From: a virus
Direction: 5' to 3' (one strand)
IMG/VR virus record: IMGVR_UViG_3300030090_003629
Location: 1 to 64,000 of that record
Length of the DNA stretch: 64,000 nucleotides
Shown: piece after piece, positions 1 through 64,000 of the stretch
How positions within the stretch are numbered: position 1 is the first letter of the stretch
Layout of the letters: each line of letters starts with the position of its first letter
Notes under the pieces: generated by a model
Databases searched by the model: none
What the model was told of the DNA's origin: nothing
Seen by the model: only the letters and a program-made list of their open reading frames with translations
Program-made: the position numbers and the translations under genes

Positions 1-84
1 ACACAGGAAAAGACAATAAAACGAAAAGAACTCGCTTGTACCACATCTAACGGTGTACAAGTTTATAAAGTTTGGTATAATTAA
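1..84 (+). CDS. C-terminal end of a plus-strand protein (partial)
   Basis: An open frame runs from the window edge and stops with TAA at 82-84, giving 27 residues ending in VYKVWYN. The start lies outside the window. It is followed two bases later by another ATG on the same strand, so it is probably the penultimate gene of the plus-strand block that converges on the late genes. The fragment is too short to assign a function. Confidence 0.55.
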   Translation, partial: TQEKTIKRKELACTTSNGVQVYKVWYN

Positions 85-85
85 T

Positions 86-193
86 ATGAGAACACAAGAT
101 AAAATTAGATACTGGAAAAAATACAAAAGGTATTTATTAAAATGGATAAAGAAAATAGATGGGCAAATACAAAAACTTGAAAAAATTAAATGA
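86..193 (+). CDS. Small basic protein (35 aa), unknown
   Basis: ATG at 86 follows the preceding stop by one base and the frame closes with TGA at 191-193. The 35-residue product is strongly basic and aromatic, rich in Lys, Tyr and Trp, and likely one amphipathic helix. It is the last plus-strand gene before the convergent junction with the late block. No family recognised; the tight coupling to the upstream gene supports it being real. Confidence 0.45.
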   Translation: MRTQDKIRYWKKYKRYLLKWIKKIDGQIQKLEKIK

Positions 194-207
194 TTAATTT
201 AATAATT

Positions 208-219
208 ATTTGGCCAAAT
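208..219. other. Palindrome at the convergent gene junction
   Basis: ATTTGGCCAAAT is a perfect 12-base palindrome in the 25-base gap between the converging genes, touching the stop codon of the minus-strand gene. With no loop and only weak flanking pairing it is a poor intrinsic terminator, but its place at the convergence point could suit a bidirectional stop or a protein-binding site. Confidence 0.25.
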
Positions 220-1502
220 TAAATATTTACATTATAGTTTAATATACCTTGTAAACCATTTCTTCTACTATATATAAAAGCTTGTGCTTTTTTAATGTTA
301 CCTATAAAGCCTTTGCTATCATGCCAATAATCAGTTGCAGACATAGAGGATAAATTTCTAACAGTTATACCGTTAAGTTCTTCTATGGCCTGTAACTTAG
401 TAGCTTTATTAGTATGATAATGACCTCTATGTACTTCAACATAGTCTACATTACTCCATAAATTTTTAAATCTTTGTGATATAATACCTGGCAAATCATT
501 TGTTTTAGGACCATCACCATGATCAGATATTATTAAATTGTTACCATAAGGTAATGCCTTCATCAAACAATCACTATTATCTACTTTCACATTTTCATTG
601 TTTTCATAATACAATTCTAATGTATCACCTAAATGCATAACAGATTCTCTGTCGTGATTACCTGGTATAACCATAACGTGTACGTCTGCTATTTCTGATA
701 ATCTATCTATAGCTTTTATCATTAATTTTCTAGCAGAACGATACATATCTATATGATAATTACTATTAAACTGCGGAGTCCCTTTTGTTGTTGCTGGTAT
801 AGGCCAATCACCATCTGAGTTTAATAAGTCTTGCCCTACAATAAAAAGTATCTTATCTATATAATAACCCTGCGAACGATATAAAAGGTGCTCTATAGCG
901 CTTAAAAGACGCTTATAAGCTATTTTAATACTATATTTATCATTCTTTATACCTATTTTACCTAAATGCAAATCAAATGCTGATATTTCTAGCAAATGTA
1001 AATCCTTTCTGTCTTCTGGTCTTTTTCTATCTTTTTTTGCAACTAAAGGAGATAAATTGCGTAAGTCTTCTATAAGTTCCTCTTTTATTTTTTTTAAATT
1101 AACTTCTGGTTTAATTCTTTTTAAAAAAGCTTTAGTTCTAAACATAGTAACTGTAATAGGTTTTCTGTCATTATCAAAACCTGTTACCTCGTAAGTTCCT
1201 ATATCGTATTTTTCTACTTCCCATAAATCTAAATCTACTTGACATGCTGCTAATAGATCTTCTAAAGATTTTACTCTTGTACAATTTTCTGCTGTTACTA
1301 CAGCTTTATTTTTTGTTTCTTGGAAATTTAATACTTCTTTTTCTCCTGGTTCTACATCAGGATTTCTTTCTCTCAATCTTCGTGCTACTGTTCTTATCTG
1401 CTCATAATTAGTTCCAAATTTTTTTGCTGTGTCTGCGTATTTACTACGCATTAAGTGTGGGTTTTCTAAAAGATATTCCCTAATTTGATCATTTAAAGAC
1501 AT
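219..1502 (-). CDS. Calcineurin-like metallophosphoesterase with N-terminal helix-turn-helix
   Basis: The 427-residue protein carries the metal-ligand series of the calcineurin-like phosphoesterase superfamily: DLH (177-179), GQD (223-225), GNHD (281-284), DHGD (327-330) and GHYH (360-363). Residues about 16-46 look like a helix-turn-helix (KYADTAKKFGTNYEQIRTVA), suggesting nucleic-acid targeting. Related enzymes include Mre11/SbcD nucleases and phosphodiesterases; the substrate here cannot be read from sequence. It is the last gene of the late block, after tail-fibre-like genes, and 11 bases follow the previous stop. Late position argues for a role in DNA processing or in counteracting a host defence late in infection, but that is inference. 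Confidence 0.85.
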   Translation of the reverse strand: MSLNDQIREYLLENPHLMRSKYADTAKKFGTNYEQIRTVARRLRERNPDVEPGEKEVLNFQETKNKAVVTAENCTRVKSLEDLLAACQVDLDLWEVEKYDIGTYEVTGFDNDRKPITVTMFRTKAFLKRIKPEVNLKKIKEELIEDLRNLSPLVAKKDRKRPEDRKDLHLLEISAFDLHLGKIGIKNDKYSIKIAYKRLLSAIEHLLYRSQGYYIDKILFIVGQDLLNSDGDWPIPATTKGTPQFNSNYHIDMYRSARKLMIKAIDRLSEIADVHVMVIPGNHDRESVMHLGDTLELYYENNENVKVDNSDCLMKALPYGNNLIISDHGDGPKTNDLPGIISQRFKNLWSNVDYVEVHRGHYHTNKATKLQAIEELNGITVRNLSSMSATDYWHDSKGFIGNIKKAQAFIYSRRNGLQGILNYNVNI

Positions 1503-1513
1503 TGTTTTATTGT

Positions 1514-1753
1514 TTAATTTTCTTCAACACCATAACCATGTTGACTATGTAATGTTAAATTTACTGGAACAAGCTTGCGCTTTGACCTACGCCCAGAAAT
1601 TTTATTAACTACTTTATTAACAATTTTTGGATTAGTAAAAATTTCACCTTTATTGTACCCTTTTACTACAACATTATCAATAGTAATTTTATTTTTTCTT
1701 GCGTCTTGAAAAACCCAACTACTTAGCCATATAGGTACACAATATTCAGACAT
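1514..1753 (-). CDS. Hypothetical protein, 79 aa
   Basis: The frame starts with ATG at 1753, overlapping the stop of the upstream gene as TAATG, so translation is probably coupled. The N-terminal half is Trp/aromatic-rich (CVPIWLSSWVFQDARK) and the middle is basic (GRRSKRKL). No signal peptide or membrane helix. It sits among tail-surface genes and may be a small structural or fibre-assembly protein; no family recognised. Confidence 0.6.
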   Translation of the reverse strand: MSEYCVPIWLSSWVFQDARKNKITIDNVVVKGYNKGEIFTNPKIVNKVVNKISGRRSKRKLVPVNLTLHSQHGYGVEEN

Positions 1754-2355
1754 TAATATTTTTTTATAGTAGTAATTTCTGGACCTGCACCACTAATAAC
1801 TGCATAAAAATATATAGTATTTCCAATGTTACTAAAAGATTCTATAAGGCCATAAGACCCTATGGATATACTGCTATCTGTAGGCATATTTTCTACTACC
1901 AATCTATACATATCTCCTCCTTTAGTGTCTTCAACTACATCACCTGTAGTTCCTCCTCCTGTATATGAAAACGTCATATCTGCTATAGGGGATGTACTCC
2001 AATATAAAGATACTATTGAAGATGTATCATCTGAATTATAATGATTAATTAAAATGTCTAGCAAAGACTGTCCAGGTAATAATGTAGTAAAATTATATAC
2101 TGTTTGTATTGCAGGAAATTTAAATCCTTCTATATGTGTTTTAACCTCTCTATTAATTTCTGCTATAGTATTAGCAGTTTCGTCTATTCTATTAACAGAT
2201 TTAACTTGTTCTGCTAATATTGATCTTTTTTGCTGTGTATTTTGCATAGAAGAATAATCTATACTTGTGTTTGCATTTTGTACAGTTTGTCTTCTTACAT
2301 ATTTTGATCTTACAGATTCTCCTTTAGCACCATATTTATCTTTTATTATAGGCAT
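1753..2355 (-). CDS. Hypothetical tail-associated protein, 200 aa
   Basis: The N-terminal third is basic and Gln/Asn-rich with a helical stretch at about 45-95, and the C-terminal half is beta-rich with short Ser/Thr/Gly strands (SYTGGGTTGDVVEDTKGGD). This helix-then-beta layout is common in small tail-surface proteins. It lies directly downstream of the fibre-like gene and upstream of a 79-residue ORF that it overlaps. Function is inferred only from position and composition. Confidence 0.6.
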   Translation of the reverse strand: MPIIKDKYGAKGESVRSKYVRRQTVQNANTSIDYSSMQNTQQKRSILAEQVKSVNRIDETANTIAEINREVKTHIEGFKFPAIQTVYNFTTLLPGQSLLDILINHYNSDDTSSIVSLYWSTSPIADMTFSYTGGGTTGDVVEDTKGGDMYRLVVENMPTDSSISIGSYGLIESFSNIGNTIYFYAVISGAGPEITTIKKY

Positions 2356-2369
2356 ATTATATTATTTTA

Positions 2370-3392
2370 TTATGTTAAGGTTACAAGTCCACCATATACA
2401 ATATCACTAGTAGCTGTAACTGTTACTCTTATTGCTAGATAATTTGTAGCATCAGAAGCTACATCTGTCATATCACAAGCACTTCCAACTACACATCCAC
2501 CTCCTGGTGTTTTATCTGTCAAACCACTAGCATTAACATCTGCTTCAAAAACTTCTACCGTGTTACCAGTATCACTACCATATATAGTAACACTTGTTGC
2601 TGTTTTGCCAGTAGGTATATTTACAAAAGCATATAATTCACCATTTGCATCTGAAGCTCTTACACCTATAGTTCCAGTATCATCATACTGAACAGATTTA
2701 TTAAAACCACCATCTTCGTTTTGCATAAAGTCTGTTGGTAATAATTTTATACTAGTTTCACCTCTTAAACTTACAGCACCTGAGCTTACAACAAAATGAT
2801 TACTGTCAAAACTAGCTACACCTTTGTTTGATGTAGAGGCTTCTTCACCTTCAATAGTAATGGTAGTACCACTTATTTTTGTATCTATACCTTCTCCACC
2901 GCCTATAAAAAAATCTGCAGAACCAGCTGTATCTGAAGCAATATTTTCGTCATCAGCTTGAAAAGTTACTCCTGTTATATCTCCTGTATGCGTGTCAGAA
3001 TCTGTAGCAGAAGTTATACCTGTTACATGACCATATGTATCTAAGGTTATATCTTGTATAAATGTTCTGCCACTGTTATTTACACTAGCTTGTGATGATG
3101 TATCGTCATGATTTATTGTAACAGTGTCTGTAGCTCCAACAACAGTACTTATAGCATTACCACCTGCTATATCCATTGTATCACCACTAGATACAGTTTG
3201 ATTACTACCACTGTCACCTGTTAAGGTAAAATCTCCACCCCCGCTTACTGTGTTTTTTACAATTTTGTTGTTTGAATCTAAACCAAGATTACCACCACTA
3301 GCAATTGTTCCTGTGTCAATCTCTTCTAAAAAAACATCGTTACGAAATATAGTAATAAACTTTTCTATTTTTTTACCAATATATTTAAGCAT
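2370..3392 (-). CDS. Tail fibre-like / receptor-binding candidate
   Basis: About 340 residues, Gly/Ser/Thr/Asp-rich and predicted all-beta after a short basic N-terminus (MLKYIGKKIEKF). Segments such as FIQDITLDTYGHVTGITSAT match the repeated strand-turn pattern of phage tail fibres. I chose ATG 3392, which overlaps the upstream stop, over a TTG two codons earlier. Two Cys near the C-terminus (GGGCVVGSACD) may form a disulphide. It probably contributes to host recognition; the receptor is unknown. Confidence 0.65.
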   Translation of the reverse strand: MLKYIGKKIEKFITIFRNDVFLEEIDTGTIASGGNLGLDSNNKIVKNTVSGGGDFTLTGDSGSNQTVSSGDTMDIAGGNAISTVVGATDTVTINHDDTSSQASVNNSGRTFIQDITLDTYGHVTGITSATDSDTHTGDITGVTFQADDENIASDTAGSADFFIGGGEGIDTKISGTTITIEGEEASTSNKGVASFDSNHFVVSSGAVSLRGETSIKLLPTDFMQNEDGGFNKSVQYDDTGTIGVRASDANGELYAFVNIPTGKTATSVTIYGSDTGNTVEVFEADVNASGLTDKTPGGGCVVGSACDMTDVASDATNYLAIRVTVTATSDIVYGGLVTLT

Positions 3393-3852
3393 AGTCAATA
3401 TATTCTATTGTTACAGAATTACCGTTATCTAATTCATTTGCAATAATAGGATATACTCTTTTGTATGCTTGATTGGATTTACCTATAAAACCATTTTTTA
3501 CTAAATTATTGTTTTCTTGTGTATCTCCTAATAATAAACAACCTGCTGTATGTTCGTCTGTATTGCCACAATGAATTAATATATATTCAAAGTTTGGTAC
3601 ATTTCTTACCCATAACATACCTTTGTGGATGCTAGTAAATTTTTTTTTGTATCTATCGTGAAAACCACCTTGTTCTCTTAGGGTTATGTTATATTTACCT
3701 GCTGGTATTCTTGTTTCGCTATATACTTTTTTTGTTCTATATTCATCTTCTAATGTATAGCACAAAAATTTATCACCATCATTTGTCTCTAAAAAAAGTA
3801 AGCCAGAAGTACTATCCTCCTGGCTACTAAATCTTAATACTTTAAGTTTCAT
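3385..3852 (-). CDS. DUF5675 family protein (possible cell-wall or lysis-associated protein)
   Basis: The 155-residue protein matches the DUF5675 pattern: an N-terminal strand ending in YTLED (32-36), ETRIPAGKY (46-54), and IHCGN (93-97) followed by AGCLLLG (103-109). The conserved His plus Gly-Cys pair recalls L,D-transpeptidase-like active sites, so a peptidoglycan-linked role has been suspected for this family, but I know of no proven activity. It is about 1.1 kb from a holin-like gene. The stop overlaps the next ATG as ATGCTTAA. Confidence 0.7.
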   Translation of the reverse strand: MKLKVLRFSSQEDSTSGLLFLETNDGDKFLCYTLEDEYRTKKVYSETRIPAGKYNITLREQGGFHDRYKKKFTSIHKGMLWVRNVPNFEYILIHCGNTDEHTAGCLLLGDTQENNNLVKNGFIGKSNQAYKRVYPIIANELDNGNSVTIEYIDYA

Positions 3853-3855
3853 ATC

Positions 3856-4272
3856 TTAGTTGTCTAATGCATCACATATTAAATATCTAACGTGTTGATC
3901 TGCTGTTGCAGCTGTAACTTTTATACTACTACCAGAGCCATCACCATTTAATTCCATAGGTGCAAAGAAACATTCTCCTGGCTTTAGGTCAGCTAACTCT
4001 AATGCTGAACTTTCTGAAGCACTAGCTTCTACTTCTACAGGATAATCACTATCTACATTTTTTACAAAAACATAAACTCTATCATCATTAACATCTGCTA
4101 AAGCTAATTCACTACCTGCTGTTTGTGCTAAATGCTCACCTGTATATAAACAGTGTGCAGTTGTATTTCTTTCTGAAGTAAAGCTTGGGTTATAAGAAAA
4201 TATTAGTGTACCTTCTGAATCTGTTAAAGAAAAAGTACCCGAAGCTGTAAATGTTGTAGTCATTGTTGACAT
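3856..4272 (-). CDS. Small beta-sandwich-type virion protein, paralogue of the next upstream gene
   Basis: 138 residues, acidic, Ser/Thr/Ala-rich, with no signal peptide. It shares a layout with the 127-residue protein encoded at 4297-4680 and the 155-residue one at 38187-38654: a Ser/Thr-rich N-terminus, a VYVFVKNVDSD-like strand, then ELADLKPGECFF, a loop and a C-terminal strand. The shared pattern suggests repeated use of one small beta fold for capsid or tail decoration. Exact role unknown. Confidence 0.6.
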   Translation of the reverse strand: MSTMTTTFTASGTFSLTDSEGTLIFSYNPSFTSERNTTAHCLYTGEHLAQTAGSELALADVNDDRVYVFVKNVDSDYPVEVEASASESSALELADLKPGECFFAPMELNGDGSGSSIKVTAATADQHVRYLICDALDN

Positions 4273-4296
4273 ATCTATATTTTTTTATATTATTAA

Positions 4297-4680
4297 TTAT
4301 GCGTTTGAATCTATTTCTACTGCAAAATACTCTACAGTAACAGTAGCAGTGTCAGCATCTCCTCTAATTACACCATTGTCTCTAAGTATAGTAAAGAAAA
4401 ATTCTCCTGGCTCTAAGACAGCTATTGTATTGTCAGCATCATCAGCCATACTAATTGTCACAAAATTTGTGTCGTCTAAATTTCTTACATATACAACCTT
4501 ACCATATGTAGGGGCAGTCATTATAACTGTACCTCCAGTTGCTATATTTTTTCTACCTGTTTCTACCTGATCTATACCAGTTAAATTTAAACTAAAATTA
4601 CCACTTTCAGATTGCGTATATCCTGATGCAGAAGAAGCTGAACATGATATATTTGCGTTAAATGTATAGTTTTTTGCCAT
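4297..4680 (-). CDS. Small beta-sandwich-type virion protein
   Basis: 127 residues with the signature VVYVRNLDDTNFVTISM followed by AVLEPGEFFF, the same two blocks seen in the neighbouring 138-residue protein and in the protein at 38187-38654. The pattern, a strand naming a residue pair then a Pro-Gly turn, is common in phage structural accessory proteins. A possible host-type -7 box lies at 4696-4703 just upstream of its ATG. Role in the virion inferred. Confidence 0.6.
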   Translation of the reverse strand: MAKNYTFNANISCSASSASGYTQSESGNFSLNLTGIDQVETGRKNIATGGTVIMTAPTYGKVVYVRNLDDTNFVTISMADDADNTIAVLEPGEFFFTILRDNGVIRGDADTATVTVEYFAVEIDSNA

Positions 4681-4692
4681 TTTTATTTATTT

Positions 4693-4971
4693 TTACAAAT
4701 TTATAAAATTTTTTTTATATTTTTTTGAATCCATTATTTTTTTCAATTCTGCACATTTTTCATACTCTTCTAGAGTACAAAAATAATCAATTAAATCGTT
4801 AAAAACTTGATTATTTATCTTTTTTTTAGGAGGATAAGGTAAAACGCATCCATTATATTCAAAAAGTTCTCCAAAGGTAAGCTTGTTAGTTACGATAATA
4901 TATGCATTTTGCATAGATTGGTGATACAACTGTTCATCGTCTAAATCTAACGTACTCATACTTAATGTCAT
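4693..4971 (-). CDS. Hypothetical protein, 92 aa
   Basis: Starts with ATG at 4971 overlapping the stop of the holin-like gene (ATGA), so it is probably translationally coupled. The sequence is mixed helical with a Cys at about 42 and a YFCTLEEYEKCAELKKIM segment resembling a UVR-type helix pair; the C-terminus is Lys-rich. No domain recognised with confidence. Position behind the holin could make it a lysis accessory protein, which is inference. Confidence 0.55.
   Translation of the reverse strand: MTLSMSTLDLDDEQLYHQSMQNAYIIVTNKLTFGELFEYNGCVLPYPPKKKINNQVFNDLIDYFCTLEEYEKCAELKKIMDSKKYKKNFINL
4696..4703 (-). promoter_or_regulatory. Possible host-type -7 box
   Basis: Minus-strand TAAATTTG fits the Bacteroidota TAnnTTTG -7 consensus and lies 15 bases upstream of the ATG at 4680. 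No clear -33 element was seen and it overlaps the end of the upstream gene, so this could be chance in AT-rich DNA. Confidence 0.25.
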
Positions 4972-5354
4972 TTTTTAACTTTCTCTAATGATCTACCTCC
5001 AAAATAGGCACCAATAACAGTTATTAATACTAACTGTAACAAATCTACCCAAGACGCTTTAACCTCAAATGATATAACGCCTGCATCTATAAATATTAAT
5101 AATACTGTTGACACACATAAAAATATTAAAACTAATGGTCTTATATTTTTTGATAGCCAAGAATCAGAAGCCATATCAACCTTCCATCTTTCAGTTACTT
5201 GCTTTTGCATCTCAGCTTCATAACCCATAATCATATCTTTTATTTTTCTTTCAGCTTCTAATTTTTCTTGTTTAGAAGTATGTAAATTGTCTATAACCCC
5301 TCCGACATTTTTTACTAATTCTGCTGTTCCTTGTGATAATAAATTTCCTAACAT
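4968..5354 (-). CDS. Holin of the GTA/3TM holin type
   Basis: 128 residues. A helical, charged N-terminal region (about 25-60) leads into DMASDSWLSKNIRPLVLIFL (60-79), the hallmark of the GTA_holin_3TM family (DxxSDsWLsKNIRP). Hydrophobic segments at about 72-90 and 102-119 would span the inner membrane. Holins of this kind form membrane lesions that end infection and release or activate muralytic enzymes. It sits among late tail genes and overlaps the next ORF by four bases. Confidence 0.8.
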   Translation of the reverse strand: MLGNLLSQGTAELVKNVGGVIDNLHTSKQEKLEAERKIKDMIMGYEAEMQKQVTERWKVDMASDSWLSKNIRPLVLIFLCVSTVLLIFIDAGVISFEVKASWVDLLQLVLITVIGAYFGGRSLEKVKK

Positions 5355-5363
5355 AATTTTATT

Positions 5364-5720
5364 TTAATAACCTCCTCCTGTTCCTTGCCCTCCACCTGTA
5401 GGTGTTATAACTACTGGCGCTTGTGTTGGTGGCGCTGGACTAGCAGCTGGAGTTGGACTTGGAGTTGGTTGTGTATTAATTGTTGGTGCAACTGGTTGTA
5501 CAGGTGCACTAACTTCTGGTTCTACATCTACAAAAGGCTCTGCAACTGCTACTGTTACATTTGCTGTTGCGCCTGTATGAGTATATCCTCCCATATAACC
5601 TGTTATACCATTATAAACATGTGTATGGTATCCTTGTTGATTATTATCATTTGCCCATGTTAAGGCCTCTACTACAGAAGAATACAATGGTATTCCATCA
5701 ATCGTTGTTAATATGCTCAT
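5364..5720 (-). CDS. Proline-rich small protein, 118 aa
   Basis: The N-terminal 50 residues hold a compact segment with GYHTHVYNGITGYMGGYTHTG, rich in His, Tyr and Gly; the rest is a low-complexity Pro/Ala/Thr/Val tail ending in GGGQGTGGGY. The tail is probably extended and disordered. Its ATG overlaps the stop of the T9SS-like repeat protein by four bases. Possibly a tail-tip or surface linker protein; no family recognised. The antisense frame is rich in Trp and is only a shadow. Confidence 0.6.
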   Translation of the reverse strand: MSILTTIDGIPLYSSVVEALTWANDNNQQGYHTHVYNGITGYMGGYTHTGATANVTVAVAEPFVDVEPEVSAPVQPVAPTINTQPTPSPTPAASPAPPTQAPVVITPTGGGQGTGGGY

Positions 5721-8227
5721 TTTTTTATACTCTTTTTTTCTACAGTTCCATCGTTATATATAAAGAATAAAACTGTATTATATGTTATTTTATTTACAGG
5801 TCTACCTAATAAATCTGTAATTCCTATTAATTCTTTATTTATCATTCTTAATGGTATAGGTCCAACCCAACCATCAACACAATGATTATATGTAGCTTGA
5901 CATATTGTGTCCCATTCATTTTCACAACAATAATCATCTACTTCTAAAACCCATGCATAACAAGGGTCGTTTAACCAGTAAGGTATGCCTGGCCCTGTTA
6001 TACATCCTGCATCATATAAACAAGACAAACTATCATTTATATTAGCTAGTTCATTATAGTTGTACGCATTAAGATCCATACATCCTTGCACAATGCTAAT
6101 ACACGAACCATTGTCAGTATTAGCCAATGGATTATAGTTAAAAGCAGTAGAATCGGTACACCCATATACATAAGCGATACAACTAAAATCTTCAGTGTTT
6201 GCTTGTGGGTTGTAGTTAAGCATGCTAGGGTCAGTACAACCATAGATAAAAGGTATGCAAGTATTATTATCAACATTGGCTAAAGGATTATAATTAAACA
6301 TTGTGCTATCAGTGCAACCATATATAGGTAATATGCAGCTAAAGTCATCTGTATTACATGTATCACAATAATTTAAAGCTATTGGATTAGTACAACCGTA
6401 TATTACTGGTATACATGTTCCGTTGTCTGTATTAGCGACAGGATCATAATTATATGCAGAAGTATCCATACACCCATAAACAAACGGTATACAAGATCCA
6501 TTGTCTGTATTACAACTATCACAATAATTAAACATAGTTGCATCAGTACATCCATAAATGTAAGGCACACAGCTACTATCATCAACATTTGCGCTTGGCA
6601 TAAAATTCCACATTGTACTGTCTGTACATCCATAAATAACACCTATACAACTACCATCATCTGTATTTGCTAATGGATTATAATTTATAGCAATACTGCT
6701 CATACATCCATATACAATAGCTATACATGTATCTGGAGTATTAGCATTAGGATTGTAATTAAATGCTAATGGCTGCATACAGCCTGTTATAATTTGCACA
6801 CAACCACCGTTATCAATATTTGCTGAAACATCATAATTAAACGCATTACTATCGGTACAACCCCATATAGCTTGCGTTACACAACTACCGTCATTATAAT
6901 CTGCTATAAAACCTTGTGTATAGTATTCTAAATAACTTGAGTTAGTACAACCTGGACTATAATAACAACTACTATCTGTTGTGTTTGCTTCTTCATAATA
7001 ATTTATAGCTGTAGAATCTAAACAACCATATACTTTTTCTTCACAAGTGTTACCACAATTTGTAAGCAAACCGTAAGGAAATAATGGCTGTATAAAAGGT
7101 GGCTGTATACTTATTAAAGTATCTCCTTCAGGGTTTATAAATGTAAAACCACATTCTATAGTCGTTAATGCTGCTTGTGAAGATATATGAAATATAAACT
7201 CCATAGGAGCAGGTGCAGATAAGTTTATTTGATATTCGTCATTAAAGCCACCTGTATGGTTAAAATGATACACACTATCTGGATGGTTTAAAACTAAATG
7301 AGAACCTACCCAACCATTACCCATCAAGTCATGCAATACTAAAGTAAACTCACAATCTGCAATCATATCCATAGTATTAGCATTTGGATCATAATTAAAC
7401 ATTGTAGAGTCTACACATCCATATATTTTTAAAGTTTGACAACTTCCATCGTCTACATCGGCAAATGGATTCCATTCTACATAATCATCATCTGTACATC
7501 CATATATAGGTGGACATGAATCAGAAGCAAATACATGTGATGTGTCGTTACCAAAAGCAGGATTTGTACCATACACTAAGGTATCATTACATTGTTTTAC
7601 AAAATAAGAACCATCTTGTCCCTGCCATAACGCACCATTTAATCCATCACCATAACTATCATATATAGTAAATATTAACTCTCCCTTTGGTATACAAACA
7701 GGAACTACAATAGTAGCATAATCTGGATTACCTGCATAAGTAACTGACTGTGCGTATACCACACCATTGCTGTCTTTTATATCCCAACTAGTTTCTCCCT
7801 GATACTGATCTAAGTTTATAATAACTTTAGCAGGAACACAAGGTGGTGGTTGAGGCATACACTGCGGTACTACTCTATTATGAATTAAGCCATTTGTAAA
7901 TGTAGGATTTGGGTAGCTAACTATAGTATCTTCACACACAGAAACATAATAACTTCCTCCTGGTATACCATCACCATACGAGTCATATATAACCCAAGAT
8001 ATATTTGTTATACTATCTGCTAATAATACTGTATCTGTATGGGTTGTATTTTGTAAATTATAATGCCCATATTGTACTTCTGCAATAAGCGGGCCTTGAA
8101 AACTGTCTGCAAACAACACCCATCTTGTTTCTGATGGATAGCTATCTGTAGTTAAATGTATAACAAAATCTTTTTGTCCAAAAACAAATAAAGGTAATAA
8201 TAGTATTGTTAAAAATATATTTTTCAT
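5717..8227 (-). CDS. Secreted repeat protein with T9SS-like C-terminal sorting domain
   Basis: About 836 residues. It begins with a typical flavobacterial signal peptide (MKNIFLTILLLPLFVFGQK), then two copies of a roughly 100-residue domain each marked by DSYGDG, then 15 copies of a 25-26-residue Cys repeat of the form YGCTDSTAFNYNPLANTD, and finally a C-terminus (ITDLLGRPVNK ... YNDGTVEKKSIKK) like the type A sorting signal of the type IX secretion system. Such proteins are host-cell secreted or surface proteins, so in a phage this predicts export and surface display. ATG 8227 is preferred over 8239 because it lies just after the upstream stop and begins the signal peptide. Confidence 0.8.
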   Translation of the reverse strand: MKNIFLTILLLPLFVFGQKDFVIHLTTDSYPSETRWVLFADSFQGPLIAEVQYGHYNLQNTTHTDTVLLADSITNISWVIYDSYGDGIPGGSYYVSVCEDTIVSYPNPTFTNGLIHNRVVPQCMPQPPPCVPAKVIINLDQYQGETSWDIKDSNGVVYAQSVTYAGNPDYATIVVPVCIPKGELIFTIYDSYGDGLNGALWQGQDGSYFVKQCNDTLVYGTNPAFGNDTSHVFASDSCPPIYGCTDDDYVEWNPFADVDDGSCQTLKIYGCVDSTMFNYDPNANTMDMIADCEFTLVLHDLMGNGWVGSHLVLNHPDSVYHFNHTGGFNDEYQINLSAPAPMEFIFHISSQAALTTIECGFTFINPEGDTLISIQPPFIQPLFPYGLLTNCGNTCEEKVYGCLDSTAINYYEEANTTDSSCYYSPGCTNSSYLEYYTQGFIADYNDGSCVTQAIWGCTDSNAFNYDVSANIDNGGCVQIITGCMQPLAFNYNPNANTPDTCIAIVYGCMSSIAINYNPLANTDDGSCIGVIYGCTDSTMWNFMPSANVDDSSCVPYIYGCTDATMFNYCDSCNTDNGSCIPFVYGCMDTSAYNYDPVANTDNGTCIPVIYGCTNPIALNYCDTCNTDDFSCILPIYGCTDSTMFNYNPLANVDNNTCIPFIYGCTDPSMLNYNPQANTEDFSCIAYVYGCTDSTAFNYNPLANTDNGSCISIVQGCMDLNAYNYNELANINDSLSCLYDAGCITGPGIPYWLNDPCYAWVLEVDDYCCENEWDTICQATYNHCVDGWVGPIPLRMINKELIGITDLLGRPVNKITYNTVLFFIYNDGTVEKKSIKK
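6006..7033 (-). repeat. Thirteen tandem 25-26-codon Cys repeats
   Basis: Within the T9SS-like gene, 13 consecutive units share the frame GC-x-D-x-x-A/M-x-N-Y-x-x-x-A-N-x-D-x-x-S-C. Two further units lie upstream at about 7380-7505, separated by an intervening domain. Two units replace the NPLAN segment with CDSCN or CDTCN, adding two Cys. DNA copies have diverged, so the array is old or selected at protein level rather than freshly expanded. Confidence 0.85.
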
Positions 8228-8228
8228 A

Positions 8229-8591
8229 TTAAAAATCACTCATCATTTGATTGTCTATTTCTTCTTGCACCTCTTCTTTAGTTGCCACCATTTTAAAACT
8301 TAGATCAGCCTGAAATCTTATTACCTCTTCATTATCTTTAAAAATTATAATAGTAGGTATTACAGCTATTTTATGTTTTGTAGCTAATTCTTTTTGACTT
8401 GCTATATCTATATAAGATATAGTTTTAACATCATTTAATTTATCTATCCATTCTACACCATTAGACTTATTCCATTCAGCATTAAAGTATGCTATTTTAA
8501 CTTGTCCAAAGGCTGAGTTAGAGAACAATATAAAAAGTATAATAGTAAAATACATAACATATAATCTCCAATCAACATTTGTCTCTTCCAT
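8229..8591 (-). CDS. Exported thioredoxin-fold protein lacking the CxxC active site
   Basis: 120 residues. A hydrophobic segment (about 11-29) ends in AFGQ, a common flavobacterial signal-peptide end, and is followed by VKIAYFNAEWNKSNGVEWID, the thioredoxin beta-alpha start in which the usual CxxC is replaced by NKSN (41-44). The cis-Pro motif VIPT (77-80) and the following IIIFKDNEEV strand are intact. It would act in the periplasm or membrane but cannot do dithiol exchange by the normal mechanism. It directly precedes the Cys-repeat secreted protein and follows a one-helix protein. Confidence 0.65.
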   Translation of the reverse strand: MEETNVDWRLYVMYFTIILFILFSNSAFGQVKIAYFNAEWNKSNGVEWIDKLNDVKTISYIDIASQKELATKHKIAVIPTIIIFKDNEEVIRFQADLSFKMVATKEEVQEEIDNQMMSDF

Positions 8592-8872
8592 TATCTGTTA
8601 TACAATTTATCTTCTATTTTTTCAAGAGTCTTTTTTATTTCTTCTACGTCATCTTGTGTGTCTAATATAGTTTGACGTATCATTTGATCTTTCATGTCAA
8701 ACTCCATACGTGTAACTTCTGGATCTGGTGGGGCAGGCAGTTCTTTTGCTTCAGCTATATCTGCCTGTAACGTAAACCACATTCCAACAAGAGTCGTTAT
8801 TAGAGCAGCAATTCCACCTAAAGTTTTTATACTTATCTGAAAAGACGTTTCTTCATTTAACTCTTTAGCCAT
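8591..8872 (-). CDS. Single-helix membrane protein with C-terminal coiled coil
   Basis: 93 residues: a short polar N-terminus, one transmembrane helix (about 17-36, LGGIAALITTLVGMWFTLQA), then a charged helix ending in DDVEEIKKTLEKIEDKLYNR, a likely coiled coil. The layout resembles small phage accessory holins or spanin-like subunits, but no hallmark decides. Its stop abuts the next start at 8591. A role in lysis or in the envelope cluster is plausible. Confidence 0.6.
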   Translation of the reverse strand: MAKELNEETSFQISIKTLGGIAALITTLVGMWFTLQADIAEAKELPAPPDPEVTRMEFDMKDQMIRQTILDTQDDVEEIKKTLEKIEDKLYNR

Positions 8873-8876
8873 TTTA

Positions 8877-8960
8877 TTATTTTTTAGAACAATAACAATT
8901 GTTTAAACAAATTTTACCAAAAGTTATAGCTTTTACAAATTTACAAATTATTTCTTTCAT
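8877..8960 (-). CDS. Tiny Cys-rich peptide ORF (27 aa)
   Basis: An ATG at 8960, two bases after the upstream stop, opens a 27-codon frame ending four bases before the next gene. The peptide has four Cys and is basic (MKEIICKFVKAITFGKICLN...). Perfect fit between its neighbours supports translation; no homologue recognised. Confidence 0.4.
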   Translation of the reverse strand: MKEIICKFVKAITFGKICLNNCYCSKK

Positions 8961-8962
8961 TT

Positions 8963-10063
8963 TTAAAATATTATATAATTAACACCAAATTTAAAATCAT
9001 ACCACTCTCTGTTCCAATACTTATTGTATTTACCCTCTAAAAAATACCCTAAGCTTTTGTCTGCTTTTATACCATATATTAGACCAAAAGTATAATCATA
9101 CCATTGATTATCTTCTATATAGTTATGATAAGTAAACTCACTACCATCATTATAATGCCAAGGTAATAAATTACCCCATGCATGTAACCATGTTTGTTTA
9201 CTATATTTATAATAATCAAAACCTATAACTATAGAATGTTGTATAAGTTTTTCTAATTCATTTCTTTTTTTATTTGTATAATCAGATATAACTTTAGGTA
9301 TTACAACTTCTTTCCATACATCAGAACTTGTTGCAACTATGGCACCGCTAGGATCTTTATACTCACTATTTGCTACATCTATGGTATACCCTTCTTGTAT
9401 AGCTAAGTAAGTGTAATGTAAATTCCCATTATCCAAGATCCATTCTTCTAGCGGATTATATCCATATGGTTCTGCTAGTCTGTGTACGGCACCAATACTA
9501 AATGCTAAATCTGCATTTTTTTTAAATCTATATCTTTCTGATAGCTCAAAATATTCTACGTCTGCAAATCCATCTTTTAAATATTCTACTTTTGCAGCAA
9601 AATGATTTACACAAAATGGACCTTCACAATCGTCATCAGAACTATATCTTATAAAATGATGATGATCTATATAATCTAAACCCTGTTGTCTAGCGTAGTC
9701 AATTTCAAACAAATACTCAAATCCTTGTACTTTCCCTACTGTAGCAGCATCTGTATAATTAGACTCTGTACCATCATAAAAAGTATTTGCTTTATTTTCA
9801 TAACCAAACCTTGCTATCTTTCTTATACCAACTGTTAATGAATAATCATAGGGTGTTGTAATTATTTGTTCTTGTAGTTGTCCTTGTGTTATAGAAAAAA
9901 CTTTGGCATCTGACACTGATGTTCCTCCGTTTACAGCAGCGTATATTGTAGAAAATTTTAATTGTTTTTTTATTTTTTCTTCTATATTTATTTGTGCACA
10001 ACATTTTTTCTGTGTGCCGCATGATGCTAATATAAATAATAATATAATAATATAGTTTTTCAT
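8963..10063 (-). CDS. Lipoprotein with outer-membrane-barrel-like body
   Basis: 366 residues starting with a lipoprotein signal (MKNYIIILLFILASCGT, lipobox LASC with Cys15). The mature part is rich in alternating aromatic/polar strands and ends in FGVNYIIF, with a terminal Phe as in many outer-membrane beta-barrels. No enzyme motif was seen. Phage-encoded envelope lipoproteins can block superinfection or alter receptors; that role is inference. It begins the envelope cluster that continues through the thioredoxin-like and T9SS-like proteins. Confidence 0.6.
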   Translation of the reverse strand: MKNYIIILLFILASCGTQKKCCAQINIEEKIKKQLKFSTIYAAVNGGTSVSDAKVFSITQGQLQEQIITTPYDYSLTVGIRKIARFGYENKANTFYDGTESNYTDAATVGKVQGFEYLFEIDYARQQGLDYIDHHHFIRYSSDDDCEGPFCVNHFAAKVEYLKDGFADVEYFELSERYRFKKNADLAFSIGAVHRLAEPYGYNPLEEWILDNGNLHYTYLAIQEGYTIDVANSEYKDPSGAIVATSSDVWKEVVIPKVISDYTNKKRNELEKLIQHSIVIGFDYYKYSKQTWLHAWGNLLPWHYNDGSEFTYHNYIEDNQWYDYTFGLIYGIKADKSLGYFLEGKYNKYWNREWYDFKFGVNYIIF

Positions 10064-10068
10064 ATTGT

Positions 10069-10800
10069 TTAAATACTCATGCCTAATTTATCTGCTAAAC
10101 CATTAGTTACAGACGTGAGCTGTTCTGTAGTTAACTCAACACTATATAGGGCTAATTCATATAAATTACCGTCTAACGCTCTATCATTATCATTTCTTAT
10201 ACATAAATTTTGCAAATCAAAACCATGATCATTTGTTGCATTAGTGCTACCAGTTTGTGGAATCTGTGCTCCATTTATAAACCATTTATGCTCTCCCGAA
10301 CTATTTCTTGTTAGAGCTACAATCATTTTACTTCCATTTAAAAAAACATCATCTTGACATCTTAAAACTGTAAGTAAATTAGAAGGATTGTTATATTTTA
10401 ATCTAAAATTAGTTGGATTTTGTATTTCTAAAAATTCATTACCACTATCAGATAAAATTACTCTATTTTGCAAAGCTCCTGAACCACTTATCAAAACAGC
10501 AAAAATTAAAGTATATGGATCTCCTTGACCAATAGTTATTTTTTGAAAATCCATCCATTGCGAATCACTACCACTTTGATCAAATCTTAAACCTCCATCT
10601 ACAATTCCTGCAGGTCTATTTACAATAGTTGATTGTGTTGCATCTATTCCTCCAGGGCCAGAATCTACCCATCCAGCAGTAGAAACTCCAACACCATTTT
10701 GATACCATATCATTAAATTTGTACCCAAACCACCTTCATCAGCTAACACTGGTAGAGGAGTTTCCAATAATTCATTTGCTATACCAAGTCCTAATGACAC
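10069..10800 (-). CDS. LamG/concanavalin-like surface protein
   Basis: 243 residues. From about 70 on it follows the LamG-type jelly-roll pattern: GGLRFDQSGSDSQWMDF, YTLIFAVLISG, KWFINGAQI, and the terminal LYELALYSVELTTEQLTSV strand-helix that closes many laminin-G-like domains. These domains bind glycans or proteins. In a late phage operon this suggests a tail-surface or receptor-binding protein. The N-terminus may attach it to the tail. Confidence 0.65.
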   Translation of the reverse strand: MSLGLGIANELLETPLPVLADEGGLGTNLMIWYQNGVGVSTAGWVDSGPGGIDATQSTIVNRPAGIVDGGLRFDQSGSDSQWMDFQKITIGQGDPYTLIFAVLISGSGALQNRVILSDSGNEFLEIQNPTNFRLKYNNPSNLLTVLRCQDDVFLNGSKMIVALTRNSSGEHKWFINGAQIPQTGSTNATNDHGFDLQNLCIRNDNDRALDGNLYELALYSVELTTEQLTSVTNGLADKLGMSI

Positions 10801-10801
10801 T

Positions 10802-10957
10802 TTACCAGTTTTTAGGGTTAAAATAATAAAATATATTTTTTTTCTTTCCCTTAACTTTTTCGTATAATGTGTTTTGTTTTACTATATAGTTTGGTTGTTC
10901 TATATCTTTTTTTACTCTTTTAGTATTGCGGCTTGCTAGTTTTTGTATAAACCCCAT
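10802..10957 (-). CDS. Small basic protein, 51 aa
   Basis: ATG at 10957 lies one base beyond the stop of the upstream gene and the frame ends one base before the next ATG. The product (begins MGFIQKLASRNTKRVKKD, ends FYYFNPKNW) is strongly basic and aromatic. The exact packing between neighbours supports it. Function unknown. Confidence 0.5.
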   Translation of the reverse strand: MGFIQKLASRNTKRVKKDIEQPNYIVKQNTLYEKVKGKKKNIFYYFNPKNW

Positions 10958-10958
10958 A

Positions 10959-11330
10959 TTAATATCCTCTTGGAGCTAAGTAACAAATACAACTTCCTGC
11001 GTGCAACTCTACATTATCCCACTTACCATATAACCATGTCCCTGCAGGCCACTCTACACTACCAGCTCCTGTACCTAAATCTGTGCTTTCTGTAGCAGCT
11101 CCAAATTGTGTAGTTCTAACATTCTCTGCGGTTATTGTGCTTATGTTTCTTACATCTCCGTTTGTATTTGCTAATACTTGAAATTTAACTGCAGTCACAA
11201 CATATATAGCACAAACATATGCAGTTGCTGATCCTCCATCTAAGTCTACCTTTTGTCCATCTCCTGTTATGTAACAAGAACCAAAATCACCTAAACCAGG
11301 TATTGTTTTTAAATCATTTACGTTTGCCAT
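10959..11330 (-). CDS. Small virion protein, tandem paralogue A (123 aa)
   Basis: Shares start (NVNDL), a central GDFGSCYITGDGQKVDLDG strand pair and a nearly identical C-terminus (YGKWDNVELHAGSCICYLAP) with the adjacent gene at 11352-11726. It is probably a beta-rich head or tail decoration protein. A pair of Cys near the end (SCICY) is conserved in both copies. The gene lies immediately downstream of its paralogue in the same operon. Confidence 0.65.
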   Translation of the reverse strand: MANVNDLKTIPGLGDFGSCYITGDGQKVDLDGGSATAYVCAIYVVTAVKFQVLANTNGDVRNISTITAENVRTTQFGAATESTDLGTGAGSVEWPAGTWLYGKWDNVELHAGSCICYLAPRGY

Positions 11331-11351
11331 TTTATTTTGTTTTAATTATTG

Positions 11352-11726
11352 TTAATATCCTACTGGCGCTAAATAACATATACACGAACCACCATTTAAT
11401 TCAACATGATCCCATTTTCCATATATAGTAACACCTTTAGGAAACTCATGTGAAGTTGTTATTGTGTCCATATTAGTATTTGTAGTCTCATTTGTCAATG
11501 CTCCAAACTCACCTCCTGCATCATCTTCATCTGTAGAAGTTGTTATAGAACTAACTAATCCATCTAAAGTTTGTAACTTTGCAAAAGTTACTACATCTAA
11601 CATTGTTATAGCAATTACAAATCTATTAGCTGTTGCGCCATCTAAATCTAATAAAGCTCCATCACCTGTTAAATAAACAGATCCAAACTGACCAAAAGAC
11701 GCTTTAAATAAATCGTTTACGTTCAT
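11352..11726 (-). CDS. Small virion protein, tandem paralogue B (124 aa)
   Basis: First gene after the giant polymerase-bearing protein and preceded by a host-type -7 box at 11741-11748. It has the same length and frame as its neighbour, with GQFGSVYLTGDGALLDLDG and YGKWDHVELNGGSCICYLAP. The middle third has diverged, while the C-terminal 24 residues have hardly changed, suggesting the tail end binds a common partner. Confidence 0.65.
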   Translation of the reverse strand: MNVNDLFKASFGQFGSVYLTGDGALLDLDGATANRFVIAITMLDVVTFAKLQTLDGLVSSITTSTDEDDAGGEFGALTNETTNTNMDTITTSHEFPKGVTIYGKWDHVELNGGSCICYLAPVGY

Positions 11727-11740
11727 ATATTAAATTTTTA

Positions 11741-11748
11741 CAAATATA
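11741..11748 (-). promoter_or_regulatory. Host-type -7 box (TATATTTG)
   Basis: In the 32-base gap after the giant gene, the minus strand reads TATATTTG, the Bacteroidota sigma -7 consensus, 15 bases upstream of the ATG at 11726. A promoter here would let the abundant small surface proteins be made separately from the 11.8-kb gene. Confidence 0.45.
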
Positions 11749-11758
11749 ATGAATTTAA

Positions 11759-14700
11759 TTATCTAATTAAAGAACTAGTTTCTTTTTTATCTCCCTCCAT
11801 GTTATACACATCTCTAGCTATACTTCTTCTTACTGATGAATATGGAGCTAAATCATATAACAATGTTTTTGCAGCTTTAGAATCTCCCTTTTCTCCATAA
11901 GGTCCAGACCTTTTTATTTTATCTCCTCTTACAGATTGCCCTATCATTTCTGTAGCATTTTTTATTGTGCTATAAGAAGCAGGAACTAAAGTGTAATTAA
12001 AGAATCTGTCGTAATCTGTAGTTACAAAAACATCATTAGAAAACTTTTTTAATGTTCTTATCATATTAGGATCTGAGTCTTCATCATCTTCCATTATAGC
12101 TATTAAACTTAATAGCGTTATACCTATACCCATACCTCTAAGGTGTGCTGCTATTTCAGCTTTTCTAGCTTCATTAGAATTATCCCATATTGCTTTTAAT
12201 TCTTTTTTACTTGTATTACCAGCTATATAACTTCTAAATAAATCTCTTACAAATTCACCTGTTGCCCTGTAGCTACCTATGTTAACTTTACCAAATCTGT
12301 CTATATCTTCTGCACTAAACCTGTCTTTTAATAATGTTACAAACCATTTTTTAAATTGTAACAATGCTCTACCATAAGAATACATAGAAAGTAAACTAGC
12401 GTCTAAAGCTGTATAACCCTCACCGTGCAGTGTAGATATTTTATGATTAATTTGCATTACACGTTCTTCAGTTATTAAATCTGGATTATTAAACTCTTCT
12501 TCCGTAAGCTCTCCTAAAAATGCAGCCCCTTGTATATAGTTTTCTGTAGCGTCCATAAATATATAAGACCATTTTTCTAGTTTACCAAAAGCTCCTTTAG
12601 ATTCTGACAAATGTATAAATTCATCAAAACTATATTCTACTATTCTAAATCTTTTTAGTATATCTCTAGATTCATATAGATTTTTAAAATAACGAGTTTC
12701 TCCTTTAATAAATTGTGCTCCACCTTTTTTTCTTAACTCTTGATATTTACCTGCTAATACGTTACCTATACCTACAGTCATGTTAAATCCTAACAATCTT
12801 AAAGATGTAAGCCTTACAAAACTATCTATAACTTTGTCTCCTGTTTTACCTAAAAAGCTTTCTTGTTGTCTGCCTTCTATAAATCCTTCTTTCCACCATC
12901 TTGTTAAATAATTAGCCGCATTTTTATTGTCTAAACCTTTGTTAAATGCTATAACAGAATCTATTAAAATAGACACTTTAGACATACCAGTAAAAGGATT
13001 TTCTATACCTTTAGACTTTTGTAAATCTACGTTTTCTCCATTCATAAATAATGAACCTCTTATAAATTCTAACAACGAACTGTTAATATCATAAGATATA
13101 TTTTTAGCTTTTATTCCTCTTCTTCTTTCATATTCTTCTATTAACTCTCTATCTACATCTGTAATGTTATTATCACCCATTAATTTTTTAATCATAGCAC
13201 CATTGTTTATTAATGCATCATACTCCATATCACTTAATAATATTTTAGAGCCATCCTCATTAATACCTTTAGCTTTTAATTCTTTAGCTTTTCTTCTTAG
13301 TTTATCTAACTCATATATCTGTCTACCAGATTCTAAAGTTAATTTACCTGTCCTGCCTTTATATACATCGTACTTCCATTCGTATAAAGTTTTTAAAACT
13401 CTATTGCCGCTTTTATCTAAACCGTATACTTTTACACGCTCTATATCATAAGTGTCAATAGTATTATCATATAAACCAAATAAACTGTTTCTTGACATTT
13501 TTTCTAATGTACCCATTTGCATGCCTGGTATTATATATGTGTCTGTGTTTAGTAATTCCTGTGCAACATTTTTATATTCTGTATAATATGCTCTTTCTTC
13601 TTTTGTTAAATTTTTATCAGCTAACTCTTCTTCAGTTAATAATCTAATATTACCATTTTCAAATGTAGCTATATTTCCATATATATACTTGTATCTAGCA
13701 TTAGTGTCAAAACCTTGTCTTACTCTTTCTAAAACGCTTAATCCTTTATTTTTAGATCTAACTAAACTCCTGTTTGCTTTTTCTAGTCTATCTTTATATC
13801 TTTTAAATGCTCTTAAATAGTTTCTATATTCAAATTGTATTTCATTTATTAATAACTGTAACTCTGGTCTTTTAGAAGATATATTATTAGATGTTAACCA
13901 GCTTTCTAATCCAGACATATCTTCTTGTTCCACACCATCTAATCCAGGAACTTTATATTTATATCCTTGTCGCTTTCCATCTGCTTTTAATTTTTTTGTT
14001 TGTATTTCAAATAATCTTTTTCCTATTTCTTTTTCTACTATATAAGAAATATTTTTAGTTGCAGAATTATCCATAGATCTTAACTTAAAAGCTCTTTTTC
14101 TTAAATCTTCTAGATTGTATTTAGACAATGGTTTCTTTTCTAAACTAGACTCAAACTCTTGCACTGTTTTATAGTGTTCTCTATATTTAATATATTTATT
14201 ATATAATTGTTCAGCTATTTTAGACTCTTTAATTTTTTGTATATCTATGCCTTTGTCAGCTAAATATTCTGAAAAAGATAAAATATTATTATCACCAGAT
14301 ATATAATCATTATTGTATGTTGTAGAAGAAGAAATAACTTTTTTTGCTTTTTTTGTAGGATCTATAAAAGTATTATTTTGTTTACTTGCCTTGTCTATTT
14401 TTTTATCAGTAGTTAAGTTTTTATTTAATTCGTCAATTATTGCATCATCTAATTCTATGCTATCTAAATTATCAAGATTACTCATATCATTAACATCATC
14501 GTATTTAAATTCTGGTTCTTTAGTTTGATTATTTGTTATAATTGTATTTATTTCATCATTAATTTTATTAATATACTCATTGTCAAAAAAAGGAATAAAT
14601 GATGCTGCCCCTCCTGCTCCTCCTGTAAATCCAAAGCCATTAAACTCTGCTTCTAGTTCAAATATTAAATTCTTTTCTTCTGGCAATAAATTAGAAAAAG

Positions 14701-17700
14701 ATTCTTTTATTTGATCAATAGATTTATAAGATATAAAATCTGTTACTTCAACTCTATTTATTACAACCTTGTCTCCTTTTTCTGTTACTTCTATTATTTT
14801 GTCTGTAAAGATATTATCTTTACCGTACTTTTCTTTCAGTGATATAAAATTATCTATTAAAGTTTCTCTATTTTCTATTTTAGATAAAAAACTTATATTA
14901 TTTTTTAAATCATTTATTATAACTCTATTTATTATAGCGCTGTATTTATCTGGATATAACATTTTTAACTCAGCATAAGATTCATTATTAATTATGCCTT
15001 GCATATATGGTGTAAACCTTATATCTGTAACAAAAGCTCTTTCTAATACAGTACTGAATAACTTTACAGCATGCTCTACAATACTGTTAAATCTACTTTC
15101 TCCTAGTTGGTAAGGTAATGATAGACCTCCACTTTTTCTATCATTTATAGTAATAAAATTTGTTTGTAGTTTCTTAATTTTTTGTGTTATTTGTCTTAAC
15201 TCAAATGGATTTTTTTCTATCTTTTGATGTACAGTAAAAGCTTTTCCAAAAGGATTTACAACATCCTCATTAAATTTGTCTAATGCATATAACATTATTA
15301 TAGCATCAAATTCAGCATTTCTGTTTTTTCCTTTAGTTAATAAGTCATTTATATTTATATTAATACCTTCTCCCTTTAGTCTAGAAACTATTGTTTCCCA
15401 CCTTTTTTGATCTATTCCTTTTCTTTTTTTACCAGTAATTTTTTGTTTATAAAAGTAAGTTAATTTTTTAACACCTTGACTTTCAAAAAATTCAGCCAAC
15501 TCATTTACATTATTAACTTGATCTTCTAAAAACATTTCTTGTATGTCGCTATCTTTAGAAATATAGTTTTTACTTCTCTTGCTTTTAAAATCAATATACT
15601 CTTGTACTATTGGGCTGTTAAATAGTAATGTTAAGTCATTTAAAGAATAACCTAACCTTCTTAACATAATATAAGAAAATATCGTTTGTTTATTTAATCC
15701 TAGTTTACTTGCATATTGATGTTTTGCATTATCTAAAACTATATTTAATAGTTGTGCAACCCCATACCAATTACCCACTCCGTTTTCTAATTCAGGATCA
15801 TCAAAAAACTTATCGTGTGTAACTGCTTCAGACTCTCCTTTTAACGTTATTTTAAAAGGTAATTTTTCTTCATTATTAGAAAATATATTAAATGTTCTTT
15901 GTAATGCAGCAACTATACCTACCAATGATTTTGCAGGAACATTATCGTTAAACATTTCACTATCTCCTAAGGGGTGCAATTGTGATTCTTCTTTTTGTTT
16001 TTTATTTTTATAAAGGCCTTTAGATTTAGCCTGTTCTATTGCATTATCCGAATCAGATACAAAGTCAATATTAGCTGTAATTTCATTTGTTCTTTTTTTA
16101 TTACTAACTAATTTTACATACAAATCAAAAAACCTGTTAGATTTTTTTCTCCAAGATTTACCCCTTTCATTTACCTCCTTTTCTGTATACTTAAAATTCA
16201 TATGAACAGAATCTCCATCTAAATCTGCCCCCCAAAACTTACTTACTTTTGCTGGTATAGTTATATTAGAAGTTGGTGTATCATCTATTTGAGCATGAAA
16301 ATCTTTTACTACAAACACAGAACTAGTAACCTTTCCGTGTGAAGGTACTCTTGTACCAATAAATAAATCTCCTACCTCTACACCTTGATCTTTTAAATAT
16401 CCAGGAACTATAGCTTCAGAAGCAACTATACTTTCATCTTCTGCAAACAATCCTTTTTCGTATGATTTTAAATTCATGCCTAAACTTGATGACTGATATG
16501 CTATAGATCCTTTTGTATACATTTTAGTTCCTCTATGTGTTATCCTACCTCTAGCTATAGAGTTATAAGAAGCATTTGCAAATGGGTATCTAGGATCTAA
16601 TGTTTCAAAAACAGAATCAAATAATACCCCATATATATCTGCACTAACAGAACTAGCAAAAGAATCTCTTTCTTTGTATACTGTTTCTCTAGTAGCGGTA
16701 TTATTCATAATTAAACCAGCTTTTCTATTTCTGCTTTCGTTATTAGCTTCCATAACATCTTTTCTTAAACCATACATTTCTTTAAGTATAAGTTTTTCTT
16801 CTTCTGTTATTATGTTTGTAGCTAAATTGTAAAATAATTGTGATGGAAAAAATCTTTCATCTGTTTGCTTATCTAACTCTAATTGTATACCAAAACCTTC
16901 TCCTGACAAGCCTCTATATCCAGTATCGTCTTTATACAACAGGTCTTGTCTTTTCATAATATTATCTATATTGTCTAAATTTTTAATATCATGTATATCT
17001 TCTTTTGTTCTTATGCCATCTAAAAATAATTTAGCAGCAGACTCTGACGCAGCTATTACTAGATTACCTGGTGTTTTAGAAATATCTTCTACTTGTTCTT
17101 GACGTTTTCTTAATACCTCTCCTATATTTTTTAAGTATTCACTTTTAGCTTCTAACTCTCGTGTTAATGTATGTACAGCAAATTTTAAATATGTTGTCTT
17201 CCCTTTTAACTTACCTTCTGTTTCTGTATAATGATAAACAAACTTAAATACATTACCTACTTTTTGTGACTCTCCATATTTTTCTCTAATAATTTTTGCT
17301 TGCTCAGGCAATACATAACCCATAGCATCATTTTCTATATAGTTATTATCAGTTTCTTCTGTAGTAATCTTATTATTATCATCAATAAAATAATCTTTTA
17401 TTATAATAGGCTCTATCATAGTGTTTCTATCAAACACAACATGACTTGCTATTGCACCTGCAGCTCTTTTTATATAATCTATTTCATCTTTAGATTGCCT
17501 GTGATCATGTACAAATAGTTGTTGCGCCATAAACTTATTAGCAATATGTGATGTTAAATATGCTTCTATAGCTTTATCTATATCTTTTGTTTCTAATATG
17601 TCTTCATTGTTTATGTATAAATCCTTATTAATTCTCATGTGTTGTTTAAAATCAACAACTAATTTCTTAATGTTTTTTATTCTATTGTTTTCAATTACAT

Positions 17701-20700
17701 AAGGAAATATATCTGATCCTTTTTGATACTTTTTGCCATATGCTGGATTTCTTTCAATTCTTGACAATAATTCTTTTCTTGTTTTACTATTGTGAGCCAT
17801 CATACTTTCTATATAATATCTTCTGCTTTTGTCAGAAAATACAGCTATAGGCTGATCGTATATTATTGTTTCTTCTTTATTTTTTATTCCTTGATTGTAT
17901 TGCGATAAAAATTGTAAAAAATCACCTGCAACTAATTCTTTAGGAGTTACATAGTTTAGCTTAGAAGCTCTACCTTCATATTTTACAGCTTCAGCTTTAG
18001 CAATTAACTCACGCATCATACCAGAGTGTATAGTAAACCTAAATGGGTTTTGACTAACTTTACCATTGCTTCCAGTTAGCACCCCTCTTGCTTTTTTACT
18101 ATACAATAAATAAGAATATATATTATTATCTGGATGCATTATATCATCTTTAGATATATCTATTTCTTCATTAATTATATTAGCTATATTTTTTGCTCTA
18201 TTATGTAAGCCGTTTTCTTTATTAAATATACTGACACCGTCACCCATAACATTATCTACCATAGACAAATAATTAATAGCTCTAGATGCCACAAGACCTT
18301 CTGTTAATATTACTTTTAACTCGCCTTGTTTTCCAAACATTAATCCATAAGCTTTGTATTTTCCTGTTTGTACAGTAAATTTACCTTCTTTATCAATACC
18401 CATTAAAGATTGATATTTTAAATTAGGTTTGCCATTTTTAAATCTTTTGTGTTCAAATAATAAATTCCATAAATACTGTCTTTTACCATCAAATAATATT
18501 TCAGTATTTAATAAAGCTCTTTTGTCTATTAGCTTACCTTTTGCATTATCATCTAAAATTATATCTAAATATTTTGTTGCTGCTATATATTTTTGCTTAG
18601 AAGTAGGTTTTTCATTTTTAAATAAATTATCATATACTTCAGCTAACTTTTTCCCTTTTTCAGTGTTGTTATTTAAATCTTTAAGTATGCTACGTATAAC
18701 GCCTTGCTCTAATGTTTTACTAATAGTTCTGTATTTTTTAAAAGACTTAACAGCTCTACGTCTTGATTTGTCATATTTTATTTCTAATGCCTGATGTGAT
18801 AAAACCTCTATTGTAATACCTTCAATGGGTCCTTTAATTTCCATTAACTTAGCGTTAGTTAAAATTTTATCATTATTATATAAATTATCTAACAAACCTA
18901 ACATAGCTTCTATTTCTCTACTTCCAGACTTTCTTACATTTGGTATAAAATCATATGGATCATACATAGTATTTTTAGACATGCTATATAAATCGTATAA
19001 TAATTTTTTTCTATCTATTACTTTATCAGGATTTTGATTGTTATAAACCTCTACTATTTTTTTTATAAAATTAGAAGTTGTTGTAGGTAAGGCTATTTGT
19101 TTTACATCATCATCAAAATTTCTTTCTGCACCAGGCTGACTTTCATTACCATCTTGACTTACATCTTCTTCTTTACCAATACTTTTTCCTATATTAGACA
19201 ATATACGATCTAGTTTATCGTCTGCTAATTTTAAATCATTTGGTCTTGTTTTTTGTCTAACTACAGCTTCAACTTGCGATTTTATAAAATCTACATCTTT
19301 TATTGTTAATTCACTATCCTTTGCTATTTGTTCAACTACTCTATCTGCAATTTGTTCTGATGTTAATCCACGCCCCATAAAATCACCTATAGTTTTAGAT
19401 AAAGCAGAATACGTAGATCTTTTTCTAATTGCTTTTTTCTTAGCTTTATTTATCGGTCCATATGCAGAATTTTGCATTACAGGTACTGTTCTGTTTCCTG
19501 AATTAAAGTCTAAAAGTATATGTTTTATTGCAGCTTCTAAATCTAAACTTTGTATATTGTCAACTGATAAATCTAATAATCTTTTTGCGTCTTCATTAGA
19601 TGTTAGCTTTTTTACTTTCTTATAAAACTCTATTAAATCTTTTTCTAATCTTTTTTGTGTTGCGGTTCCTTTTATAACAGCATCAACATTATCATAAGAA
19701 TAAAATTCTAAAGTTCTTGAAAATGTTTCTTCTAACAAATGCCTTTGTCTGTCTACTCTAACTTCTTTAATTCCTTGTGCTTTTAATTGTAGTCTAAGCT
19801 CATTAAACAATTCCATTGTTCTTGTGCCGTCATTGTTTCTTTCTGCTATAGCAATGTTTTCTGAAATACTTACAATATCACCAGTATAATCTGCTTTATT
19901 ATTTAATGCGTTTCTATATATAGCTCCAATAGTAATATTTTGCCCATTAACTCTCATTAATGTTAACTCAGGATATTCTTCTTGTGTCTTTTTGTATAAT
20001 AAAGATTTAGGTAAAAGCTTTTTTATTCTTTTCATTAATGGAGTTTTTTCCATTAACGAATAATATATATGTCCTGCTTCGTGTATAATATCAGATTGCC
20101 TAACTTCGTTTTCGTTTATCATAAGCGTAGCGCCTATTGCTAATGATGTAGCTTCTTGTCCATAATCATCATACAATGCTTTTTGTACTACGTAACCCTT
20201 AGCTCCAGGAAAGTTTTTGTTTATAATAGACCTAGTTAATGCGGAAGCAGCTAAACCTGAATCTGTATATACTTCTAAATTACGATTTAATAATATTGGA
20301 TCATTTTCTTTTATAGTAGAAAATGTGCTTTTTATGAATTTATTAAAATTATCTTTTGTTTGCTTTACTGCGCCTACTACCTTATCTATACTTCTAGTTT
20401 CTTTTTTCTTTGCTTTTTTTGTTGTGGTTTCTTCTATTGTAAAATCTTGATATTGTAATTGTCCAATAACCTTATTATCTACTATTACTTCAATTTTACT
20501 TTCATATAATGGTGCTCCTTTTTTATATTGAAAATATAATTTACCATTAACTTCTACCACATCAGCTTGCCCTGCTACTGGTTCTACTAAATTTAATTTA
20601 ACATTTTGTGGTGTTTTAGTTAAAGCTTCTGCTCCAAAAGGTTTAGATGTAAAAAATTTGATAACTTTACCTGTAGCTGTTTTTAATATGTAACTAGTAG

Positions 20701-23602
20701 TGCTAGCTCTACCTTCTTTATCTATTACCTTAGATATACTTGCAGCCTGTAATTTTATTCCTTTATCTTTTAAAGATTTTTCTGTTTCTTTATACTCCTT
20801 AGTTTTAGGAGCTACGACTGATTGGTCTTTTTTTTTTACGTCTGCTTTTGCTCTTTTAGGGTCTACTCTTTGTTTTTGATCAGAAGTTAGTCTATCAAAC
20901 ATTTTAGGATTCATAACTGTTTTGTAGTCTCCAACTTTTCCTACAGTATATGTCATACCAGAAGGTATAACCTTATCTGTTTTAGCGTCTCTTACTGTTG
21001 CTTGCGTGTACCCTTTAATAGCTTCTTCATTAGATATATTATCTCTCTTTTGTATCTTCTCATCTATTACTGTTGCTGGGGTCCATCTATCTGCTGCTTC
21101 TGACCACTGTGTCCACTCTACTGTTCCGTCTAATCTTGTTACAGCTCTAAATCTAGCGTGCACTGACCCGTCTTCCTCATAAACAGTAAATTCTTCTGTT
21201 TTAACAGGAACTTGCTTGTCTTTATATCTAGGTTTTTCTTTTTCTTTTGTTTCAGTCCTCTCTTCTTTTTTTACTGCCTTATCTACATCTCCTCTATTAA
21301 TAACTTTATTAATTCCTGTACCTATTATTTTACCAGCCGCAGCAGCAGTTATTTTTCCAGCCTCTAATGCTTTTAATAAATAATCTTTTGCTGTAGATGT
21401 AATTTTAGTTTTATCGTAATTTTTTATTTTTTTAATTGCCTCCTTAACTTCAACTGACTGTATCTTTTTTTTTCCTTTACCAAACAACCCCTTAACCCCT
21501 TGTACAACTTTAGATATAACTGACGGTTCTTGCTTTTTAGCATCGTCAGCTTTTTTTGCCTCTTTTTGCGAAAACTCTGTAACCTCATCTTTTGTTAGTC
21601 CTTGTACTTTAAACCTAGCATCTCTTTTTCCTGTTGACTTAGCTATTGGCGCTTTGTCTACTCTTAATGTATATATATCTTCTATTTCTCTTTCTAATAC
21701 ATTCATATCATCTTGCAATGTTTCCATAATAGATAGATGATTTTGTTCTGCTTTTTCTAATGCTTTCTTTTGTTTTTCTGGATTTTTTATATTTTCTTTT
21801 ATATTAGCCCGATCTATTTCATAAGATTTCTTTTGTAACTCTTGTTGTTGTAAATTTCTAGATTTTCTAGTTTCTCTAAAAAATGCTTGCCTTGCTCCTT
21901 CTTCTGTTAATATACTATTTACAGTATGTTTTTCATAATTCTTTTCTGCTTGTTCTACAGCGGCTATATATTCATCTGCTGTTTGTTGTGACATTTTTTT
22001 GTCCTTTACCATGTTGTTTATGTACTCTATGACAACAGAACCATCACCTCTATAGTTCCAAACGTTTAATGCTATTATGTTGTCTTGTACTTGTGCTTCT
22101 GCTGCATAGTACTGGTCAGGATCTTTTGCAGACTCAATTATTCTAGCATTTTCATTTATGGCTTCTTGATGCTCATTTAATGCAGAGATTCTTTCTGCTG
22201 CTGCATCAAAATATCCTCTTGCGCCTCCCATCGCTCCACCTAAACCTACAGAAGACCAAAATATATCTCTTATTTCAGGACGTATATTTCCATAACTATC
22301 TTTTACCCAATCAGTCATTCCTAAATATTCTTCTCCTTTTGCTTGTTGTATATTTTTGTATTTATTCCACTCTTGGTGAGTTTCTTGTATACCTTCTGTC
22401 AAACCTTCTACTGTAGCATATGCTCCTGCAGCAGGTAAAAGAGGTAATCTTTTTCGTACAGCATAGGACACTAAACCTCTTACCGAATCTTTATAATTTA
22501 TTTTTTGTAATGGATTTAATAATAGTCTTTTAGCCATAGATTTACCTACACCTCCAAATAATAAACCATATGATATTGCATCTGCACCAACCCACCATGC
22601 ATTTGTTTTCATTACATCTGTAGCATGTGACGCTGCTTCATCTGGTGTAAATAATAAATTACCATCTTCATCAGTATCTCTTAGCATTTCATTATACGCT
22701 TCTCCAGCTAAATATGCTCCTTCAGCCATGTTTGCTCCCAAACCACCACCTGCAAATGAGCCTATATTACGCATAAATTTTGTTTGTGCTAAACCTTTCT
22801 TGCCAGCATCAAAAGCTAACTTACCTAATATACCAGATCCCTGTATACCTTTGTTACCCATACCTATACCTTTACCCATAGTACCAATAGGGACTCCCAT
22901 AATTTTTTTAGCCTTATCTGCTTTTGATAAAGCTTTTGCTGACATCATTCCAAATCTTCCTAATAAAGCACCTCCTATTCTTGCTCCTGCAGTATATGGT
23001 ATAGCAAATGACAATGCATAAGGAACTAATCTAGCAATTTTAGAGTTCCAAAATTCTGCACGGAACATATCACCAAAAGTTACGTCTTTCATTTCATCAG
23101 ACAATACTAACAAATTTTCATTTTGTTTTTGTGCTCCAATTTTTTTAAAATAATCACCTAGACGTGTAGTAGGTTCTGGATCTCCTGGTCTAGCCCACGC
23201 ATTTATAAAATCTAAAGTTTCTCCAGTACCATACAATAAATCTCCAAAACCAGCTTTTATACTTCTTTCTAATTTTTCTCCTCCAGAACCAATCATAGAT
23301 AATGGATCTAGTATTTCTTGATTTGGTGCAGAACCATATCGTAATCTATCTAGACCACTATATTCATCTGCCGATATATCACTAGCAGCCATTGCTCTAG
23401 AATATTTGTTTAGCAAAGGATCATCTATATTTGCCTGTGCTACATTTTGAAACATTGCATCCATAGACATGGGCGTGTCCATTTCACTGTCATATGATTG
23501 TTGTATATCTTGTTGAGGTGTATTTATATTTACACTTTCGCTTTCAGCTAAATTGCCTAATATTTGATTTAACCCTGATGTGTAATCATTACTTTCTGCC
23601 AT
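11759..23602 (-). CDS. Giant virion protein with RNA polymerase (beta-prime-like) and zincin-like motifs
   Basis: 3947 residues. An Ala/Gly-rich hydrophobic region (about 190-480) and coiled coils are followed by a Lys-rich linker (about 690-850). HEAGH at 1174-1178 fits a zinc metallopeptidase, with EETF downstream as a possible third ligand. At about 2400-2470 comes RVPSHGK, then KFWGADLDGDSVH with catalytic-type DLDGD at 2460-2464, matching the NADFDGD motif of multisubunit RNA polymerases and the crAss-like virion polymerases. MGDGVSIFN (about 1786-1794) could belong to the other double-psi barrel. The C-terminus has one hydrophobic helix. By family precedent it is packaged, ejected and transcribes early genes. 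It overlaps its upstream neighbour at 23602. Confidence 0.8.
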   Translation of the reverse strand: MAESNDYTSGLNQILGNLAESESVNINTPQQDIQQSYDSEMDTPMSMDAMFQNVAQANIDDPLLNKYSRAMAASDISADEYSGLDRLRYGSAPNQEILDPLSMIGSGGEKLERSIKAGFGDLLYGTGETLDFINAWARPGDPEPTTRLGDYFKKIGAQKQNENLLVLSDEMKDVTFGDMFRAEFWNSKIARLVPYALSFAIPYTAGARIGGALLGRFGMMSAKALSKADKAKKIMGVPIGTMGKGIGMGNKGIQGSGILGKLAFDAGKKGLAQTKFMRNIGSFAGGGLGANMAEGAYLAGEAYNEMLRDTDEDGNLLFTPDEAASHATDVMKTNAWWVGADAISYGLLFGGVGKSMAKRLLLNPLQKINYKDSVRGLVSYAVRKRLPLLPAAGAYATVEGLTEGIQETHQEWNKYKNIQQAKGEEYLGMTDWVKDSYGNIRPEIRDIFWSSVGLGGAMGGARGYFDAAAERISALNEHQEAINENARIIESAKDPDQYYAAEAQVQDNIIALNVWNYRGDGSVVIEYINNMVKDKKMSQQTADEYIAAVEQAEKNYEKHTVNSILTEEGARQAFFRETRKSRNLQQQELQKKSYEIDRANIKENIKNPEKQKKALEKAEQNHLSIMETLQDDMNVLEREIEDIYTLRVDKAPIAKSTGKRDARFKVQGLTKDEVTEFSQKEAKKADDAKKQEPSVISKVVQGVKGLFGKGKKKIQSVEVKEAIKKIKNYDKTKITSTAKDYLLKALEAGKITAAAAGKIIGTGINKVINRGDVDKAVKKEERTETKEKEKPRYKDKQVPVKTEEFTVYEEDGSVHARFRAVTRLDGTVEWTQWSEAADRWTPATVIDEKIQKRDNISNEEAIKGYTQATVRDAKTDKVIPSGMTYTVGKVGDYKTVMNPKMFDRLTSDQKQRVDPKRAKADVKKKDQSVVAPKTKEYKETEKSLKDKGIKLQAASISKVIDKEGRASTTSYILKTATGKVIKFFTSKPFGAEALTKTPQNVKLNLVEPVAGQADVVEVNGKLYFQYKKGAPLYESKIEVIVDNKVIGQLQYQDFTIEETTTKKAKKKETRSIDKVVGAVKQTKDNFNKFIKSTFSTIKENDPILLNRNLEVYTDSGLAASALTRSIINKNFPGAKGYVVQKALYDDYGQEATSLAIGATLMINENEVRQSDIIHEAGHIYYSLMEKTPLMKRIKKLLPKSLLYKKTQEEYPELTLMRVNGQNITIGAIYRNALNNKADYTGDIVSISENIAIAERNNDGTRTMELFNELRLQLKAQGIKEVRVDRQRHLLEETFSRTLEFYSYDNVDAVIKGTATQKRLEKDLIEFYKKVKKLTSNEDAKRLLDLSVDNIQSLDLEAAIKHILLDFNSGNRTVPVMQNSAYGPINKAKKKAIRKRSTYSALSKTIGDFMGRGLTSEQIADRVVEQIAKDSELTIKDVDFIKSQVEAVVRQKTRPNDLKLADDKLDRILSNIGKSIGKEEDVSQDGNESQPGAERNFDDDVKQIALPTTTSNFIKKIVEVYNNQNPDKVIDRKKLLYDLYSMSKNTMYDPYDFIPNVRKSGSREIEAMLGLLDNLYNNDKILTNAKLMEIKGPIEGITIEVLSHQALEIKYDKSRRRAVKSFKKYRTISKTLEQGVIRSILKDLNNNTEKGKKLAEVYDNLFKNEKPTSKQKYIAATKYLDIILDDNAKGKLIDKRALLNTEILFDGKRQYLWNLLFEHKRFKNGKPNLKYQSLMGIDKEGKFTVQTGKYKAYGLMFGKQGELKVILTEGLVASRAINYLSMVDNVMGDGVSIFNKENGLHNRAKNIANIINEEIDISKDDIMHPDNNIYSYLLYSKKARGVLTGSNGKVSQNPFRFTIHSGMMRELIAKAEAVKYEGRASKLNYVTPKELVAGDFLQFLSQYNQGIKNKEETIIYDQPIAVFSDKSRRYYIESMMAHNSKTRKELLSRIERNPAYGKKYQKGSDIFPYVIENNRIKNIKKLVVDFKQHMRINKDLYINNEDILETKDIDKAIEAYLTSHIANKFMAQQLFVHDHRQSKDEIDYIKRAAGAIASHVVFDRNTMIEPIIIKDYFIDDNNKITTEETDNNYIENDAMGYVLPEQAKIIREKYGESQKVGNVFKFVYHYTETEGKLKGKTTYLKFAVHTLTRELEAKSEYLKNIGEVLRKRQEQVEDISKTPGNLVIAASESAAKLFLDGIRTKEDIHDIKNLDNIDNIMKRQDLLYKDDTGYRGLSGEGFGIQLELDKQTDERFFPSQLFYNLATNIITEEEKLILKEMYGLRKDVMEANNESRNRKAGLIMNNTATRETVYKERDSFASSVSADIYGVLFDSVFETLDPRYPFANASYNSIARGRITHRGTKMYTKGSIAYQSSSLGMNLKSYEKGLFAEDESIVASEAIVPGYLKDQGVEVGDLFIGTRVPSHGKVTSSVFVVKDFHAQIDDTPTSNITIPAKVSKFWGADLDGDSVHMNFKYTEKEVNERGKSWRKKSNRFFDLYVKLVSNKKRTNEITANIDFVSDSDNAIEQAKSKGLYKNKKQKEESQLHPLGDSEMFNDNVPAKSLVGIVAALQRTFNIFSNNEEKLPFKITLKGESEAVTHDKFFDDPELENGVGNWYGVAQLLNIVLDNAKHQYASKLGLNKQTIFSYIMLRRLGYSLNDLTLLFNSPIVQEYIDFKSKRSKNYISKDSDIQEMFLEDQVNNVNELAEFFESQGVKKLTYFYKQKITGKKRKGIDQKRWETIVSRLKGEGINININDLLTKGKNRNAEFDAIIMLYALDKFNEDVVNPFGKAFTVHQKIEKNPFELRQITQKIKKLQTNFITINDRKSGGLSLPYQLGESRFNSIVEHAVKLFSTVLERAFVTDIRFTPYMQGIINNESYAELKMLYPDKYSAIINRVIINDLKNNISFLSKIENRETLIDNFISLKEKYGKDNIFTDKIIEVTEKGDKVVINRVEVTDFISYKSIDQIKESFSNLLPEEKNLIFELEAEFNGFGFTGGAGGAASFIPFFDNEYINKINDEINTIITNNQTKEPEFKYDDVNDMSNLDNLDSIELDDAIIDELNKNLTTDKKIDKASKQNNTFIDPTKKAKKVISSSTTYNNDYISGDNNILSFSEYLADKGIDIQKIKESKIAEQLYNKYIKYREHYKTVQEFESSLEKKPLSKYNLEDLRKRAFKLRSMDNSATKNISYIVEKEIGKRLFEIQTKKLKADGKRQGYKYKVPGLDGVEQEDMSGLESWLTSNNISSKRPELQLLINEIQFEYRNYLRAFKRYKDRLEKANRSLVRSKNKGLSVLERVRQGFDTNARYKYIYGNIATFENGNIRLLTEEELADKNLTKEERAYYTEYKNVAQELLNTDTYIIPGMQMGTLEKMSRNSLFGLYDNTIDTYDIERVKVYGLDKSGNRVLKTLYEWKYDVYKGRTGKLTLESGRQIYELDKLRRKAKELKAKGINEDGSKILLSDMEYDALINNGAMIKKLMGDNNITDVDRELIEEYERRRGIKAKNISYDINSSLLEFIRGSLFMNGENVDLQKSKGIENPFTGMSKVSILIDSVIAFNKGLDNKNAANYLTRWWKEGFIEGRQQESFLGKTGDKVIDSFVRLTSLRLLGFNMTVGIGNVLAGKYQELRKKGGAQFIKGETRYFKNLYESRDILKRFRIVEYSFDEFIHLSESKGAFGKLEKWSYIFMDATENYIQGAAFLGELTEEEFNNPDLITEERVMQINHKISTLHGEGYTALDASLLSMYSYGRALLQFKKWFVTLLKDRFSAEDIDRFGKVNIGSYRATGEFVRDLFRSYIAGNTSKKELKAIWDNSNEARKAEIAAHLRGMGIGITLLSLIAIMEDDEDSDPNMIRTLKKFSNDVFVTTDYDRFFNYTLVPASYSTIKNATEMIGQSVRGDKIKRSGPYGEKGDSKAAKTLLYDLAPYSSVRRSIARDVYNMEGDKKETSSLIR

Positions 23603-25653
23603 TATTGTTGATATTTATATATGGTTTTACTTAACTTTCTGCTTTGTTTATATTGTGATGCTGGATATATTGTTTGACTATATTGATCATAGTTACCTTT
23701 ATTTATAGCTTCCAGCATAGATACAAAGTTAGGATTTTGCGTTGCAAGACCTTCTTTTAATAGTTTAGTTGATAAAGCCATATATTGTCCTGGACTATTA
23801 GCTATTAATTTTTTAGAAGGATCAGTTTCGTTAGGAGTAAAATCAAATGGATAATTTCTTTCCTGTTTTGACTGCACATACAAATCTGCCATTATCATTG
23901 GTATTGCTTTTCTTGCGTTAAATGAACTTACTCCTGACATACTTAATCCTATGTTTAATGTTTTGTCGTATCCATTAACAAACTGCTGTGTCAAACCTTC
24001 ATTTGGCATTTCTAATTGTTTTGTTAATTTATTAGTAGATGCTATTTTTCTTTGATTTGCATAGTTCTGTTGTGCTATTTGTTGCTCATAATTACCCATG
24101 TCTGTTTTAACTTTATTAAGATCATCTGTAGGTACCGCTTCATTTATTGCAGCTTGTATTGTAGCGTCTTCTAAATTAATCTTTTTATAATATGCATCAT
24201 CTGGGCCTAAATCATCGTCTATAAGTTCTGCTACTATTACATAGTCAAACTCTGTATTTTTATATTGCTCACGCATTTTATTTAAATCTGATTCTTTTGA
24301 AACATCAGTTAGTAAAAAAGAGTCTCCATTTGCATTTTTTCCTTCAAGAGCTACATGATAACCTCTAAGTCTTAAATCATCTCTTTCAGATTCTTGCCAT
24401 AAATCCTTACCTGTGATATTCATTGAAGCTATATCTGAATCTGAAATTTGATGTCCATATCTATCATACAAACCAGCCATTCTTACATTATCTACTTGTC
24501 TATTTCTTGTATTGTATCTTGATTCTTCTGAATTGCTATATTTTCCTGCCCATGATCTTGTTATTGCAGTTTCTAACTTAGGATTAAAAGCAAAAATTCT
24601 AGGACTTGCTACAAGTTGCGTTCCTTTAGAAAATGGAGCGCTTATACCTTTATAATTTTCTGGACCATGATTTTTATCAACACCACCTATTCTATCCCAA
24701 TTAGTAAAAGCATCTGTTGAATTAAACATATCTTGGAAATTAATACCTTGATCTTTAAATTTAAAAAAGTCTTTACCTGTTGCTATTTGCGTTAAACCAA
24801 CAGAATCTAAATTTCTTACTAACTCTCTAGAAAACGTTGTATCTATTTCTTTATCTCCAAATATAGCTTGACCATTAAAATATGTAACACCATCAACTTC
24901 TTGATAACCCAATTCTTTTTTAACAAATAATTTCATATCATCATACGTTATAGCAGATTGATATTCTTGTACATTTTCTGGGTTAGCATCATTTATCATG
25001 TCTATAATTATAGATTGATGATTTGATCCAATTAGATCGTCTATATCTAAATTTTGTGCTTTTGTTAAACTCAAAGCTTCTTTAGCTTGCTCTATATAAT
25101 CTCTTCTAGGAGCATTAAATATAAAATTATCACTTTCTCCATTAACAAAATCTGTGTATCTTTTTTTTGCATTTGTTGTTATTAAATGCGAGTACTTATT
25201 ATTTAAAGCATGCGAGTGATATAACTCTAAAGCAGCTTGATTTTTTTTAGTTCTTTGTGATATTGGATTATTTTTTAATCTAGCTTGATATTCTGCTATT
25301 AAATAATCTAAATTTCCGTACAATCTAGCATTATCTATAGAACCATGTTCTCTAAGCACACCCTGTATATCATTCCATCCTGATAATTGTTGATGCCAAG
25401 CCTTAAAATCATCTACATCTTTTTGTCTTGCAAATTTATTATTAGTATATAAATCATTAAACGCAGTTTGTTGAGCTTGTACTAATTGATTGTTTTGTTC
25501 ATTTTTTCTATTTAATTGAGCAAGCTCTTGCATTTGTAATTGCATTTGCTGCTGTTTTAAAGCATTTTGCTTTTGTAAACGTGCGTTTTGTAAATCGCCT
25601 GCCCCTAGCATTGGACCTGTTAATGCACTAAAAAACCCTGAGTCTATTGTCAT
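23602..25653 (-). CDS. Large virion/ejection protein, 683 aa
   Basis: The N-terminal 70 residues are a Gln-rich coiled coil (LKQQQMQLQMQELAQLNRK). The rest is mixed with many Asp/Asn and Tyr and no recognised domain. It is translationally coupled to the giant polymerase protein (start/stop overlap at 23602) and overlaps the tail-lysozyme gene by four bases. Neighbouring genes of this kind encode internal proteins delivered with the genome; this assignment rests on context. Confidence 0.6.
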   Translation of the reverse strand: MTIDSGFFSALTGPMLGAGDLQNARLQKQNALKQQQMQLQMQELAQLNRKNEQNNQLVQAQQTAFNDLYTNNKFARQKDVDDFKAWHQQLSGWNDIQGVLREHGSIDNARLYGNLDYLIAEYQARLKNNPISQRTKKNQAALELYHSHALNNKYSHLITTNAKKRYTDFVNGESDNFIFNAPRRDYIEQAKEALSLTKAQNLDIDDLIGSNHQSIIIDMINDANPENVQEYQSAITYDDMKLFVKKELGYQEVDGVTYFNGQAIFGDKEIDTTFSRELVRNLDSVGLTQIATGKDFFKFKDQGINFQDMFNSTDAFTNWDRIGGVDKNHGPENYKGISAPFSKGTQLVASPRIFAFNPKLETAITRSWAGKYSNSEESRYNTRNRQVDNVRMAGLYDRYGHQISDSDIASMNITGKDLWQESERDDLRLRGYHVALEGKNANGDSFLLTDVSKESDLNKMREQYKNTEFDYVIVAELIDDDLGPDDAYYKKINLEDATIQAAINEAVPTDDLNKVKTDMGNYEQQIAQQNYANQRKIASTNKLTKQLEMPNEGLTQQFVNGYDKTLNIGLSMSGVSSFNARKAIPMIMADLYVQSKQERNYPFDFTPNETDPSKKLIANSPGQYMALSTKLLKEGLATQNPNFVSMLEAINKGNYDQYSQTIYPASQYKQSRKLSKTIYKYQQ

Positions 25654-27713
25654 TCTCCTTTTTCTTTATTAATTAATTCTTGTAAATCTTTTAAGCTTAC
25701 AGATTGATTTCCTACATTATCTATATAATTATAAAATGGACTACCGCTTGCAGGAGTTGTGTTTGACAAAGAGCTTCCTCCCAAACCAGATAAAACATTT
25801 GCAAAAGCAGCTCCTGTAAATTTAACAGCAGCATCTTTATTTGCTTGTTGTCTTTTCATATCTTCTGTTCTTTCTTTCTCTGTTTGTTGTATGTCAAAAT
25901 TTTCTTTAAACATCATTAACTTTTCATACTTATCTGCATTTTTTCTTTGCAGCTCATCGTCTTTTGCAGCAAAATCTAATAACGCAGAAGATCTTTGAGC
26001 ATCTAAAACTCCGCTTTGTGCTAAGAATCTAGCTCTATTACCATTTGTACCTCTAACAGCATTTTCTAAACCTAATTGATATGCATAGTCTATTTCATTT
26101 CTAAATTTATTTGCCTCGTCAGGATGAAAACCTTTTTTAGCCAACTCTCTACTTTGTCTTAAATGTTGCATAAACATAGGAGATAACTTAGCACTAGCTT
26201 GTGGCTTTACTTCTTTCATAGCTTCTGCTAGGCCTTTTTTACCTAGCACGTATGATATAATACCTCCTGGGCCACCAACATAATCTAAAACTTTACCTGC
26301 TCCCTTTATTAAACTAGATCCCAAGCCAGCTAAACCTTCTAATGGAGTGCTAGGAACATTAGTAACGTTTTTATCTGTTTGTTCTGTTGTATCTACACTT
26401 TCTGGTGTTACTAAAGATTCATCTGTACCTGTACCCCCATCAATATCTATTGTATCAGGAATACCATCACCATCTTGGTCAATCATCATTTCTTTTGCCC
26501 TTTCTTCTTTTATTTTTTCTTGTCTTTTTTTTGCTTCTTTTTGAAATGTATTTGGTACAAAATTTGGATTTATTTGACCTTCTTTTCCTAATTTAAAAGT
26601 ACCATCATCGTTAATTACACGAAATTCATTTTTATCTTTGTCCCACTTGTATCTGTTTTCTTGTATCTTTATAGGCCTTGACTTGTCTATATTATCAATA
26701 TTTTTATATACCTCATCAAAATTTGTATATTCTATTTCTCCTGTTTCTTGTAATTTAAAAGATCTTTTTATATCTTCTTGTGTTACATTTTCTCCAATAG
26801 GTATTGTAATTATTTGATCATTTGGACCCATTACTTGTACGTATTGTGTTTCTCCTGGAACAGACCCTTTAATTGCTGCTTTTGCTACAGTATTATTTCC
26901 CTCTTGTTCAACAATATATAGTTGCCCTTCTTTATCAACTGATAAATTTTCTGGAGGCAAACTTTTTATTACATCAGCATCTTTTTTATCTTCTATTTTT
27001 ATTTCTGGTAATTTACCAGCATCATAGGTTTTTCCTTCTTCTTCTACTGTAACTTCTGGCAATTCTCCAGCGTCTACAGTAGTACCCTGTTCCTCTACTG
27101 TAACTTCAGGTAATTCACCTCCATCTACTATAACATCATCATCTGTAGCTTCTTCATCTTTAACTTCTTCAGGACTATCAATATTTTTTATAACCGTTGG
27201 TATATTTTCTAATCTTGTTCTTGCAGTATCAATTGCATTTTGTGGTCTTTCCCAGTTAACAGTAAACCATGTAGAAGCTTCTTGTTCATTAGGAAAATTT
27301 TGTGCTAAATATTTTTTAGTGTCGTTTTCTTTTAAAGCATAATCTATTTGCCCTTTCCAATCAGTTTTCCAATCACTACCAGCAGATTTTTTCATAGCCT
27401 CAAATCTAGAGCCATAATGCTGAAATAACCCTCCCGACTTAGCTTTTATCCCGTCCCATAGATCAGATGGAACTTTTTTTCTTGCTTTTGTAGGGTGATA
27501 CTTAGTATAATACCAAGACTTGTCTTTTCCTTGAAAAACTAATTTTTCTGCATTTGATAGTTTTTTCGTTGGGTCTGCTATCATATAATCTCCTAACACT
27601 CCAACATTAAAACTACTTTCTGATTTTATATTGTTAATCATACCTATAGCATGATTACGAGATAGGCCTTTTTTTATTAAGTAGTTATATAATTCTTTTT
27701 CTGTTACTTTCAT
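25650..27713 (-). CDS. Virion protein with N-terminal tail-lysozyme domain
   Basis: 687 residues. Residues 1-170 match the phage tail lysozyme family: GLSRNHAIGMINNIKSESSF with catalytic-type Glu32, and SGGLFQHYGSRFEAM (93-107). It would cut peptidoglycan during genome entry. About 195-245 holds three copies of a DAGELPEVTVEEEG-like linker. A short DQDGDGIPDTID segment later resembles a thrombospondin type-3 calcium loop. The C-terminal third is helical and Lys/Gln-rich. It sits in the ejection-protein cluster and overlaps both neighbours. Confidence 0.75.
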   Translation of the reverse strand: MKVTEKELYNYLIKKGLSRNHAIGMINNIKSESSFNVGVLGDYMIADPTKKLSNAEKLVFQGKDKSWYYTKYHPTKARKKVPSDLWDGIKAKSGGLFQHYGSRFEAMKKSAGSDWKTDWKGQIDYALKENDTKKYLAQNFPNEQEASTWFTVNWERPQNAIDTARTRLENIPTVIKNIDSPEEVKDEEATDDDVIVDGGELPEVTVEEQGTTVDAGELPEVTVEEEGKTYDAGKLPEIKIEDKKDADVIKSLPPENLSVDKEGQLYIVEQEGNNTVAKAAIKGSVPGETQYVQVMGPNDQIITIPIGENVTQEDIKRSFKLQETGEIEYTNFDEVYKNIDNIDKSRPIKIQENRYKWDKDKNEFRVINDDGTFKLGKEGQINPNFVPNTFQKEAKKRQEKIKEERAKEMMIDQDGDGIPDTIDIDGGTGTDESLVTPESVDTTEQTDKNVTNVPSTPLEGLAGLGSSLIKGAGKVLDYVGGPGGIISYVLGKKGLAEAMKEVKPQASAKLSPMFMQHLRQSRELAKKGFHPDEANKFRNEIDYAYQLGLENAVRGTNGNRARFLAQSGVLDAQRSSALLDFAAKDDELQRKNADKYEKLMMFKENFDIQQTEKERTEDMKRQQANKDAAVKFTGAAFANVLSGLGGSSLSNTTPASGSPFYNYIDNVGNQSVSLKDLQELINKEKGE

Positions 27714-29836
27714 TACGCCATACCGTTAGATTTCCATTTTTTAATATTTTTACTAGCAACTTTTGCTATTTCTTTATCAGTCATTGTAGTCTTAAACTGA
27801 TCTGTAGCGTGGTCATAAACACCAGCACCTTTATTAACTTTAAAGTTTAATTTACCTCCTTTTGTATATATATTACCTTCGTTGTCTACAGGCATAGGAT
27901 TACTTTTATGAGTTTCTTTTCCAGGTGTAATATAACCACCTTTCATTGCTTTTCTTATAGGAGCTGCTGCCATTGCATAATTACCAGATCTTAAACCTTC
28001 TTCTACTTTATTTTGATCATTTACAATAAGTTCGTTTCCTGTAAATTCTGCTACTATTTCTTTGGTTTTTCCACCGTATTCAAACTTCATTCCTTTTTTA
28101 GCATAATCTAATTCTTCTTCTACATTAGGAGTAACAAAAGGATTTTCTTTTGAGCTAATCCAATCTCCTTCTGGTTGCATATTTTTACGCTCTTGTTGTA
28201 ATTGCGATAATTTAGCCATTGGTGTAAGCTGTATACCCGATTGTACAGGTTGTCCCATATCTCTAACTTGTTCAGGCCTTTTCAATATGTCTGTTCTACC
28301 TTGATCTAATGAGTACATATCCATTTGACCTGGACTTAATAAATCCATTAACCCTTGTATATAGTCTCCAACAAATTCAAAACCTGGTCTTGCTAGTTCC
28401 ATAGCTCCATGACCTACATCGTCTATTGCATCAAATCCCATATCAAGAGTATTTTGTGCAAAATTCATTGTTGGCCTTAATACAGAGTCTAATGCTCCTG
28501 TTGCTAAATCTGCTGGCTTATCTAAAGCGTCTGATACTGTATCCATAACTGGTTTAATTATAGGCTCTACAAGATTTTGTCCAACTGTTTGCAGTGTTTT
28601 ACCAGTAGCATCTGGAACAGTTTTTACAAGGTTAGTTGCAACCTTAACTCCAGTATTTACTCCTTCACTTACCAAATCACCAGCCCCCTTTATAATTGGA
28701 CTTACTGTATCTTGTATTGGATCTACAACACTTCCTGCTGCATCAAAAAATGGGTCTGCAATAGGTTGTAATACATTTCCTACTCCACTTAATATATTTG
28801 ATACTGGATCAAAAATAGAGCTAAGAACACTTCCATATCCATACTCAGGCAACCCAGTATAAGGATTTTTAGTACCACTACCCCCTAAAGCTTTTAATAA
28901 AGCTGCTTCAGGCGGGTTCACGTGCGCGAGCATAGTATCTCCATTTCTTCCTGCTTTAGCTATTTTATTTAATTCTTTTGGTGTAAACTTCATACCTTCT
29001 TTACCATAACCCTGAAATCTATCTGTTAGGTTTCCACCATACTGATTATCATACCTTGAAGATCTTTCTGTATACATGTCAGCCATTGCCCTAGCATTTA
29101 TATCATCTCTTATATCTTGCATTTCTTGTGATCTTTCTCTGTACCCTTCGTCTTGTTGTCTTTCTATATCTTGTACCACTTTTTGATTAGCAGCGTCTAC
29201 ATTCTTTTGTCGTTTTTTATTAAAGATATTTCCTAATAATAAAGCGCCTATCATTACTAAAGGATTTATTCCTCCTGCTCCTATTTTTAATGCTGTACCT
29301 CCAGCCAAAGGAGCTAGTTTACTTGTAGCAGGTATTAGTTTAGATAATTGATGTGCAGCCATCATAGTTGACCCTATTGTACCTAATTTTTCTTGTCTAG
29401 TTAAAGTATATGGATTATTGTCAGTACCGAATGCACCATACACAGCAGCAGCAGGACCAAAATTTACACTTCCTAAAGCTCCTGGTGCCTCCATTCCTAA
29501 ACCACTATAGATTGATTGAGCTCCAGATCTTATAAATGGACTTACCTTACTTCCTAAGTTATATCCAGTCATACCTGATCCAAACTTCATTAAGTTTTTA
29601 TCAAATTTACTTATACCGCTTAATTGATCTTTATATACACTTCTAGGATCTTGAACTTCTGAATATTGAGCATACATATCTCTGATATTTTTAGGAAAAT
29701 ATGCTTCTGAAGAATATGGATTTACTCCTTGTTGCTGTAATATTACATCTAGATTATTACCTTTATTAGCATAGTCTGATACGACATTTGCATCTTTTAA
29801 TGTATTAATAGCATTTATAACATTTGAATAACTCAT
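27713..29836 (-). CDS. Internal/ejection virion protein with amphipathic helices, 707 aa
   Basis: A hydrophobic helix (LVMIGALLLGNIF, near residue 200) is followed by a Gln/Arg-rich coiled region and then a long series of amphipathic helices (for example VSPIIKGAGDLVSEGVNTG). The last 110 residues carry a block (FEYGGKTKEIVAEFTGNELI, then KGGYITPGKETHKSNP) that recalls C-termini of large structural proteins in other Bacteroidota phages. Such proteins may insert into membranes at ejection. No enzyme motif. Overlaps its downstream neighbour at 27713. Confidence 0.6.
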   Translation of the reverse strand: MSYSNVINAINTLKDANVVSDYANKGNNLDVILQQQGVNPYSSEAYFPKNIRDMYAQYSEVQDPRSVYKDQLSGISKFDKNLMKFGSGMTGYNLGSKVSPFIRSGAQSIYSGLGMEAPGALGSVNFGPAAAVYGAFGTDNNPYTLTRQEKLGTIGSTMMAAHQLSKLIPATSKLAPLAGGTALKIGAGGINPLVMIGALLLGNIFNKKRQKNVDAANQKVVQDIERQQDEGYRERSQEMQDIRDDINARAMADMYTERSSRYDNQYGGNLTDRFQGYGKEGMKFTPKELNKIAKAGRNGDTMLAHVNPPEAALLKALGGSGTKNPYTGLPEYGYGSVLSSIFDPVSNILSGVGNVLQPIADPFFDAAGSVVDPIQDTVSPIIKGAGDLVSEGVNTGVKVATNLVKTVPDATGKTLQTVGQNLVEPIIKPVMDTVSDALDKPADLATGALDSVLRPTMNFAQNTLDMGFDAIDDVGHGAMELARPGFEFVGDYIQGLMDLLSPGQMDMYSLDQGRTDILKRPEQVRDMGQPVQSGIQLTPMAKLSQLQQERKNMQPEGDWISSKENPFVTPNVEEELDYAKKGMKFEYGGKTKEIVAEFTGNELIVNDQNKVEEGLRSGNYAMAAAPIRKAMKGGYITPGKETHKSNPMPVDNEGNIYTKGGKLNFKVNKGAGVYDHATDQFKTTMTDKEIAKVASKNIKKWKSNGMA

Positions 29837-29838
29837 AA

Positions 29839-32800
29839 TTAAATTGTTTTTCTATACTTTGCAAGTATTGCAAAGATATTAAATTTATCTGGAGTTTTTG
29901 CCTTATACTTTATTTTTGACCAAGTACCCCTAGATCTTTGTTTACTTTCATGCGTTCTCAATGGTGCTTTTAAAACCCCATCACTATATCTGTGCGCATT
30001 TAATCCTGCTATCTCTACATAATCAACTTCATAAGCAGGACCACTACCATTATCAAAATCTAACCTTATTTGCAATATATAAGAATCATTATATTGATCT
30101 ACATCTGACATATTAAACTCGCAAATAACCCAACCATTATCTATTCCTTCTGGCTCAGGTATATCAACTCTTCTGCCTGGATCTTCGTCTAAATACTGAC
30201 GATTACCTTCATTAAATTCTTTTATAGGCATACCTCTAAAATAACAAGAACCCTGCCATGTAGAGTTTGTATTGTCTATTCTTCTTATTCTTGCTCTTAT
30301 TATATTATTGTATTTACCTATAAAATCTTTTGTTGTATCTGGACTATAATCGGTTAATGCATTTTCGTGCTTAAATGATGACCGTAATTTACCGTCTCCT
30401 TTGAAATCTAATCTAGCAGAACTTTTATCTGTTGAGGTGTATAATATGTCTCCAACTTGAAAATCACCTGCTGCGTTACCCGAGTTTTTTCTAAAATGCA
30501 TATTTCCTGTTCCGCTTGAAGGTGTAGAGTTTGCATTCGTATCATCCCAAGCTTTTATAAAACCTTCATACACTACAGAGCCACTTCTTTCTACATACAT
30601 ATAAACTATTGTTTCGCCTTGTATGTCGTAACCTATTAAATTATTAAACAAAGATATATCAGCATAACCATATTGGCCATCAGTTCCTGTTACTGGATGA
30701 TCAATACTTGTTATTTCAACAGTTTGACCAGTATTTAATTGCATAGCTTTTGTTCCCTCTACCCCATCAGTCCATTGCCAAGAATGACTAGTTTCTCCAA
30801 AACTCCATCTTTTATTTATAATTAACTCTTCAGTATTATCTAAAATATTTTTTTCATCATGTATAACATCGTAATATTTTATTGTGTCTATTGTCGTGTC
30901 CGTATTATATTCTATAGAACTAAAGTTTATATAATTAGGCCTCATTACAATCTCTGCATTATCAAATATTTTACTATCTGATGCTTCTGAATTTATTACT
31001 TTTTCAATATAACTTTCTTCTATTACATATCCCTCATCTCCTATTATTTTTTTTGCATTAGTTTTAAATTTTGTATTATCTACACCTCCAGTGTAGTTTG
31101 AATTTATAGGGGTTGTAGCGGCATATTGAGAAGCGGCTGTTACTATAATATCAGTATTATTTCTTTTTCCAAAAAAATTACCTTTTATTCTTTTTTTATG
31201 TTTTCCCCATCTCCATAGCTTTAATGGATTTACTCTATACTGTTTGTATAAATTACTATCATAAGACCCATAAATATTATATGGCATTTTTAAATAACTA
31301 GTGCTAATATCTGTTGATCTATTTAATATAGATTCTACACATATTTCATTTTCTGGACATAAAATAAAAGACCCCTGCCCTCCAGATAACCATTGTGGTG
31401 GAGCTACAGTGTATTTAGATGTAAACGCATTTATACCTTCGTTATACACTAAAGTTTCTGATTTTTTAATTGGCTGACCATTAGTTGTTGATCCCATCTG
31501 GTGTAAAGTAGTTGGATTTGCAAACGTATGTCTTACTCTGTAATTTCCATAAGAATCATATATATCGTAATTACTATTATGAAAAGTTACCATTAACTCT
31601 TTATTGTCAAAATCATATATGCTTGTAATTCCTAAAAATTTTAAAGGATTGTCTGCATGATAATTTCTACCATACTTTTCTACAACATTTAAATGACCCT
31701 TGTAAACACCATGATACAGTCCTGCACCTTGATGTGTTGTTGTTATTGTTCCAAATGGAGCCCCGCCTCCTGAAGTTGCACTACAAAATTCTACGCTCTT
31801 CCATTGTACATCATGCATAATATATTTTAAATAATTTCTTTGACCCAGTGCATCTCCTAATGAAATTAATTTTTCTGTATCATACTTAAATAATCTAGCA
31901 AAATTTACATCTACAAAATACAAAGATTTTTCACTTTGCGCCACACTAAATTTATGTCTTGATCCATATTTAGTTGATATATAAATATGATTTTCTACAG
32001 TTTCTCCTGTTCCTGTAAACAATGATGTTCCAGAATCATCACTTAACATAGATAAAGGATTTACAAGTAGTTTTGCAAAAGCAGTATCTTGCAATACATA
32101 TATTTCATTTTTAAAATTAACAATAGCATTAATTTCTCCATACAACCCTTCCATATCATGAAATTGATTTATAGGAAATTGCCTAAATGAATCTGTTTTT
32201 TGTCCTAATATTTTTGTATTAGAATAAGCTATTTCATAAGGTAGTTCTAAATTTTCACAAGACTCATCTTCATCTATCATTAATCCAGACTTTATAGTAT
32301 TTTCTTGTGAGTACACACTATTATATAACCAATCATTACTAAATGGAGCTTCATTCATTTCTTTACCAATAATAACATCGCCAGAGTTTAATGTTAAACC
32401 ACTTCTCATATCTGTATTAACATAAGACTCTACAGGAAATACTTGCCATCTTGCAGCAGAATTTTTCATATATGGCGTTGATGTTTTTTGATGTGAATAA
32501 AAATTAACAAATGTATCTCCTCCAAATACTTGTGATACGTGCCCTTGTTTACCCCCACCTGTTTGTCCTGATGTATCGCTTTCTGATTGTACAGGATGAA
32601 AGTTTCCTGCTGGTATATATCTTGTTTTTTCTATGGCTCCTTTTGTGTGTCCTGAATAAGGCGTAACAGTTCTATGTATAGAACATAAATATTTATGTGG
32701 ATGTAAAGACTTTGCTTTTGTATTAGTCTTTATTTTTATATCTGTTACTGTATTTGCATCTCTTGTGTCTGGATAATGATTATATTCATCCGAGACACTG

Positions 32801-35800
32801 CCATTACCATGATGCGAAATATAAGTAGGGCTAACAGGAAAATTAACATATCCATTAACACCATTATTTGAAGTACCTATAGTATTTTGATCCATAACCC
32901 CGTAAAAACCTTTTCCATGTTCATATATAGCTGAAACATTATGACAATGAAACCAGCTTGCATAATTTACATATTCACGATTAGAAAAACCACTATCTTG
33001 ACTTTCAGCTGTTCTCCAATATGTATTTAGAGGATCTGGACCAAACTTTCTTGCTTCAGTTAACTTGTCATTAACCTCTATTAATATACTTCTCAATCCC
33101 ATTTGTAAAGTAGAAACAGTGTCATAAGTATAGTCCTCTGCTTTTACAGATGAATGTTGATTATCATGAGATTTTATATAAGCAATACTTCTGTTTACAG
33201 CTCCAAAAGTAAAAAACCTATTAAAATCTTCCCATCTAAAATCAGCATCACTATATGATTGACCTGACCCTCCATCCATAGGAAAAGATGAAGAATTTCT
33301 CATAAACCCTAATGTATTATTAGAAAATCCATTAGACACACCATTTTTAATATCTTGACAATATTTAAAAAACCCACTTGGAACTATTTCTCCGTCTGAT
33401 AATTCTTTTGCATTACCTATAGGTAGCCATTCACCATGAGACTCTCTAAATCTTAAACTAGAATTTAATCTATTAAAACCATCACCTATAGTTCTTTCTC
33501 CCCCCGATATTTCTAGATCGCACGCCCATTGTGTTTCATAACAATAATATTTTCCTATTAAAACCGAATAGTGTTCATTTATTTCTCTTCTTTTGCAAAA
33601 TGATAATGCTGCGCTAATAGTAGAATATGTATTTACTGGCAACCAGTCGTCCCAAGAAGAACTTGAATTAGTAGATAAATCATTAGCCTCTGTTAATATT
33701 GTTGCCCATCTACTACCTAAATGTACATTTCCATCTTCACCAATAGCTGTTCTGCAGTGAGTATAATGAGCAATCGGAAAGCTGCTAGACCAGCCTGAAC
33801 CGCTACCATTTTTATATCTCATTTGATCGCTTAACTTTAAAACTGTATTAATTACTAATCTATCTCCTTCTCTATATGAATAAGGCCTAATTCCAAAAGC
33901 ACTATCAGGACTATCAAGAGTAAAAACATTATGCACTATAGGTAGCATTGCATAATAACTGTTAGCTTTACTCATAGCCCCAAAAGCTTGCAACCTAGCA
34001 GCAGGATCTGCAGCATCGTGAAAATTGTTACGATACCCCATCTTATCGTATGTACCAAAATAAGCACAATGTTTATAGTTTTCTCCATGTGTACCAGGGC
34101 CTCCATAATGAGTTCCATTCCAGCCCCTAACTCTTTCTGCTCCAGATGCAGGGAATTTTTTAGTATCTTCAGTTTCTGGCCATGCAAATACTTTACCCTC
34201 TGAATTTCCTCCAGTTGTTAATTTTCCATCACTAACATTAGCATCATATCTCGCTAAATTTGAATTTTCTGCAAGTCCTATATAGCCGTTTAAATAAGTG
34301 TCGTATTCTGGCTGCTCTACATATGTTGGGTCGGCATTTGTACCAGATGCACCAGATTGATCATTCCATTGATTTACAAAAACTGGATCATCATCAAACC
34401 CTTTGTTGTCTTTGGTGCTAAATTTTGTACCATCATAACCATAATTCCTACCTAAACTTGCGTCTCCATATTTTGCGGTTTGATTTAATAATCCTTGTTG
34501 TACAATAGACCTATCTTCTTCATTTCTTTTTGCTCTTACAACTCTATAACCTGATATTTTTTTACATACTTCTTCAGGAATTAAAAATTCAAAATTTACA
34601 TACAGGTCAAAACAATAGTGCGTATCAGTGTGTGATCCGCTATCCCAACCATGCGCATTAGTATTAAAAACGTTTTGAAATAAAGGTAAGCCCTTAACCC
34701 TTCCGTCAGAGTGGGCAAATTCTCCACTTGTAGCATCAATAGGTCTTGCTTCAGCACCAACTAAATCGCCATTTGGTTTTATATATGCGTCAAGATTACG
34801 ATATGTTGATGCGTTTTGCGCTGTAAACCATTCTACGTCTGGTGGTGGTACTGCGTGTCCATATATAGCTGATAATTTATGATCTCTACAAAATGGATGT
34901 GTGGTAAATGCCTTTCTGTCTAATAAACTATCTTCGGAAAAGTACGAACTAAAACTAGCATCAACATCTATTGTTGGTCTAAATGGCGAGTAATCATTAT
35001 TTGTAGTCTCCCCTTCTAAATCTATCATTCTAAGAATATCAAATTGCCATGGCATTTGTATATCTCCTATCCATAAAACATTTCCAGGCGCACCGTTTAA
35101 ATCATACACTTGAACACCAAACCTATACACTTCACCTCTTTGATAACCTCTTTTGTCTCCTGCCGCATGTGGATCTTTTGTTCCACCTAAAGACATACTG
35201 GTGCTAACTTTTGTGTTACCTGATTCACTAACAGGCTGAACTGCACTTGCATCATGTATTGTTTCAAATTCTGTACTAAACTCTTCTTGCGTTGCTGTTG
35301 CGCTTATGTACGGACTTGAAGCAGTATTTTGCGATTGATCTACTTCTCTTTGTTTAACACCAAAAGTTACACGGCATCCTCCTAATTCATTTACCCTGTA
35401 GTTATAGCTCTCTCCACCTAAAGTCATTCTATCTGGTAAAAATCTATATTCTAGTTGCGCCCAAATTGCATGTGAATCTTGTCCATGAACTCCTACTCTT
35501 CGGCTTATACACGTTCTCCATGTTGGATTACCATAGTTACCATCATATTCTATATATGGGCGATTTGATACAGTAAAAACACTATGTGGAAAACCTAACA
35601 ATTCTCCATGACCTACACGATGATCATGATAGTCTTTCTCTGCTACATTACTTGGACGATTTAAAATTTCTACAGCTTCATCATTAGTAGTATTATCTTT
35701 ATTATAATGTTTTACTTCTTCATCATGTGTAGTTAAACATGCGTCTAATACATTACCAGAATTACTAGGAGCTATTCTCCATCTCATTATTTTTACATTC

Positions 35801-37038
35801 CATTCTTTTTCTGAAATCCAATTTTTCTTTTGTTTTAAATTTGCTGCAAAAAGAATGTTATCCTTAATAGCAATGTCTTTGCATATATCCCACGTATTAG
35901 ATTCAATTAAAACTTCTTCTAAACCATTTTCTACTTGATTACTCCATGACACATGCTGAAAAGTACTTTCACTACTTGATATACGATTTTGACCTACAAC
36001 TGCTACTTTTGGTGGTTGACCCGACTCCTCATAAAATAAAGAATATAATTCTACATATTCAAAGTTTTGATCTATATCTTTTATAACTACATTAAAACCT
36101 TGCGACCCTATATTGCCTCTTGGCCCTCCTCCGTATGTAGTGCTAGAGCTAAAACTTTGATCTGAAACATGATAAATATTACTTAATGGTCCAAATGTAG
36201 TTTCTCCACCATTTTCAGATATGTATTTATAGGTGTATTGATAAACTCCTACAGGCAAAGATCCGCTTAATGTTTTAGAAACTGTAGCTTGTGTTGCATT
36301 CATCAAAGGAGTTATATCTAATGATGTTTTAACAATATTTATTTTATCATCTTGATTTAAATTTAATGTTCTTAGTGGATTTATATTGTCTGTCCAATAA
36401 ACTCTTGACAAACAATTATTTTCTACTATAGCCTCAACTGTTACTGGTTGATCTATTTTCATTCCTAAGTCAGGGTAGTTCCAGCCCTCTACATTATAAC
36501 AATACCTATAGTCTAATACTCTTTGTACTTCTAATTTTTCATTGAAATCTACCATTAAAAAGATAGTACGTTCTGCAGGCTCTAAAACAGCCGCGTTTTG
36601 TCCAGTATCTTGTTTATACTCAAATCTAGCAACTATTATCAAAAATAATTGATTTGCATAAGAATAATGGCCAACTATAGACGCTCTGTTATCTATTTTT
36701 AAATTAGATACACTATATGACTCATTTACTGGAGATGCAGCATATGGTCCATTTGGACCTCTATCATAAAATGTTGGATAGTTGGTATTGTTTGATTCTG
36801 CCTCTATAGTTATCGGATATTCTGATAAATCAACAAATAAACTATTACCTTCTATATTTTCAACTGTAAATGTGTCTCCTTCTGAATTTGTGAGACGTAT
36901 ATTTTGTGCATCCGAATAACTTCCTTTTAATTGAAAGTGTGGATCTAAGTCACTTATCATTCCGTGAGTAAAACCTTGCGGTTGCGATACTCCAGGCCTT
37001 TCTTGTTTATTTGCTTTCTTTTGTCCTTTTTTTGCCAT
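29839..37038 (-). CDS. Very large tail structural protein (tail hub/stump candidate), 2399 aa
   Basis: After a Lys-rich start comes GFTHGMISDLDPHFQLKGSY and AQNIRLTNSEGDTFTVENI, a pattern typical of large tail proteins in crAss-like and flavobacterial phages. The body is beta-rich with propeller-like strands (YQYTYKYISENGGETTFGPL), many Trp/Tyr and long Gly/Asn loops. No signal peptide or catalytic motif. Position next to the ring/connector genes suits a tail tube, hub or stump protein. Size, about 7.2 kb of coding DNA, is notable for a podovirus. Confidence 0.65.
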   Translation of the reverse strand: MAKKGQKKANKQERPGVSQPQGFTHGMISDLDPHFQLKGSYSDAQNIRLTNSEGDTFTVENIEGNSLFVDLSEYPITIEAESNNTNYPTFYDRGPNGPYAASPVNESYSVSNLKIDNRASIVGHYSYANQLFLIIVARFEYKQDTGQNAAVLEPAERTIFLMVDFNEKLEVQRVLDYRYCYNVEGWNYPDLGMKIDQPVTVEAIVENNCLSRVYWTDNINPLRTLNLNQDDKINIVKTSLDITPLMNATQATVSKTLSGSLPVGVYQYTYKYISENGGETTFGPLSNIYHVSDQSFSSSTTYGGGPRGNIGSQGFNVVIKDIDQNFEYVELYSLFYEESGQPPKVAVVGQNRISSSESTFQHVSWSNQVENGLEEVLIESNTWDICKDIAIKDNILFAANLKQKKNWISEKEWNVKIMRWRIAPSNSGNVLDACLTTHDEEVKHYNKDNTTNDEAVEILNRPSNVAEKDYHDHRVGHGELLGFPHSVFTVSNRPYIEYDGNYGNPTWRTCISRRVGVHGQDSHAIWAQLEYRFLPDRMTLGGESYNYRVNELGGCRVTFGVKQREVDQSQNTASSPYISATATQEEFSTEFETIHDASAVQPVSESGNTKVSTSMSLGGTKDPHAAGDKRGYQRGEVYRFGVQVYDLNGAPGNVLWIGDIQMPWQFDILRMIDLEGETTNNDYSPFRPTIDVDASFSSYFSEDSLLDRKAFTTHPFCRDHKLSAIYGHAVPPPDVEWFTAQNASTYRNLDAYIKPNGDLVGAEARPIDATSGEFAHSDGRVKGLPLFQNVFNTNAHGWDSGSHTDTHYCFDLYVNFEFLIPEEVCKKISGYRVVRAKRNEEDRSIVQQGLLNQTAKYGDASLGRNYGYDGTKFSTKDNKGFDDDPVFVNQWNDQSGASGTNADPTYVEQPEYDTYLNGYIGLAENSNLARYDANVSDGKLTTGGNSEGKVFAWPETEDTKKFPASGAERVRGWNGTHYGGPGTHGENYKHCAYFGTYDKMGYRNNFHDAADPAARLQAFGAMSKANSYYAMLPIVHNVFTLDSPDSAFGIRPYSYREGDRLVINTVLKLSDQMRYKNGSGSGWSSSFPIAHYTHCRTAIGEDGNVHLGSRWATILTEANDLSTNSSSSWDDWLPVNTYSTISAALSFCKRREINEHYSVLIGKYYCYETQWACDLEISGGERTIGDGFNRLNSSLRFRESHGEWLPIGNAKELSDGEIVPSGFFKYCQDIKNGVSNGFSNNTLGFMRNSSSFPMDGGSGQSYSDADFRWEDFNRFFTFGAVNRSIAYIKSHDNQHSSVKAEDYTYDTVSTLQMGLRSILIEVNDKLTEARKFGPDPLNTYWRTAESQDSGFSNREYVNYASWFHCHNVSAIYEHGKGFYGVMDQNTIGTSNNGVNGYVNFPVSPTYISHHGNGSVSDEYNHYPDTRDANTVTDIKIKTNTKAKSLHPHKYLCSIHRTVTPYSGHTKGAIEKTRYIPAGNFHPVQSESDTSGQTGGGKQGHVSQVFGGDTFVNFYSHQKTSTPYMKNSAARWQVFPVESYVNTDMRSGLTLNSGDVIIGKEMNEAPFSNDWLYNSVYSQENTIKSGLMIDEDESCENLELPYEIAYSNTKILGQKTDSFRQFPINQFHDMEGLYGEINAIVNFKNEIYVLQDTAFAKLLVNPLSMLSDDSGTSLFTGTGETVENHIYISTKYGSRHKFSVAQSEKSLYFVDVNFARLFKYDTEKLISLGDALGQRNYLKYIMHDVQWKSVEFCSATSGGGAPFGTITTTHQGAGLYHGVYKGHLNVVEKYGRNYHADNPLKFLGITSIYDFDNKELMVTFHNSNYDIYDSYGNYRVRHTFANPTTLHQMGSTTNGQPIKKSETLVYNEGINAFTSKYTVAPPQWLSGGQGSFILCPENEICVESILNRSTDISTSYLKMPYNIYGSYDSNLYKQYRVNPLKLWRWGKHKKRIKGNFFGKRNNTDIIVTAASQYAATTPINSNYTGGVDNTKFKTNAKKIIGDEGYVIEESYIEKVINSEASDSKIFDNAEIVMRPNYINFSSIEYNTDTTIDTIKYYDVIHDEKNILDNTEELIINKRWSFGETSHSWQWTDGVEGTKAMQLNTGQTVEITSIDHPVTGTDGQYGYADISLFNNLIGYDIQGETIVYMYVERSGSVVYEGFIKAWDDTNANSTPSSGTGNMHFRKNSGNAAGDFQVGDILYTSTDKSSARLDFKGDGKLRSSFKHENALTDYSPDTTKDFIGKYNNIIRARIRRIDNTNSTWQGSCYFRGMPIKEFNEGNRQYLDEDPGRRVDIPEPEGIDNGWVICEFNMSDVDQYNDSYILQIRLDFDNGSGPAYEVDYVEIAGLNAHRYSDGVLKAPLRTHESKQRSRGTWSKIKYKAKTPDKFNIFAILAKYRKTI

Positions 37039-37039
37039 T

Positions 37040-38176
37040 CTAGAAATTAATTAAACCTGAACTGCTTTTAACTGGTATTAAAGTATTCCACATATTTCCT
37101 ATTTGTTTTAATTCTTCAGAAGTTGGCATTCCATCATCACCTCTTGCTTTACCACATAAAAAATACCACCTTTTTTCTAATTCTTTAGTTATGTATTGCG
37201 GTAACTTACCATTATAAAACTCTATTAATTTCATTTGCCACATTATATATTGAGCTACAGCTGATTCATGTCCTTCTTTAACCATAGGATAACCCCTCAT
37301 GTCTGTTGGATACGCCAAATATACAATAGTTATTTCATCTAAATTATCATGTTGTACATTTAATCTGTTACCATCTACATAATATCTAAACGCTCTTTGC
37401 TGTGTATCAGCAAAAGATTTTCCCACTCTTTGCCTATGTGTTGCAGCTGATTTTCTTAACTCTGTATGTTTGCTTCCGCTAGCTTCCGCTCCTACCCTTA
37501 CCCCTAATAATTTTACTATATTTTTTGGTAAAACTAATTGTTGATTTCTATATATACCCTTACCTCCTGTTAAAGATCCTCCGCTAATTTTAGCATTTGT
37601 ATTATTAGATTCTAATGTATAGTCATTTCCTTCTATTCCTATATCTTTAGCCGTTATAGTTAATATTCCAGGAGTAGAAGCACCAGAAGGAGTTACTGTA
37701 TAATCTACATTTCCTAATAATTCTGGATATGTATTTATTGCTGAAGCCGTATATACTCCAGTACCTGTTTGTGAATTTCCAGATAAATTTTCAAACAAAC
37801 CTCTTTCATTACCACTACCCGCTGAACCTGAAGCTAAGGTTGCATCTAAGGTAGAACCTATAGTAATTTCATTTGGGGATTGTGAAGCTCCAATTGAAGT
37901 TGAGGTTGTGCTTCCTCCAACTCTAAAAATAAGTTCTACACCATTTAAAGTTATGGTATCTCCGCTTGTTGGGTTATCTGTAAATTCTATTGTACCTGAT
38001 GCAGCTGCACCGCTTGATGTATATGTAGATTCTTTTTGAACAAAAGTATCTTTACTTCCAATTAATTTTTCAGCCTCATATGTCCATTCAATCCAACTAG
38101 AAACCATATCTGTATAATCTGTTATACCTAGATTTCTTGCTACTGTACTAAATACTCTTTCAATGTATACGTGCAT
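37040..38176 (-). CDS. Connector/ring protein with inserted beta domain
   Basis: 378 residues. The ends look like a helical head-tail adaptor (VARNLGITDYTDMVSSWIEW at the start; YIMWQMKLIEFYNGKLPQYI near the end). Residues about 55-185 form a separate Gly/Ser/Thr-rich domain with ITLNGVELIFRVGG and GNDYTLESNNTNAKISGGSL, a pattern seen in many phage sheath and surface proteins. The insert probably projects from the ring. It lies between the large tail protein and a small beta protein, two bases from the former. Confidence 0.65.
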   Translation of the reverse strand: MHVYIERVFSTVARNLGITDYTDMVSSWIEWTYEAEKLIGSKDTFVQKESTYTSSGAAASGTIEFTDNPTSGDTITLNGVELIFRVGGSTTSTSIGASQSPNEITIGSTLDATLASGSAGSGNERGLFENLSGNSQTGTGVYTASAINTYPELLGNVDYTVTPSGASTPGILTITAKDIGIEGNDYTLESNNTNAKISGGSLTGGKGIYRNQQLVLPKNIVKLLGVRVGAEASGSKHTELRKSAATHRQRVGKSFADTQQRAFRYYVDGNRLNVQHDNLDEITIVYLAYPTDMRGYPMVKEGHESAVAQYIMWQMKLIEFYNGKLPQYITKELEKRWYFLCGKARGDDGMPTSEELKQIGNMWNTLIPVKSSSGLINF

Positions 38177-38186
38177 ATTATTTTTT

Positions 38187-38654
38187 TTATGTAGTTGCTA
38201 CAAACACTTCTAATTGTTGTTGTGCTGCTCCTATTACTTTTATAGAGTCTGCATTAGCAAACGAACTAAATGTTGCCCCTACTTCTATTTCTGTTCCTGT
38301 AAACATTATAGATGTATTTGCTGCAACAGAAACAAAACTTCCACTACTATCACCTATCAAGCCTACTTTTAATACTGCAGAGTCATCTAAATTTGTAATT
38401 CTAATATATTTTACATCAGCTCTTTTAAATTGTCCTCCAGCATTCAAGCTATTGTCAAATGTTACCACTGTTGTTAAGGCTGTAGATTCTAACTCTACAA
38501 TCCTTTTAGATGCATTTAGTATACTACTAGAAATTACATGTGTATTTACTTGTGCAAAATCTATATTGTCAGTTGATCCTGAAGCATCTGTACCCACAGA
38601 CAAAGATTCTGTTATAGTTACTGTTAATGTTGAAGCGTTTACTGTTGTTGCCAT
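38187..38654 (-). CDS. Small beta-sandwich-type virion protein, 155 aa
   Basis: Ser/Thr/Val-rich and free of Cys. Its core KYIRITNLDDSAVLKVGLI then VSVAANTSIMFTG lines up with the VRNLDDTN...LEPGEFFF blocks of the two proteins encoded at 3856-4680, 34 kb away. Probably a decoration or connector-stabilising protein. Context: between the ring protein and an HU-like small protein. Confidence 0.6.
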   Translation of the reverse strand: MATTVNASTLTVTITESLSVGTDASGSTDNIDFAQVNTHVISSSILNASKRIVELESTALTTVVTFDNSLNAGGQFKRADVKYIRITNLDDSAVLKVGLIGDSSGSFVSVAANTSIMFTGTEIEVGATFSSFANADSIKVIGAAQQQLEVFVATT

Positions 38655-38656
38655 TT

Positions 38657-39049
38657 TTAATCTTTATTTATTATTTTTTTTGAATAACCTAACGGTAAAA
38701 CCTTACAGTTTCTAAATGTTACAGGCCTTACCCATATTAACTTTTTATAAAAGTCATCTAATATAGGTACTTTTATTGTCACTGTTTTACCTTCTCTTTT
38801 TGTCGCTTCATTATCCACCCTGTAATGAAAAGCTCTTTTATGTGGTCTTTCGTCTAAATATATATGACCCATTTGGTTTGGCAAATATACTTTACGATTT
38901 CTAAAGACTACATCTCTAATTAATATTTCAAAAAATCTTTTAATTATATTGTAAAACAATGAATATGATATTTTTTTATACATTATATCGTTAATATTAT
39001 TATATATATCTCTTACAGATATGTATTTATCTTTGTACTTGTGACCCAC
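38657..39049 (-). CDS. Small basic protein, possibly distant HU/IHF-like
   Basis: 130 residues, basic. A helical N-half (YSLFYNIIKRFFEILIRDVV) is followed by RNRKVYLPNQMGHIYLDERP, which recalls the strand-turn after the helices in HU/IHF-type proteins (...V.LpgfG.i.v). IHF-like genes are known in the structural block of crAss-like phages, which makes this plausible. The DNA-binding arm is not obvious, so this is tentative. Its start overlaps the upstream ring-protein gene by 23 bases. Confidence 0.45.
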   Translation of the reverse strand: MGHKYKDKYISVRDIYNNINDIMYKKISYSLFYNIIKRFFEILIRDVVFRNRKVYLPNQMGHIYLDERPHKRAFHYRVDNEATKREGKTVTIKVPILDDFYKKLIWVRPVTFRNCKVLPLGYSKKIINKD

Positions 39050-40106
39050 GGCTTAATTGCATTTTATGTGTATCGTCCATTCCGTCATTTATAACTTCAG
39101 GGACTGTTTTTAATGTTGTATTAATTTCTATCTGTAAAATTCTTTGAATTAAATCTCCAATATAATCTGTTCCAATAGGATAATCGTGACCATCATCACT
39201 CCATTCTTTTGGACCTAACGACCATTGAAAACCTCGCATTTCAACAATTCTTGTAGGATCTTTTAATAAAAAATTTCCTTGTGATTCATACTGCCAATAC
39301 ACTTTATCATTAGTAAATTCCATATCCCCTCCTAAATAGTTTGGAGATACATCTAAATTATTAAATTGTAGATGATCATAATTAGCTGGATCAATATTTT
39401 TTTCATGTAAATAAGTTGGACTACTATGATTAAAAAATTTATTATGTTGACTTTGCTGTAACAAACTTCTTGTTGTTTTGTGTAATTTTATAGGAAAATT
39501 AGTGTACCCTGTAGATGCCTCATCATCTTGTGTGACTGGATCATCAACATGATATGCAATCCTTTTTACAGTAATATTTTTTACTTGTATATCGTTTTTT
39601 AAATTTAATAAAACTGGAACTCTAAATGTATATCTTCCTTTATTTCTTAATTGTCTTGTATCTATCCCTTGTTTTTGTATACCGTACGTACTACGAGAAA
39701 ACGCGTCTGCATAGCTTTGCTTAAAAACATCAGTATCTAAACCTACAATTAAACTAGAATACGGTATAAACCTACCTGTTAGTTCTCCAGTAGATGTTTT
39801 TTTTGGAGTGTAAGTCAAAATCCCATCTGTTATAGCAGGTTTGGCTGTGTTATTGTCTACTGCATTATTGTAATTACTTATATACGACTGCACGTCACCA
39901 TAAGAACTACTATATGTTGTTAAATATGATCTTTGATAAAAATCATCTATATTTTGATTTTTTTGTACAAGCTCGTTTATTATTTTTGCTCTGTGATAAT
40001 GTATCCAAAATTTTATTTGACTGTCTGACATTGTGCTTTCTACACCTGTCTTACCTCCATAAGCTAAATTTTTAATATTGTAAACTAGTTCATTTAAAGT
40101 AACCAT
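39027..40106 (-). CDS. Connector/ring protein, 359 aa
   Basis: Starts with TLNELVYNIKNLAYGG followed by a helix containing QIKFWIHYHRAKIINELV, a pattern I associate with head-tail ring proteins of crAss-like and flavobacterial podoviruses. The middle is beta-rich with many Tyr. It follows a terminator and a candidate promoter, so it begins a transcription unit that runs into the large tail genes. Confidence 0.6.
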   Translation of the reverse strand: MVTLNELVYNIKNLAYGGKTGVESTMSDSQIKFWIHYHRAKIINELVQKNQNIDDFYQRSYLTTYSSSYGDVQSYISNYNNAVDNNTAKPAITDGILTYTPKKTSTGELTGRFIPYSSLIVGLDTDVFKQSYADAFSRSTYGIQKQGIDTRQLRNKGRYTFRVPVLLNLKNDIQVKNITVKRIAYHVDDPVTQDDEASTGYTNFPIKLHKTTRSLLQQSQHNKFFNHSSPTYLHEKNIDPANYDHLQFNNLDVSPNYLGGDMEFTNDKVYWQYESQGNFLLKDPTRIVEMRGFQWSLGPKEWSDDGHDYPIGTDYIGDLIQRILQIEINTTLKTVPEVINDGMDDTHKMQLSRGSQVQR

Positions 40107-40128
40107 AAGGTAAAATTTTAGATTATTA

Positions 40129-40136
40129 CAAAATTA
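40129..40136 (-). promoter_or_regulatory. Host-type -7 box (TAATTTTG)
   Basis: Minus-strand TAATTTTG fits TAnnTTTG and lies 22 bases upstream of the ATG at 40106, just after a strong terminator. The terminator-promoter pairing raises the likelihood that this is real. No clear -33 TTG was identified. Confidence 0.45.
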
Positions 40137-40153
40137 ATTAATTTTTATTTATT

Positions 40154-40194
40154 AAACAAAAATAGGCATTGACTATTTCTAGTCGCAACCTATT
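40154..40194 (-). terminator. Intrinsic terminator inside the late block
   Basis: On the minus strand, AATAGG (40194-40189) pairs with CCTATT (40166-40161), with a nested GACTA-GAAA-TAGTC hairpin, followed by TTTTTGTTT. It lies in the 122-base gap between two connector genes. The rest of this gap holds only AT-rich sequence and the promoter. Confidence 0.7.
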
Positions 40195-40228
40195 CTTGCA
40201 GCCAGGGAGCAAAAGACCTTTATATTCT

Positions 40229-41095
40229 TTACATCTGTGACTCAATTTGTTTTGTCTGATATTTTGGATCTTCAACATTTGCAGACATTTTTCTTACGGC
40301 TAATTGTACCAATTTTTTTCTATAATGATTATTAAATGCAGCCCTCGTTAAAGTTTGTGCATTTCCAGAAGTAAAAAATGGTTCATCTGAAAATACATCT
40401 TCAACATCAGGTAATGATAAATATTGTACAAGTACAGATTTTATATTTATATTTGTATACTCATCAAACATTATTCTATTTCCTATATAATAATAACCAG
40501 CATCTTGCTGTGTATCTTTTTTTACAAATGGATCATTGCTGTTTATTAAGTCATATCCTTCTTTTATGTCTAGCGCTTTTGCGTTTACTTTATCTGTTTT
40601 TATATCATCTATAGTTAATCCGCCCCTTACTAAACCTGTTGTTGGATCTATTAACTCTCTAAAATTATATTTTACAATTTGTATTGATAGAAGATACAAA
40701 AACTTTTTGGGTAAAACTAATTCATTTCCATAAGCAAAATGCGGCATGTTATCAACATTAGGGCCGTCAGGATCAGTAAGTTGTGAATTAGGTATAACAA
40801 CACCTGCAGAATCGTAAATACCATCAGACTTGTATTTATTAGATAATCTATTATAACCTTGAAAATAACCACCACTAGCTATATCTGCATTTGTTAACTC
40901 AAATCTTCTATACACAGTTAAACCACTTAAAGCTTTTCTAGCATCTTCATTAATACTCATTTTTGCATAATTTGTATTTATAAATTCAGATATAGCTAAA
41001 GATAAAAACTTATGTTTTTCTTCATTAGTAAAATATGGCTTGTCTGCTCTGTCAAGCAACATATCCATATATTCAAAAGCTTCTTGTAGATTCAT
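40229..41095 (-). CDS. Connector/adaptor protein, 288 aa
   Basis: The helical N-terminus (MNLQEAFEYMDMLLDRADKP, then EKHKFLSLAISEFINTNY) resembles head-completion adaptors that dock beneath the portal. A central beta part and a C-terminal helix (FNNHYRKKLVQLAVRKM) follow. It precedes the other ring-type genes in the order expected for head-tail joining. Specific family not named with confidence. Confidence 0.6.
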   Translation of the reverse strand: MNLQEAFEYMDMLLDRADKPYFTNEEKHKFLSLAISEFINTNYAKMSINEDARKALSGLTVYRRFELTNADIASGGYFQGYNRLSNKYKSDGIYDSAGVVIPNSQLTDPDGPNVDNMPHFAYGNELVLPKKFLYLLSIQIVKYNFRELIDPTTGLVRGGLTIDDIKTDKVNAKALDIKEGYDLINSNDPFVKKDTQQDAGYYYIGNRIMFDEYTNINIKSVLVQYLSLPDVEDVFSDEPFFTSGNAQTLTRAAFNNHYRKKLVQLAVRKMSANVEDPKYQTKQIESQM

Positions 41096-41102
41096 ATATT
41101 AT

Positions 41103-41876
41103 TTAACTTTTAGACGGTTTTTTAGTAAACCAACCTCCTCGGTTTTTAGCTTCTATTTCTTTTTCTATTGCGCTCACACCTTCGCTAACAACCATGTCTG
41201 AAGTATCAATTTTTTTATTTTGCTCTTTTTTTGGAGCAACCCCATTACGTAATTGATTTTTCATAACAGCATATACTTCTGGATTATCTTTAAGCCAAGC
41301 TATAGCATGCTCATCAGATATTCCTAACGTATAATTATTATGTTTCCATACGTCATTTACTTTTTGTATAACTTTACCCTCTAATGCTTTCTTTAAAAAT
41401 ACACGATAAGATTTATCTGCATCATTATATATTTCTAAAAATTTATCAGGAGTTGATCCTGCCATTTGTATTAATTTTGCTTTTATAATTCCATTGTCAA
41501 AACCTTCGCCTATACCAAATAATTTTACTAAATCTTTTAGTTCGTTATCTTTTATTGCAGTTGCAACTTGTATAGCCTCAGCAGCTTTTAACATTCCTTC
41601 TGCCTTTTTTTCTATGTTAGCTTTAGTATCAACTAACTCATAGTGTTTGTTTTGTAATATAAACGGATGTTCTAATAAAAATTCATATACCCTTCTATCA
41701 AACTCATCGTCTATATCTAGTGTGGTAAATGCGTCATACATTTCCCATCCATCAATAGGTAAATCATCTGGATTTAACAATACTGATCTTTTACCGTTTG
41801 GTCTTGTGTAAGATCCAAACTTTACATAAGAAAACCTTTTTGTGTCTTTTGCTTTTACATAAATTAAATGTGCCAT
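41103..41876 (-). CDS. Hypothetical virion-assembly protein, 257 aa
   Basis: N-terminal beta part (AHLIYVKAKDTKRFSYVKFG, then RSVLLNPDDLPIDGWEMYD) and a mostly helical remainder with a Lys-rich tail ending in GGWFTKKPSKS. No enzyme motif or membrane helix. Located between the small capsid-associated genes and the adaptor, so probably a head protein. Function unknown. Confidence 0.55.
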   Translation of the reverse strand: MAHLIYVKAKDTKRFSYVKFGSYTRPNGKRSVLLNPDDLPIDGWEMYDAFTTLDIDDEFDRRVYEFLLEHPFILQNKHYELVDTKANIEKKAEGMLKAAEAIQVATAIKDNELKDLVKLFGIGEGFDNGIIKAKLIQMAGSTPDKFLEIYNDADKSYRVFLKKALEGKVIQKVNDVWKHNNYTLGISDEHAIAWLKDNPEVYAVMKNQLRNGVAPKKEQNKKIDTSDMVVSEGVSAIEKEIEAKNRGGWFTKKPSKS

Positions 41877-41904
41877 TTTTTTTGTTTTTAATTAATATTC
41901 CCTG

Positions 41905-42120
41905 TTACTTAATATAATATTTAGACTTTTTTGGAGTCTCTTTAAATATTCTTCTTTGTCCTTTTTCATTTGTAGATATTCTAGTTTCTGGATAACCTCT
42001 GTGTCCCCATTTTAAACCACTAGCTTTACCTATACCAAATGTATGTACTTTTTCTTCACGTAGATCTTCTTCTTTTAACTCTACGACTTTACCTTCTCTA
42101 ATTACTAATCTTGTCTTCAT
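41905..42120 (-). CDS. Small basic protein, 71 aa, near-leaderless start
   Basis: I chose ATG 42120 (MKTRLVIREGKVVELKEEDL) rather than 42153: a consensus -7 box lies only four bases upstream, so the longer form could not be translated from that transcript. The product has LKWGHRGYPETRISTNEKGQ and is Lys/Arg-rich. It lies between capsid-associated genes; a small head protein is plausible. No family recognised. Confidence 0.6.
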   Translation of the reverse strand: MKTRLVIREGKVVELKEEDLREEKVHTFGIGKASGLKWGHRGYPETRISTNEKGQRRIFKETPKKSKYYIK

Positions 42121-42124
42121 TTTA

Positions 42125-42132
42125 CAAATATA
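42125..42132 (-). promoter_or_regulatory. Host-type -7 box (TATATTTG) touching the start codon
   Basis: TATATTTG on the minus strand is followed by TAAA and then ATG. A transcript starting about seven bases after the box would begin at or next to the start codon. Confidence 0.5.
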
Positions 42133-42140
42133 AGGAATTT

Positions 42141-42158
42141 GGAGGGCTTGCACCCTCC
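42141..42158 (-). terminator. GC-rich hairpin between head genes
   Basis: GGAGGG and CCCTCC (6 bp, six-base loop) stand out in AT-rich DNA, 15 bases after the stop of the 154-residue head protein and before the promoter at 42125-42132. No T-run follows on the minus strand, so it may stabilise or process mRNA rather than terminate. Confidence 0.45.
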
Positions 42159-42173
42159 GTCTTCCATTAATTA

Positions 42174-42638
42174 TTATCCAGCAGTAGATGTTGCGTCATG
42201 AGAGCCTACACGACCGTAAGCATACCAATTTGTTCCATCAGAAACAAAATCTATAATCTCACCACCTAAAGCAGCAGCTTCTAATGTTACAGTATCAGAA
42301 GCAGTAGTATAATTACCATCTGCACCTGAATCAGGTCCTTCAAAGTAATTTATATCATCACCAGCTGCAGAAGTAATTACAGCATCACCAGCCCCAGCAG
42401 GACTAGCTGTTGCTATAAATCTGAACCAAAGTCCAGCTTGACTTACCGCAGGTAATGTAATAGCTACATCAGCACTACCAGAAATTGTTAAGAATACTAT
42501 AGAACCACTTTCATAGTCATATAATTCTCTTGCACTTGTTGTTACTGTTATTGTTGGATAAATATGACCTCTAAACTTAGGAAGTCTACCCTGTCCAGCA
42601 TTAACAGATTTTGTTGAAATATCTAAATAATTTGCCAT
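42174..42638 (-). CDS. Capsid-associated beta-rich protein (decoration or head fibre candidate), 154 aa
   Basis: Starting at ATG 42638 the product begins MANYLDISTKSVNAGQGRLP and is Gly/Ala/Ser/Thr-rich with strands such as GSIVFLTISGSADVAITLP. Start 42686 is rejected because its reading passes through a strong hairpin. It is the first gene after the capsid gene, in the usual place of capsid decoration proteins. No signature residues for a specific family. Confidence 0.6.
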   Translation of the reverse strand: MANYLDISTKSVNAGQGRLPKFRGHIYPTITVTTSARELYDYESGSIVFLTISGSADVAITLPAVSQAGLWFRFIATASPAGAGDAVITSAAGDDINYFEGPDSGADGNYTTASDTVTLEAAALGGEIIDFVSDGTNWYAYGRVGSHDATSTAG

Positions 42639-42660
42639 TTTTATTTTTTTAGGCGATATT

Positions 42661-42678
42661 GGGAGGCCGAAGCCTCCC
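42661..42678 (-). terminator. Hairpin directly after the capsid gene
   Basis: GGGAGGC-CGAA-GCCTCCC is a perfect 7-bp stem; read on the minus strand the loop is TTCG, a very stable tetraloop. It lies 23 bases after the capsid stop. Downstream there is an A-run rather than a T-run, so attenuation or 3'-end protection of the abundant capsid mRNA is as likely as true termination. Confidence 0.55.
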
Positions 42679-42700
42679 GCTATCAAATTATTAACTTAGT

Positions 42701-44203
42701 TTACGAAGCAGATAATATACCGCAAGAAAGTGGATTTCTTACAATAATACCTGATTCAGATAATACGTGACATTGGAATCTGTCATCACCATTAGCAGCC
42801 ATCATTGATTTAGTATCGTAAGGATTTACCATACCTCCAATGTATTTCTTAACTAATGAACGATTAATTCCTCCTGCACCTTTAGTAATTAACTCTACGT
42901 TAGAAACACCAGATGTAGTTCCGAAATCCATAAATACCATCTTCATAGATTCTTTTAATCTGTTATCTCCAAATGAGTTTGTACCAGCAGTAGCGCCATG
43001 TACATGCGGATCATCAAATACTGGACAATATGCAATAGTAATTTTGTTACCTAATGCATAGTAAGATGTAAAGTTACCACCTAATGATATATCAGAACCA
43101 GCCTGAATATCTGCCATAGAACCACCTGTCATAGATCCTGCTGGAGCTACAATCATGTCTTTCATAGCTTTGTGGAAAGCAATTCTACCTTCAGTTCCTG
43201 TAAATACAACCCACTCATTACCTTCAGCACCTTGTGCATTTAAAGATATTTTACCAATAAATTCAGTAATAATATCCTCAGTTAATGTACCTGCTGAATA
43301 TGAAGCTTGGTTAGAAGAGCTTATTTGCTCTAATACACCATCACCAATAGTCATTCCACCATTAGTTGTTGTGTAAGCTGATCTTGTAGAACCATCATCA
43401 TAAGTACCTGTTACAGATTCACCTAATATATCAGTGTTTGTTTCAGAGTAGTTTGTTGCAGCTGTTGCTACAGAAGTTTGTCCGTACCATCTTTGCAATT
43501 CTTGCTCATACATAAACTGATCCATCATTTGTTGCTCTTTTGTGAAGTACCAAAGTCTTTGACCATTATTTTCAATCCATGTTACATCAGTGGCATCCTT
43601 ACCAGTGATTGTACATTTCTTTCTCATAATTGTCATAAAGTTCTTATAAGTGTCTGGATAAGCAAAGTTTTCACCTACTTCAGCACCTGTAGAACCATAA
43701 GGAAAAGCAGATCCAATTCTACCTACAACATTACCAGCAGTGTTATCAGCTGCTGTAATAGCAGTGATAGCCTCTAGTTCATATGCGTTTGTAGATGGAT
43801 CAGATATTACTAATGCAGTACCTCCTGATGGAAATCTAATTACATCAAATTTATTTAAAGTATCTTCTGCACCACCACCAGACGAAGATTCAAATTTAAT
43901 ACCTGTAACTTTTGATCCTGCAGCAGCAGCACCACCAGCACCGTTTGTTGCATCAGTACCGTGTGTTTGAATCATTGTTTTTCTGTTTAGACGATTCATT
44001 ACTTTCCATTCGTATGAACTGTCTCCTAGAACTTTTTCAGCTGCAAATCTTCTAGTTCTTTCTAAAAGATAAGTCATTGAATATCGTGGGTAAAGCGATA
44101 TAAGAGTTCTAGCTATTTCTGGATATTGTAACAAGTTTGCGTTTAATGCATTCGCAGCCGTTGTTCCTCTTCCATACGTACCCGTTTTAGTTATTACCGA
44201 CAT
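42701..44203 (-). CDS. Major capsid protein candidate (HK97-like)
   Basis: 500 residues, Ala/Gly/Thr-rich, with no Lys-rich or coiled tail. N-terminal helix region (LNANLLQYPEIARTLISLYP) followed by RRFAAEKVLGDSSYEWKVMN, then beta-rich segments and a C-terminal stretch ending in GIIVRNPLSCGILSAS. Length, place after portal and scaffold-like genes, its own strong promoter and a following hairpin all fit the major capsid protein of crAss-like phages, which forms the icosahedral shell. The fold is inferred from context. Confidence 0.75.
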   Translation of the reverse strand: MSVITKTGTYGRGTTAANALNANLLQYPEIARTLISLYPRYSMTYLLERTRRFAAEKVLGDSSYEWKVMNRLNRKTMIQTHGTDATNGAGGAAAAGSKVTGIKFESSSGGGAEDTLNKFDVIRFPSGGTALVISDPSTNAYELEAITAITAADNTAGNVVGRIGSAFPYGSTGAEVGENFAYPDTYKNFMTIMRKKCTITGKDATDVTWIENNGQRLWYFTKEQQMMDQFMYEQELQRWYGQTSVATAATNYSETNTDILGESVTGTYDDGSTRSAYTTTNGGMTIGDGVLEQISSSNQASYSAGTLTEDIITEFIGKISLNAQGAEGNEWVVFTGTEGRIAFHKAMKDMIVAPAGSMTGGSMADIQAGSDISLGGNFTSYYALGNKITIAYCPVFDDPHVHGATAGTNSFGDNRLKESMKMVFMDFGTTSGVSNVELITKGAGGINRSLVKKYIGGMVNPYDTKSMMAANGDDRFQCHVLSESGIIVRNPLSCGILSAS

Positions 44204-44227
44204 TTTTTTATTCTTTATTAATTAAAC

Positions 44228-44256
44228 ATTATACTATTTGTTCAATTAACTTTCAA
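44228..44256 (-). promoter_or_regulatory. Textbook sigma70-like promoter upstream of the capsid gene
   Basis: The minus strand reads TTGAAA (44256-44251), a 17-base spacer, then TATAAT (44233-44228), 24 bases before the capsid ATG. This is one mismatch from the E. coli-type consensus and unlike the TAnnTTTG boxes elsewhere in the window. The remainder of the 84-base gap holds nothing else recognisable. Confidence 0.5.
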
Positions 44257-44287
44257 CCATGAGCAGACTTTGTCTTACTATATAAGC

Positions 44288-45343
44288 TTACTCGCTTATG
44301 AACGCTTTTGGATCAAACTTGCCTGTCTTCACTTTGAAGTTAGACTTGCTTTTTCCTGTGTTAAGACTTGGTGAGACTATGCTATCCATGATAGCGGCTT
44401 TGCCGTCTTCTAAGCCTTGTGAACGAAGAATTTTTTCTATTTGCTTACGATATAACATAAACATTGCAACTTCAGCAACATTGGCGTGACTTGCATAAAT
44501 GTCCTTCATCATATTGTTTGTAGCATAACGATAAACTTCTTCTTTCTGTTTTTTCGTTACTTTTCCGCCCATAAACTCATTCATGTTTTTTATTTCATTT
44601 TTTAAATCTGTTCTTGCTTGCTCTTTTTGTTGTTGTTGCTGTGCCTGCTTTTGCTCTTCTTGTTTTTTAGACTGACTTACCTGTTGATCTATTGCATTAT
44701 TTAAAACTCTTCTAATGCTTTTAGCTTTCATCTTCATCATTCCGTTATCTTCTAACTTGTCTAAAGATTCTTCTATTTCAGACTCTTCAATTCCATCAGC
44801 CTTTAGTTCTTCTGCAACTAAATCTCTGTCAGAAAAGCTTAGATAATTTCTTAACTCTGCTACTTGACTATTTGGTGTAGATTGTTGTGTTTGTAGTTTT
44901 TGTAATTCTTGTGAATAAGAATTTAAAACATTTACAAATTCATCTCTTGTATTAATTTCTATTCCTAACTCTTTACCAACTTTAGCCCAAGTTAAAGCTT
45001 CTTCTTTTGTAGGAGCTTCTTCTTTTTTTTCTTCCTTACCTTCCCAGTTGTAATCGTCTTCTTCTTTTACTTCTTCTTCTTTTTCATTTGCAGCCTCCCA
45101 AGACCAACCATCTTCTTCTTCTTTTTGTTCTTCTGTCTCAGTTTTTTCTTCGCCTTGTTTTTCTTCTTGTGTTTCTTCTTGTGTTTCTTCTTGTGTCTCT
45201 GTAGAGCCTTCAGTTTCTTCTTCTTTAGCTATTTCACCATAATTATCTTCTGTAAATGCTAAAGGATTAAACCCTTCTTTAATTTCATTTGTTTCTGTAG
45301 ATTCAACTACTTCATCTACTAATTTACTTTCTTCTTTTGCCAT
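44288..45343 (-). CDS. Acidic scaffold-like protein
   Basis: 351 residues. Residues about 40-115 are extremely acidic with tandem ETQEETQEEKQ units; the middle is coiled coil with a Gln-rich stretch (SQSKKQEEQKQAQQQQQKEQ); the C-terminus is basic (SKSNFKVKTGKFDPKAFI). Acidic helical proteins between portal and capsid genes act as scaffolding that directs capsid assembly. The role follows from position and composition; no protease motif was found. Confidence 0.65.
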   Translation of the reverse strand: MAKEESKLVDEVVESTETNEIKEGFNPLAFTEDNYGEIAKEEETEGSTETQEETQEETQEEKQGEEKTETEEQKEEEDGWSWEAANEKEEEVKEEDDYNWEGKEEKKEEAPTKEEALTWAKVGKELGIEINTRDEFVNVLNSYSQELQKLQTQQSTPNSQVAELRNYLSFSDRDLVAEELKADGIEESEIEESLDKLEDNGMMKMKAKSIRRVLNNAIDQQVSQSKKQEEQKQAQQQQQKEQARTDLKNEIKNMNEFMGGKVTKKQKEEVYRYATNNMMKDIYASHANVAEVAMFMLYRKQIEKILRSQGLEDGKAAIMDSIVSPSLNTGKSKSNFKVKTGKFDPKAFISE

Positions 45344-45380
45344 TTTAAATTTTTTTGTTAATTATTCCCTAGTTTATTTG

Positions 45381-45388
45381 CAAATATA
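45381..45388 (-). promoter_or_regulatory. Host-type -7 box (TATATTTG)
   Basis: TATATTTG on the minus strand lies 37 bases upstream of the scaffold-like ATG, in a 56-base gap after the portal gene. A second ATTTG follows a few bases away. No clear -33 element. Confidence 0.4.
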
Positions 45389-45399
45389 CAAATATTTTA

Positions 45400-47703
45400 T
45401 TATACCTTTTCAGCTGCTCTTTTCAAATCATCACTTGTTGTAGTGATTCCTTGCTCTTTTGCTCTATTATTACCTTCTTCTGCTTTTTCCTCTTCTTTGT
45501 TTTTTCTATCAATGTAATAATCAGCAGCTTTATTATCTCTAGCATTACGCTCTTTAGTATCATGCAAATCTCTTTCAACATCTGCTTGCAGTTTAGCAAC
45601 CTCTAATCTAGACTCTGCGCCTATCTGAGCAACTTGTAGTTTAGCATCATTATCAAGTTTTTTAAGTTGCGCTTCTGCTTCAAACTTAGCTTGTTCAGCT
45701 TGAGCTTGTGCTTGTTGTGCTTGCATTTGCTCTTGCATTGTTTGTTGCTGTTGTTTTTGCATTTCCGACATAGCTTGTTCTAAAACTTTTTCAGCTTCAG
45801 TCATAGTATCTGCTCTTAACACTTTTATAACACCTAAAAGATCAACACTACCTGCTTGTAATGCTGCTTGTGCTAATTGCTGCACTACTTGTTTCATAGA
45901 ATCGTCTTTACCGCTATCTCCAACATAAACACCATAATCTTGCAAAGCAATATCAGGCATTACATTTAAAAATTTGTATGCGCCATCTCCTAATATCATA
46001 CCTGCCTTTTTACCACCAGCCCAACACACTTTCATTAAGTTGCATAATCTTTCTAATACTCTTTGCTTTACTTCTCCGTGAGAATAAAACCAACTTTCTG
46101 TTATTGTAGAAGATTGAACAACACTTCTTTGTACATTTCCTACATATTCATACTGTCCTACAGCTCCCTCTCTTTGTCTTGTAACACCAGATATTTGTCC
46201 AGCCATATCTTCTAGCATTACTTTTAAATTTATCAACTGTTGCACTGATTGTGATAAAGTAAAATCAATTTGTTGAAACTGATTAAAGCTACTCATTTGA
46301 TTACCTTCGTCTTTTGAGTTTATTGGTATAATACCATCTGTTTTTAAATGATATAAAACTTGTTGTATGTCCATACCAACATTTGTAGGTAGTTGTGACA
46401 CATCATATACTACCGCCTTACCTCCAGAACGAGCCATTGCTAATTCTATTTGATAAACCACAATATTGTAAAGCATTTGTATATTATCAAGCAAATCTAC
46501 CATAGACGCGGGCGCGCCTGCAGTATTACCTTTTATACAGCCTACGTATGATAAAGGAGTTTTTCCTGGGTCGTCTACACTTCTAACCTGATTGTCTCTA
46601 CGTCTAGCATTTACTAGTATTTTACCACCAATCATTGTAGCTTCCCATATATCATCCACCCATTTAGTTTGTATATTCTCTCCTTTTCTTTTCTTATATG
46701 TATCTTTAACCATTTTCCTAAATGGCCTGTCTGGATCATATTTATTTTCAGACAATTTAAACTTAATAGCTCTTAATGATTTCCATTCTGCTGATACAAC
46801 TCTAATTCTAGTTTCTCTACCGTAACCTACGTCAATCCAATCAAATCCTGAATTATAATTATCTATATCTCCTCCAGCATATGCGCTACGCATTTTATCT
46901 AACTCTAACAAATCATCAGTGGTTAGACTATCTTTATATTCGTCATTTATTTCGTTTATAGATAACCATCTTTCTTCACCCACCCAACACGCATCATCTA
47001 AATAGTCAGAATGTGAACTCTCATCAAATATTATGTTTCTAGGATCTATTCTTCTTACGTATGGATCACCATTTTGTATACTAATCTTAAAAAATTCTTT
47101 AGAAGTTACAAGTAAATCTCTAAAGCCTTCTTTAAAAACATCTTTAAGATTATATCTATTAGAAATATATTCTAAACCATCTTGTGCAGTTTCTTCTATC
47201 ATTTCACGATAGTTATATTTCATATAAGTTTCTATATCTTCTGGCACAGGCATTCCTTGACCTTCATCTAATACGTCTATGTTCATTTGTTCACGTATTT
47301 CGTTATGAAAATCGTTTAAAAGCTCTCTCATCATTAAGCCTACCTTATGATCATGTTTTCTAATAACAGCATCTTTATTTACCGTTGTAACCTTCATGTC
47401 TACAGGCCTTCTAATTTCTTCTCCTATAAGTAAATCAACTTTAGGAGTAATTATTGGGTAGTTTACCAATCTAGCAGGATATGTTAGTCCATACTGCTCT
47501 GTAATGTATTTGTAATCTGATTGATTTAATACACCATTGTATATTTGATAATTTCTAATGTCTTTAGTTCTAGAAGATGAATATGCTCCGTCTTCTATAC
47601 CCATATAACTCACAATAGCGTGCAATACTTGTTCGCACCACTCTTGTGTTTTTTCTTTTTCTGCAACTACCATTGAAGGCATTGATGAATACTTTTTCTT
47701 CAT
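45400..47703 (-). CDS. Portal protein
   Basis: 767 residues. The core has VNYPIITPKVDLLIGEEIRR, YNLKDVFKEGFRDLLVTSKE and DPYVRRIDPRNIIFDESSHS, the pattern of portal proteins of crAss-like phages. The C-terminal 170 residues are a long Gln/Ala-rich coiled coil ending in a charged tail, possibly the barrel or crown facing DNA. Twelve subunits form the DNA channel at one capsid vertex. It follows the terminase gene by two bases. Confidence rests on pattern recall and gene order. Confidence 0.8.
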   Translation of the reverse strand: MKKKYSSMPSMVVAEKEKTQEWCEQVLHAIVSYMGIEDGAYSSSRTKDIRNYQIYNGVLNQSDYKYITEQYGLTYPARLVNYPIITPKVDLLIGEEIRRPVDMKVTTVNKDAVIRKHDHKVGLMMRELLNDFHNEIREQMNIDVLDEGQGMPVPEDIETYMKYNYREMIEETAQDGLEYISNRYNLKDVFKEGFRDLLVTSKEFFKISIQNGDPYVRRIDPRNIIFDESSHSDYLDDACWVGEERWLSINEINDEYKDSLTTDDLLELDKMRSAYAGGDIDNYNSGFDWIDVGYGRETRIRVVSAEWKSLRAIKFKLSENKYDPDRPFRKMVKDTYKKRKGENIQTKWVDDIWEATMIGGKILVNARRRDNQVRSVDDPGKTPLSYVGCIKGNTAGAPASMVDLLDNIQMLYNIVVYQIELAMARSGGKAVVYDVSQLPTNVGMDIQQVLYHLKTDGIIPINSKDEGNQMSSFNQFQQIDFTLSQSVQQLINLKVMLEDMAGQISGVTRQREGAVGQYEYVGNVQRSVVQSSTITESWFYSHGEVKQRVLERLCNLMKVCWAGGKKAGMILGDGAYKFLNVMPDIALQDYGVYVGDSGKDDSMKQVVQQLAQAALQAGSVDLLGVIKVLRADTMTEAEKVLEQAMSEMQKQQQQTMQEQMQAQQAQAQAEQAKFEAEAQLKKLDNDAKLQVAQIGAESRLEVAKLQADVERDLHDTKERNARDNKAADYYIDRKNKEEEKAEEGNNRAKEQGITTTSDDLKRAAEKV

Positions 47704-47705
47704 AA

Positions 47706-49520
47706 TTATTTAATTTCTATAGGTATACCATTATACCCCATTTTATAATATTTAAATCCTATGTCTTTTACTTTTTCTTTTATTGATGCTTGCATCCTAT
47801 AATTGTCAATATTGTGTATTAAACATAATCCAAAAGCTATAGCACGGTCTGTATTTTGCAATCCGTAATTAGCTAGCTCATCTATTAAATCTAAAAACCA
47901 TATATCTTCTATATTTTCTCTTATATAGTCGTCTATTAAATCTTCTAACAAGGCTTTCACTTGTTTATTCATATGCACACCATATCTATTTCTAGTTTTT
48001 GTACCAGGGTTGTGTGCAGACTCTGGTTTTTCTTTTAAATATTTTAACGCATTCATACGTTTAAAATAATCTAATATTCCTATCTTTGTATACTCTACCA
48101 GCATCTTAGAGTTGTAGTATACCGCTAGCTTTAAACATCCGTCCCAAAAATCTTCTTTTTTATTAGGACGATCCGTATATTCTGCAACTACATAATCGCT
48201 TGGTATTTCTGTATTTGCAAATCTACGATAAATTATTGCACTACCCAAAGAATCTGACGCTCCAGCTTCATCTTGATCATAAGAATCAATACCGCCTATG
48301 TCTAAATTTTTATATTCTGGCATAGGATGTGATAATATTTTGTATGGTCCTTCTGGGTGAGGCCTCCACCTTACTACTGGCTCTTCTTCTCCTAGCTCCC
48401 AATCTAGATAGCCTCTTTGTATTTGACTTCTATGGTCTTTACTAGACAATATTCTTGATCTTTGTGCGTTTAATAATGATATATCAAACCTTGCTGAATG
48501 AGTGTTTAGAAATGCTTCTTCTATTGTTAGCGGATAGTTTTGTATATGTAGATTATAAGCTTCATTATCTCCAGAGCTTTGTATGTCTTCTCTATCTGAT
48601 ATTAATTTTTCTTTAGCCCCTTTCTCATCTTCCACTCCAGTTTTAATATCAAAGAATCCGTAATAAGCTTTAGAGGCAGGTATAAATATTGGTATTAAAT
48701 TATATGCGTCTGCACTGTAATACATATCCATAAAATCTTTACTTGCTTTTGATATGTCACCTCCTGTTCCTCCAACTATTGGTACTCCAAACTGTATGTC
48801 ACCATCCATAAAACAAGCTTTAGATGACATGTATGCATTTTTTAATTTTTTAAACTCACCAGCCTCTTCAAATACCATTAAAGACACACGCTCACCTTTA
48901 AATACTTCTGGATTGTCCATTGTTCTACAAATAATAGTAGACTGATAACCTCCTATCTCCCACTTACCATCTTTGTTTTTTTGTTTATAGCCTGAACGCA
49001 TTATACCATCTGTATCTTTCAAAACTGAGTGTTTAAAGTTAGGATGTATACCGTTTAAACCTTTTTTTGTTTTATCAAAGAACGCGTCTGCCGTTGCTTG
49101 TAATCCTGCGGCTACACCCACGTCATTGAAAGGAAAAAACGTATATTCATGAGCCACTGCTCCAGAGTTCATGTATGAAAAACCTTTATCTCTGGCTTTT
49201 ATAACTATCATACCCTTACCTTCCTTTTTACAGGTCTCTATAGTATCAAAATATTCATGATCCATAGCTCTATACCACGGATGTATAAGAGTTTTACGAT
49301 TTCCAGAAGTTCCATCATTACCTAATATTTTATAATAGTTTAAATAAAAATAATACTTACCAGATATTTTTTTCATGCCTTTTGGCTTGTATCCTTCTAT
49401 ACATCTTCTTGTTTCTTGAGCCCAGTATTCTTCATAAGCAACAGAATCAGGATTTAACTCAGGATGTCCGTTGTTAGGTACAGGCCTATATCTTTGTGGA
49501 TCAAATTTTATCTTACCCAT
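47706..49520 (-). CDS. terL: Terminase large subunit
   Basis: 604 residues. The ATPase has a Walker-A-like KARDKGFS (108-115) and Walker B LMVFEE (214-219) followed by AGEF, as in DNA-packaging motors. The nuclease part begins at LDIGGIDSYDQDEAG (407-420), with the Asp typical of the RNase-H-like domain. It drives genome packaging through the portal and cuts concatemers. It overlaps the 72-residue ORF upstream by eight bases. Confidence 0.88.
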   Translation of the reverse strand: MGKIKFDPQRYRPVPNNGHPELNPDSVAYEEYWAQETRRCIEGYKPKGMKKISGKYYFYLNYYKILGNDGTSGNRKTLIHPWYRAMDHEYFDTIETCKKEGKGMIVIKARDKGFSYMNSGAVAHEYTFFPFNDVGVAAGLQATADAFFDKTKKGLNGIHPNFKHSVLKDTDGIMRSGYKQKNKDGKWEIGGYQSTIICRTMDNPEVFKGERVSLMVFEEAGEFKKLKNAYMSSKACFMDGDIQFGVPIVGGTGGDISKASKDFMDMYYSADAYNLIPIFIPASKAYYGFFDIKTGVEDEKGAKEKLISDREDIQSSGDNEAYNLHIQNYPLTIEEAFLNTHSARFDISLLNAQRSRILSSKDHRSQIQRGYLDWELGEEEPVVRWRPHPEGPYKILSHPMPEYKNLDIGGIDSYDQDEAGASDSLGSAIIYRRFANTEIPSDYVVAEYTDRPNKKEDFWDGCLKLAVYYNSKMLVEYTKIGILDYFKRMNALKYLKEKPESAHNPGTKTRNRYGVHMNKQVKALLEDLIDDYIRENIEDIWFLDLIDELANYGLQNTDRAIAFGLCLIHNIDNYRMQASIKEKVKDIGFKYYKMGYNGIPIEIK

Positions 49521-49731
49521 ACTTTATTTTTTTTACCTTACCTAAACCGTACATTCCTAAATTCTTTTCTTTTGACTGTTCTTTTTTATGAAACCTATCT
49601 CTCAAATCAATACGATGTAACTTTAATGACAAATCATTATAATACTCAGCTCTTTCAAAATCTAATTTTTTAAAATTTTTTTTATAAGAGTCGTATAAGT
49701 ATTGTAAATCGTACTTTCTTTTTTTAGCCAT
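49513..49731 (-). CDS. Small basic protein, 72 aa
   Basis: Helical and highly charged (DLQYLYDSYKKNFKKLDFER), with a Lys-rich end. It overlaps both neighbours and directly precedes the terminase large subunit, a place often held by a small terminase, but it is short and lacks a clear helix-turn-helix. Unassigned. Confidence 0.5.
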   Translation of the reverse strand: MAKKRKYDLQYLYDSYKKNFKKLDFERAEYYNDLSLKLHRIDLRDRFHKKEQSKEKNLGMYGLGKVKKIKYG

Positions 49732-50033
49732 TAATCATATTGCTGTCTAAAGTAAGTAGTTGTGCTTGGCATTTTACACCCATCATCACATCTCCATTTA
49801 CGCAAAGACTTGTTAATTCTAGAATTTGGATCTCTTTTTTTCTTAGCTCCAGTTAGTTTCTTTTTCATACCTTTCATTCTAGCACAAAAAGACTTTTTTC
49901 TAGATTTTCTTTTGCCTGTAGGATTTTTTTCTGTGACAGGAGCTTTAACGCCAGCACTTTTACGTCCTTTAGCATTTAATCCTCCAGAAGGACTTTTTCC
50001 TTCTTTACGTTGCCATACTGGTGTTCTAGCCAT
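49731..50033 (-). CDS. DUF6321-like small basic protein, 100 aa
   Basis: Contains PVWQRKEGKSPSGGLNAKGR, then KAPVTEKNPTGKRKSRKKSF and a Cys-containing C-terminus (LRKWRCDDGC). This WQRKEGKSPSGGLNAKGR opening is shared by small proteins of many marine phages that I associate with DUF6321. Very basic, so likely bound to DNA or RNA in the virion. Function unknown. Confidence 0.65.
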   Translation of the reverse strand: MARTPVWQRKEGKSPSGGLNAKGRKSAGVKAPVTEKNPTGKRKSRKKSFCARMKGMKKKLTGAKKKRDPNSRINKSLRKWRCDDGCKMPSTTTYFRQQYD

Positions 50034-50035
50034 TA

Positions 50036-50407
50036 TTAATCAAATTGAGGTCTGAACTCACCACCTTTCATATACGAGTATGACTTTTTCATTTTACCAC
50101 CCATACCATACATCATAGCTTTTTTCATCTTACCACCATGCATCATTTTATTTTTCTTAGCACCAACAATTCTGTCAGCAGCTGTAGGGTTTGGATTATT
50201 ATCATATCCTGCTTTTACACTTAACATACCAAATTCACCGCCTTTTTTGTATTTCTTTTTCATCTTCATACCATAAGCAGCTTTAGCTGTTTTTGCAGCG
50301 TTTTTAAAATCTTGATCAGATGGAGCTCCAGGAGCGCCTTTCTTTCTCATTTTTTCCCCTCTTTTTCTTTTTGCATGAATGTTTGCATATAAACCACGTT
50401 TTGCCAT
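50036..50407 (-). CDS. Conserved marine-phage small basic protein, 123 aa
   Basis: Begins MAKRGLYANIHAKRKRGEKM followed by KGAPGAPSDQDFKNAAKTAK, an opening I recognise from small proteins in many marine podoviruses. The rest is Lys/Met/Gly-rich with repeated GGKMKKAM-like units. Probably a virion or DNA-associated protein; activity unknown. Confidence 0.65.
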   Translation of the reverse strand: MAKRGLYANIHAKRKRGEKMRKKGAPGAPSDQDFKNAAKTAKAAYGMKMKKKYKKGGEFGMLSVKAGYDNNPNPTAADRIVGAKKNKMMHGGKMKKAMMYGMGGKMKKSYSYMKGGEFRPQFD

Positions 50408-50426
50408 TTTTTTAATTTTTAAGTTA

Positions 50427-50957
50427 TTACATTTCTTTTATTTCTTTTCTTCTTTCCAAAAAGGATAAACCTTTATCTCCTACAATCTTTTGTCTAGCAC
50501 CCCTTCTGTCTATAGCATCTAATAATGCTTGTCTTGTTTTTAATATCTTTTCTACACCTATCATAAGCTTTTGTAGCATCTCTGCGTTCTCTTCGTCTAA
50601 GTGCATCTTGTCTATTAGATTTGTAAATTGATTTATTTTATTATTAAAAGCTATCAACTGCTCATCTAATGGATCAAATTGTAATTCTGTATACTTATTA
50701 CACGCAGCCTTTACAGCAGCATCTTTACTTCCTTTCCAATTGTATGTGTCGTACAAATCTTTTGATACAGCCTTTACACGTTCATTCTCACTATAATGTC
50801 TATATGGGCTTTCGTAGTCGCAGACTAGCGCAACCCATTTGAGGGCCGTAGGCCCGAATTTTTCTTTCTTAATGAGTGTAAGAAATTCAGGTACAGCAGA
50901 CACCCCGTCATCGTCTTTAAATATATCTCCCTTTCTATTTAATTTTAAAAGGTACAT
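50427..50957 (-). CDS. Hypothetical protein, 176 aa (possible small terminase)
   Basis: Helical with a C-terminal coiled coil (LQKLMIGVEKILKTRQALLD). Position four genes before the large terminase and its helical make-up would suit a terminase small subunit, but no helix-turn-helix is evident, so this is only a candidate. A GC-rich 13-base palindromic stretch lies in its coding region at 50843-50855. Confidence 0.5.
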   Translation of the reverse strand: MYLLKLNRKGDIFKDDDGVSAVPEFLTLIKKEKFGPTALKWVALVCDYESPYRHYSENERVKAVSKDLYDTYNWKGSKDAAVKAACNKYTELQFDPLDEQLIAFNNKINQFTNLIDKMHLDEENAEMLQKLMIGVEKILKTRQALLDAIDRRGARQKIVGDKGLSFLERRKEIKEM

Positions 50958-51223
50958 TACAATTTTAATTTTAACTTAAAAATATATCTTATGGCTTTTT
51001 CAGTTTGCCACAATCCTGTATTCATAACCTTTTCAATTTTATAGTTTGGATTTTCTTGTAGATACCAATTAGATCCTATAACAGTAAACCCAGCGTTGCT
51101 TGCTCTTCTCTTAATTTGTTTTTCGTCTTCTATTAACTCTAATAGATCGTCATAATTTTTTTCTAAAAAATAGCAATCGTTTATTGCGTATACTTTTCCT
51201 TCTTCTCTGTTAATCTCTTTCAT
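50957..51223 (-). CDS. Hypothetical protein, 88 aa
   Basis: Mixed helix and strand with AINDCYFLEKNYDDLLELIE and VIGSNWYLQENPNYKIEKVM; no domain named. Start overlaps the upstream gene by 14 bases and the stop abuts the next ATG, consistent with operon coupling. Function unknown. Confidence 0.5.
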   Translation of the reverse strand: MKEINREEGKVYAINDCYFLEKNYDDLLELIEDEKQIKRRASNAGFTVIGSNWYLQENPNYKIEKVMNTGLWQTEKAIRYIFKLKLKL

Positions 51224-51902
51224 TTATAATTTTTTGTAATATTGATGAGCCTCTAAACAGATTGTTAAATATATTAATACTATTCTGAAAAGATTTTTCA
51301 GTACTATCTGTTGCTAAAAAAGGCATTTTTGTTTGTTTTATTTTTGCGTCTTCTTTTCTTGACTCTAATACAGCTAAACTATCTTTAGCAGCCATACTTT
51401 CTATAAAACTATTAAGTTTTGCTTGTGGTTCGTCTTTACCAGACCAATGGTTTTTTAGCCAAAAATCTTGTACAGATTGTTCCCCCGACCACACTTTACT
51501 AAAATTAGACGTGGGGTGCATTCTGTGATTACCTAAAAATAACATTTTTTGTTGATCAGCATTTAGTTTGGTAACGTCATAGCTTTTTGTTTCTTTACTA
51601 TCTAGACTAGCTTGTCTTAACCATTGTGGTAACGGTATGTTTTTCTTTTTTAAATACTGCACCGTTCTGTTTATAGCAGAGTTTGCACCCTCTTTATGTC
51701 CAACTTCAAACATAAATAGCCCCCTACCTACTCCATCTTTTTTACCAGACTTGGTTATTTGCACTGCTTTTGGATCCATTCTTTGTTCAGCGCCTGTTTC
51801 GTGAAATGCTATATAATCCATCAGGTTGTAATAGTCCTGTGGTTTTCCTCCCTTATCTTGTATTACTAACTGTAATAACTCTTGTAAGTTTATTTCGTCC
51901 AT
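51210..51902 (-). CDS. Lysozyme-superfamily-like muralytic protein candidate
   Basis: 230 residues. YIAFHETGAEQRMDPKAVQ places a Glu (35) where lysozyme-like transglycosylases have theirs, and GVGRGLFMFEVGHKEGANSA (58-77) resembles the G-x-GLxQF-x-x segment of that superfamily. The C-terminal part is helical without clear domains. It would hydrolyse peptidoglycan either in the virion or at lysis. The short ATG overlap at 51902 links it to the first gene of the block. Confidence 0.55.
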   Translation of the reverse strand: MDEINLQELLQLVIQDKGGKPQDYYNLMDYIAFHETGAEQRMDPKAVQITKSGKKDGVGRGLFMFEVGHKEGANSAINRTVQYLKKKNIPLPQWLRQASLDSKETKSYDVTKLNADQQKMLFLGNHRMHPTSNFSKVWSGEQSVQDFWLKNHWSGKDEPQAKLNSFIESMAAKDSLAVLESRKEDAKIKQTKMPFLATDSTEKSFQNSINIFNNLFRGSSILQKIINERD

Positions 51903-52843
51903 TAGAAACGTCCTCCTTTAGTAAAATTACGTCTTTTTACTGGGCGAGCAAAAGTTTCTAGCCCTAATATTTTTCTTTGCTCTTCTGTAATGCCTCCTCC
52001 CTTTCTTCTTTTATTACCGAAATTTAAATTCATTAAGGTTTTAGTAATTTCTGGGCTTATCATTCCAGCACCAAGAACACCACCACCTAACATTTTTGGG
52101 GGTTCTGGGTTAATAACATTTTTAGCTTGCATGCTAGCGATTAGCATATCAGCTATATTACTATACATTCCCCCTACATTTTGATTCATAAGATCAGGAA
52201 GACCCAAATTAGATCTCATACTCCTGTTTGCTTCAATAAGCTCTTCTTTGTTACTGTGTGTAACGGGAACCCTAAAAGAAAGATTTGCATTTTGTTGATC
52301 AATTTGTTCTTGAATTGGGTTTGTTCCTGTAGCTTCAGGATAATTTGAATAAAATGGAGACGAAAACTGCCTCATATCCATTTCACCCCCCATATTAAAC
52401 TTCTCACTCATAGAGCCAATCTTCTCTGACTGTTTCTTATGCATTTGTGATGCTTTACTTAACTCACCAGCAATTTTTTGTAAACTACTTTTTAATGTAC
52501 CACCATGCTCAAACGAAGATACGTTCTTAGATATATACGGATTTAAAGCTATTAAAGGGTTAGCATCCATGTTGCCCTCTGTTGGTTCTGATCCTCCCCC
52601 AGTACCTCCTCCATCTCTTTCACCTGACATTTGATTAATAGCATTTGCAGAAATCGTATTTAATGTATTGAATAAATTAGCAAGGTTACGATCAGGACTC
52701 ATACCCATAGGTAAAGGCGCAGGTTTTCTAAAAGCTGACGGATTGGGTATTGACGGATTGTTTATTGCTGGATTAATAGCAGGCATATCTGGTTCGTATA
52801 TAGCTAGATTAGTTGGTCCTGGTGGTAAATTTGTAGCTGCCAT
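51902..52843 (-). CDS. Low-complexity virion protein, first gene of the late block (313 aa)
   Basis: Pro/Asn/Gly/Met-rich N-terminus (PAINPAINNPSIPNPSAF), a helical centre with GELSKASQMHKKQSEKIG, and a basic tail (GNKRRKGGGITEEQRKI). MLGGGVLGAGMISPEI recalls glycine-rich segments in ejection proteins. Downstream of the candidate late promoter at 52867. Function unknown. Confidence 0.55.
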   Translation of the reverse strand: MAATNLPPGPTNLAIYEPDMPAINPAINNPSIPNPSAFRKPAPLPMGMSPDRNLANLFNTLNTISANAINQMSGERDGGGTGGGSEPTEGNMDANPLIALNPYISKNVSSFEHGGTLKSSLQKIAGELSKASQMHKKQSEKIGSMSEKFNMGGEMDMRQFSSPFYSNYPEATGTNPIQEQIDQQNANLSFRVPVTHSNKEELIEANRSMRSNLGLPDLMNQNVGGMYSNIADMLIASMQAKNVINPEPPKMLGGGVLGAGMISPEITKTLMNLNFGNKRRKGGGITEEQRKILGLETFARPVKRRNFTKGGRF

Positions 52844-52866
52844 AGTATAAATATTTTATTTATTTA

Positions 52867-52874
52867 CAAAGATA
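52867..52874 (-). promoter_or_regulatory. Late-block -7 box (TATCTTTG)
   Basis: Minus-strand TATCTTTG lies 23 bases upstream of the ATG at 52843, heading the whole late block. A -33 TTG was not found at the usual distance, which may indicate activator dependence. Confidence 0.5.
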
Positions 52875-52970
52875 TATAAAAAATTTTATTTTTTTGTGAG
52901 GGAGTGATGCTATATGCTTAAATCCCCCCTGGTTTCTCAAAACTTTGGATACCGTACCCCATTTTACCTT

Positions 52971-52978
52971 TTACTATT
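52971..52978 (+). promoter_or_regulatory. Early TTACTATT motif, copy 1
   Basis: TTTTACTATTCTTAC, 40 bases before the ATG at 53011, the first early gene. It is the most degenerate copy after the core TTACTATT. Confidence 0.55.
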
Positions 52979-53010
52979 CTTACTCAGTATTAATCAATAT
53001 ATATATTATC

Positions 53011-53175
53011 ATGACAGATTTATTAGTTTGGTGCTTAATAGTTGCACTATCATTTGCAAAACTATTCCTTTATGTTCTACTTATTGTAGCGGTATGGGTA
53101 TGGATTAAGAAACACAGTCCTAAAACTGCAGAACAAATCAAGAACTATGTTCCATTTAAAAAGAAGAGTAAGTAA
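53011..53175 (+). CDS. Small membrane protein, 54 aa
   Basis: ATG 53011 fits the spacing of the upstream motif; earlier starts would begin inside the control region. Nearly the whole N-terminal 30 residues are one or two hydrophobic helices (LLVWCLIVALSFAKLFLYVL), followed by a basic tail (KNYVPFKKKSK). As the first early gene it probably alters the host inner membrane. No family recognised. Confidence 0.6.
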   Translation: MTDLLVWCLIVALSFAKLFLYVLLIVAVWVWIKKHSPKTAEQIKNYVPFKKKSK

Positions 53176-53191
53176 TTACTCTCTTTTTTTT
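53165..53191 (+). terminator. Intrinsic terminator overlapping the stop codon
   Basis: AGAGTAA-GTAA-TTACTCT (7 bp) followed by a T-run that merges with the next TTACTATT motif, making terminator and next promoter contiguous. Confidence 0.75.
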
Positions 53192-53197
53192 ACTATT
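53190..53197 (+). promoter_or_regulatory. Early TTACTATT motif, copy 2
   Basis: TTTACTATTATTACTAAC begins in the terminator T-run, 36 bases before the ATG at 53226. Confidence 0.6.
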
Positions 53198-53225
53198 ATT
53201 ACTAACAACTAATACATAATATACT

Positions 53226-53336
53226 ATGAAAGATATAATTTTATTTCCAATCTATCTTATTGTTGGTCTTGGAGTATTTATTTTTGTTAAAGAAATAAGA
53301 CAAGAGATAATAATGAGAGTTAAAGAAGAGCTATAA
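53226..53336 (+). CDS. Single-helix membrane peptide, 36 aa
   Basis: ATG at 53226; one transmembrane helix (IILFPIYLIVGLGVFIFV) and a charged C-terminal helix (KEIRQEIIMRVKEEL). It has its own motif in front and its own terminator at the stop, so it is a complete one-gene cassette. Likely another early membrane effector. Confidence 0.6.
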   Translation: MKDIILFPIYLIVGLGVFIFVKEIRQEIIMRVKEEL

Positions 53337-53349
53337 TGCTCTTTTTTTT
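53326..53349 (+). terminator. Intrinsic terminator overlapping the stop codon
   Basis: AAGAGC-TATAAT-GCTCTT (6 bp) followed by eight T. The hairpin includes the stop codon of the 36-residue gene. Confidence 0.75.
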
Positions 53350-53522
53350 AGTTATTTAATAAAAAAGTATAATTATTGCGTATTGAAGTGTGAGTAGTAT
53401 ACTCTATTAAAACCCTTATAATCATCATATAATAGCAATTATAAGCATTACTATTACTCTAAGTAGTTGATAATCAATCAGTTATTGTTTATTTATTAGA
53501 TATTATATAAGTATAATATGTC

Positions 53523-53539
53523 TTTAATATATTTAGCTG
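53523..53539 (+). repeat. Direct repeat, left copy
   Basis: TTTAATATATTTAGCTG here matches the copy at 53633-53649 at all but one base; both copies are followed at similar distance by an ACTAT-type motif. Confidence 0.65.
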
Positions 53540-53632
53540 ATTAACTATCGTTATCTCTAATAGATGGCGAAGTTATACAATTTATTTTACATTGTCAAGT
53601 CTTTCTAGCATTTTTTTATATAAATTATTATC

Positions 53633-53649
53633 ATTAATATATTTAGCTG
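53633..53649 (+). repeat. Direct repeat, right copy
   Basis: ATTAATATATTTAGCTG, 110 bases from the left copy, is followed by the good TTACTATTATTATTAA motif that serves the gene at 53695. Confidence 0.65.
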
Positions 53650-53654
53650 TTTAT

Positions 53655-53662
53655 TTACTATT
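53655..53662 (+). promoter_or_regulatory. Early TTACTATT motif, copy 3
   Basis: TTTACTATTATTATTAAG, 40 bases before the ATG at 53695. Confidence 0.6.
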
Positions 53663-53694
53663 ATTATTAAGTATTAACCAAATTTATATAAGAT

Positions 53695-53982
53695 ATGATT
53701 TTACATGAAATTAATTGCTCTTGCGGTTGTACAAGAGCTGAAAAACTAGACGAAAAGTGGGGTAATTGCGTAAAGTGTGGAGCACCACACGACATACAGT
53801 TTAGCGATTACACTACACACGATGTTAAACTTACACCATTAAATGTAATAGAACAACGTGCTAAAGAACAAGCAGTAATAGATATGTGGAGAAATGATTT
53901 AATAAACTGGGATGATAAACCATTTATTAACTGGTCTACCTGCTTTCAAGTAGAAGATGAACAATTTGGAGTGCCATTTTAG
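53695..53982 (+). CDS. Zinc-ribbon-like early protein, 95 aa
   Basis: CSCGC near the N-terminus and CVKCG about 15 residues later form a plausible four-Cys zinc site. The rest is acidic and Trp-rich (RNDLINWDDKPFINWSTCF). Small early zinc-ribbon proteins often bind host transcription or translation factors; that is inference. It has its own motif and terminator. Confidence 0.6.
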   Translation: MILHEINCSCGCTRAEKLDEKWGNCVKCGAPHDIQFSDYTTHDVKLTPLNVIEQRAKEQAVIDMWRNDLINWDDKPFINWSTCFQVEDEQFGVPF

Positions 53983-53996
53983 GCATTCCATTTTTT
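53968..53996 (+). terminator. Intrinsic terminator overlapping the stop codon
   Basis: GGAGTGCC-ATTTTA-GGCATTCC (8 bp with one G-U) followed by ATTTTTT. It is the third early gene in a row whose stop codon lies in the hairpin. Confidence 0.75.
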
Positions 53997-54009
53997 AACC
54001 TAAACATAA

Positions 54010-54097
54010 ATAAGAAAGGTCAGAACAAAGTGGTTTCAGTGTAGGTTCTGCAGGACCGATTGTGTAATACATCAAAGAAGTTCCACACCTTTCTTAT
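54010..54097 (+). ncRNA. Structured element A (88 nt)
   Basis: A perfect 11-bp terminal stem (ATAAGAAAGGT 54010-54020 with ACCTTTCTTAT 54087-54097) encloses 66 bases with an inner 6-bp stem (CAGAAC/GTTCTG) and a GTAATAC core. It is preceded by TTTTTAACCTAAA and followed by four T. There is no ORF inside. It looks like a terminator whose loop holds a small RNA. Confidence 0.55.
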
Positions 54098-54113
54098 TTT
54101 TAACCTAAATATT

Positions 54114-54206
54114 AAAAAAAGGTGTTGAATGGTGTAAATCCAGACGTGGTAATACCAGCTTAATTGAGAATAAAACACTTGCGTTACCAACTCTCAGCCT
54201 TTTTTT
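54114..54206 (+). ncRNA. Structured element B (93 nt)
   Basis: AAAAAAAGG pairs with CCTTTTTTT (9 bp); inside is TGGT-AAT-ACCA, which contains GTAATAC, and a GGTAA/TTACC pairing. It is preceded by a second copy of TTTTTAACCTAAA (54097-54109), 105 bases after the first. No ORF. Confidence 0.5.
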
Positions 54207-54207
54207 T

Positions 54208-54215
54208 TATATTTG
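54208..54215 (+). promoter_or_regulatory. Possible -7 box (TATATTTG) between elements B and C
   Basis: TATATTTG sits directly after the T-run of element B and 16 bases before element C, so it could start a transcript consisting of element C. Confidence 0.35.
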
Positions 54216-54231
54216 CAAACTTGTAAAATAT

Positions 54232-54308
54232 AGAGGTGCCATCATATCTGTCGTAATACTTGCTTTTCTAAACTATATTTTATGCATAAGAGGTTTGGCA
54301 CAGCCTCT
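54232..54308 (+). ncRNA. Structured element C (77 nt)
   Basis: AGAGG/CCTCT plus TGCCA/TGGCA with a small bulge close the element, which is followed by eight T. The loop holds GTCGTAATACTTGC, similar to element B's GTGGTAATACCAGC. A GC-rich 22-base stretch of repeated CGCT follows at 54321-54342. Confidence 0.5.
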
Positions 54309-54345
54309 TTTTTTACTTCTCTCGCTCGCTTACGCTCGCTCGTAT

Positions 54346-54353
54346 TTACTATT
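54346..54353 (+). promoter_or_regulatory. Early TTACTATT motif, copy 4
   Basis: TTTACTATTTTTATTAAT, 39 bases before the ATG at 54385. Confidence 0.6.
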
Positions 54354-54384
54354 TTTATTAATATTAATCATAAAATTTTATAAA

Positions 54385-54687
54385 ATGACAAAAAAATCAA
54401 AAACTACTACGAAAAAAGTTACTAAAAAAACTACAAAACCTGCACTAAACTTTGCTTCAGGTGTATTTATTAAAGAAACTGAGTATTCTATTCTTATGGA
54501 CTTTAATGCTAAAGCATTTTGTCAATGGATGAAAGACAATATAAATGAAAAAGGTTATGTAAGAACTATAGTTAGAGCCAACAAAGAAGGTTCTAGATTT
54601 TCACATAACATGTCTTTAAATGATTATAGTCCTAAAGCTGTTGCAGAAAAAGCTGTTCAAGAAACTGCTGAGGACTTACCATTCTAA
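54385..54687 (+). CDS. Small basic early protein, 100 aa
   Basis: ATG 54385 is preferred because upstream in-frame starts read through the regulatory DNA. The first 20 residues are a Lys/Thr-rich tail (KKSKTTTKKVTKKTTKP) like those of nucleic-acid-binding proteins; the remainder has a folded part (EYSILMDFNAKAFCQWMKDN) and ends in EDLPF, an end often seen in phage ssDNA-binding proteins but here without an OB-fold pattern. Function unknown. Confidence 0.6.
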   Translation: MTKKSKTTTKKVTKKTTKPALNFASGVFIKETEYSILMDFNAKAFCQWMKDNINEKGYVRTIVRANKEGSRFSHNMSLNDYSPKAVAEKAVQETAEDLPF

Positions 54688-54926
54688 TGGGTATATTAGG
54701 TATATCATTCTTCGCTGCCGTTGGTTATTATATCATTGTATATAAAGCCATCGGTAGACGTAGACTAGTTAAAACACAAACATTCTGGGACATACTATTT
54801 ACTTTGTTGTTACCATTATTGTTTATTGGAACATTCAGCGGTTTGGCTACTGCTGTTATTGCAGGCGTGTTGTTTTCATGCTTTACAGCTATTACACCAT
54901 CGCCTACAGAAGACGACTACAAATAA
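54687..54926 (+). CDS. Small three-helix membrane protein, 79 aa
   Basis: ATG overlaps the previous stop (TAATG). Hydrophobic helices near 1-19, 34-50 and 52-68 (ILFTLLLPLLFIGTFSGL) with a short acidic tail (SPTEDDYK). Likely an inner-membrane early protein. No family recognised. Confidence 0.6.
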   Translation: MGILGISFFAAVGYYIIVYKAIGRRRLVKTQTFWDILFTLLLPLLFIGTFSGLATAVIAGVLFSCFTAITPSPTEDDYK

Positions 54927-54934
54927 AATAGGTT

Positions 54935-54992
54935 GAAAGAGTATCTTAACGAATATCCGTGATAACACGGTACGGTAAACTAGAGCTCTTTC
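54935..54992 (+). ncRNA. Structured element D (58 nt)
   Basis: GAAAGAG (54935-54941) pairs with CTCTTTC (54986-54992); inside is a perfect CCGTG-ATAA-CACGG hairpin. It is followed by a T-run and a TTACTATT motif, repeating the terminator-promoter order. Confidence 0.55.
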
Positions 54993-55000
54993 TTCCTTTT

Positions 55001-55008
55001 TTACTATT
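55001..55008 (+). promoter_or_regulatory. Early TTACTATT motif, copy 5
   Basis: TTTACTATTATTATTAAT, 37 bases before the ATG at 55038. A host-type TACTTTTG box at 55027-55034 lies only three bases before the same ATG. Confidence 0.6.
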
Positions 55009-55037
55009 ATTATTAATATAAATCAATACTTTTGCTT

Positions 55038-55436
55038 ATGAAAGAAAATAATTATGAGATAAGCGCACAATATCTCAAAGACTTAAAAAAATTACTAAAA
55101 GATAAAAACAGTAATATCAAACCTTATCACATTGCGCACGCATCATTTAGAAAAAATAATTCAGATTTAATTATTAAAAAAGTTAATAAAATAGACTTTA
55201 TTATTACATATCTAGACGGTACTAAACAAAAATTTCCAACATATAATGAACTTATGAGGATGACAAAAAATCTAAATGATCTATATCCTAAAAATAGAAG
55301 AGATTATATAGATAGGTATTTTAAGGTTATAAATGCTTTTCATAAGCACAGAGCTAAACTTAAAAAGAAAACAAATGCTATTGCTAACAGATTGTTACCC
55401 AATCAAGTAAAAGCATTAGTATCAAAAATATCATGA
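55038..55436 (+). CDS. Small basic protein, 132 aa
   Basis: ATG 55038 is chosen over a TTG two codons upstream. Lys-rich and helical (LKDLKKLLKDKNSNIKPYHI), with a C-terminal helix (HKHRAKLKKKTNAIANRLL). Probably nucleic-acid-associated; no domain recognised. It is followed by a long non-coding gap. Confidence 0.55.
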   Translation: MKENNYEISAQYLKDLKKLLKDKNSNIKPYHIAHASFRKNNSDLIIKKVNKIDFIITYLDGTKQKFPTYNELMRMTKNLNDLYPKNRRDYIDRYFKVINAFHKHRAKLKKKTNAIANRLLPNQVKALVSKIS

Positions 55437-55439
55437 TGA

Positions 55440-55630
55440 CGGTAATAACCATGGGCCATCATCATAGGGTCAGGTCGGGCAACTATTTGTAGAATTAATA
55501 AAATTCATAATTAAAGTGTTCTAATTGCAGATAAACTTTAAGCATAGCAAGTTGACGTAAAGTGTTCCTGGCTCTATTTATATGTATGCTCCCTTCGTTG
55601 AAAAATACCACAGGTGATCATACATTTATA
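55440..55630 (+). other. Structured non-coding stretch
   Basis: No credible ORF. Contains ATGATG/CATCAT pairing around a GGTAATAACCATGGG segment, a direct repeat AAAGTGTTC (55513-55521 and 55559-55567), and a long-range stem ATGTATG (55582-55588) with CATACAT (55619-55625). It could be a further structured RNA or several. No promoter was confidently placed. Confidence 0.4.
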
Positions 55631-55704
55631 GAAAGGAGGTTAGTAAACATAACAAATAATAATTCAGCGGTTATACTTTGTGTGTATTTACAATTCCTCC
55701 TTTC
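55631..55704 (+). ncRNA. Structured element F (74 nt) with Shine-Dalgarno/anti-Shine-Dalgarno stem
   Basis: GAAAGGAGG (55631-55639) pairs with CCTCCTTTC (55696-55704), then eight T. The inner part has ATAAC and AGCGGTTAT, also present in element G. The closing stem equals a perfect ribosome-binding site paired with the 16S rRNA 3' end sequence. Confidence 0.5.
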
Positions 55705-55731
55705 TTTTTTTTCAATTTAAATTATATATAA

Positions 55732-56268
55732 ATGACAACATTATTAAAAAAATTAAAACATTATTTTTCAGGAGAACATGAAAAAAATGAAAAAATACTA
55801 ATAACATTATTTAACTTTAAGAAATCAAACAGTCATTATACACCAAATTACTGGTGTTTAAACAATATGTTAGCTCTTAACTTTAAAAAATGCATGACGT
55901 GGATTATATTTAATATCTATAATCCATTTGATAAAGATACGTGGAAATTATCATTTGATATAAAATTTACTCCTGATAGTTATTTTAGTAGAGTAGAAAA
56001 TAAAAGAACTAAAGAAGAAAATAAATATCTTGATAATAAAGGTTTAATTGTAAGAGAAACTATGGTAGTAAGAGAGATTTCATCAAAAATACAATTATTA
56101 TTTATTGAGTTTAATTTTATGTTCAATTTTGACTATTTATTAAAATATGAATTATCAAATTACATGAAAGATGACGATTTTATAATAAAATATTATAGGC
56201 CTAGTTCTTTAAATATAAATAACGATGATGATTGGATTAATTATAGACATAAAAACAATATACTTTAA
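55732..56268 (+). CDS. Hypothetical protein, 178 aa
   Basis: Starts 28 bases after element F and lacks a TTACTATT motif. Lys/Asn/Tyr-rich with beta strands (TWIIFNIYNPFDKDTWKLSF) and a C-terminal part with SSLNINNDDDWIN. No domain recognised. Two bases separate it from the next gene. Confidence 0.55.
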   Translation: MTTLLKKLKHYFSGEHEKNEKILITLFNFKKSNSHYTPNYWCLNNMLALNFKKCMTWIIFNIYNPFDKDTWKLSFDIKFTPDSYFSRVENKRTKEENKYLDNKGLIVRETMVVREISSKIQLLFIEFNFMFNFDYLLKYELSNYMKDDDFIIKYYRPSSLNINNDDDWINYRHKNNIL

Positions 56269-56270
56269 CT

Positions 56271-56489
56271 ATGACAAAAACAGAATTAATATTAAAAGTA
56301 GCAGAAAGATTAGCTCACAAAGAAAATATAGCTACATCATATAATGAAATAGCAGAAATTGTATTAACTTATAATAAAGGCTGGAAATATGAGGGAGAAG
56401 AAATGATTGAATTAATAGATGAAATATTATCTGTTAAAGAAAATATAATAAAAAGTTTAAATTCAATACAAAAAGATTTATCATTTTAA
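56271..56489 (+). CDS. Hypothetical protein, 72 aa
   Basis: Helical and acidic-basic mixed (LKVAERLAHKENIATSYNEI, then EEMIELIDEILSVKENIIKS). Probably a small helical bundle. No function recognised; co-transcribed with neighbours by spacing. Confidence 0.5.
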   Translation: MTKTELILKVAERLAHKENIATSYNEIAEIVLTYNKGWKYEGEEMIELIDEILSVKENIIKSLNSIQKDLSF

Positions 56490-56508
56490 TAACTAAAAAC
56501 AAATAATT

Positions 56509-57066
56509 ATGCCAAATTGGTGCTGGAACCACCTAGAAGTAACAGGTGACAAAAAACAACTACATAAATTTGTAGAAAAATCTAAAAGTGCTCATAAAGA
56601 AAGAGAGTTTTCATTTGAAGGTACTCTACCGCGTGGTGATCGTAAAGACTGGTGCGACTGGAGTATAGAAAATTGGGGAACTAAATGGGATGCATGTGAG
56701 CCATATATATGTCATTGTGATATAGATTACTTTGCTGTATCATTTCAATCAGCTTGGTGTCCTCCTATAAACTGGATAGATAATATATTAAAAGACTTTC
56801 CTGACTTACGCTTTACACTAGAATACGAAGAAACAGGTATGTGCTTTGGCGGAAGATTAACAGCACAGCATGATAAGATATGGGAAGATGATAATTGGGA
56901 TCTTGATCAAGCTTCAGAATGCTGTGAAGGAGAGGTAAACTGGGATCACGAAGAGCTTGAGCAACAATGTCTAATATGTGGAGATGAGTGTGAAACAATA
57001 AGTATTAACGCAAGTCAAGTTAGGCCTGCACAAATTAAAATAAATGAGAATAAAAAAGATAGGTAA
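56509..57066 (+). CDS. YubB/Api92-like (DUF1281-type) protein
   Basis: 185 residues. MPNWCWNHLEVTGDKKQL, then ENWGTKWDACE and FQSAWCPPINWIDNILKDFP, then EYEETGMCFGGR are the successive blocks of the YubB/Api92 ferredoxin-like family, found on plasmids and phages. The C-terminus adds CCEGEVNW and CLICGDEC, a possible zinc site not typical of the core family. Function of the family is unknown; a role in conjugation or phage take-over is guessed elsewhere. Confidence 0.75.
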   Translation: MPNWCWNHLEVTGDKKQLHKFVEKSKSAHKEREFSFEGTLPRGDRKDWCDWSIENWGTKWDACEPYICHCDIDYFAVSFQSAWCPPINWIDNILKDFPDLRFTLEYEETGMCFGGRLTAQHDKIWEDDNWDLDQASECCEGEVNWDHEELEQQCLICGDECETISINASQVRPAQIKINENKKDR

Positions 57067-57307
57067 AAGAGTTTACAATTCTTACTCGGAGTGGCGTAGT
57101 TATATAACAAAACAAAGAGAAATAAATATTATGCAAAAGAAATTAGTACCTGCTGTAAACAAGTTAATAGAAAAACTATATAGTGTTAATAATGTTTACT
57201 TAGGAGAAAAAGGATTATATCATGAAATGGAAAAACTTAGAAACAAAACTAATGATATAAAAAAAGAAATAATAAGATTTATAAACTTAAAACAATTTAA
57301 AAAATGA
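57044..57307 (+). CDS. Hypothetical protein, 87 aa
   Basis: Overlaps the previous gene by 23 bases in another frame. Basic N-terminus and a coiled-coil-like C-terminus (LRNKTNDIKKEIIRFINLKQ). Overlap by four with the next ATG supports coupling. Unassigned. Confidence 0.5.
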   Translation: MRIKKIGKRVYNSYSEWRSYITKQREINIMQKKLVPAVNKLIEKLYSVNNVYLGEKGLYHEMEKLRNKTNDIKKEIIRFINLKQFKK

Positions 57308-57564
57308 GCAAAATGGAAACAACAACTATATCATTTAATGTTAGCAAAACTGTTAACATAGGTAACTTTGAGGCTATTAAAATTAATTACGGTCAAAGTA
57401 TTACTGTAGATCCTACAAGATCTATTGAAGAGCAAAGAAAAGAGCTTATAAAAGAATGCTACAAAACTGTAAAAGAAGAAACAGCATTGTGGACCCTTAA
57501 AAGCGTTTCACATGTTGATAGTAAAAAGAATAGAACAACTTATAAAAGCAAAGTAAATGGCTAG
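57304..57564 (+). CDS. Hypothetical protein, 86 aa
   Basis: Beta-rich start (TTISFNVSKTVNIGNFEAIK) and a helix with EEQRKELIKECYKTVKEETA. The opening is reminiscent of small conserved phage proteins of unknown role. Ends with a four-base overlap region with the next ORF. Confidence 0.5.
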   Translation: MSKMETTTISFNVSKTVNIGNFEAIKINYGQSITVDPTRSIEEQRKELIKECYKTVKEETALWTLKSVSHVDSKKNRTTYKSKVNG

Positions 57565-57706
57565 AAAACTTATAGATCAAGTAGATGATGCATTTAATTA
57601 CTTTAACGGATTTAGATTAGAAGAGTTAAAGTCTGACGATGTATACTATATAAATGCGTTAATGAAATATATAGAAGTTTTGGAATTAAAATTAAAAAAC
57701 AAATGA
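57557..57706 (+). CDS. Small acidic helical protein, 49 aa
   Basis: ATG overlaps the end of the previous gene and its TGA overlaps the uracil-DNA glycosylase ATG (ATGA). The product is a charged helix pair (KLIDQVDDAFNYFNGFRLEE). Tight overlaps on both sides support it. Possibly a partner or inhibitor, unknown. Confidence 0.5.
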   Translation: MARKLIDQVDDAFNYFNGFRLEELKSDDVYYINALMKYIEVLELKLKNK

Positions 57707-58389
57707 AATCAAATCAAATGTATAATATGCTAGGAGACTGGTACAAAATATTAGGTATCATATTTCAATCAGAAAACTTTACAAAATTAACTGATCAACA
57801 CAGAAATAACACAACTGAGTATACGGTTTATCCAGAAAAAGGTAGAACATTTAAGGCTTTCAAAATGTGTCCTCTAAAATCTTTAAAAGTTGTTATACTT
57901 GGACAAGATCCATATCATGATGGTAGCGCAACAGGATTAGCATTTGCAAATAATGGTGGTAGAGTTAGTCCTAGTTTGCGCAACATAATACAAACAGTTA
58001 AAAATGATTTTGGAGATGTATATGTAAATCCAAATCTAGAAAGCTGGGCAAAACAAGGCGTATTATTATTAAATACCGCTTTAACTGTAGAGAAAGGTAA
58101 GGCTGGATCACACATAGATTTGTGGATGCCATTTACGAGAGATCTTATAACTAGTCTTTCTATATATAAACCAGATCTAATATGGGTCTTATGGGGTAAG
58201 AAAGCACAAGACTATGAAAAGCATATTATGTATCCAAATGGACATACTATACTAAGAGCTCCTCATCCTGCCGCAGAGGCGTACTCTGGTGGTAAGGCTG
58301 GCTTCTTTACATGTGGACATTTTAAGAAAATTAATGAAAAATTAGAAAAGCCTATAGAGTGGGGTGTAAAACAACAAATAACAATTTAA
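57703..58389 (+). CDS. ung: Uracil-DNA glycosylase, family 1
   Basis: 228 residues of normal family length. GQDPYH (67-72) carries the catalytic Asp, and APHPAAEAYSGGKAGFFTCG (186-205) is the conserved loop with the catalytic His before the Leu that enters the groove. It removes uracil from DNA for base-excision repair. Members are common in crAss-like phages. It lies in a run of overlapping small early genes. No truncation seen. Confidence 0.93.
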   Translation: MKSNQMYNMLGDWYKILGIIFQSENFTKLTDQHRNNTTEYTVYPEKGRTFKAFKMCPLKSLKVVILGQDPYHDGSATGLAFANNGGRVSPSLRNIIQTVKNDFGDVYVNPNLESWAKQGVLLLNTALTVEKGKAGSHIDLWMPFTRDLITSLSIYKPDLIWVLWGKKAQDYEKHIMYPNGHTILRAPHPAAEAYSGGKAGFFTCGHFKKINEKLEKPIEWGVKQQITI

Positions 58390-58400
58390 ATTAAATTATA

Positions 58401-58661
58401 ATGAGTGTAAAAAGAAATAAAGCAGATATAGAAAAATACTGGACAGATAAAGTTGCTAAAAATCTAGTTGGTAGAACAATAACAAAAGTAGAATATATTG
58501 GAGATGATGAGATGGAAGATAACATGTGGTATAAAAAACCTATAGCTATACAATTAGATAATAAAGAATGGTTAGTACCTGTGATGGATGATGAAGGAAA
58601 TGATGGAGGAGCAATATTTACTTCATTTAAAGAGTTACAAACAATACCAGTAATATTTTGA
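58401..58661 (+). CDS. Hypothetical protein, 86 aa
   Basis: Helix then beta strands (GRTITKVEYIGDDEMEDNMW, then PIAIQLDNKEWLVPVMDDEG). The strand pattern resembles small SH3-like or ligand-binding modules, but nothing specific. Its stop overlaps the next start (TTGA). Confidence 0.5.
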   Translation: MSVKRNKADIEKYWTDKVAKNLVGRTITKVEYIGDDEMEDNMWYKKPIAIQLDNKEWLVPVMDDEGNDGGAIFTSFKELQTIPVIF

Positions 58662-58921
58662 AACCATATCTTCTTAAAAAAATTATACCAGGCTACAAGC
58701 TAAGTCCAAATCACAAGGACAAAAAGCTTGTGGCTCTGCCGTATAAATACAATGGTACAAAAATACTTGTTGAACATAGTGACAAGAAAATGATTATAGA
58801 TCAAGACACTCCACTACTTGGAGAACAAACATTTGCTGATAAATTTGGTAGAGATAAAACATATACTCTTTACTATTATCAATGGCAACCTAGTAAAAAT
58901 CAAATAAAATTAGAACTATGA
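58658..58921 (+). CDS. Hypothetical protein with TTG start, 87 aa
   Basis: No ATG is available near the start; TTG at 58658 overlaps the previous stop as TTGA, so translation by coupling is likely. Lys/Tyr-rich with RDKTYTLYYYQWQPSKNQIK near the end. Function unknown. Confidence 0.5.
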   Translation: MKPYLLKKIIPGYKLSPNHKDKKLVALPYKYNGTKILVEHSDKKMIIDQDTPLLGEQTFADKFGRDKTYTLYYYQWQPSKNQIKLEL

Positions 58922-59175
58922 CAGCATTAGATGTAGAAAAATACATATGCAAAACATATGGAAAAGAAGCATTAAAACACGATCCTCATGCATTAGCAGA
59001 GGCTATAAATCAAACACAACAGGATATGGATTATTCTGATGAGTGGGATTTATTTCACTTGTTAATTGAAAATAAACCAATACCATCTTTGCATACACAT
59101 AGTTATGGATTTCATACAAGAAATGGTAGAGGTATAATAGAAAGAATTAAAAGTTATTATTATGAAAACATATGA
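58918..59175 (+). CDS. Hypothetical protein, 85 aa
   Basis: Starts in an ATGA overlap. Contains a helical part (LDVEKYICKTYGKEALKHDP) and a His-rich loop (PSLHTHSYGFHTRNG). No recognised family; overlaps the next gene by 14 bases. Confidence 0.5.
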   Translation: MTALDVEKYICKTYGKEALKHDPHALAEAINQTQQDMDYSDEWDLFHLLIENKPIPSLHTHSYGFHTRNGRGIIERIKSYYYENI

Positions 59176-59368
59176 AGTAGCAATTAGCAGAACCTACACA
59201 AGTCGTATAACATTAAAATTTCCAGATGATGGTAGAAATCATATGGATATTATTGATGAAAAAATATCAGCAGGAGATCAAGATATATGGGATCTAATAG
59301 CTGAAAAAGAATTAGAACAAATGGAGGTAAGTGATGAAAATTGGGAAATTAGTGAATTAAAAAAATAA
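59162..59368 (+). CDS. Hypothetical protein, 68 aa
   Basis: Beta strand start (YEVAISRTYTSRITLKFPDD) then an acidic helix ending in EISELKK. Resembles small phage proteins with a MazE-like or ferredoxin-like size, not assigned. Confidence 0.5.
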   Translation: MKTYEVAISRTYTSRITLKFPDDGRNHMDIIDEKISAGDQDIWDLIAEKELEQMEVSDENWEISELKK

Positions 59369-59380
59369 ATAAATAAAATT

Positions 59381-59899
59381 ATGGGACAATATTTCAAACC
59401 AGTATCGGTAGACAAAATGCAATCATTATACTCACATGACTATGGTAATTTATCAAAGTTAATGGAGCATAGCTATATAGGCAATGATTTTGTAAAAGTA
59501 GCAGAATATCTTTTATCTCCAAAAGGTCAATGGCACATGCACAGCTTTGTATGGGCAGGAGACTATGCAGATAATGAAATAGATAAAGATAATAATTTGT
59601 TTATGTTAACAGAAGATAAAGAGTTAAAAATCAAAAATATACCACAAGAAAATATTGGTAATTTTATAGTAAATCATACACAAGAACAATATGTAGACAA
59701 ATCTATTTGTCCTACAGACGAAGAAGGATGGTGCGTACACCCTCTTCCCTTATTGACTGCAGATGGTAATGGTAGAGGAGGCGGAGACTATCGTTTGCAC
59801 AATGCCTGGGTAGGATCATGGGCAAAAGATGTTATATCAGTAGAAAAAGAAGCTCCTAAAGATTATACAGAAATAGTACCTAACTTTAAAATGGATTAA
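59381..59899 (+). CDS. Conserved phage protein of unknown function, 172 aa
   Basis: MGQYFKPVSVDKMQSLYSHD, KLMEHSYIGNDFV and HPLPLLTADGNGRGGGDYRL are blocks I recognise from a widely spread phage family of unknown function. Many Trp/Gly/Asp suggest a small enzyme-like fold, but no catalytic signature is certain. It abuts the DUF932 gene. Confidence 0.6.
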   Translation: MGQYFKPVSVDKMQSLYSHDYGNLSKLMEHSYIGNDFVKVAEYLLSPKGQWHMHSFVWAGDYADNEIDKDNNLFMLTEDKELKIKNIPQENIGNFIVNHTQEQYVDKSICPTDEEGWCVHPLPLLTADGNGRGGGDYRLHNAWVGSWAKDVISVEKEAPKDYTEIVPNFKMD

Positions 59900-59901
59900 T
59901 T

Positions 59902-60783
59902 ATGAACACAGAACAAATTTTAAAACAATACAATTTAGATTGGAACGTAGTTAAAAAACCATTATTTTATGATGGACAAGTAGGCAATACATTTGGTGTA
60001 ATGAATGTAGAACAAAAATCAACACCATATTATGCATTGGTAAGAGAAGATACTGGAGAGGTATTTAACTCAGTATCAAAAGCTTACGAGCCTACACAAA
60101 ATTATACTATCATAAATACTTTGCAAGAAATTGCAGGACAAAATGATTTAGTTATAGTAAAAGCTATGGCTATAAATGGTGGTAGAAAAATTATTGTGCA
60201 AATGAGAAAACCAGAGGGTCATAAAATATCTATAGGAGACGAACAAACAGAACAATATGTATATGCTGTAAATGGTCATGATGGTTCTTCATCGTTAAAA
60301 TTTGGATTTATAAATAAAGTCATATCTTGTCAAAATCAATTTGCATGGTTATCTGGCAACTCCTTTTCTGGTTATAGACATACAAAATCTATACAAGATA
60401 AAGTCAAAGATTTGCCAAAAATAATTAACTTTACAGATCAAGAAGATAAAATTATAGATCTACAATATATGAGCAAAACTACCGCAAGTGCTAGTTTAAT
60501 CAATGATTTAGTAGATTATCTTGCTAAAACAGATAAAGAGTTACCAATATCTTCTAGAAAAGCAAATATAGTTAGAGATTTGTCTGCTTGTATTTATACA
60601 GAAACAAATAGAATATCTAATACTTTATGGGGTGTGTTAAACGGTGTTACATTATATACAACACATTATAAATCTACACCTAATAGAGATTTTGGTAAAG
60701 AAGAATCTATATATACAGGATCATCTTCTAAAATGAATAATAAAGCTTTTGATTATCTTAAAAGTTATGTTATAAATAATTAA
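59902..60783 (+). CDS. DUF932 phage/plasmid-like protein
   Basis: 293 residues. The sequence VREDTGEVFNSVSKAYEPTQ, then NGGRKIIVQMRKPEG and NGHDGSSSLKFGFINKVISC (Cys-Gln-Asn) follow the DUF932 (TIGR03299-type) pattern, a family found on phages and plasmids. Molecular activity is unknown to me. It is the last gene before structured element G. Confidence 0.8.
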   Translation: MNTEQILKQYNLDWNVVKKPLFYDGQVGNTFGVMNVEQKSTPYYALVREDTGEVFNSVSKAYEPTQNYTIINTLQEIAGQNDLVIVKAMAINGGRKIIVQMRKPEGHKISIGDEQTEQYVYAVNGHDGSSSLKFGFINKVISCQNQFAWLSGNSFSGYRHTKSIQDKVKDLPKIINFTDQEDKIIDLQYMSKTTASASLINDLVDYLAKTDKELPISSRKANIVRDLSACIYTETNRISNTLWGVLNGVTLYTTHYKSTPNRDFGKEESIYTGSSSKMNNKAFDYLKSYVINN

Positions 60784-60796
60784 AACAAATAAAGAT

Positions 60797-60856
60797 GGGG
60801 GTAGGTGCGTGTGGCCATGGAATGATAACTAACGCGTAGCGGTTATTACTACCCCC
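60797..60856 (+). ncRNA. Structured element G (60 nt)
   Basis: GGGGGTAG (60797-60804) pairs with CTACCCCC (60849-60856); inside, ATAAC and AGCGGTTAT can pair, as in element F. It ends the DUF932 unit and is followed by TTCTTTTACTATT, again terminator then motif. Confidence 0.55.
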
Positions 60857-60861
60857 TTCTT

Positions 60862-60869
60862 TTACTATT
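60862..60869 (+). promoter_or_regulatory. Early TTACTATT motif, copy 6
   Basis: TTTACTATTATTAAT, 29 bases before the ATG at 60891; the shortest spacing of the six and the only copy far from the 53-55 kb cluster. Confidence 0.6.
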
Positions 60870-60890
60870 ATTAATAAAAAAAATAAATAT

Positions 60891-61079
60891 ATGAAATTAA
60901 TAGTGTTAGATTTTTTTAAAGACATTACTTATTTGTATACTCTTGACGAAAGAATAGATGATACAGATGTAGATGCTAAATTGGTAGAGATGGGACACAA
61001 CCCTAAAAATTGTCAATGGATGCTAACTAAAAATGAAATTATAATTAAAGAAAATTGGAAAAAACCTATACAATCATGA
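60891..61079 (+). CDS. Hypothetical protein, 62 aa
   Basis: Beta-alpha start (KLIVLDFFKDITYLYTLDER) and acidic centre. It is the first gene of the replication unit and is coupled by ATGA to the next. Unassigned. Confidence 0.5.
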   Translation: MKLIVLDFFKDITYLYTLDERIDDTDVDAKLVEMGHNPKNCQWMLTKNEIIIKENWKKPIQS

Positions 61080-61291
61080 ATTATGATAAATGGAAGCTTA
61101 GTAACCCAGTAGATGATGGTTATGGGTACAACATGGTAAGTAATTGCTGTGGAAAAAGAGTAGACGAATCAGAATGTATATGTACATATTGTGGTGAAGG
61201 GTGTGAAGCTATAGAAGATTACGAATATGAAGCCATACAAAAAGAAAATTATTTAGAAGATAGAGCAGACGAAGAAAGATATAGTAAATAA
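61076..61291 (+). CDS. Zinc-ribbon-like acidic protein, 71 aa
   Basis: ATG 61076 chosen because it overlaps the previous TGA; a longer frame starts inside that gene. CC at about 19-20 and CICTYCGEGC form a likely zinc-binding set. The C-terminus is Glu/Asp-rich. Function unknown. Confidence 0.55.
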   Translation: MNYDKWKLSNPVDDGYGYNMVSNCCGKRVDESECICTYCGEGCEAIEDYEYEAIQKENYLEDRADEERYSK

Positions 61292-61294
61292 TTA

Positions 61295-61302
61295 TATATT
61301 TG
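61295..61302 (+). promoter_or_regulatory. Host-type -7 box (TATATTTG) before the helicase gene
   Basis: TATATTTG lies 19 bases before the DnaB ATG. No clear -33 TTG. Confidence 0.4.
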
Positions 61303-61321
61303 TTAGTTAAAACAAAAAATT

Positions 61322-62605
61322 ATGGAATTACACGAAATTGAAGAATGTCTATTAGGTAAAATTATAGTAGAACCTAAACTATTAGACAAATATGCAATAT
61401 TACTACACAAAAATTTATTTTATGATGATTTTAACAAATCAGTTTATCATGCTATAGATGATTTGCATAGTAAAAATAGAACGATAGATATTCTTACAGT
61501 TTCTAAGCTAGTTAAAGGAGAAAATGTTGCTTATCATCTATCAAAAATGACTGATAGGGCTTTTAATGTAATAGAAACATTTACATGTATAGGTATATTA
61601 TCAGAAGAATATCAAAAAAGAACTTTAGTTACTGCTGTACATGATGTAAGTAATAAACTTTCTAATCATGAAGAACTAGAGCTTATTGTAAATGATTTAA
61701 ATACAGCTATAAACAAAGTACAAATAGGTACACCTGAAAAGCTAAGTGATCTAAAAACACAAGTAACACATTTCTTAAAAGATGTAGAAACAAGAATGAA
61801 CACAGAAGGTTTGTTAGGTATAGCATCTGGATTTAAAGATATAGACAGATTTACAGGTGGCTGGCAAGAAACAGACTTAATTATTGTAGGTGGTGCATCA
61901 TCTATGGGTAAAACTAGCTTTGCTTTAGCGCTAGCATACAATGCGGCTAAATATACCAATACAGCTTCTGTTATATTTTCTTACGAAATGTCTGCTTTAC
62001 AATTATTAAGAAGAATAGCTTCTATGGAATCTGGTATAAGTAATAGATATATAACTAATGGTACTTTGAACATGGACGAACTAAAAAAATTACATAGTTC
62101 TGTAACAGAAATACAAAATTTACCATTATTTATAGATGAAGCTAGTATTACATCTTTAGCTTATTTAACACATAGAATAAAAGAATATGCTAAAAATAAA
62201 AATGCTAAACTTGTAATGATAGATTATTTACAGCTAGTTAGCTCTAAAAACAAATCTGGTAGCAGAGAACAAGAAGTTAGTAAAGTGGCTAGAACCTTAA
62301 AAAATCTAGCTAAAGAATTAAACATAACTATTATTGCCCTAAGCCAACTAAATAGAGGCGTAGGTATGCGTAATAATAGTAAACCAACATTATCTGATTT
62401 AAGAGAATCAGGCGAAATAGAACAAGCTGCAGATGTAGTTATGCTTATATATCGTCCTGAATATTATGGTATAGAATACAACGACAATGGTAATGAAAGT
62501 AAAGGTACAGCTAACATTATATTTGCTAAAGGCAGAAATATAGGTGTTGGCGAAGTTACCTTAAAATTTATAAGTGAAATAACTAAATTTATTGATTATG
62601 ATTAA
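61322..62605 (+). CDS. dnaB: Replicative DNA helicase, DnaB family
   Basis: 427 residues. N-terminal helical domain (about 1-100), then RecA-like core with Walker A GGASSMGKTS (190-199), Walker B LVMIDYLQL (297-305), SQLNR (341-345) and DLRESGEIEQAAD (358-370). It unwinds DNA at the phage replication fork as a hexamer. No intein and no truncation. The next ORF overlaps its stop. A separate primase is not in the window. Confidence 0.92.
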   Translation: MELHEIEECLLGKIIVEPKLLDKYAILLHKNLFYDDFNKSVYHAIDDLHSKNRTIDILTVSKLVKGENVAYHLSKMTDRAFNVIETFTCIGILSEEYQKRTLVTAVHDVSNKLSNHEELELIVNDLNTAINKVQIGTPEKLSDLKTQVTHFLKDVETRMNTEGLLGIASGFKDIDRFTGGWQETDLIIVGGASSMGKTSFALALAYNAAKYTNTASVIFSYEMSALQLLRRIASMESGISNRYITNGTLNMDELKKLHSSVTEIQNLPLFIDEASITSLAYLTHRIKEYAKNKNAKLVMIDYLQLVSSKNKSGSREQEVSKVARTLKNLAKELNITIIALSQLNRGVGMRNNSKPTLSDLRESGEIEQAADVVMLIYRPEYYGIEYNDNGNESKGTANIIFAKGRNIGVGEVTLKFISEITKFIDYD

Positions 62606-62759
62606 AATAAGTAAAATAGGTAAGTACCCTATAATATCACTAATAATACTAGCGTCTATTATTTTTATACTAGGCCCTGTATTATTTTCTGTTATATTGG
62701 CTGGTATTATTGTATTGCCAATATATTTAGCTGTTCAATTATTGGGAGATAAAGATTAA
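62598..62759 (+). CDS. Small two-helix membrane protein, 53 aa
   Basis: ATG overlaps the helicase stop. Two hydrophobic helices (IISLIILASIIFILGPVLF and LAGIIVLPIYLAVQLLG) and a short charged end. Possibly an early membrane effector or replisome anchor; unassigned. Confidence 0.55.
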   Translation: MIKISKIGKYPIISLIILASIIFILGPVLFSVILAGIIVLPIYLAVQLLGDKD

Positions 62760-62772
62760 TTTTATATCTTTG
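62742..62772 (+). promoter_or_regulatory. Bacteroidota promoter, TTG-N20-TATCTTTG, nearly leaderless
   Basis: TTG at 62742-62744 and TATCTTTG at 62765-62772 match the -33/-7 consensus with the expected spacing, and ATG 62779 follows after six bases. This is the best host-type promoter in the window. Confidence 0.6.
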
Positions 62773-62778
62773 TCTTAC

Positions 62779-63018
62779 ATGGAACAAAAGAAAATAGAAA
62801 AATCTAAACTTAAATCTATTGTTGCAGAAATTGCACACGATTTAGGAATTGACAAAAAACTTGTAAGACAAGTATTACTTCTAACATTTAAAGAAATAGC
62901 TATAACATTATTACTAAAAGGTAAGCCTGTAATGATTAGAAGATTTGCAAAATTTGTAGTTGCAGCAGCATCTATAAGAAAAATTAGAAAAACAAAACAA
63001 AAAGAAAAACAAAAATGA
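62779..63018 (+). CDS. HU/IHF-like DNA-binding protein
   Basis: 79 residues from ATG 62779. KLKSIVAEIAHDLGIDKKLV then a helix, and LLLKGKPVMIRRFAKFVV match the HU/IHF start and turn-strand (...KGkpV.lrgFGtF.V). The C-terminal half has lost the long DNA-binding arm and ends in a Lys/Arg tail. It may bend or coat phage DNA, or serve in replication. Overlaps the next gene by four bases. Confidence 0.7.
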   Translation: MEQKKIEKSKLKSIVAEIAHDLGIDKKLVRQVLLLTFKEIAITLLLKGKPVMIRRFAKFVVAAASIRKIRKTKQKEKQK

Positions 63019-63497
63019 ATTTAAACGATCTAAAAAAAGAAATACCATACAAGTGGCGTGTACAGTCCACTAAGTTTGGAAAAACTACCTGTGTAGCGTA
63101 TATTGACGCTAGAGACTGCATGGACATATTAGATGAAGTGTGTGGTCCAGAAAACTGGCAAAGTATATTTTACGAAGCAAGCGGATTATTGTTTTGTAAA
63201 GTAGGTATATATTGTCCAGAAACTGGGGCTGAAGAATATGGTAAATGGGTATGGAAATCAGACACAGGATCAGAATCTAATGTAGAAAAAGATAAAGGTC
63301 ACGTATCAGATGCATTTAAACGTGCATGTGTAGAGTGGGGTATAGGTAGATTTTTGTATAGATTACCAATACAAACTTTAACTACAAAACAATGGAAGGG
63401 TAAAGACTATCCATATGCACCTGAAAAAGATAAAATTATATTTGATGGAGATACACTAACAAAGTATATTAACTGGAAAATTAAAAACAATAAATAA
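63015..63497 (+). CDS. Rad52-like single-strand annealing protein
   Basis: 160 residues. YIDARDCMDILDEVCGPENW followed by KDKGHVSDAFKRACVEWGIG and RFLYRLP match the Rad52/22 annealing domain. It promotes annealing of complementary single strands in recombination-dependent replication. Located between the HU-like and a coiled-coil gene. No exonuclease partner is visible in the window. Confidence 0.85.
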   Translation: MNLNDLKKEIPYKWRVQSTKFGKTTCVAYIDARDCMDILDEVCGPENWQSIFYEASGLLFCKVGIYCPETGAEEYGKWVWKSDTGSESNVEKDKGHVSDAFKRACVEWGIGRFLYRLPIQTLTTKQWKGKDYPYAPEKDKIIFDGDTLTKYINWKIKNNK

Positions 63498-63733
63498 TGG
63501 CAAATGATCCTATAAACGAAAAGTATGCTTCTGCATTACCTAAAAACAGTATAAACACACCTATAGTAAAAACTGTAGAAGAATTGACTGTAGAATTAAA
63601 AATTGCTAATACTGATAAACATAGGTTGCAAGCATATAATGAGTCCTTAAAACACCATATTATGGACTTACAAGAGCAAATAAATAATATAAAACAAATA
63701 TTAAATAGAAAGAAAGATGATACTACCATTTAA
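63497..63733 (+). CDS. Small coiled-coil protein, 78 aa
   Basis: ATG overlaps the previous stop. The C-terminal half is a predicted coiled coil (HHIMDLQEQINNIKQILNRK). Its end overlaps the next ORF. Perhaps a partner of the annealing protein; unassigned. Confidence 0.5.
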   Translation: MANDPINEKYASALPKNSINTPIVKTVEELTVELKIANTDKHRLQAYNESLKHHIMDLQEQINNIKQILNRKKDDTTI

Positions 63734-64000
63734 TTTAAACACTACAACACAAACTAAAGCAAAAGGAGAAAAGTTTGAATACATACAGCCTGGATCACAT
63801 GAATGTGAAATTACAGGTATAAGCACATCAGAACAATTAGAAGACTATAAAGGCTCACCATTTATAGATTTTAAAGTAAAAAGTAATCAAAGAATTGGTA
63901 AATGTAGATTTTGGGCGGTAAAAGAATCTGACAAACCATCTACAAAAGAATGGAAAACGAAAACTTTAAAAGACTTTTTAATAAATGCAGGAGTTAGAGA
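63717..64000 (+). CDS. Possible ssDNA-binding or DUF669-like protein (partial)
   Basis: ATG at 63717; 94 residues are visible before the window ends. PGSHECEITGI, SPFIDFKVKSNQRIGKCRF and EWKTKTLKDFLINAGV resemble DUF669-type and OB-fold phage ssDNA-binding proteins that accompany annealing proteins. The C-terminus, which would decide, is outside the window. Confidence 0.5.
   Translation, partial: MILPFNLNTTTQTKAKGEKFEYIQPGSHECEITGISTSEQLEDYKGSPFIDFKVKSNQRIGKCRFWAVKESDKPSTKEWKTKTLKDFLINAGVR

Follow-up and report, generated by a model that had tools for sequence, protein, structure and literature searches.

We describe a four-gene envelope cassette, built around a predicted outer-membrane β-barrel that we call OMP366, in a 64,000-nucleotide stretch of viral DNA (the window), which is nearly the whole of a 65,665-base virus record. 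The virus is marine and one of Bacteroidota-type bacteria. Because the barrel travels with three further envelope genes across differing viruses, and the cysteine-rich product of one of these genes ends in a host-type secretion tail, viruses bearing this cassette probably alter the surface of their host cells during infection. The explanation that we favor, a tentative one, is that OMP366 is dedicated to carrying or anchoring the secreted protein encoded beside it (GCTD), and that the two belong to a late surface coat dependent on a type IX secretion system (T9SS).

The barrel family

The OMP366 reading frame (positions 8963 to 10063, minus strand) is open for 366 amino acids from an ATG start; its product begins MKNYIIILLFILASC... 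and ends in phenylalanine. The family to which it belongs is far larger than chance would allow. A first scan of viral contigs returned 111 relatives. At least 583 viral-contig matches came from a profile scan and at least 546 from a scan in which a 47%-identical member was the query; the three counts overlap. OMP366 has no family match in Pfam (E ≤ 1) or PHROGs, a single weak match to an unrelated family in NCBIfam (E = 0.052), and none among PDB sequences. A tblastn search of 50,697 phage records found no relative of the window protein and one chance-level match (E = 5) to the divergent relative L083. No isolate is known to carry the barrel gene; a profile search that took in Fpv1, elemoF, phi14:2, ProJPt-Bp1, phi46:3, and crAss001, all of them cultured or named, found it in none of the six. 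In a bacterial genome collection, it occurs at four loci, all in contigs of metagenome-assembled genomes (MAGs), of which at least two (L082 and L083) hold the entire cassette; these are presumably binned phage contigs. A narrow literature search, from which subscription papers were mostly absent, found nothing that names the cassette or the outer-membrane barrels of marine Bacteroidota phages.

An earlier note on this DNA had read in OMP366 an exported lipoprotein with a barrel-like body and a terminal phenylalanine, inserted in the outer membrane of the host. The signal peptide is well borne out: 164 of 165 relatives have a signal-type start, and the exception, which a contig end truncates, shows neither type. 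The lipobox (LASC, residues 12 to 15, with the cysteine at residue 15; positions 10019 to 10030, minus strand), which is followed by GTQKKCCAQ, is real in OMP366 but fails as a family trait, being present in 38 of the 165 relatives (27 of 81 in one set and 11 of 84 in the other); 126 have a signal-peptidase-I-like ...xQ site instead. Close relatives, ~80% identical to the window protein, differ in whether they have a lipobox, so that lipidation appears to be an exchangeable trait and the lipid anchor, judged by these sequences, is dispensable across the barrel family. The usual form of the lipobox is C..PK.CC.Q, a pattern that was found, when all loci were scanned, on 59 barrels and four GCTD proteins and on nothing else. 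The terminal phenylalanine is not general either. It holds for OMP366 and for 103 of the 161 relatives complete at the C terminus (163 listed, less L084 and L085, which stop at contig ends; two further cut relatives were omitted), the others ending in R, L, Y, or I.

The barrel prediction proposed by the earlier note was run with AlphaFold2 on two alignments (56 and 63 sequences), and both times it gave a barrel of 12 long antiparallel strands. These models are of moderate confidence (mean pLDDT, 73.4 and 72.4), with residues 85 to 112 not resolved; a 70-residue insert follows strand 7, and strands 1 and 2 are kinked in the second model. Among the matches listed by Foldseek against the PDB, all are outer-membrane barrels or complexes of them, the best including NanC, KdgM, NalP, and FapF, which are 12-strand barrels. 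One structural match stands far above the rest: BFVD entry A0A516LKJ4 (E = 8.5e−21; TM, 0.60/0.64; 22% identity), a viral protein; tblastn found no relative in the phage collection. Two entries in the VIA fold list were set aside. An outer-membrane phospholipase was considered from the match to OMPLA (Z = 9.1), but no HxS motif was seen by eye, and the match to the T9SS complex chain 8gl6_F (Z = 9.2), one among many barrel matches, shows nothing.

With strand faces assigned by hydropathy, polar-face positions vary less than hydrophobic-face positions in 11 of the 12 strands, a count that includes the near tie in strand 291 to 305; strand 129 to 141 has the opposite trend. The linkers at 165 to 168 and 350 to 351 barely vary, and residues 83 to 113 and the long insert are better conserved than most of the remaining linkers; the strongest conservation lies in the lumen-facing residues and one set of loops. 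Strand alternation averages 3.09, against 2.20 in shuffles, although strand by strand it is mostly not significant. With its signal peptide and its antiparallel amphipathic strands, OMP366 as modeled is an outer-membrane β-barrel, and the insertion in the outer membrane that had been proposed for it is thereby supported.

Four genes inherited together

Beside the barrel, the cassette comprises a small transmembrane/coiled-coil protein (TMcc), an exported thioredoxin-like protein (trx), and a protein with cysteine-rich repeats (GCTD), all encoded on the minus strand of the window. TMcc93 (8591 to 8872) belongs to a conserved family and has, by eye, a hydrophobic N-terminal segment followed by an acidic, helical, coiled-coil-like part. 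The next gene, trx120 (8229 to 8591), encodes an exported protein of the thioredoxin fold (PF00085, 23.9 bits against a cutoff of 23.5) that lacks the CxxC active site; CxxC occurs in 5 of 141 trx relatives, in all five inside the signal segment and in none in the mature part. GCTD840 (5717 to 8239) consists of a signal peptide, N-terminal domains, cysteine-rich GCTD repeats, a C-terminal domain, and a sorting-like tail. Both trx120 and GCTD840 have signal-peptide-like starts, which bears out the mention of neighboring exported proteins in the earlier note.

Its description of an envelope-directed cluster inside the late block likewise agrees with what we find, which is a cassette whose four genes are inherited together. 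Among the 79 loci mapped out of the first 80 for the barrel, many of them on cut contigs, GCTD is present at 70, trx at 68, and TMcc at 66; among the 84 loci of a second, more distant clade, the corresponding numbers are 75, 72, and 69. The linkage is also seen in 21 records of at least 40 kb that were picked by terminase or holin rather than by the barrel: 14 have all four genes, 3 have some, and 4 have none. The three partial records are G007, whose contig is cut inside GCTD, and G023 and G024, which we judged to be cut from match coordinates near a contig end. Of the four without the cassette, one stops before the locus (G004), two look like other phages that have only the holin in common (G021 and G025), and one, G002, has a clean empty locus, with both flanks kept, all four genes absent, and a terminase 92% identical. 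In G002, other small genes, one of them transmembrane/coiled-coil-looking, stand between the same flanks (L225 [G002:C1:1-20000], 15843 to 18922).

The cassette occurs, on sequence evidence, in crAss-like and contractile-tailed phages alike. Of 28 cassette-bearing records, nine have a contractile sheath, eight have a terminase of the window type, none has both, and 11 have neither. The arrangement varies in one contig, L033, in which two barrel copies (4267 to 5367 and 10001 to 11077; ~69% and ~74% identical to OMP366) flank the TMcc, trx, and GCTD genes. A small nuclease-like gene adjoins the cassette in some contigs; one matches staphylococcal nuclease (L319, 7756 to 8211), and another is similar to it by eye (L226, 12222 to 12590).

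The secreted partner and its tail

The C-terminal domain of GCTD840 is highly conserved, and the N-terminal parts vary among relatives, one of which (L014) has an N-terminal MAM domain; the median number of cysteines in 62 relatives is 39. The T9SS type A domain is found above the cutoff in three relatives (L046, L060, and L062), and PF18962 is found above the cutoff in a fourth (L340). Only 4 of 57 GCTD C termini match the type A model TIGR04183 at all, and the remaining 53, that of GCTD840 included, have no match to it. The short tail of these others, GCTD840 among them, also ends 10 distinct proteins of one Flavobacteriales MAG, lying no more than 3 residues from their C termini, which makes a sorting tail of host type the likeliest reading; the comparison covers that one MAG, and the bacterial origin of the proteins depends on its binning. 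The ten (L394 to L403) have in common a 40-residue tail, DLLGR...YIYDDGSVEKK, which goes unreported by the type A model in most phage copies and is perhaps a sorting signal that has yet to be modeled.

PorP/SprF-like proteins are 14-stranded barrels of the FadL type. Like the gene for OMP366, the PorP/SprF barrel genes of the Bacteroidota T9SS lie next to one whose product is secreted to the cell surface and has a sorting region at its C terminus. By analogy, the pair of barrel and secreted protein may work most like SprF/PorP with type B adhesins. As passages in PMC9143113 and PMC12618676 describe, SprF/PorP barrels collect or anchor cognate proteins with type B C-terminal domains encoded next door. 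The differences are considerable. OMP366 matches none of the PorP/SprF models in Pfam or NCBIfam and by sequence lies outside that family; it has 12 predicted strands rather than 14, at moderate confidence and with residues 85 to 112 not resolved; and the PorP/SprF cargo has type B tails, whereas the GCTD tails are type A-like or short and the OMP366 system is encoded by phages. Twin cysteines in the periplasmic tail of SprF are described, in part of PMC12635249, as bonding to the gliding track. The nearest parallel here, the CC pair close to the N terminus of the lipobox-form barrels only, is missing from most relatives. A precedent for phage-encoded T9SS cargo is Cryophage, which, as a section of PMC7468147 presents it, carries proteins with T9SS sorting domains; that phage has three variable cargo genes, whereas the viruses described here have a conserved four-gene cassette with an outer-membrane barrel of its own.

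Proposed surface coating of the infected cell

The sequence family, the linkage, the barrel prediction, and the homology of the tails are observed, and from them we infer localization, interaction, timing, and benefit as follows. The host Sec pathway would export both the barrel and the GCTD protein. The latter would then pass the outer membrane by means of its T9SS-type C-terminal tail and the host type IX system, and the barrel would retain it on the cell surface. TMcc93, with its putative inner-membrane anchor and periplasmic coiled coil, and trx120, which has no cysteines, could serve as a periplasmic tether or chaperone. If the cassette is switched on with the late and lysis genes, the infected cell would be coated shortly before release. 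The likely gain would be that phages no longer adsorb to the infected cell and its debris, or that cell contact is changed; superinfection exclusion, the function for which the barrel had been put forward in the earlier note, is then one possible benefit of surface display.

Several observations speak for a carrier role: the predicted barrel, the linkage of the cassette, its presence in differing phage types, the T9SS-like tails, and the C..PK.CC.Q signal that barrels and GCTD proteins share. Others speak against it, namely, the many tails without a type A match, the want of a PorP/SprF match and the difference in strand number, the moderate confidence of the models, and the absence of the cassette from the close relative G002; moreover, the binding of barrel to GCTD protein is something that we infer. 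Broader than the carrier role, and held with more reserve, is the proposal that the cassette is a mobile, self-contained display system in morphologically different phages of marine Bacteroidota, in which the phages' own barrel as carrier, a pair of helpers in the periplasm, and a variable-tipped adhesin with a host-type T9SS tail take over the type IX system of the host and re-coat the cell before lysis. If these proposals are true, lytic marine phages exploit host type IX secretion late in infection through a dedicated outer-membrane carrier, and several hundred or more uncharacterized viral contigs are tied to one testable function. The cassette would also be a candidate for how these phages handle the outer membrane or re-adsorption at release, and it would offer small, naturally varied pairs of carrier and cargo for the study of T9SS recognition.

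Lysis and other explanations

The main rival to a carrier role is lysis of the outer membrane, which we consider unlikely but by no means negligible. Here the cassette would replace or assist a spanin, with TMcc93 as the inner partner and the barrel, sometimes lipidated, as the outer partner, and the outer membrane would be breached after holin and endolysin had acted. The lysis-gene neighborhood suits this rival as well as it suits the carrier role. Downstream of the cassette in the window lie a holin (4968 to 5354, minus strand; phrog_3427, E = 3.1e−31) and a DUF5675 protein (3385 to 3852, minus strand; PF18925), and in the record G009 a peptidase M15 gene (L226, 5650 to 6105) occupies the place of the latter, which hints that DUF5675 may be a cell-wall enzyme. 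An endolysin lies directly downstream of the cassette in L340 and L325, and in L325 a holin adjoins the endolysin. Amidase_2, a single gene wherever it occurs, is found in 8 of the 28 cassette-bearing records and lies 0.9 to 3.6 kb from the barrel gene in seven of these eight, on contigs of 53 to 173 kb; random independent placement would give such nearness with a probability of 7e−7, a figure uncorrected for the relatedness of several of the records. The eighth record (G029) has its amidase 42 kb off, and the other 20 records have no Amidase_2 match. Peptidase M15_3, found in 4 of the 28, lies, by its coordinates, within a few kb of the cassette in G009 and G054, ~25 kb from it in G040, and at the far end of the contig in G051.

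The resemblance to the spanins Rz/Rz1 extends to the pairing of an outer-membrane protein with a small one of the inner membrane that is coiled-coil-like. TMcc93 has by eye the layout of an i-spanin, a single hydrophobic segment at the N terminus being followed by a part that looks helical; a simple scan of window reading frames of at least 40 amino acids found no small o-spanin-like lipoprotein; and the empty locus of G002 has a different small transmembrane/coiled-coil gene in the same place. The outer partner, however, is ill-matched. The o-spanins are lipoproteins, mature Rz1 having only 40 amino acids according to a portion of PMC6139136, whereas here the partner would be a 366-amino-acid barrel, mostly not a lipoprotein, accompanied by two further exported proteins. 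The same portion of PMC6139136 counts 91 of 677 phages in which no spanin was detected, and the close relative G002 does without the cassette. Lysis also leaves unexplained a GCTD protein with a sorting tail and changing N-terminal domains.

That the barrel by itself brings about superinfection exclusion, by inserting in the outer membrane and blocking the receptor of the phage, is improbable. Known phage products that act on an outer-membrane receptor include Llp, the exclusion protein of T5, and Cor of phi80 and N15, a small protein; OMP366 can be likened to Cor by description, but its barrel fold and its cassette are different. The export of the barrel, the lipobox in the window, and the dispensability of the cassette in G002, as expected of an accessory, fit such a role, and the inactivation of FhuA by Cor is a mechanism described in part of PMC11436027. 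The barrel is inherited, however, with three other genes, the largest of which encodes a T9SS-type secreted repeat protein that an exclusion lipoprotein alone does not explain. The cassette is found in phages with different tails, which need not have a common receptor, and conservation is concentrated in the lumen and on one loop side, whereas lipidation is not conserved.

More doubtful again is a channel for nutrients or solutes that aids the infected host in the manner of a phage-borne porin. The closest folds include the 12-strand KdgM, Tsx, and NanC, and the polar lumen is conserved, but the likeness is one of fold only, with just 5 to 11% identity to OMP366 in the VIA-list rows for such channels, and a late place among lysis genes and linkage to an adhesin-like secreted protein are ill-suited to uptake. 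It is very improbable indeed that OMP366 is a structural protein of the virion with a hydrophobic N terminus that is not a signal peptide, since, despite its place in a late operon adjoining structural genes, its relatives have two interchangeable kinds of signal peptide, its predicted fold is that of an outer-membrane barrel, and it is present in phages of different morphology.

Genomic setting

The terminase of the record shares ~30% identity, and its capsid protein ~28%, with the crAss-like phage counterparts, and the late block runs in the order terminase, portal, capsid, and giant virion proteins, as it does in Flavobacterium phage Fpv1 and Cellulophaga phage phi14:2. By its homologous terminase and capsid and its syntenic late block, the window genome appears to be that of a Crassvirales-like phage, a description that is not a formal classification. 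Directly upstream of OMP366 lies a gene for a LamG-like protein (10069 to 10800, minus strand; PF13385, E = 6.6e−06, 26.8 bits against a cutoff of 27.6). Farther upstream, a 3,947-amino-acid protein (11759 to 23602, minus strand) contains a GADLDGD stretch that resembles the catalytic loop of RNA polymerases, and it is likely to be an RNA polymerase packaged in the virion, like that of crAss-like phages; a scan with its last 500 amino acids returned only three loci and was unusable for counting. On the plus strand, the product of a gene at 57703 to 58389 has by eye the look of a uracil-DNA glycosylase, an enzyme for which phi14:2 and Fpv1 also have annotated genes.

Follow-up and report, generated by a model that had tools for sequence, protein, structure and literature searches.

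A giant open reading frame in a crassvirus-like phage probably encodes a virion RNA polymerase that joins the gp67, gp66, and gp65 transcription block in one chain

Introduction

The transcription blocks of crassviruses are otherwise known as two or three giant proteins. In Steigviridae (phi14:2, cr128_1, Kolpuevirus frurule, cr126_1, and cr106_1), the gp67-, gp66-, and gp65-type proteins are encoded by separate ORFs. In Suoliviridae (cr1_1, cr50_1, cr4_1, cr53_1, and cr115_1), gp67 is joined to gp66 and gp65 follows, a two-ORF pattern also seen in cr7_1 and cr125_1. In Intestiviridae (cr8_1, cr11_1, and Carjivirus), gp67 is followed by a joined gp66 and gp65, and the block of the Flavobacterium phage Fpv2 occupies two ORFs. 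None of the 15 named crassvirus records that we examined, which are a sample and not a census, held the block in one ORF; all had two or three. Given that crAss-like polymerase ORFs reach up to about 6,000 aa (PMC10136315), a complete one-ORF fusion may exist elsewhere in crAss-like phages.

Phi14:2 has the same gene order as the present locus, and its gp65-gp67 were detected by mass spectrometry according to its record. HExxH motifs are frequent in crassvirus blocks, with HEAFH-type motifs before the polymerase and HEIxH-type motifs in gp65, and crAssphage records carry the annotation "RNAP associated protein fused to zincin protease." Here, we describe a giant ORF of an environmental phage related to gut crAss phages, in a window of 64,000 nucleotides, positions 1 to 64,000 of the IMG/VR virus contig IMGVR_UViG_3300030090_003629 (65,665 bases). 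Sequence comparison is best explained if this ORF joins the gp67-gp66-gp65 transcription block of crassviruses into one chain.

Results

The giant ORF spans 11759..23602 and encodes 3,947 aa, as the earlier note had described, and it runs without interruption on the minus strand; read on the plus strand, the same stretch contains many stops. The protein carries HEAGH at residues 1174-1178, GDG at 1787-1789, RVPSHGK at 2418-2424, and DLDGD at 2460-2464; the motif positions given in the earlier note hold exactly. In 2,000 shuffled versions of the protein, D.DGD appeared in 7% and HE..H in 2.4%, so either motif alone is weak evidence and conservation is needed to support it. As a single sequence, the ORF gave no useful match in Pfam, PHROG, or PDB sequences, and its family profile matched no PDB sequence; the protein is therefore recognizable solely via profile-profile and fold comparison. 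Residues 480-1100 and 1400-1900 matched nothing.

Scans of 2.9 million viral contigs provided 26 loci related to the giant ORF, and additional searches revealed none beyond these. Full-length single-ORF orthologues, the window's ORF included, number 19 and measure 3,698-4,100 aa, always in one frame. DLDGD, G.R.P.HGK, and H-E-x-G-H are invariant in 19/19 of them, as is the LDNAK segment, and WGADLDGD..HMNF is invariant across the alignment. HExGH always comes first, with a spacing of about 1,220-1,330 residues to DLDGD. Conservation is highest in blocks 2000-2500 and 3550-3800. Between close relatives (two near-identical contigs), dN/dS was 0.03-0.17 in the well-aligned parts, and by this measure the gene is under purifying selection; for L003, the whole-range value was 0.31, which we ascribe to the poorly aligned stretch close to the end of the contig. 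No close relative was present in any named phage or cellular genome searched: residues 1-1500 and the C-terminus had no named relatives in 50,697 phage records, and 84,980 bacterial and archaeal genomes contained none. A more distant relative, L033 (2885-13744), is 24% identical and has the same N-terminal and polymerase modules, with DHDGD intact. Its contig stops before the C-terminal module.

Profile-profile comparison with hhalign aligned residues 2010-2681 with crAss-like RNAPs (phi14:2 gp66 and nine others) over 633 columns, with an E value of 2.4e-20. In the same test, another seven segments and four further target families gave probabilities of at most 1.7% except for expected pairs; of the other 38 segment-target pairs, the sole one above 2% was the expected N-terminal pair described below. 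The RNA polymerase core (residues 2010-2690; 15533..17575, on the minus strand like every feature of the chain) aligns with gp66 residues about 849-1669. Within this core, Asp-2460, Asp-2462, and Asp-2464 of DLDGD (16211..16225), the predicted Mg-binding aspartates, align with DFDID 1361-1365 of gp66, and RVPSHGK (16331..16351) has its counterparts in RIPNQG of gp66 and RIPTQG of other crassviruses. Further downstream, LLNIVLDNAKHQY...LRRLGY (residues 2600-2690; 15533..15805) aligns with FLNAFVDNAKDPY...LIRAGV of gp66. This segment likely represents the bridge-helix/trigger-loop region, a functional name that we infer.

An AlphaFold2 model of residues 1840-2860, built from the alignment of 19 sequences, had a mean pLDDT of 71.8. 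Foldseek returned one significant PDB match for this model, 6VR4, the phi14:2 virion polymerase (gp66), with an E value of 6.7e-19, a probability of 1.00, and a TM score of 0.59 on the query; this match carries the caveat that 6VR4 may be among the PDB structures used to train AlphaFold2. No other PDB match passed an E value of 0.001, and the next, much weaker and non-significant matches were plant RDR2 and E. coli beta-prime, followed by the AR9, phiKZ, and ASFV polymerases. The beta-rich stretches of the model lie at residues about 2062-2240 and 2363-2470. Together with the profile alignment, they place the catalytic barrel (beta-prime-like DPBB-A) at about 2363-2470 (16193..16516) and the second barrel (beta-like DPBB-B; strands at model residues 223-400) directly upstream, at about 2062-2239 (16886..17419). 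The DPBB-B region contains NDAxGYxLP, KFVY, and YLKFAV, then GIQLELDK and PSQLFY. Because the hhalign alignment spans both regions in order and the fold matches 6VR4, both barrels are predicted to lie in one polypeptide, with DPBB-B ahead of DPBB-A. The earlier note had suggested that GDG at 1787-1789 may belong to the second barrel. We rejected this candidate, as G1787 is variable among the orthologues (the L002/L029 orthologue has ENQG at that site) and lies outside the aligned core.

The profile alignment to the gp66 family and the fold match to 6VR4 thus identify the polymerase, and they support the view that DLDGD and the upstream RVPSHGK form the predicted active site of a two-barrel RNA polymerase of the crAss-like kind, in agreement with the multisubunit-type active site that had been proposed from the motifs. 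The shuffle frequencies and the lack of a Pfam, PHROG, or PDB sequence match for the ORF alone could also be explained if the motifs had arisen by chance in some unrelated giant protein of a phage, or if genes had been joined by an assembly artefact. This explanation is refuted by the 6VR4 fold match, the profile match, and the 19 full-length ORFs with the same layout, and we assign it practically no weight. Alternatively, the chain might descend from a polymerase but act as a non-catalytic structural or ejection protein, considering that most of it has no assigned role and that crassvirus polymerases diverge very fast. However, the three aspartates, RxPxHGK, and LDNAK are invariant in the 19 orthologues, and DHDGD is kept even in L033, which renders a non-catalytic protein highly improbable.

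The C-terminal module (residues 3560-3900; 11903..12925) shares homology with the C-terminal part of RNAP-associated proteins of the gp65 type. Profile-profile comparison of residues about 3500-3920 with gp65 C-termini gave an E value of 2.3e-20 over 396 columns, and single-profile searches with the module reached E values down to 6e-16 and matched the correct ORF in each named phage, namely a separate second ORF in Steigviridae and Suoliviridae and, in cr11_1 (Intestiviridae), the terminal part of the ORF that encodes the polymerase. The earlier reading had missed this module and, with it, the fused make-up of the chain.

The N-terminal module (residues 95-480; 22163..23320) is conserved in the family, matches L033 with an E value of 1e-16, and weakly resembles the N-terminus of phi14:2 gp67 (38% probability, E 3e-4, against the gp67 profile; other targets below 1%). 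By subgroup, the E values were 5e-4 for Steigviridae and 0.003 for Suoliviridae, within a range of 5e-4 to 0.27, and no match was obtained for Intestiviridae. The weak resemblance to gp67 concerns the patterns FW..K...PYALSF.IP and EGxxEGxQExYQ, and the N-terminus of the giant ORF is colinear with gp67-type proteins. These data weakly suggest a gp67 identity for the module. The fused chain is shorter than gp65, gp66, and gp67 combined (3,947 versus 5,398 aa), indicating that parts of these proteins are missing or unrecognized in it.

Between the N-terminal module and the polymerase, motif conservation and a predicted helix define a zincin-like region (residues 1100-1370; 19493..20305). Its HEAGH (20069..20083) represents the invariant H-E-x-G-H and sits on a confidently predicted helix, and an invariant Glu-Glu (residues 1291-1292; 19727..19732), located 117-124 residues downstream of HExGH across the family, is a candidate third metal ligand. 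The proposal of a fused metallopeptidase at HEAGH is therefore upheld as far as the motif and its helix are concerned, but not with respect to a zincin fold or family: the model of the region (mean pLDDT 64) had no significant Foldseek match in PDB or BFVD, and no Pfam match was found. Furthermore, L033 has FEELGH in place of HExGH and has lost the first His, with the polymerase triad kept. Structure prediction, suggested beforehand as a check, supported the polymerase region and not the zincin-like one. Homology of the HEAGH region to crAss zincins was considered and rejected (0.1-1.7% probability); the region aligns with neither the HEAFH- nor the HEIxH-type. The combination with a zincin and the large size, which had been singled out for attention, are not unusual in view of the crAssphage annotation and the polymerase lengths cited above.

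In L011 (2900-15202), residues about 950-1180 form an extra 230-residue insertion with HETIH and NIHEFLTYSLTNPVF. Its HETIH domain is homologous to the zincin-like domain found in gp65 of phi14:2 (22 proteins compared, E 2e-11), which gives the L011 chain a second zincin-like domain. We conclude that the region around HExGH probably represents an auxiliary metallopeptidase or the decayed remnant of one; the gain in L011 and the loss in L033 suggest that the putative peptidase is likely auxiliary, gained and lost.

The same motifs raise the question of whether the polymerase is processed, with either its own HExGH peptidase or a protease of the host cutting the chain during assembly or after ejection. 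The resulting gp67-, gp66-, and gp65-like pieces would then work as individual subunits, as they do in other crassviruses. Such processing would agree with the invariance of HExGH and the downstream Glu-Glu in the family, with the recurrence of zincin motifs in the block, including the second one gained by L011, and with the fusion points varying among crassvirus families, by which the chains may be interchangeable with separate proteins. On the other hand, no known zincin fold or family was matched, L033 keeps its polymerase triad without the first His, and the separate crassvirus proteins work without such need. We consider processing unlikely, while leaving it some weight.

The giant ORF ends a late-type minus-strand block, in which it is preceded by the terminase large subunit (47706..49520), the portal protein (45400..47703), the crassvirus major capsid protein (42701..44203; PF23898, E 2.8e-34), crassvirus tail ring proteins 2 (39027..40106; PF25702, E 8.7e-7) and 1 (37040..38176; PF24228, E 1.4e-20), and the crassvirus muzzle protein (29839..37038; PF25731, E 4e-135), all on the minus strand. 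Replication genes, e.g. that of a DnaB-like helicase, are on the opposite strand from the giant ORF. Among candidate IHF subunit genes, the small ORFs at 38187-38654 and 38657-39049 had no Pfam match. At 2,399 aa, the muzzle protein is about double the size of the corresponding Pfam model for crassviruses (length 1,224) and has large insertions. The capsid, muzzle, and ring proteins mark the phage, by sequence similarity, as crassvirus-like. Its TerL shares about 30% identity with that of Crassvirales and has matches in Flavobacterium phages as well. At 65.7 kb, the record falls short of the full-length crassvirus records compared (about 93-104 kb).

Between the muzzle and the polymerase are three minus-strand genes for proteins of ~700 aa: a 707-aa protein with weak tape-measure similarity (27713..29836; phrog_1535, E 2e-5), a 687-aa putative ejection protein with an N-terminal phage tail lysozyme domain (25650..27713; PF18013, E 9e-13), and, directly upstream of the giant ORF, a 683-aa protein (23602..25653) in the position of crassvirus cargo proteins, to which a candidate function is assigned by position alone. 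The three are comparable to the cargo proteins of crAss001, whose virions contain gp45, gp46, gp47, gp49, and gp50 (PMC10172136).

Gene position likewise suggests that the giant ORF encodes a virion protein. An early or middle non-virion enzyme that remains unpackaged would have a precedent in the Thermus phage P23-45, whose genome carries genes for virion as well as non-virion two-barrel RNAPs (PMC10770324). However, the end of a late-type block is the position of the packaged polymerases in phi14:2, and the gp65-like C-terminal module matches a known constituent of virions, making a non-virion enzyme very unlikely.

Two further observations were made downstream of the giant gene. The ORF at 5717-8239 (minus strand, 840 aa) has a signal-peptide-like start and many YGCTDSTxFNYNPxANxDNGSC repeats, presumably of the kind found in secreted Bacteroidota proteins, which hints at a Bacteroidota host. 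At 10959-11726 (minus strand), two similar ORFs (123 and 124 aa) lie side by side and share the ending GSCICYLAPxGY, an apparent tandem duplication.

Discussion

The uninterrupted ORF, its conserved motifs, the homology of its polymerase core and C-terminus, the predicted fold, and the adjoining crassvirus virion genes lead us to read the giant protein as a one-chain virion RNA polymerase belonging to a crassvirus-like phage (probability about 0.87). The chain would run from the N-terminal module through the HExGH region and the two-barrel polymerase to the gp65-like C-terminus. Expressed late, it would be packed as capsid cargo, its terminal modules in their presumed roles, and would leave through the tail, by way of the rings and muzzle, before the DNA does, accompanied by the smaller cargo proteins encoded next to it. 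In the host, it would refold and transcribe early genes without the host polymerase. A bolder version, which we regard as quite unlikely, is a complete ejectable one-chain transcription machine with its own peptidase, which would cut the chain after delivery (or trim the ejection channel) and thereby free the polymerase solely inside the host.

What is new here is the fully fused, compact variant of the crassvirus transcription block; the crAss-like polymerase family and zincin fusions in the block were known. One shorter chain with all recognizable parts would show which segments are indispensable, fix their order and 1:1 stoichiometry, and offer a single-gene target for expression. The variation of zincin motifs in the block, with loss and gain in relatives, makes their role testable. 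The locus adds a crassvirus-type lineage whose record is compact (about 65 kb) and which is known from IMG/VR contigs alone.

Gp96 of the Thermus phage P23-45, likened here by description alone, is also one giant chain that combines a DFDGD polymerase with a metallopeptidase domain (PMC10770324). Its polymerase, however, is N-terminal, clampless, and fused to the tape measure of a long-tailed phage. In Suoliviridae (cr1_1, cr4_1, cr50_1, cr53_1, and cr115_1), HEAFH or HEAWH precedes DxDxD by about 1,400-1,530 aa within one ORF, and the polymerase is joined to the upstream module as in the giant chain, whereas the gp65-like part is a separate downstream ORF and the zincin regions are not alignable with the HEAGH region. 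Intestiviridae and Carjivirus (crAssphage) resemble the giant ORF in joining the polymerase to the gp65-like part and in having an upstream protein annotated as fused to a zincin protease, but they use two ORFs, and the zincin-bearing gp67-like protein is separate.

The giant ORF shares with phi14:2 gp66 (6VR4) the predicted two-barrel single-chain core, the RxPxxG...DxDxD arrangement, the VDNAK segment, and a block placed after the muzzle, and its C-terminal module is homologous to the C-terminus of phi14:2 gp65. The zincin-like HEIMH of phi14:2 resides in gp65 and matches the L011 insertion, but not detectably the HEAGH region. The active site motif is DFDID in gp66 and DLDGD in the giant ORF, and where phi14:2 has three separate proteins (1,797, 2,180, and 1,421 aa), the phage described here has one of 3,947 aa.
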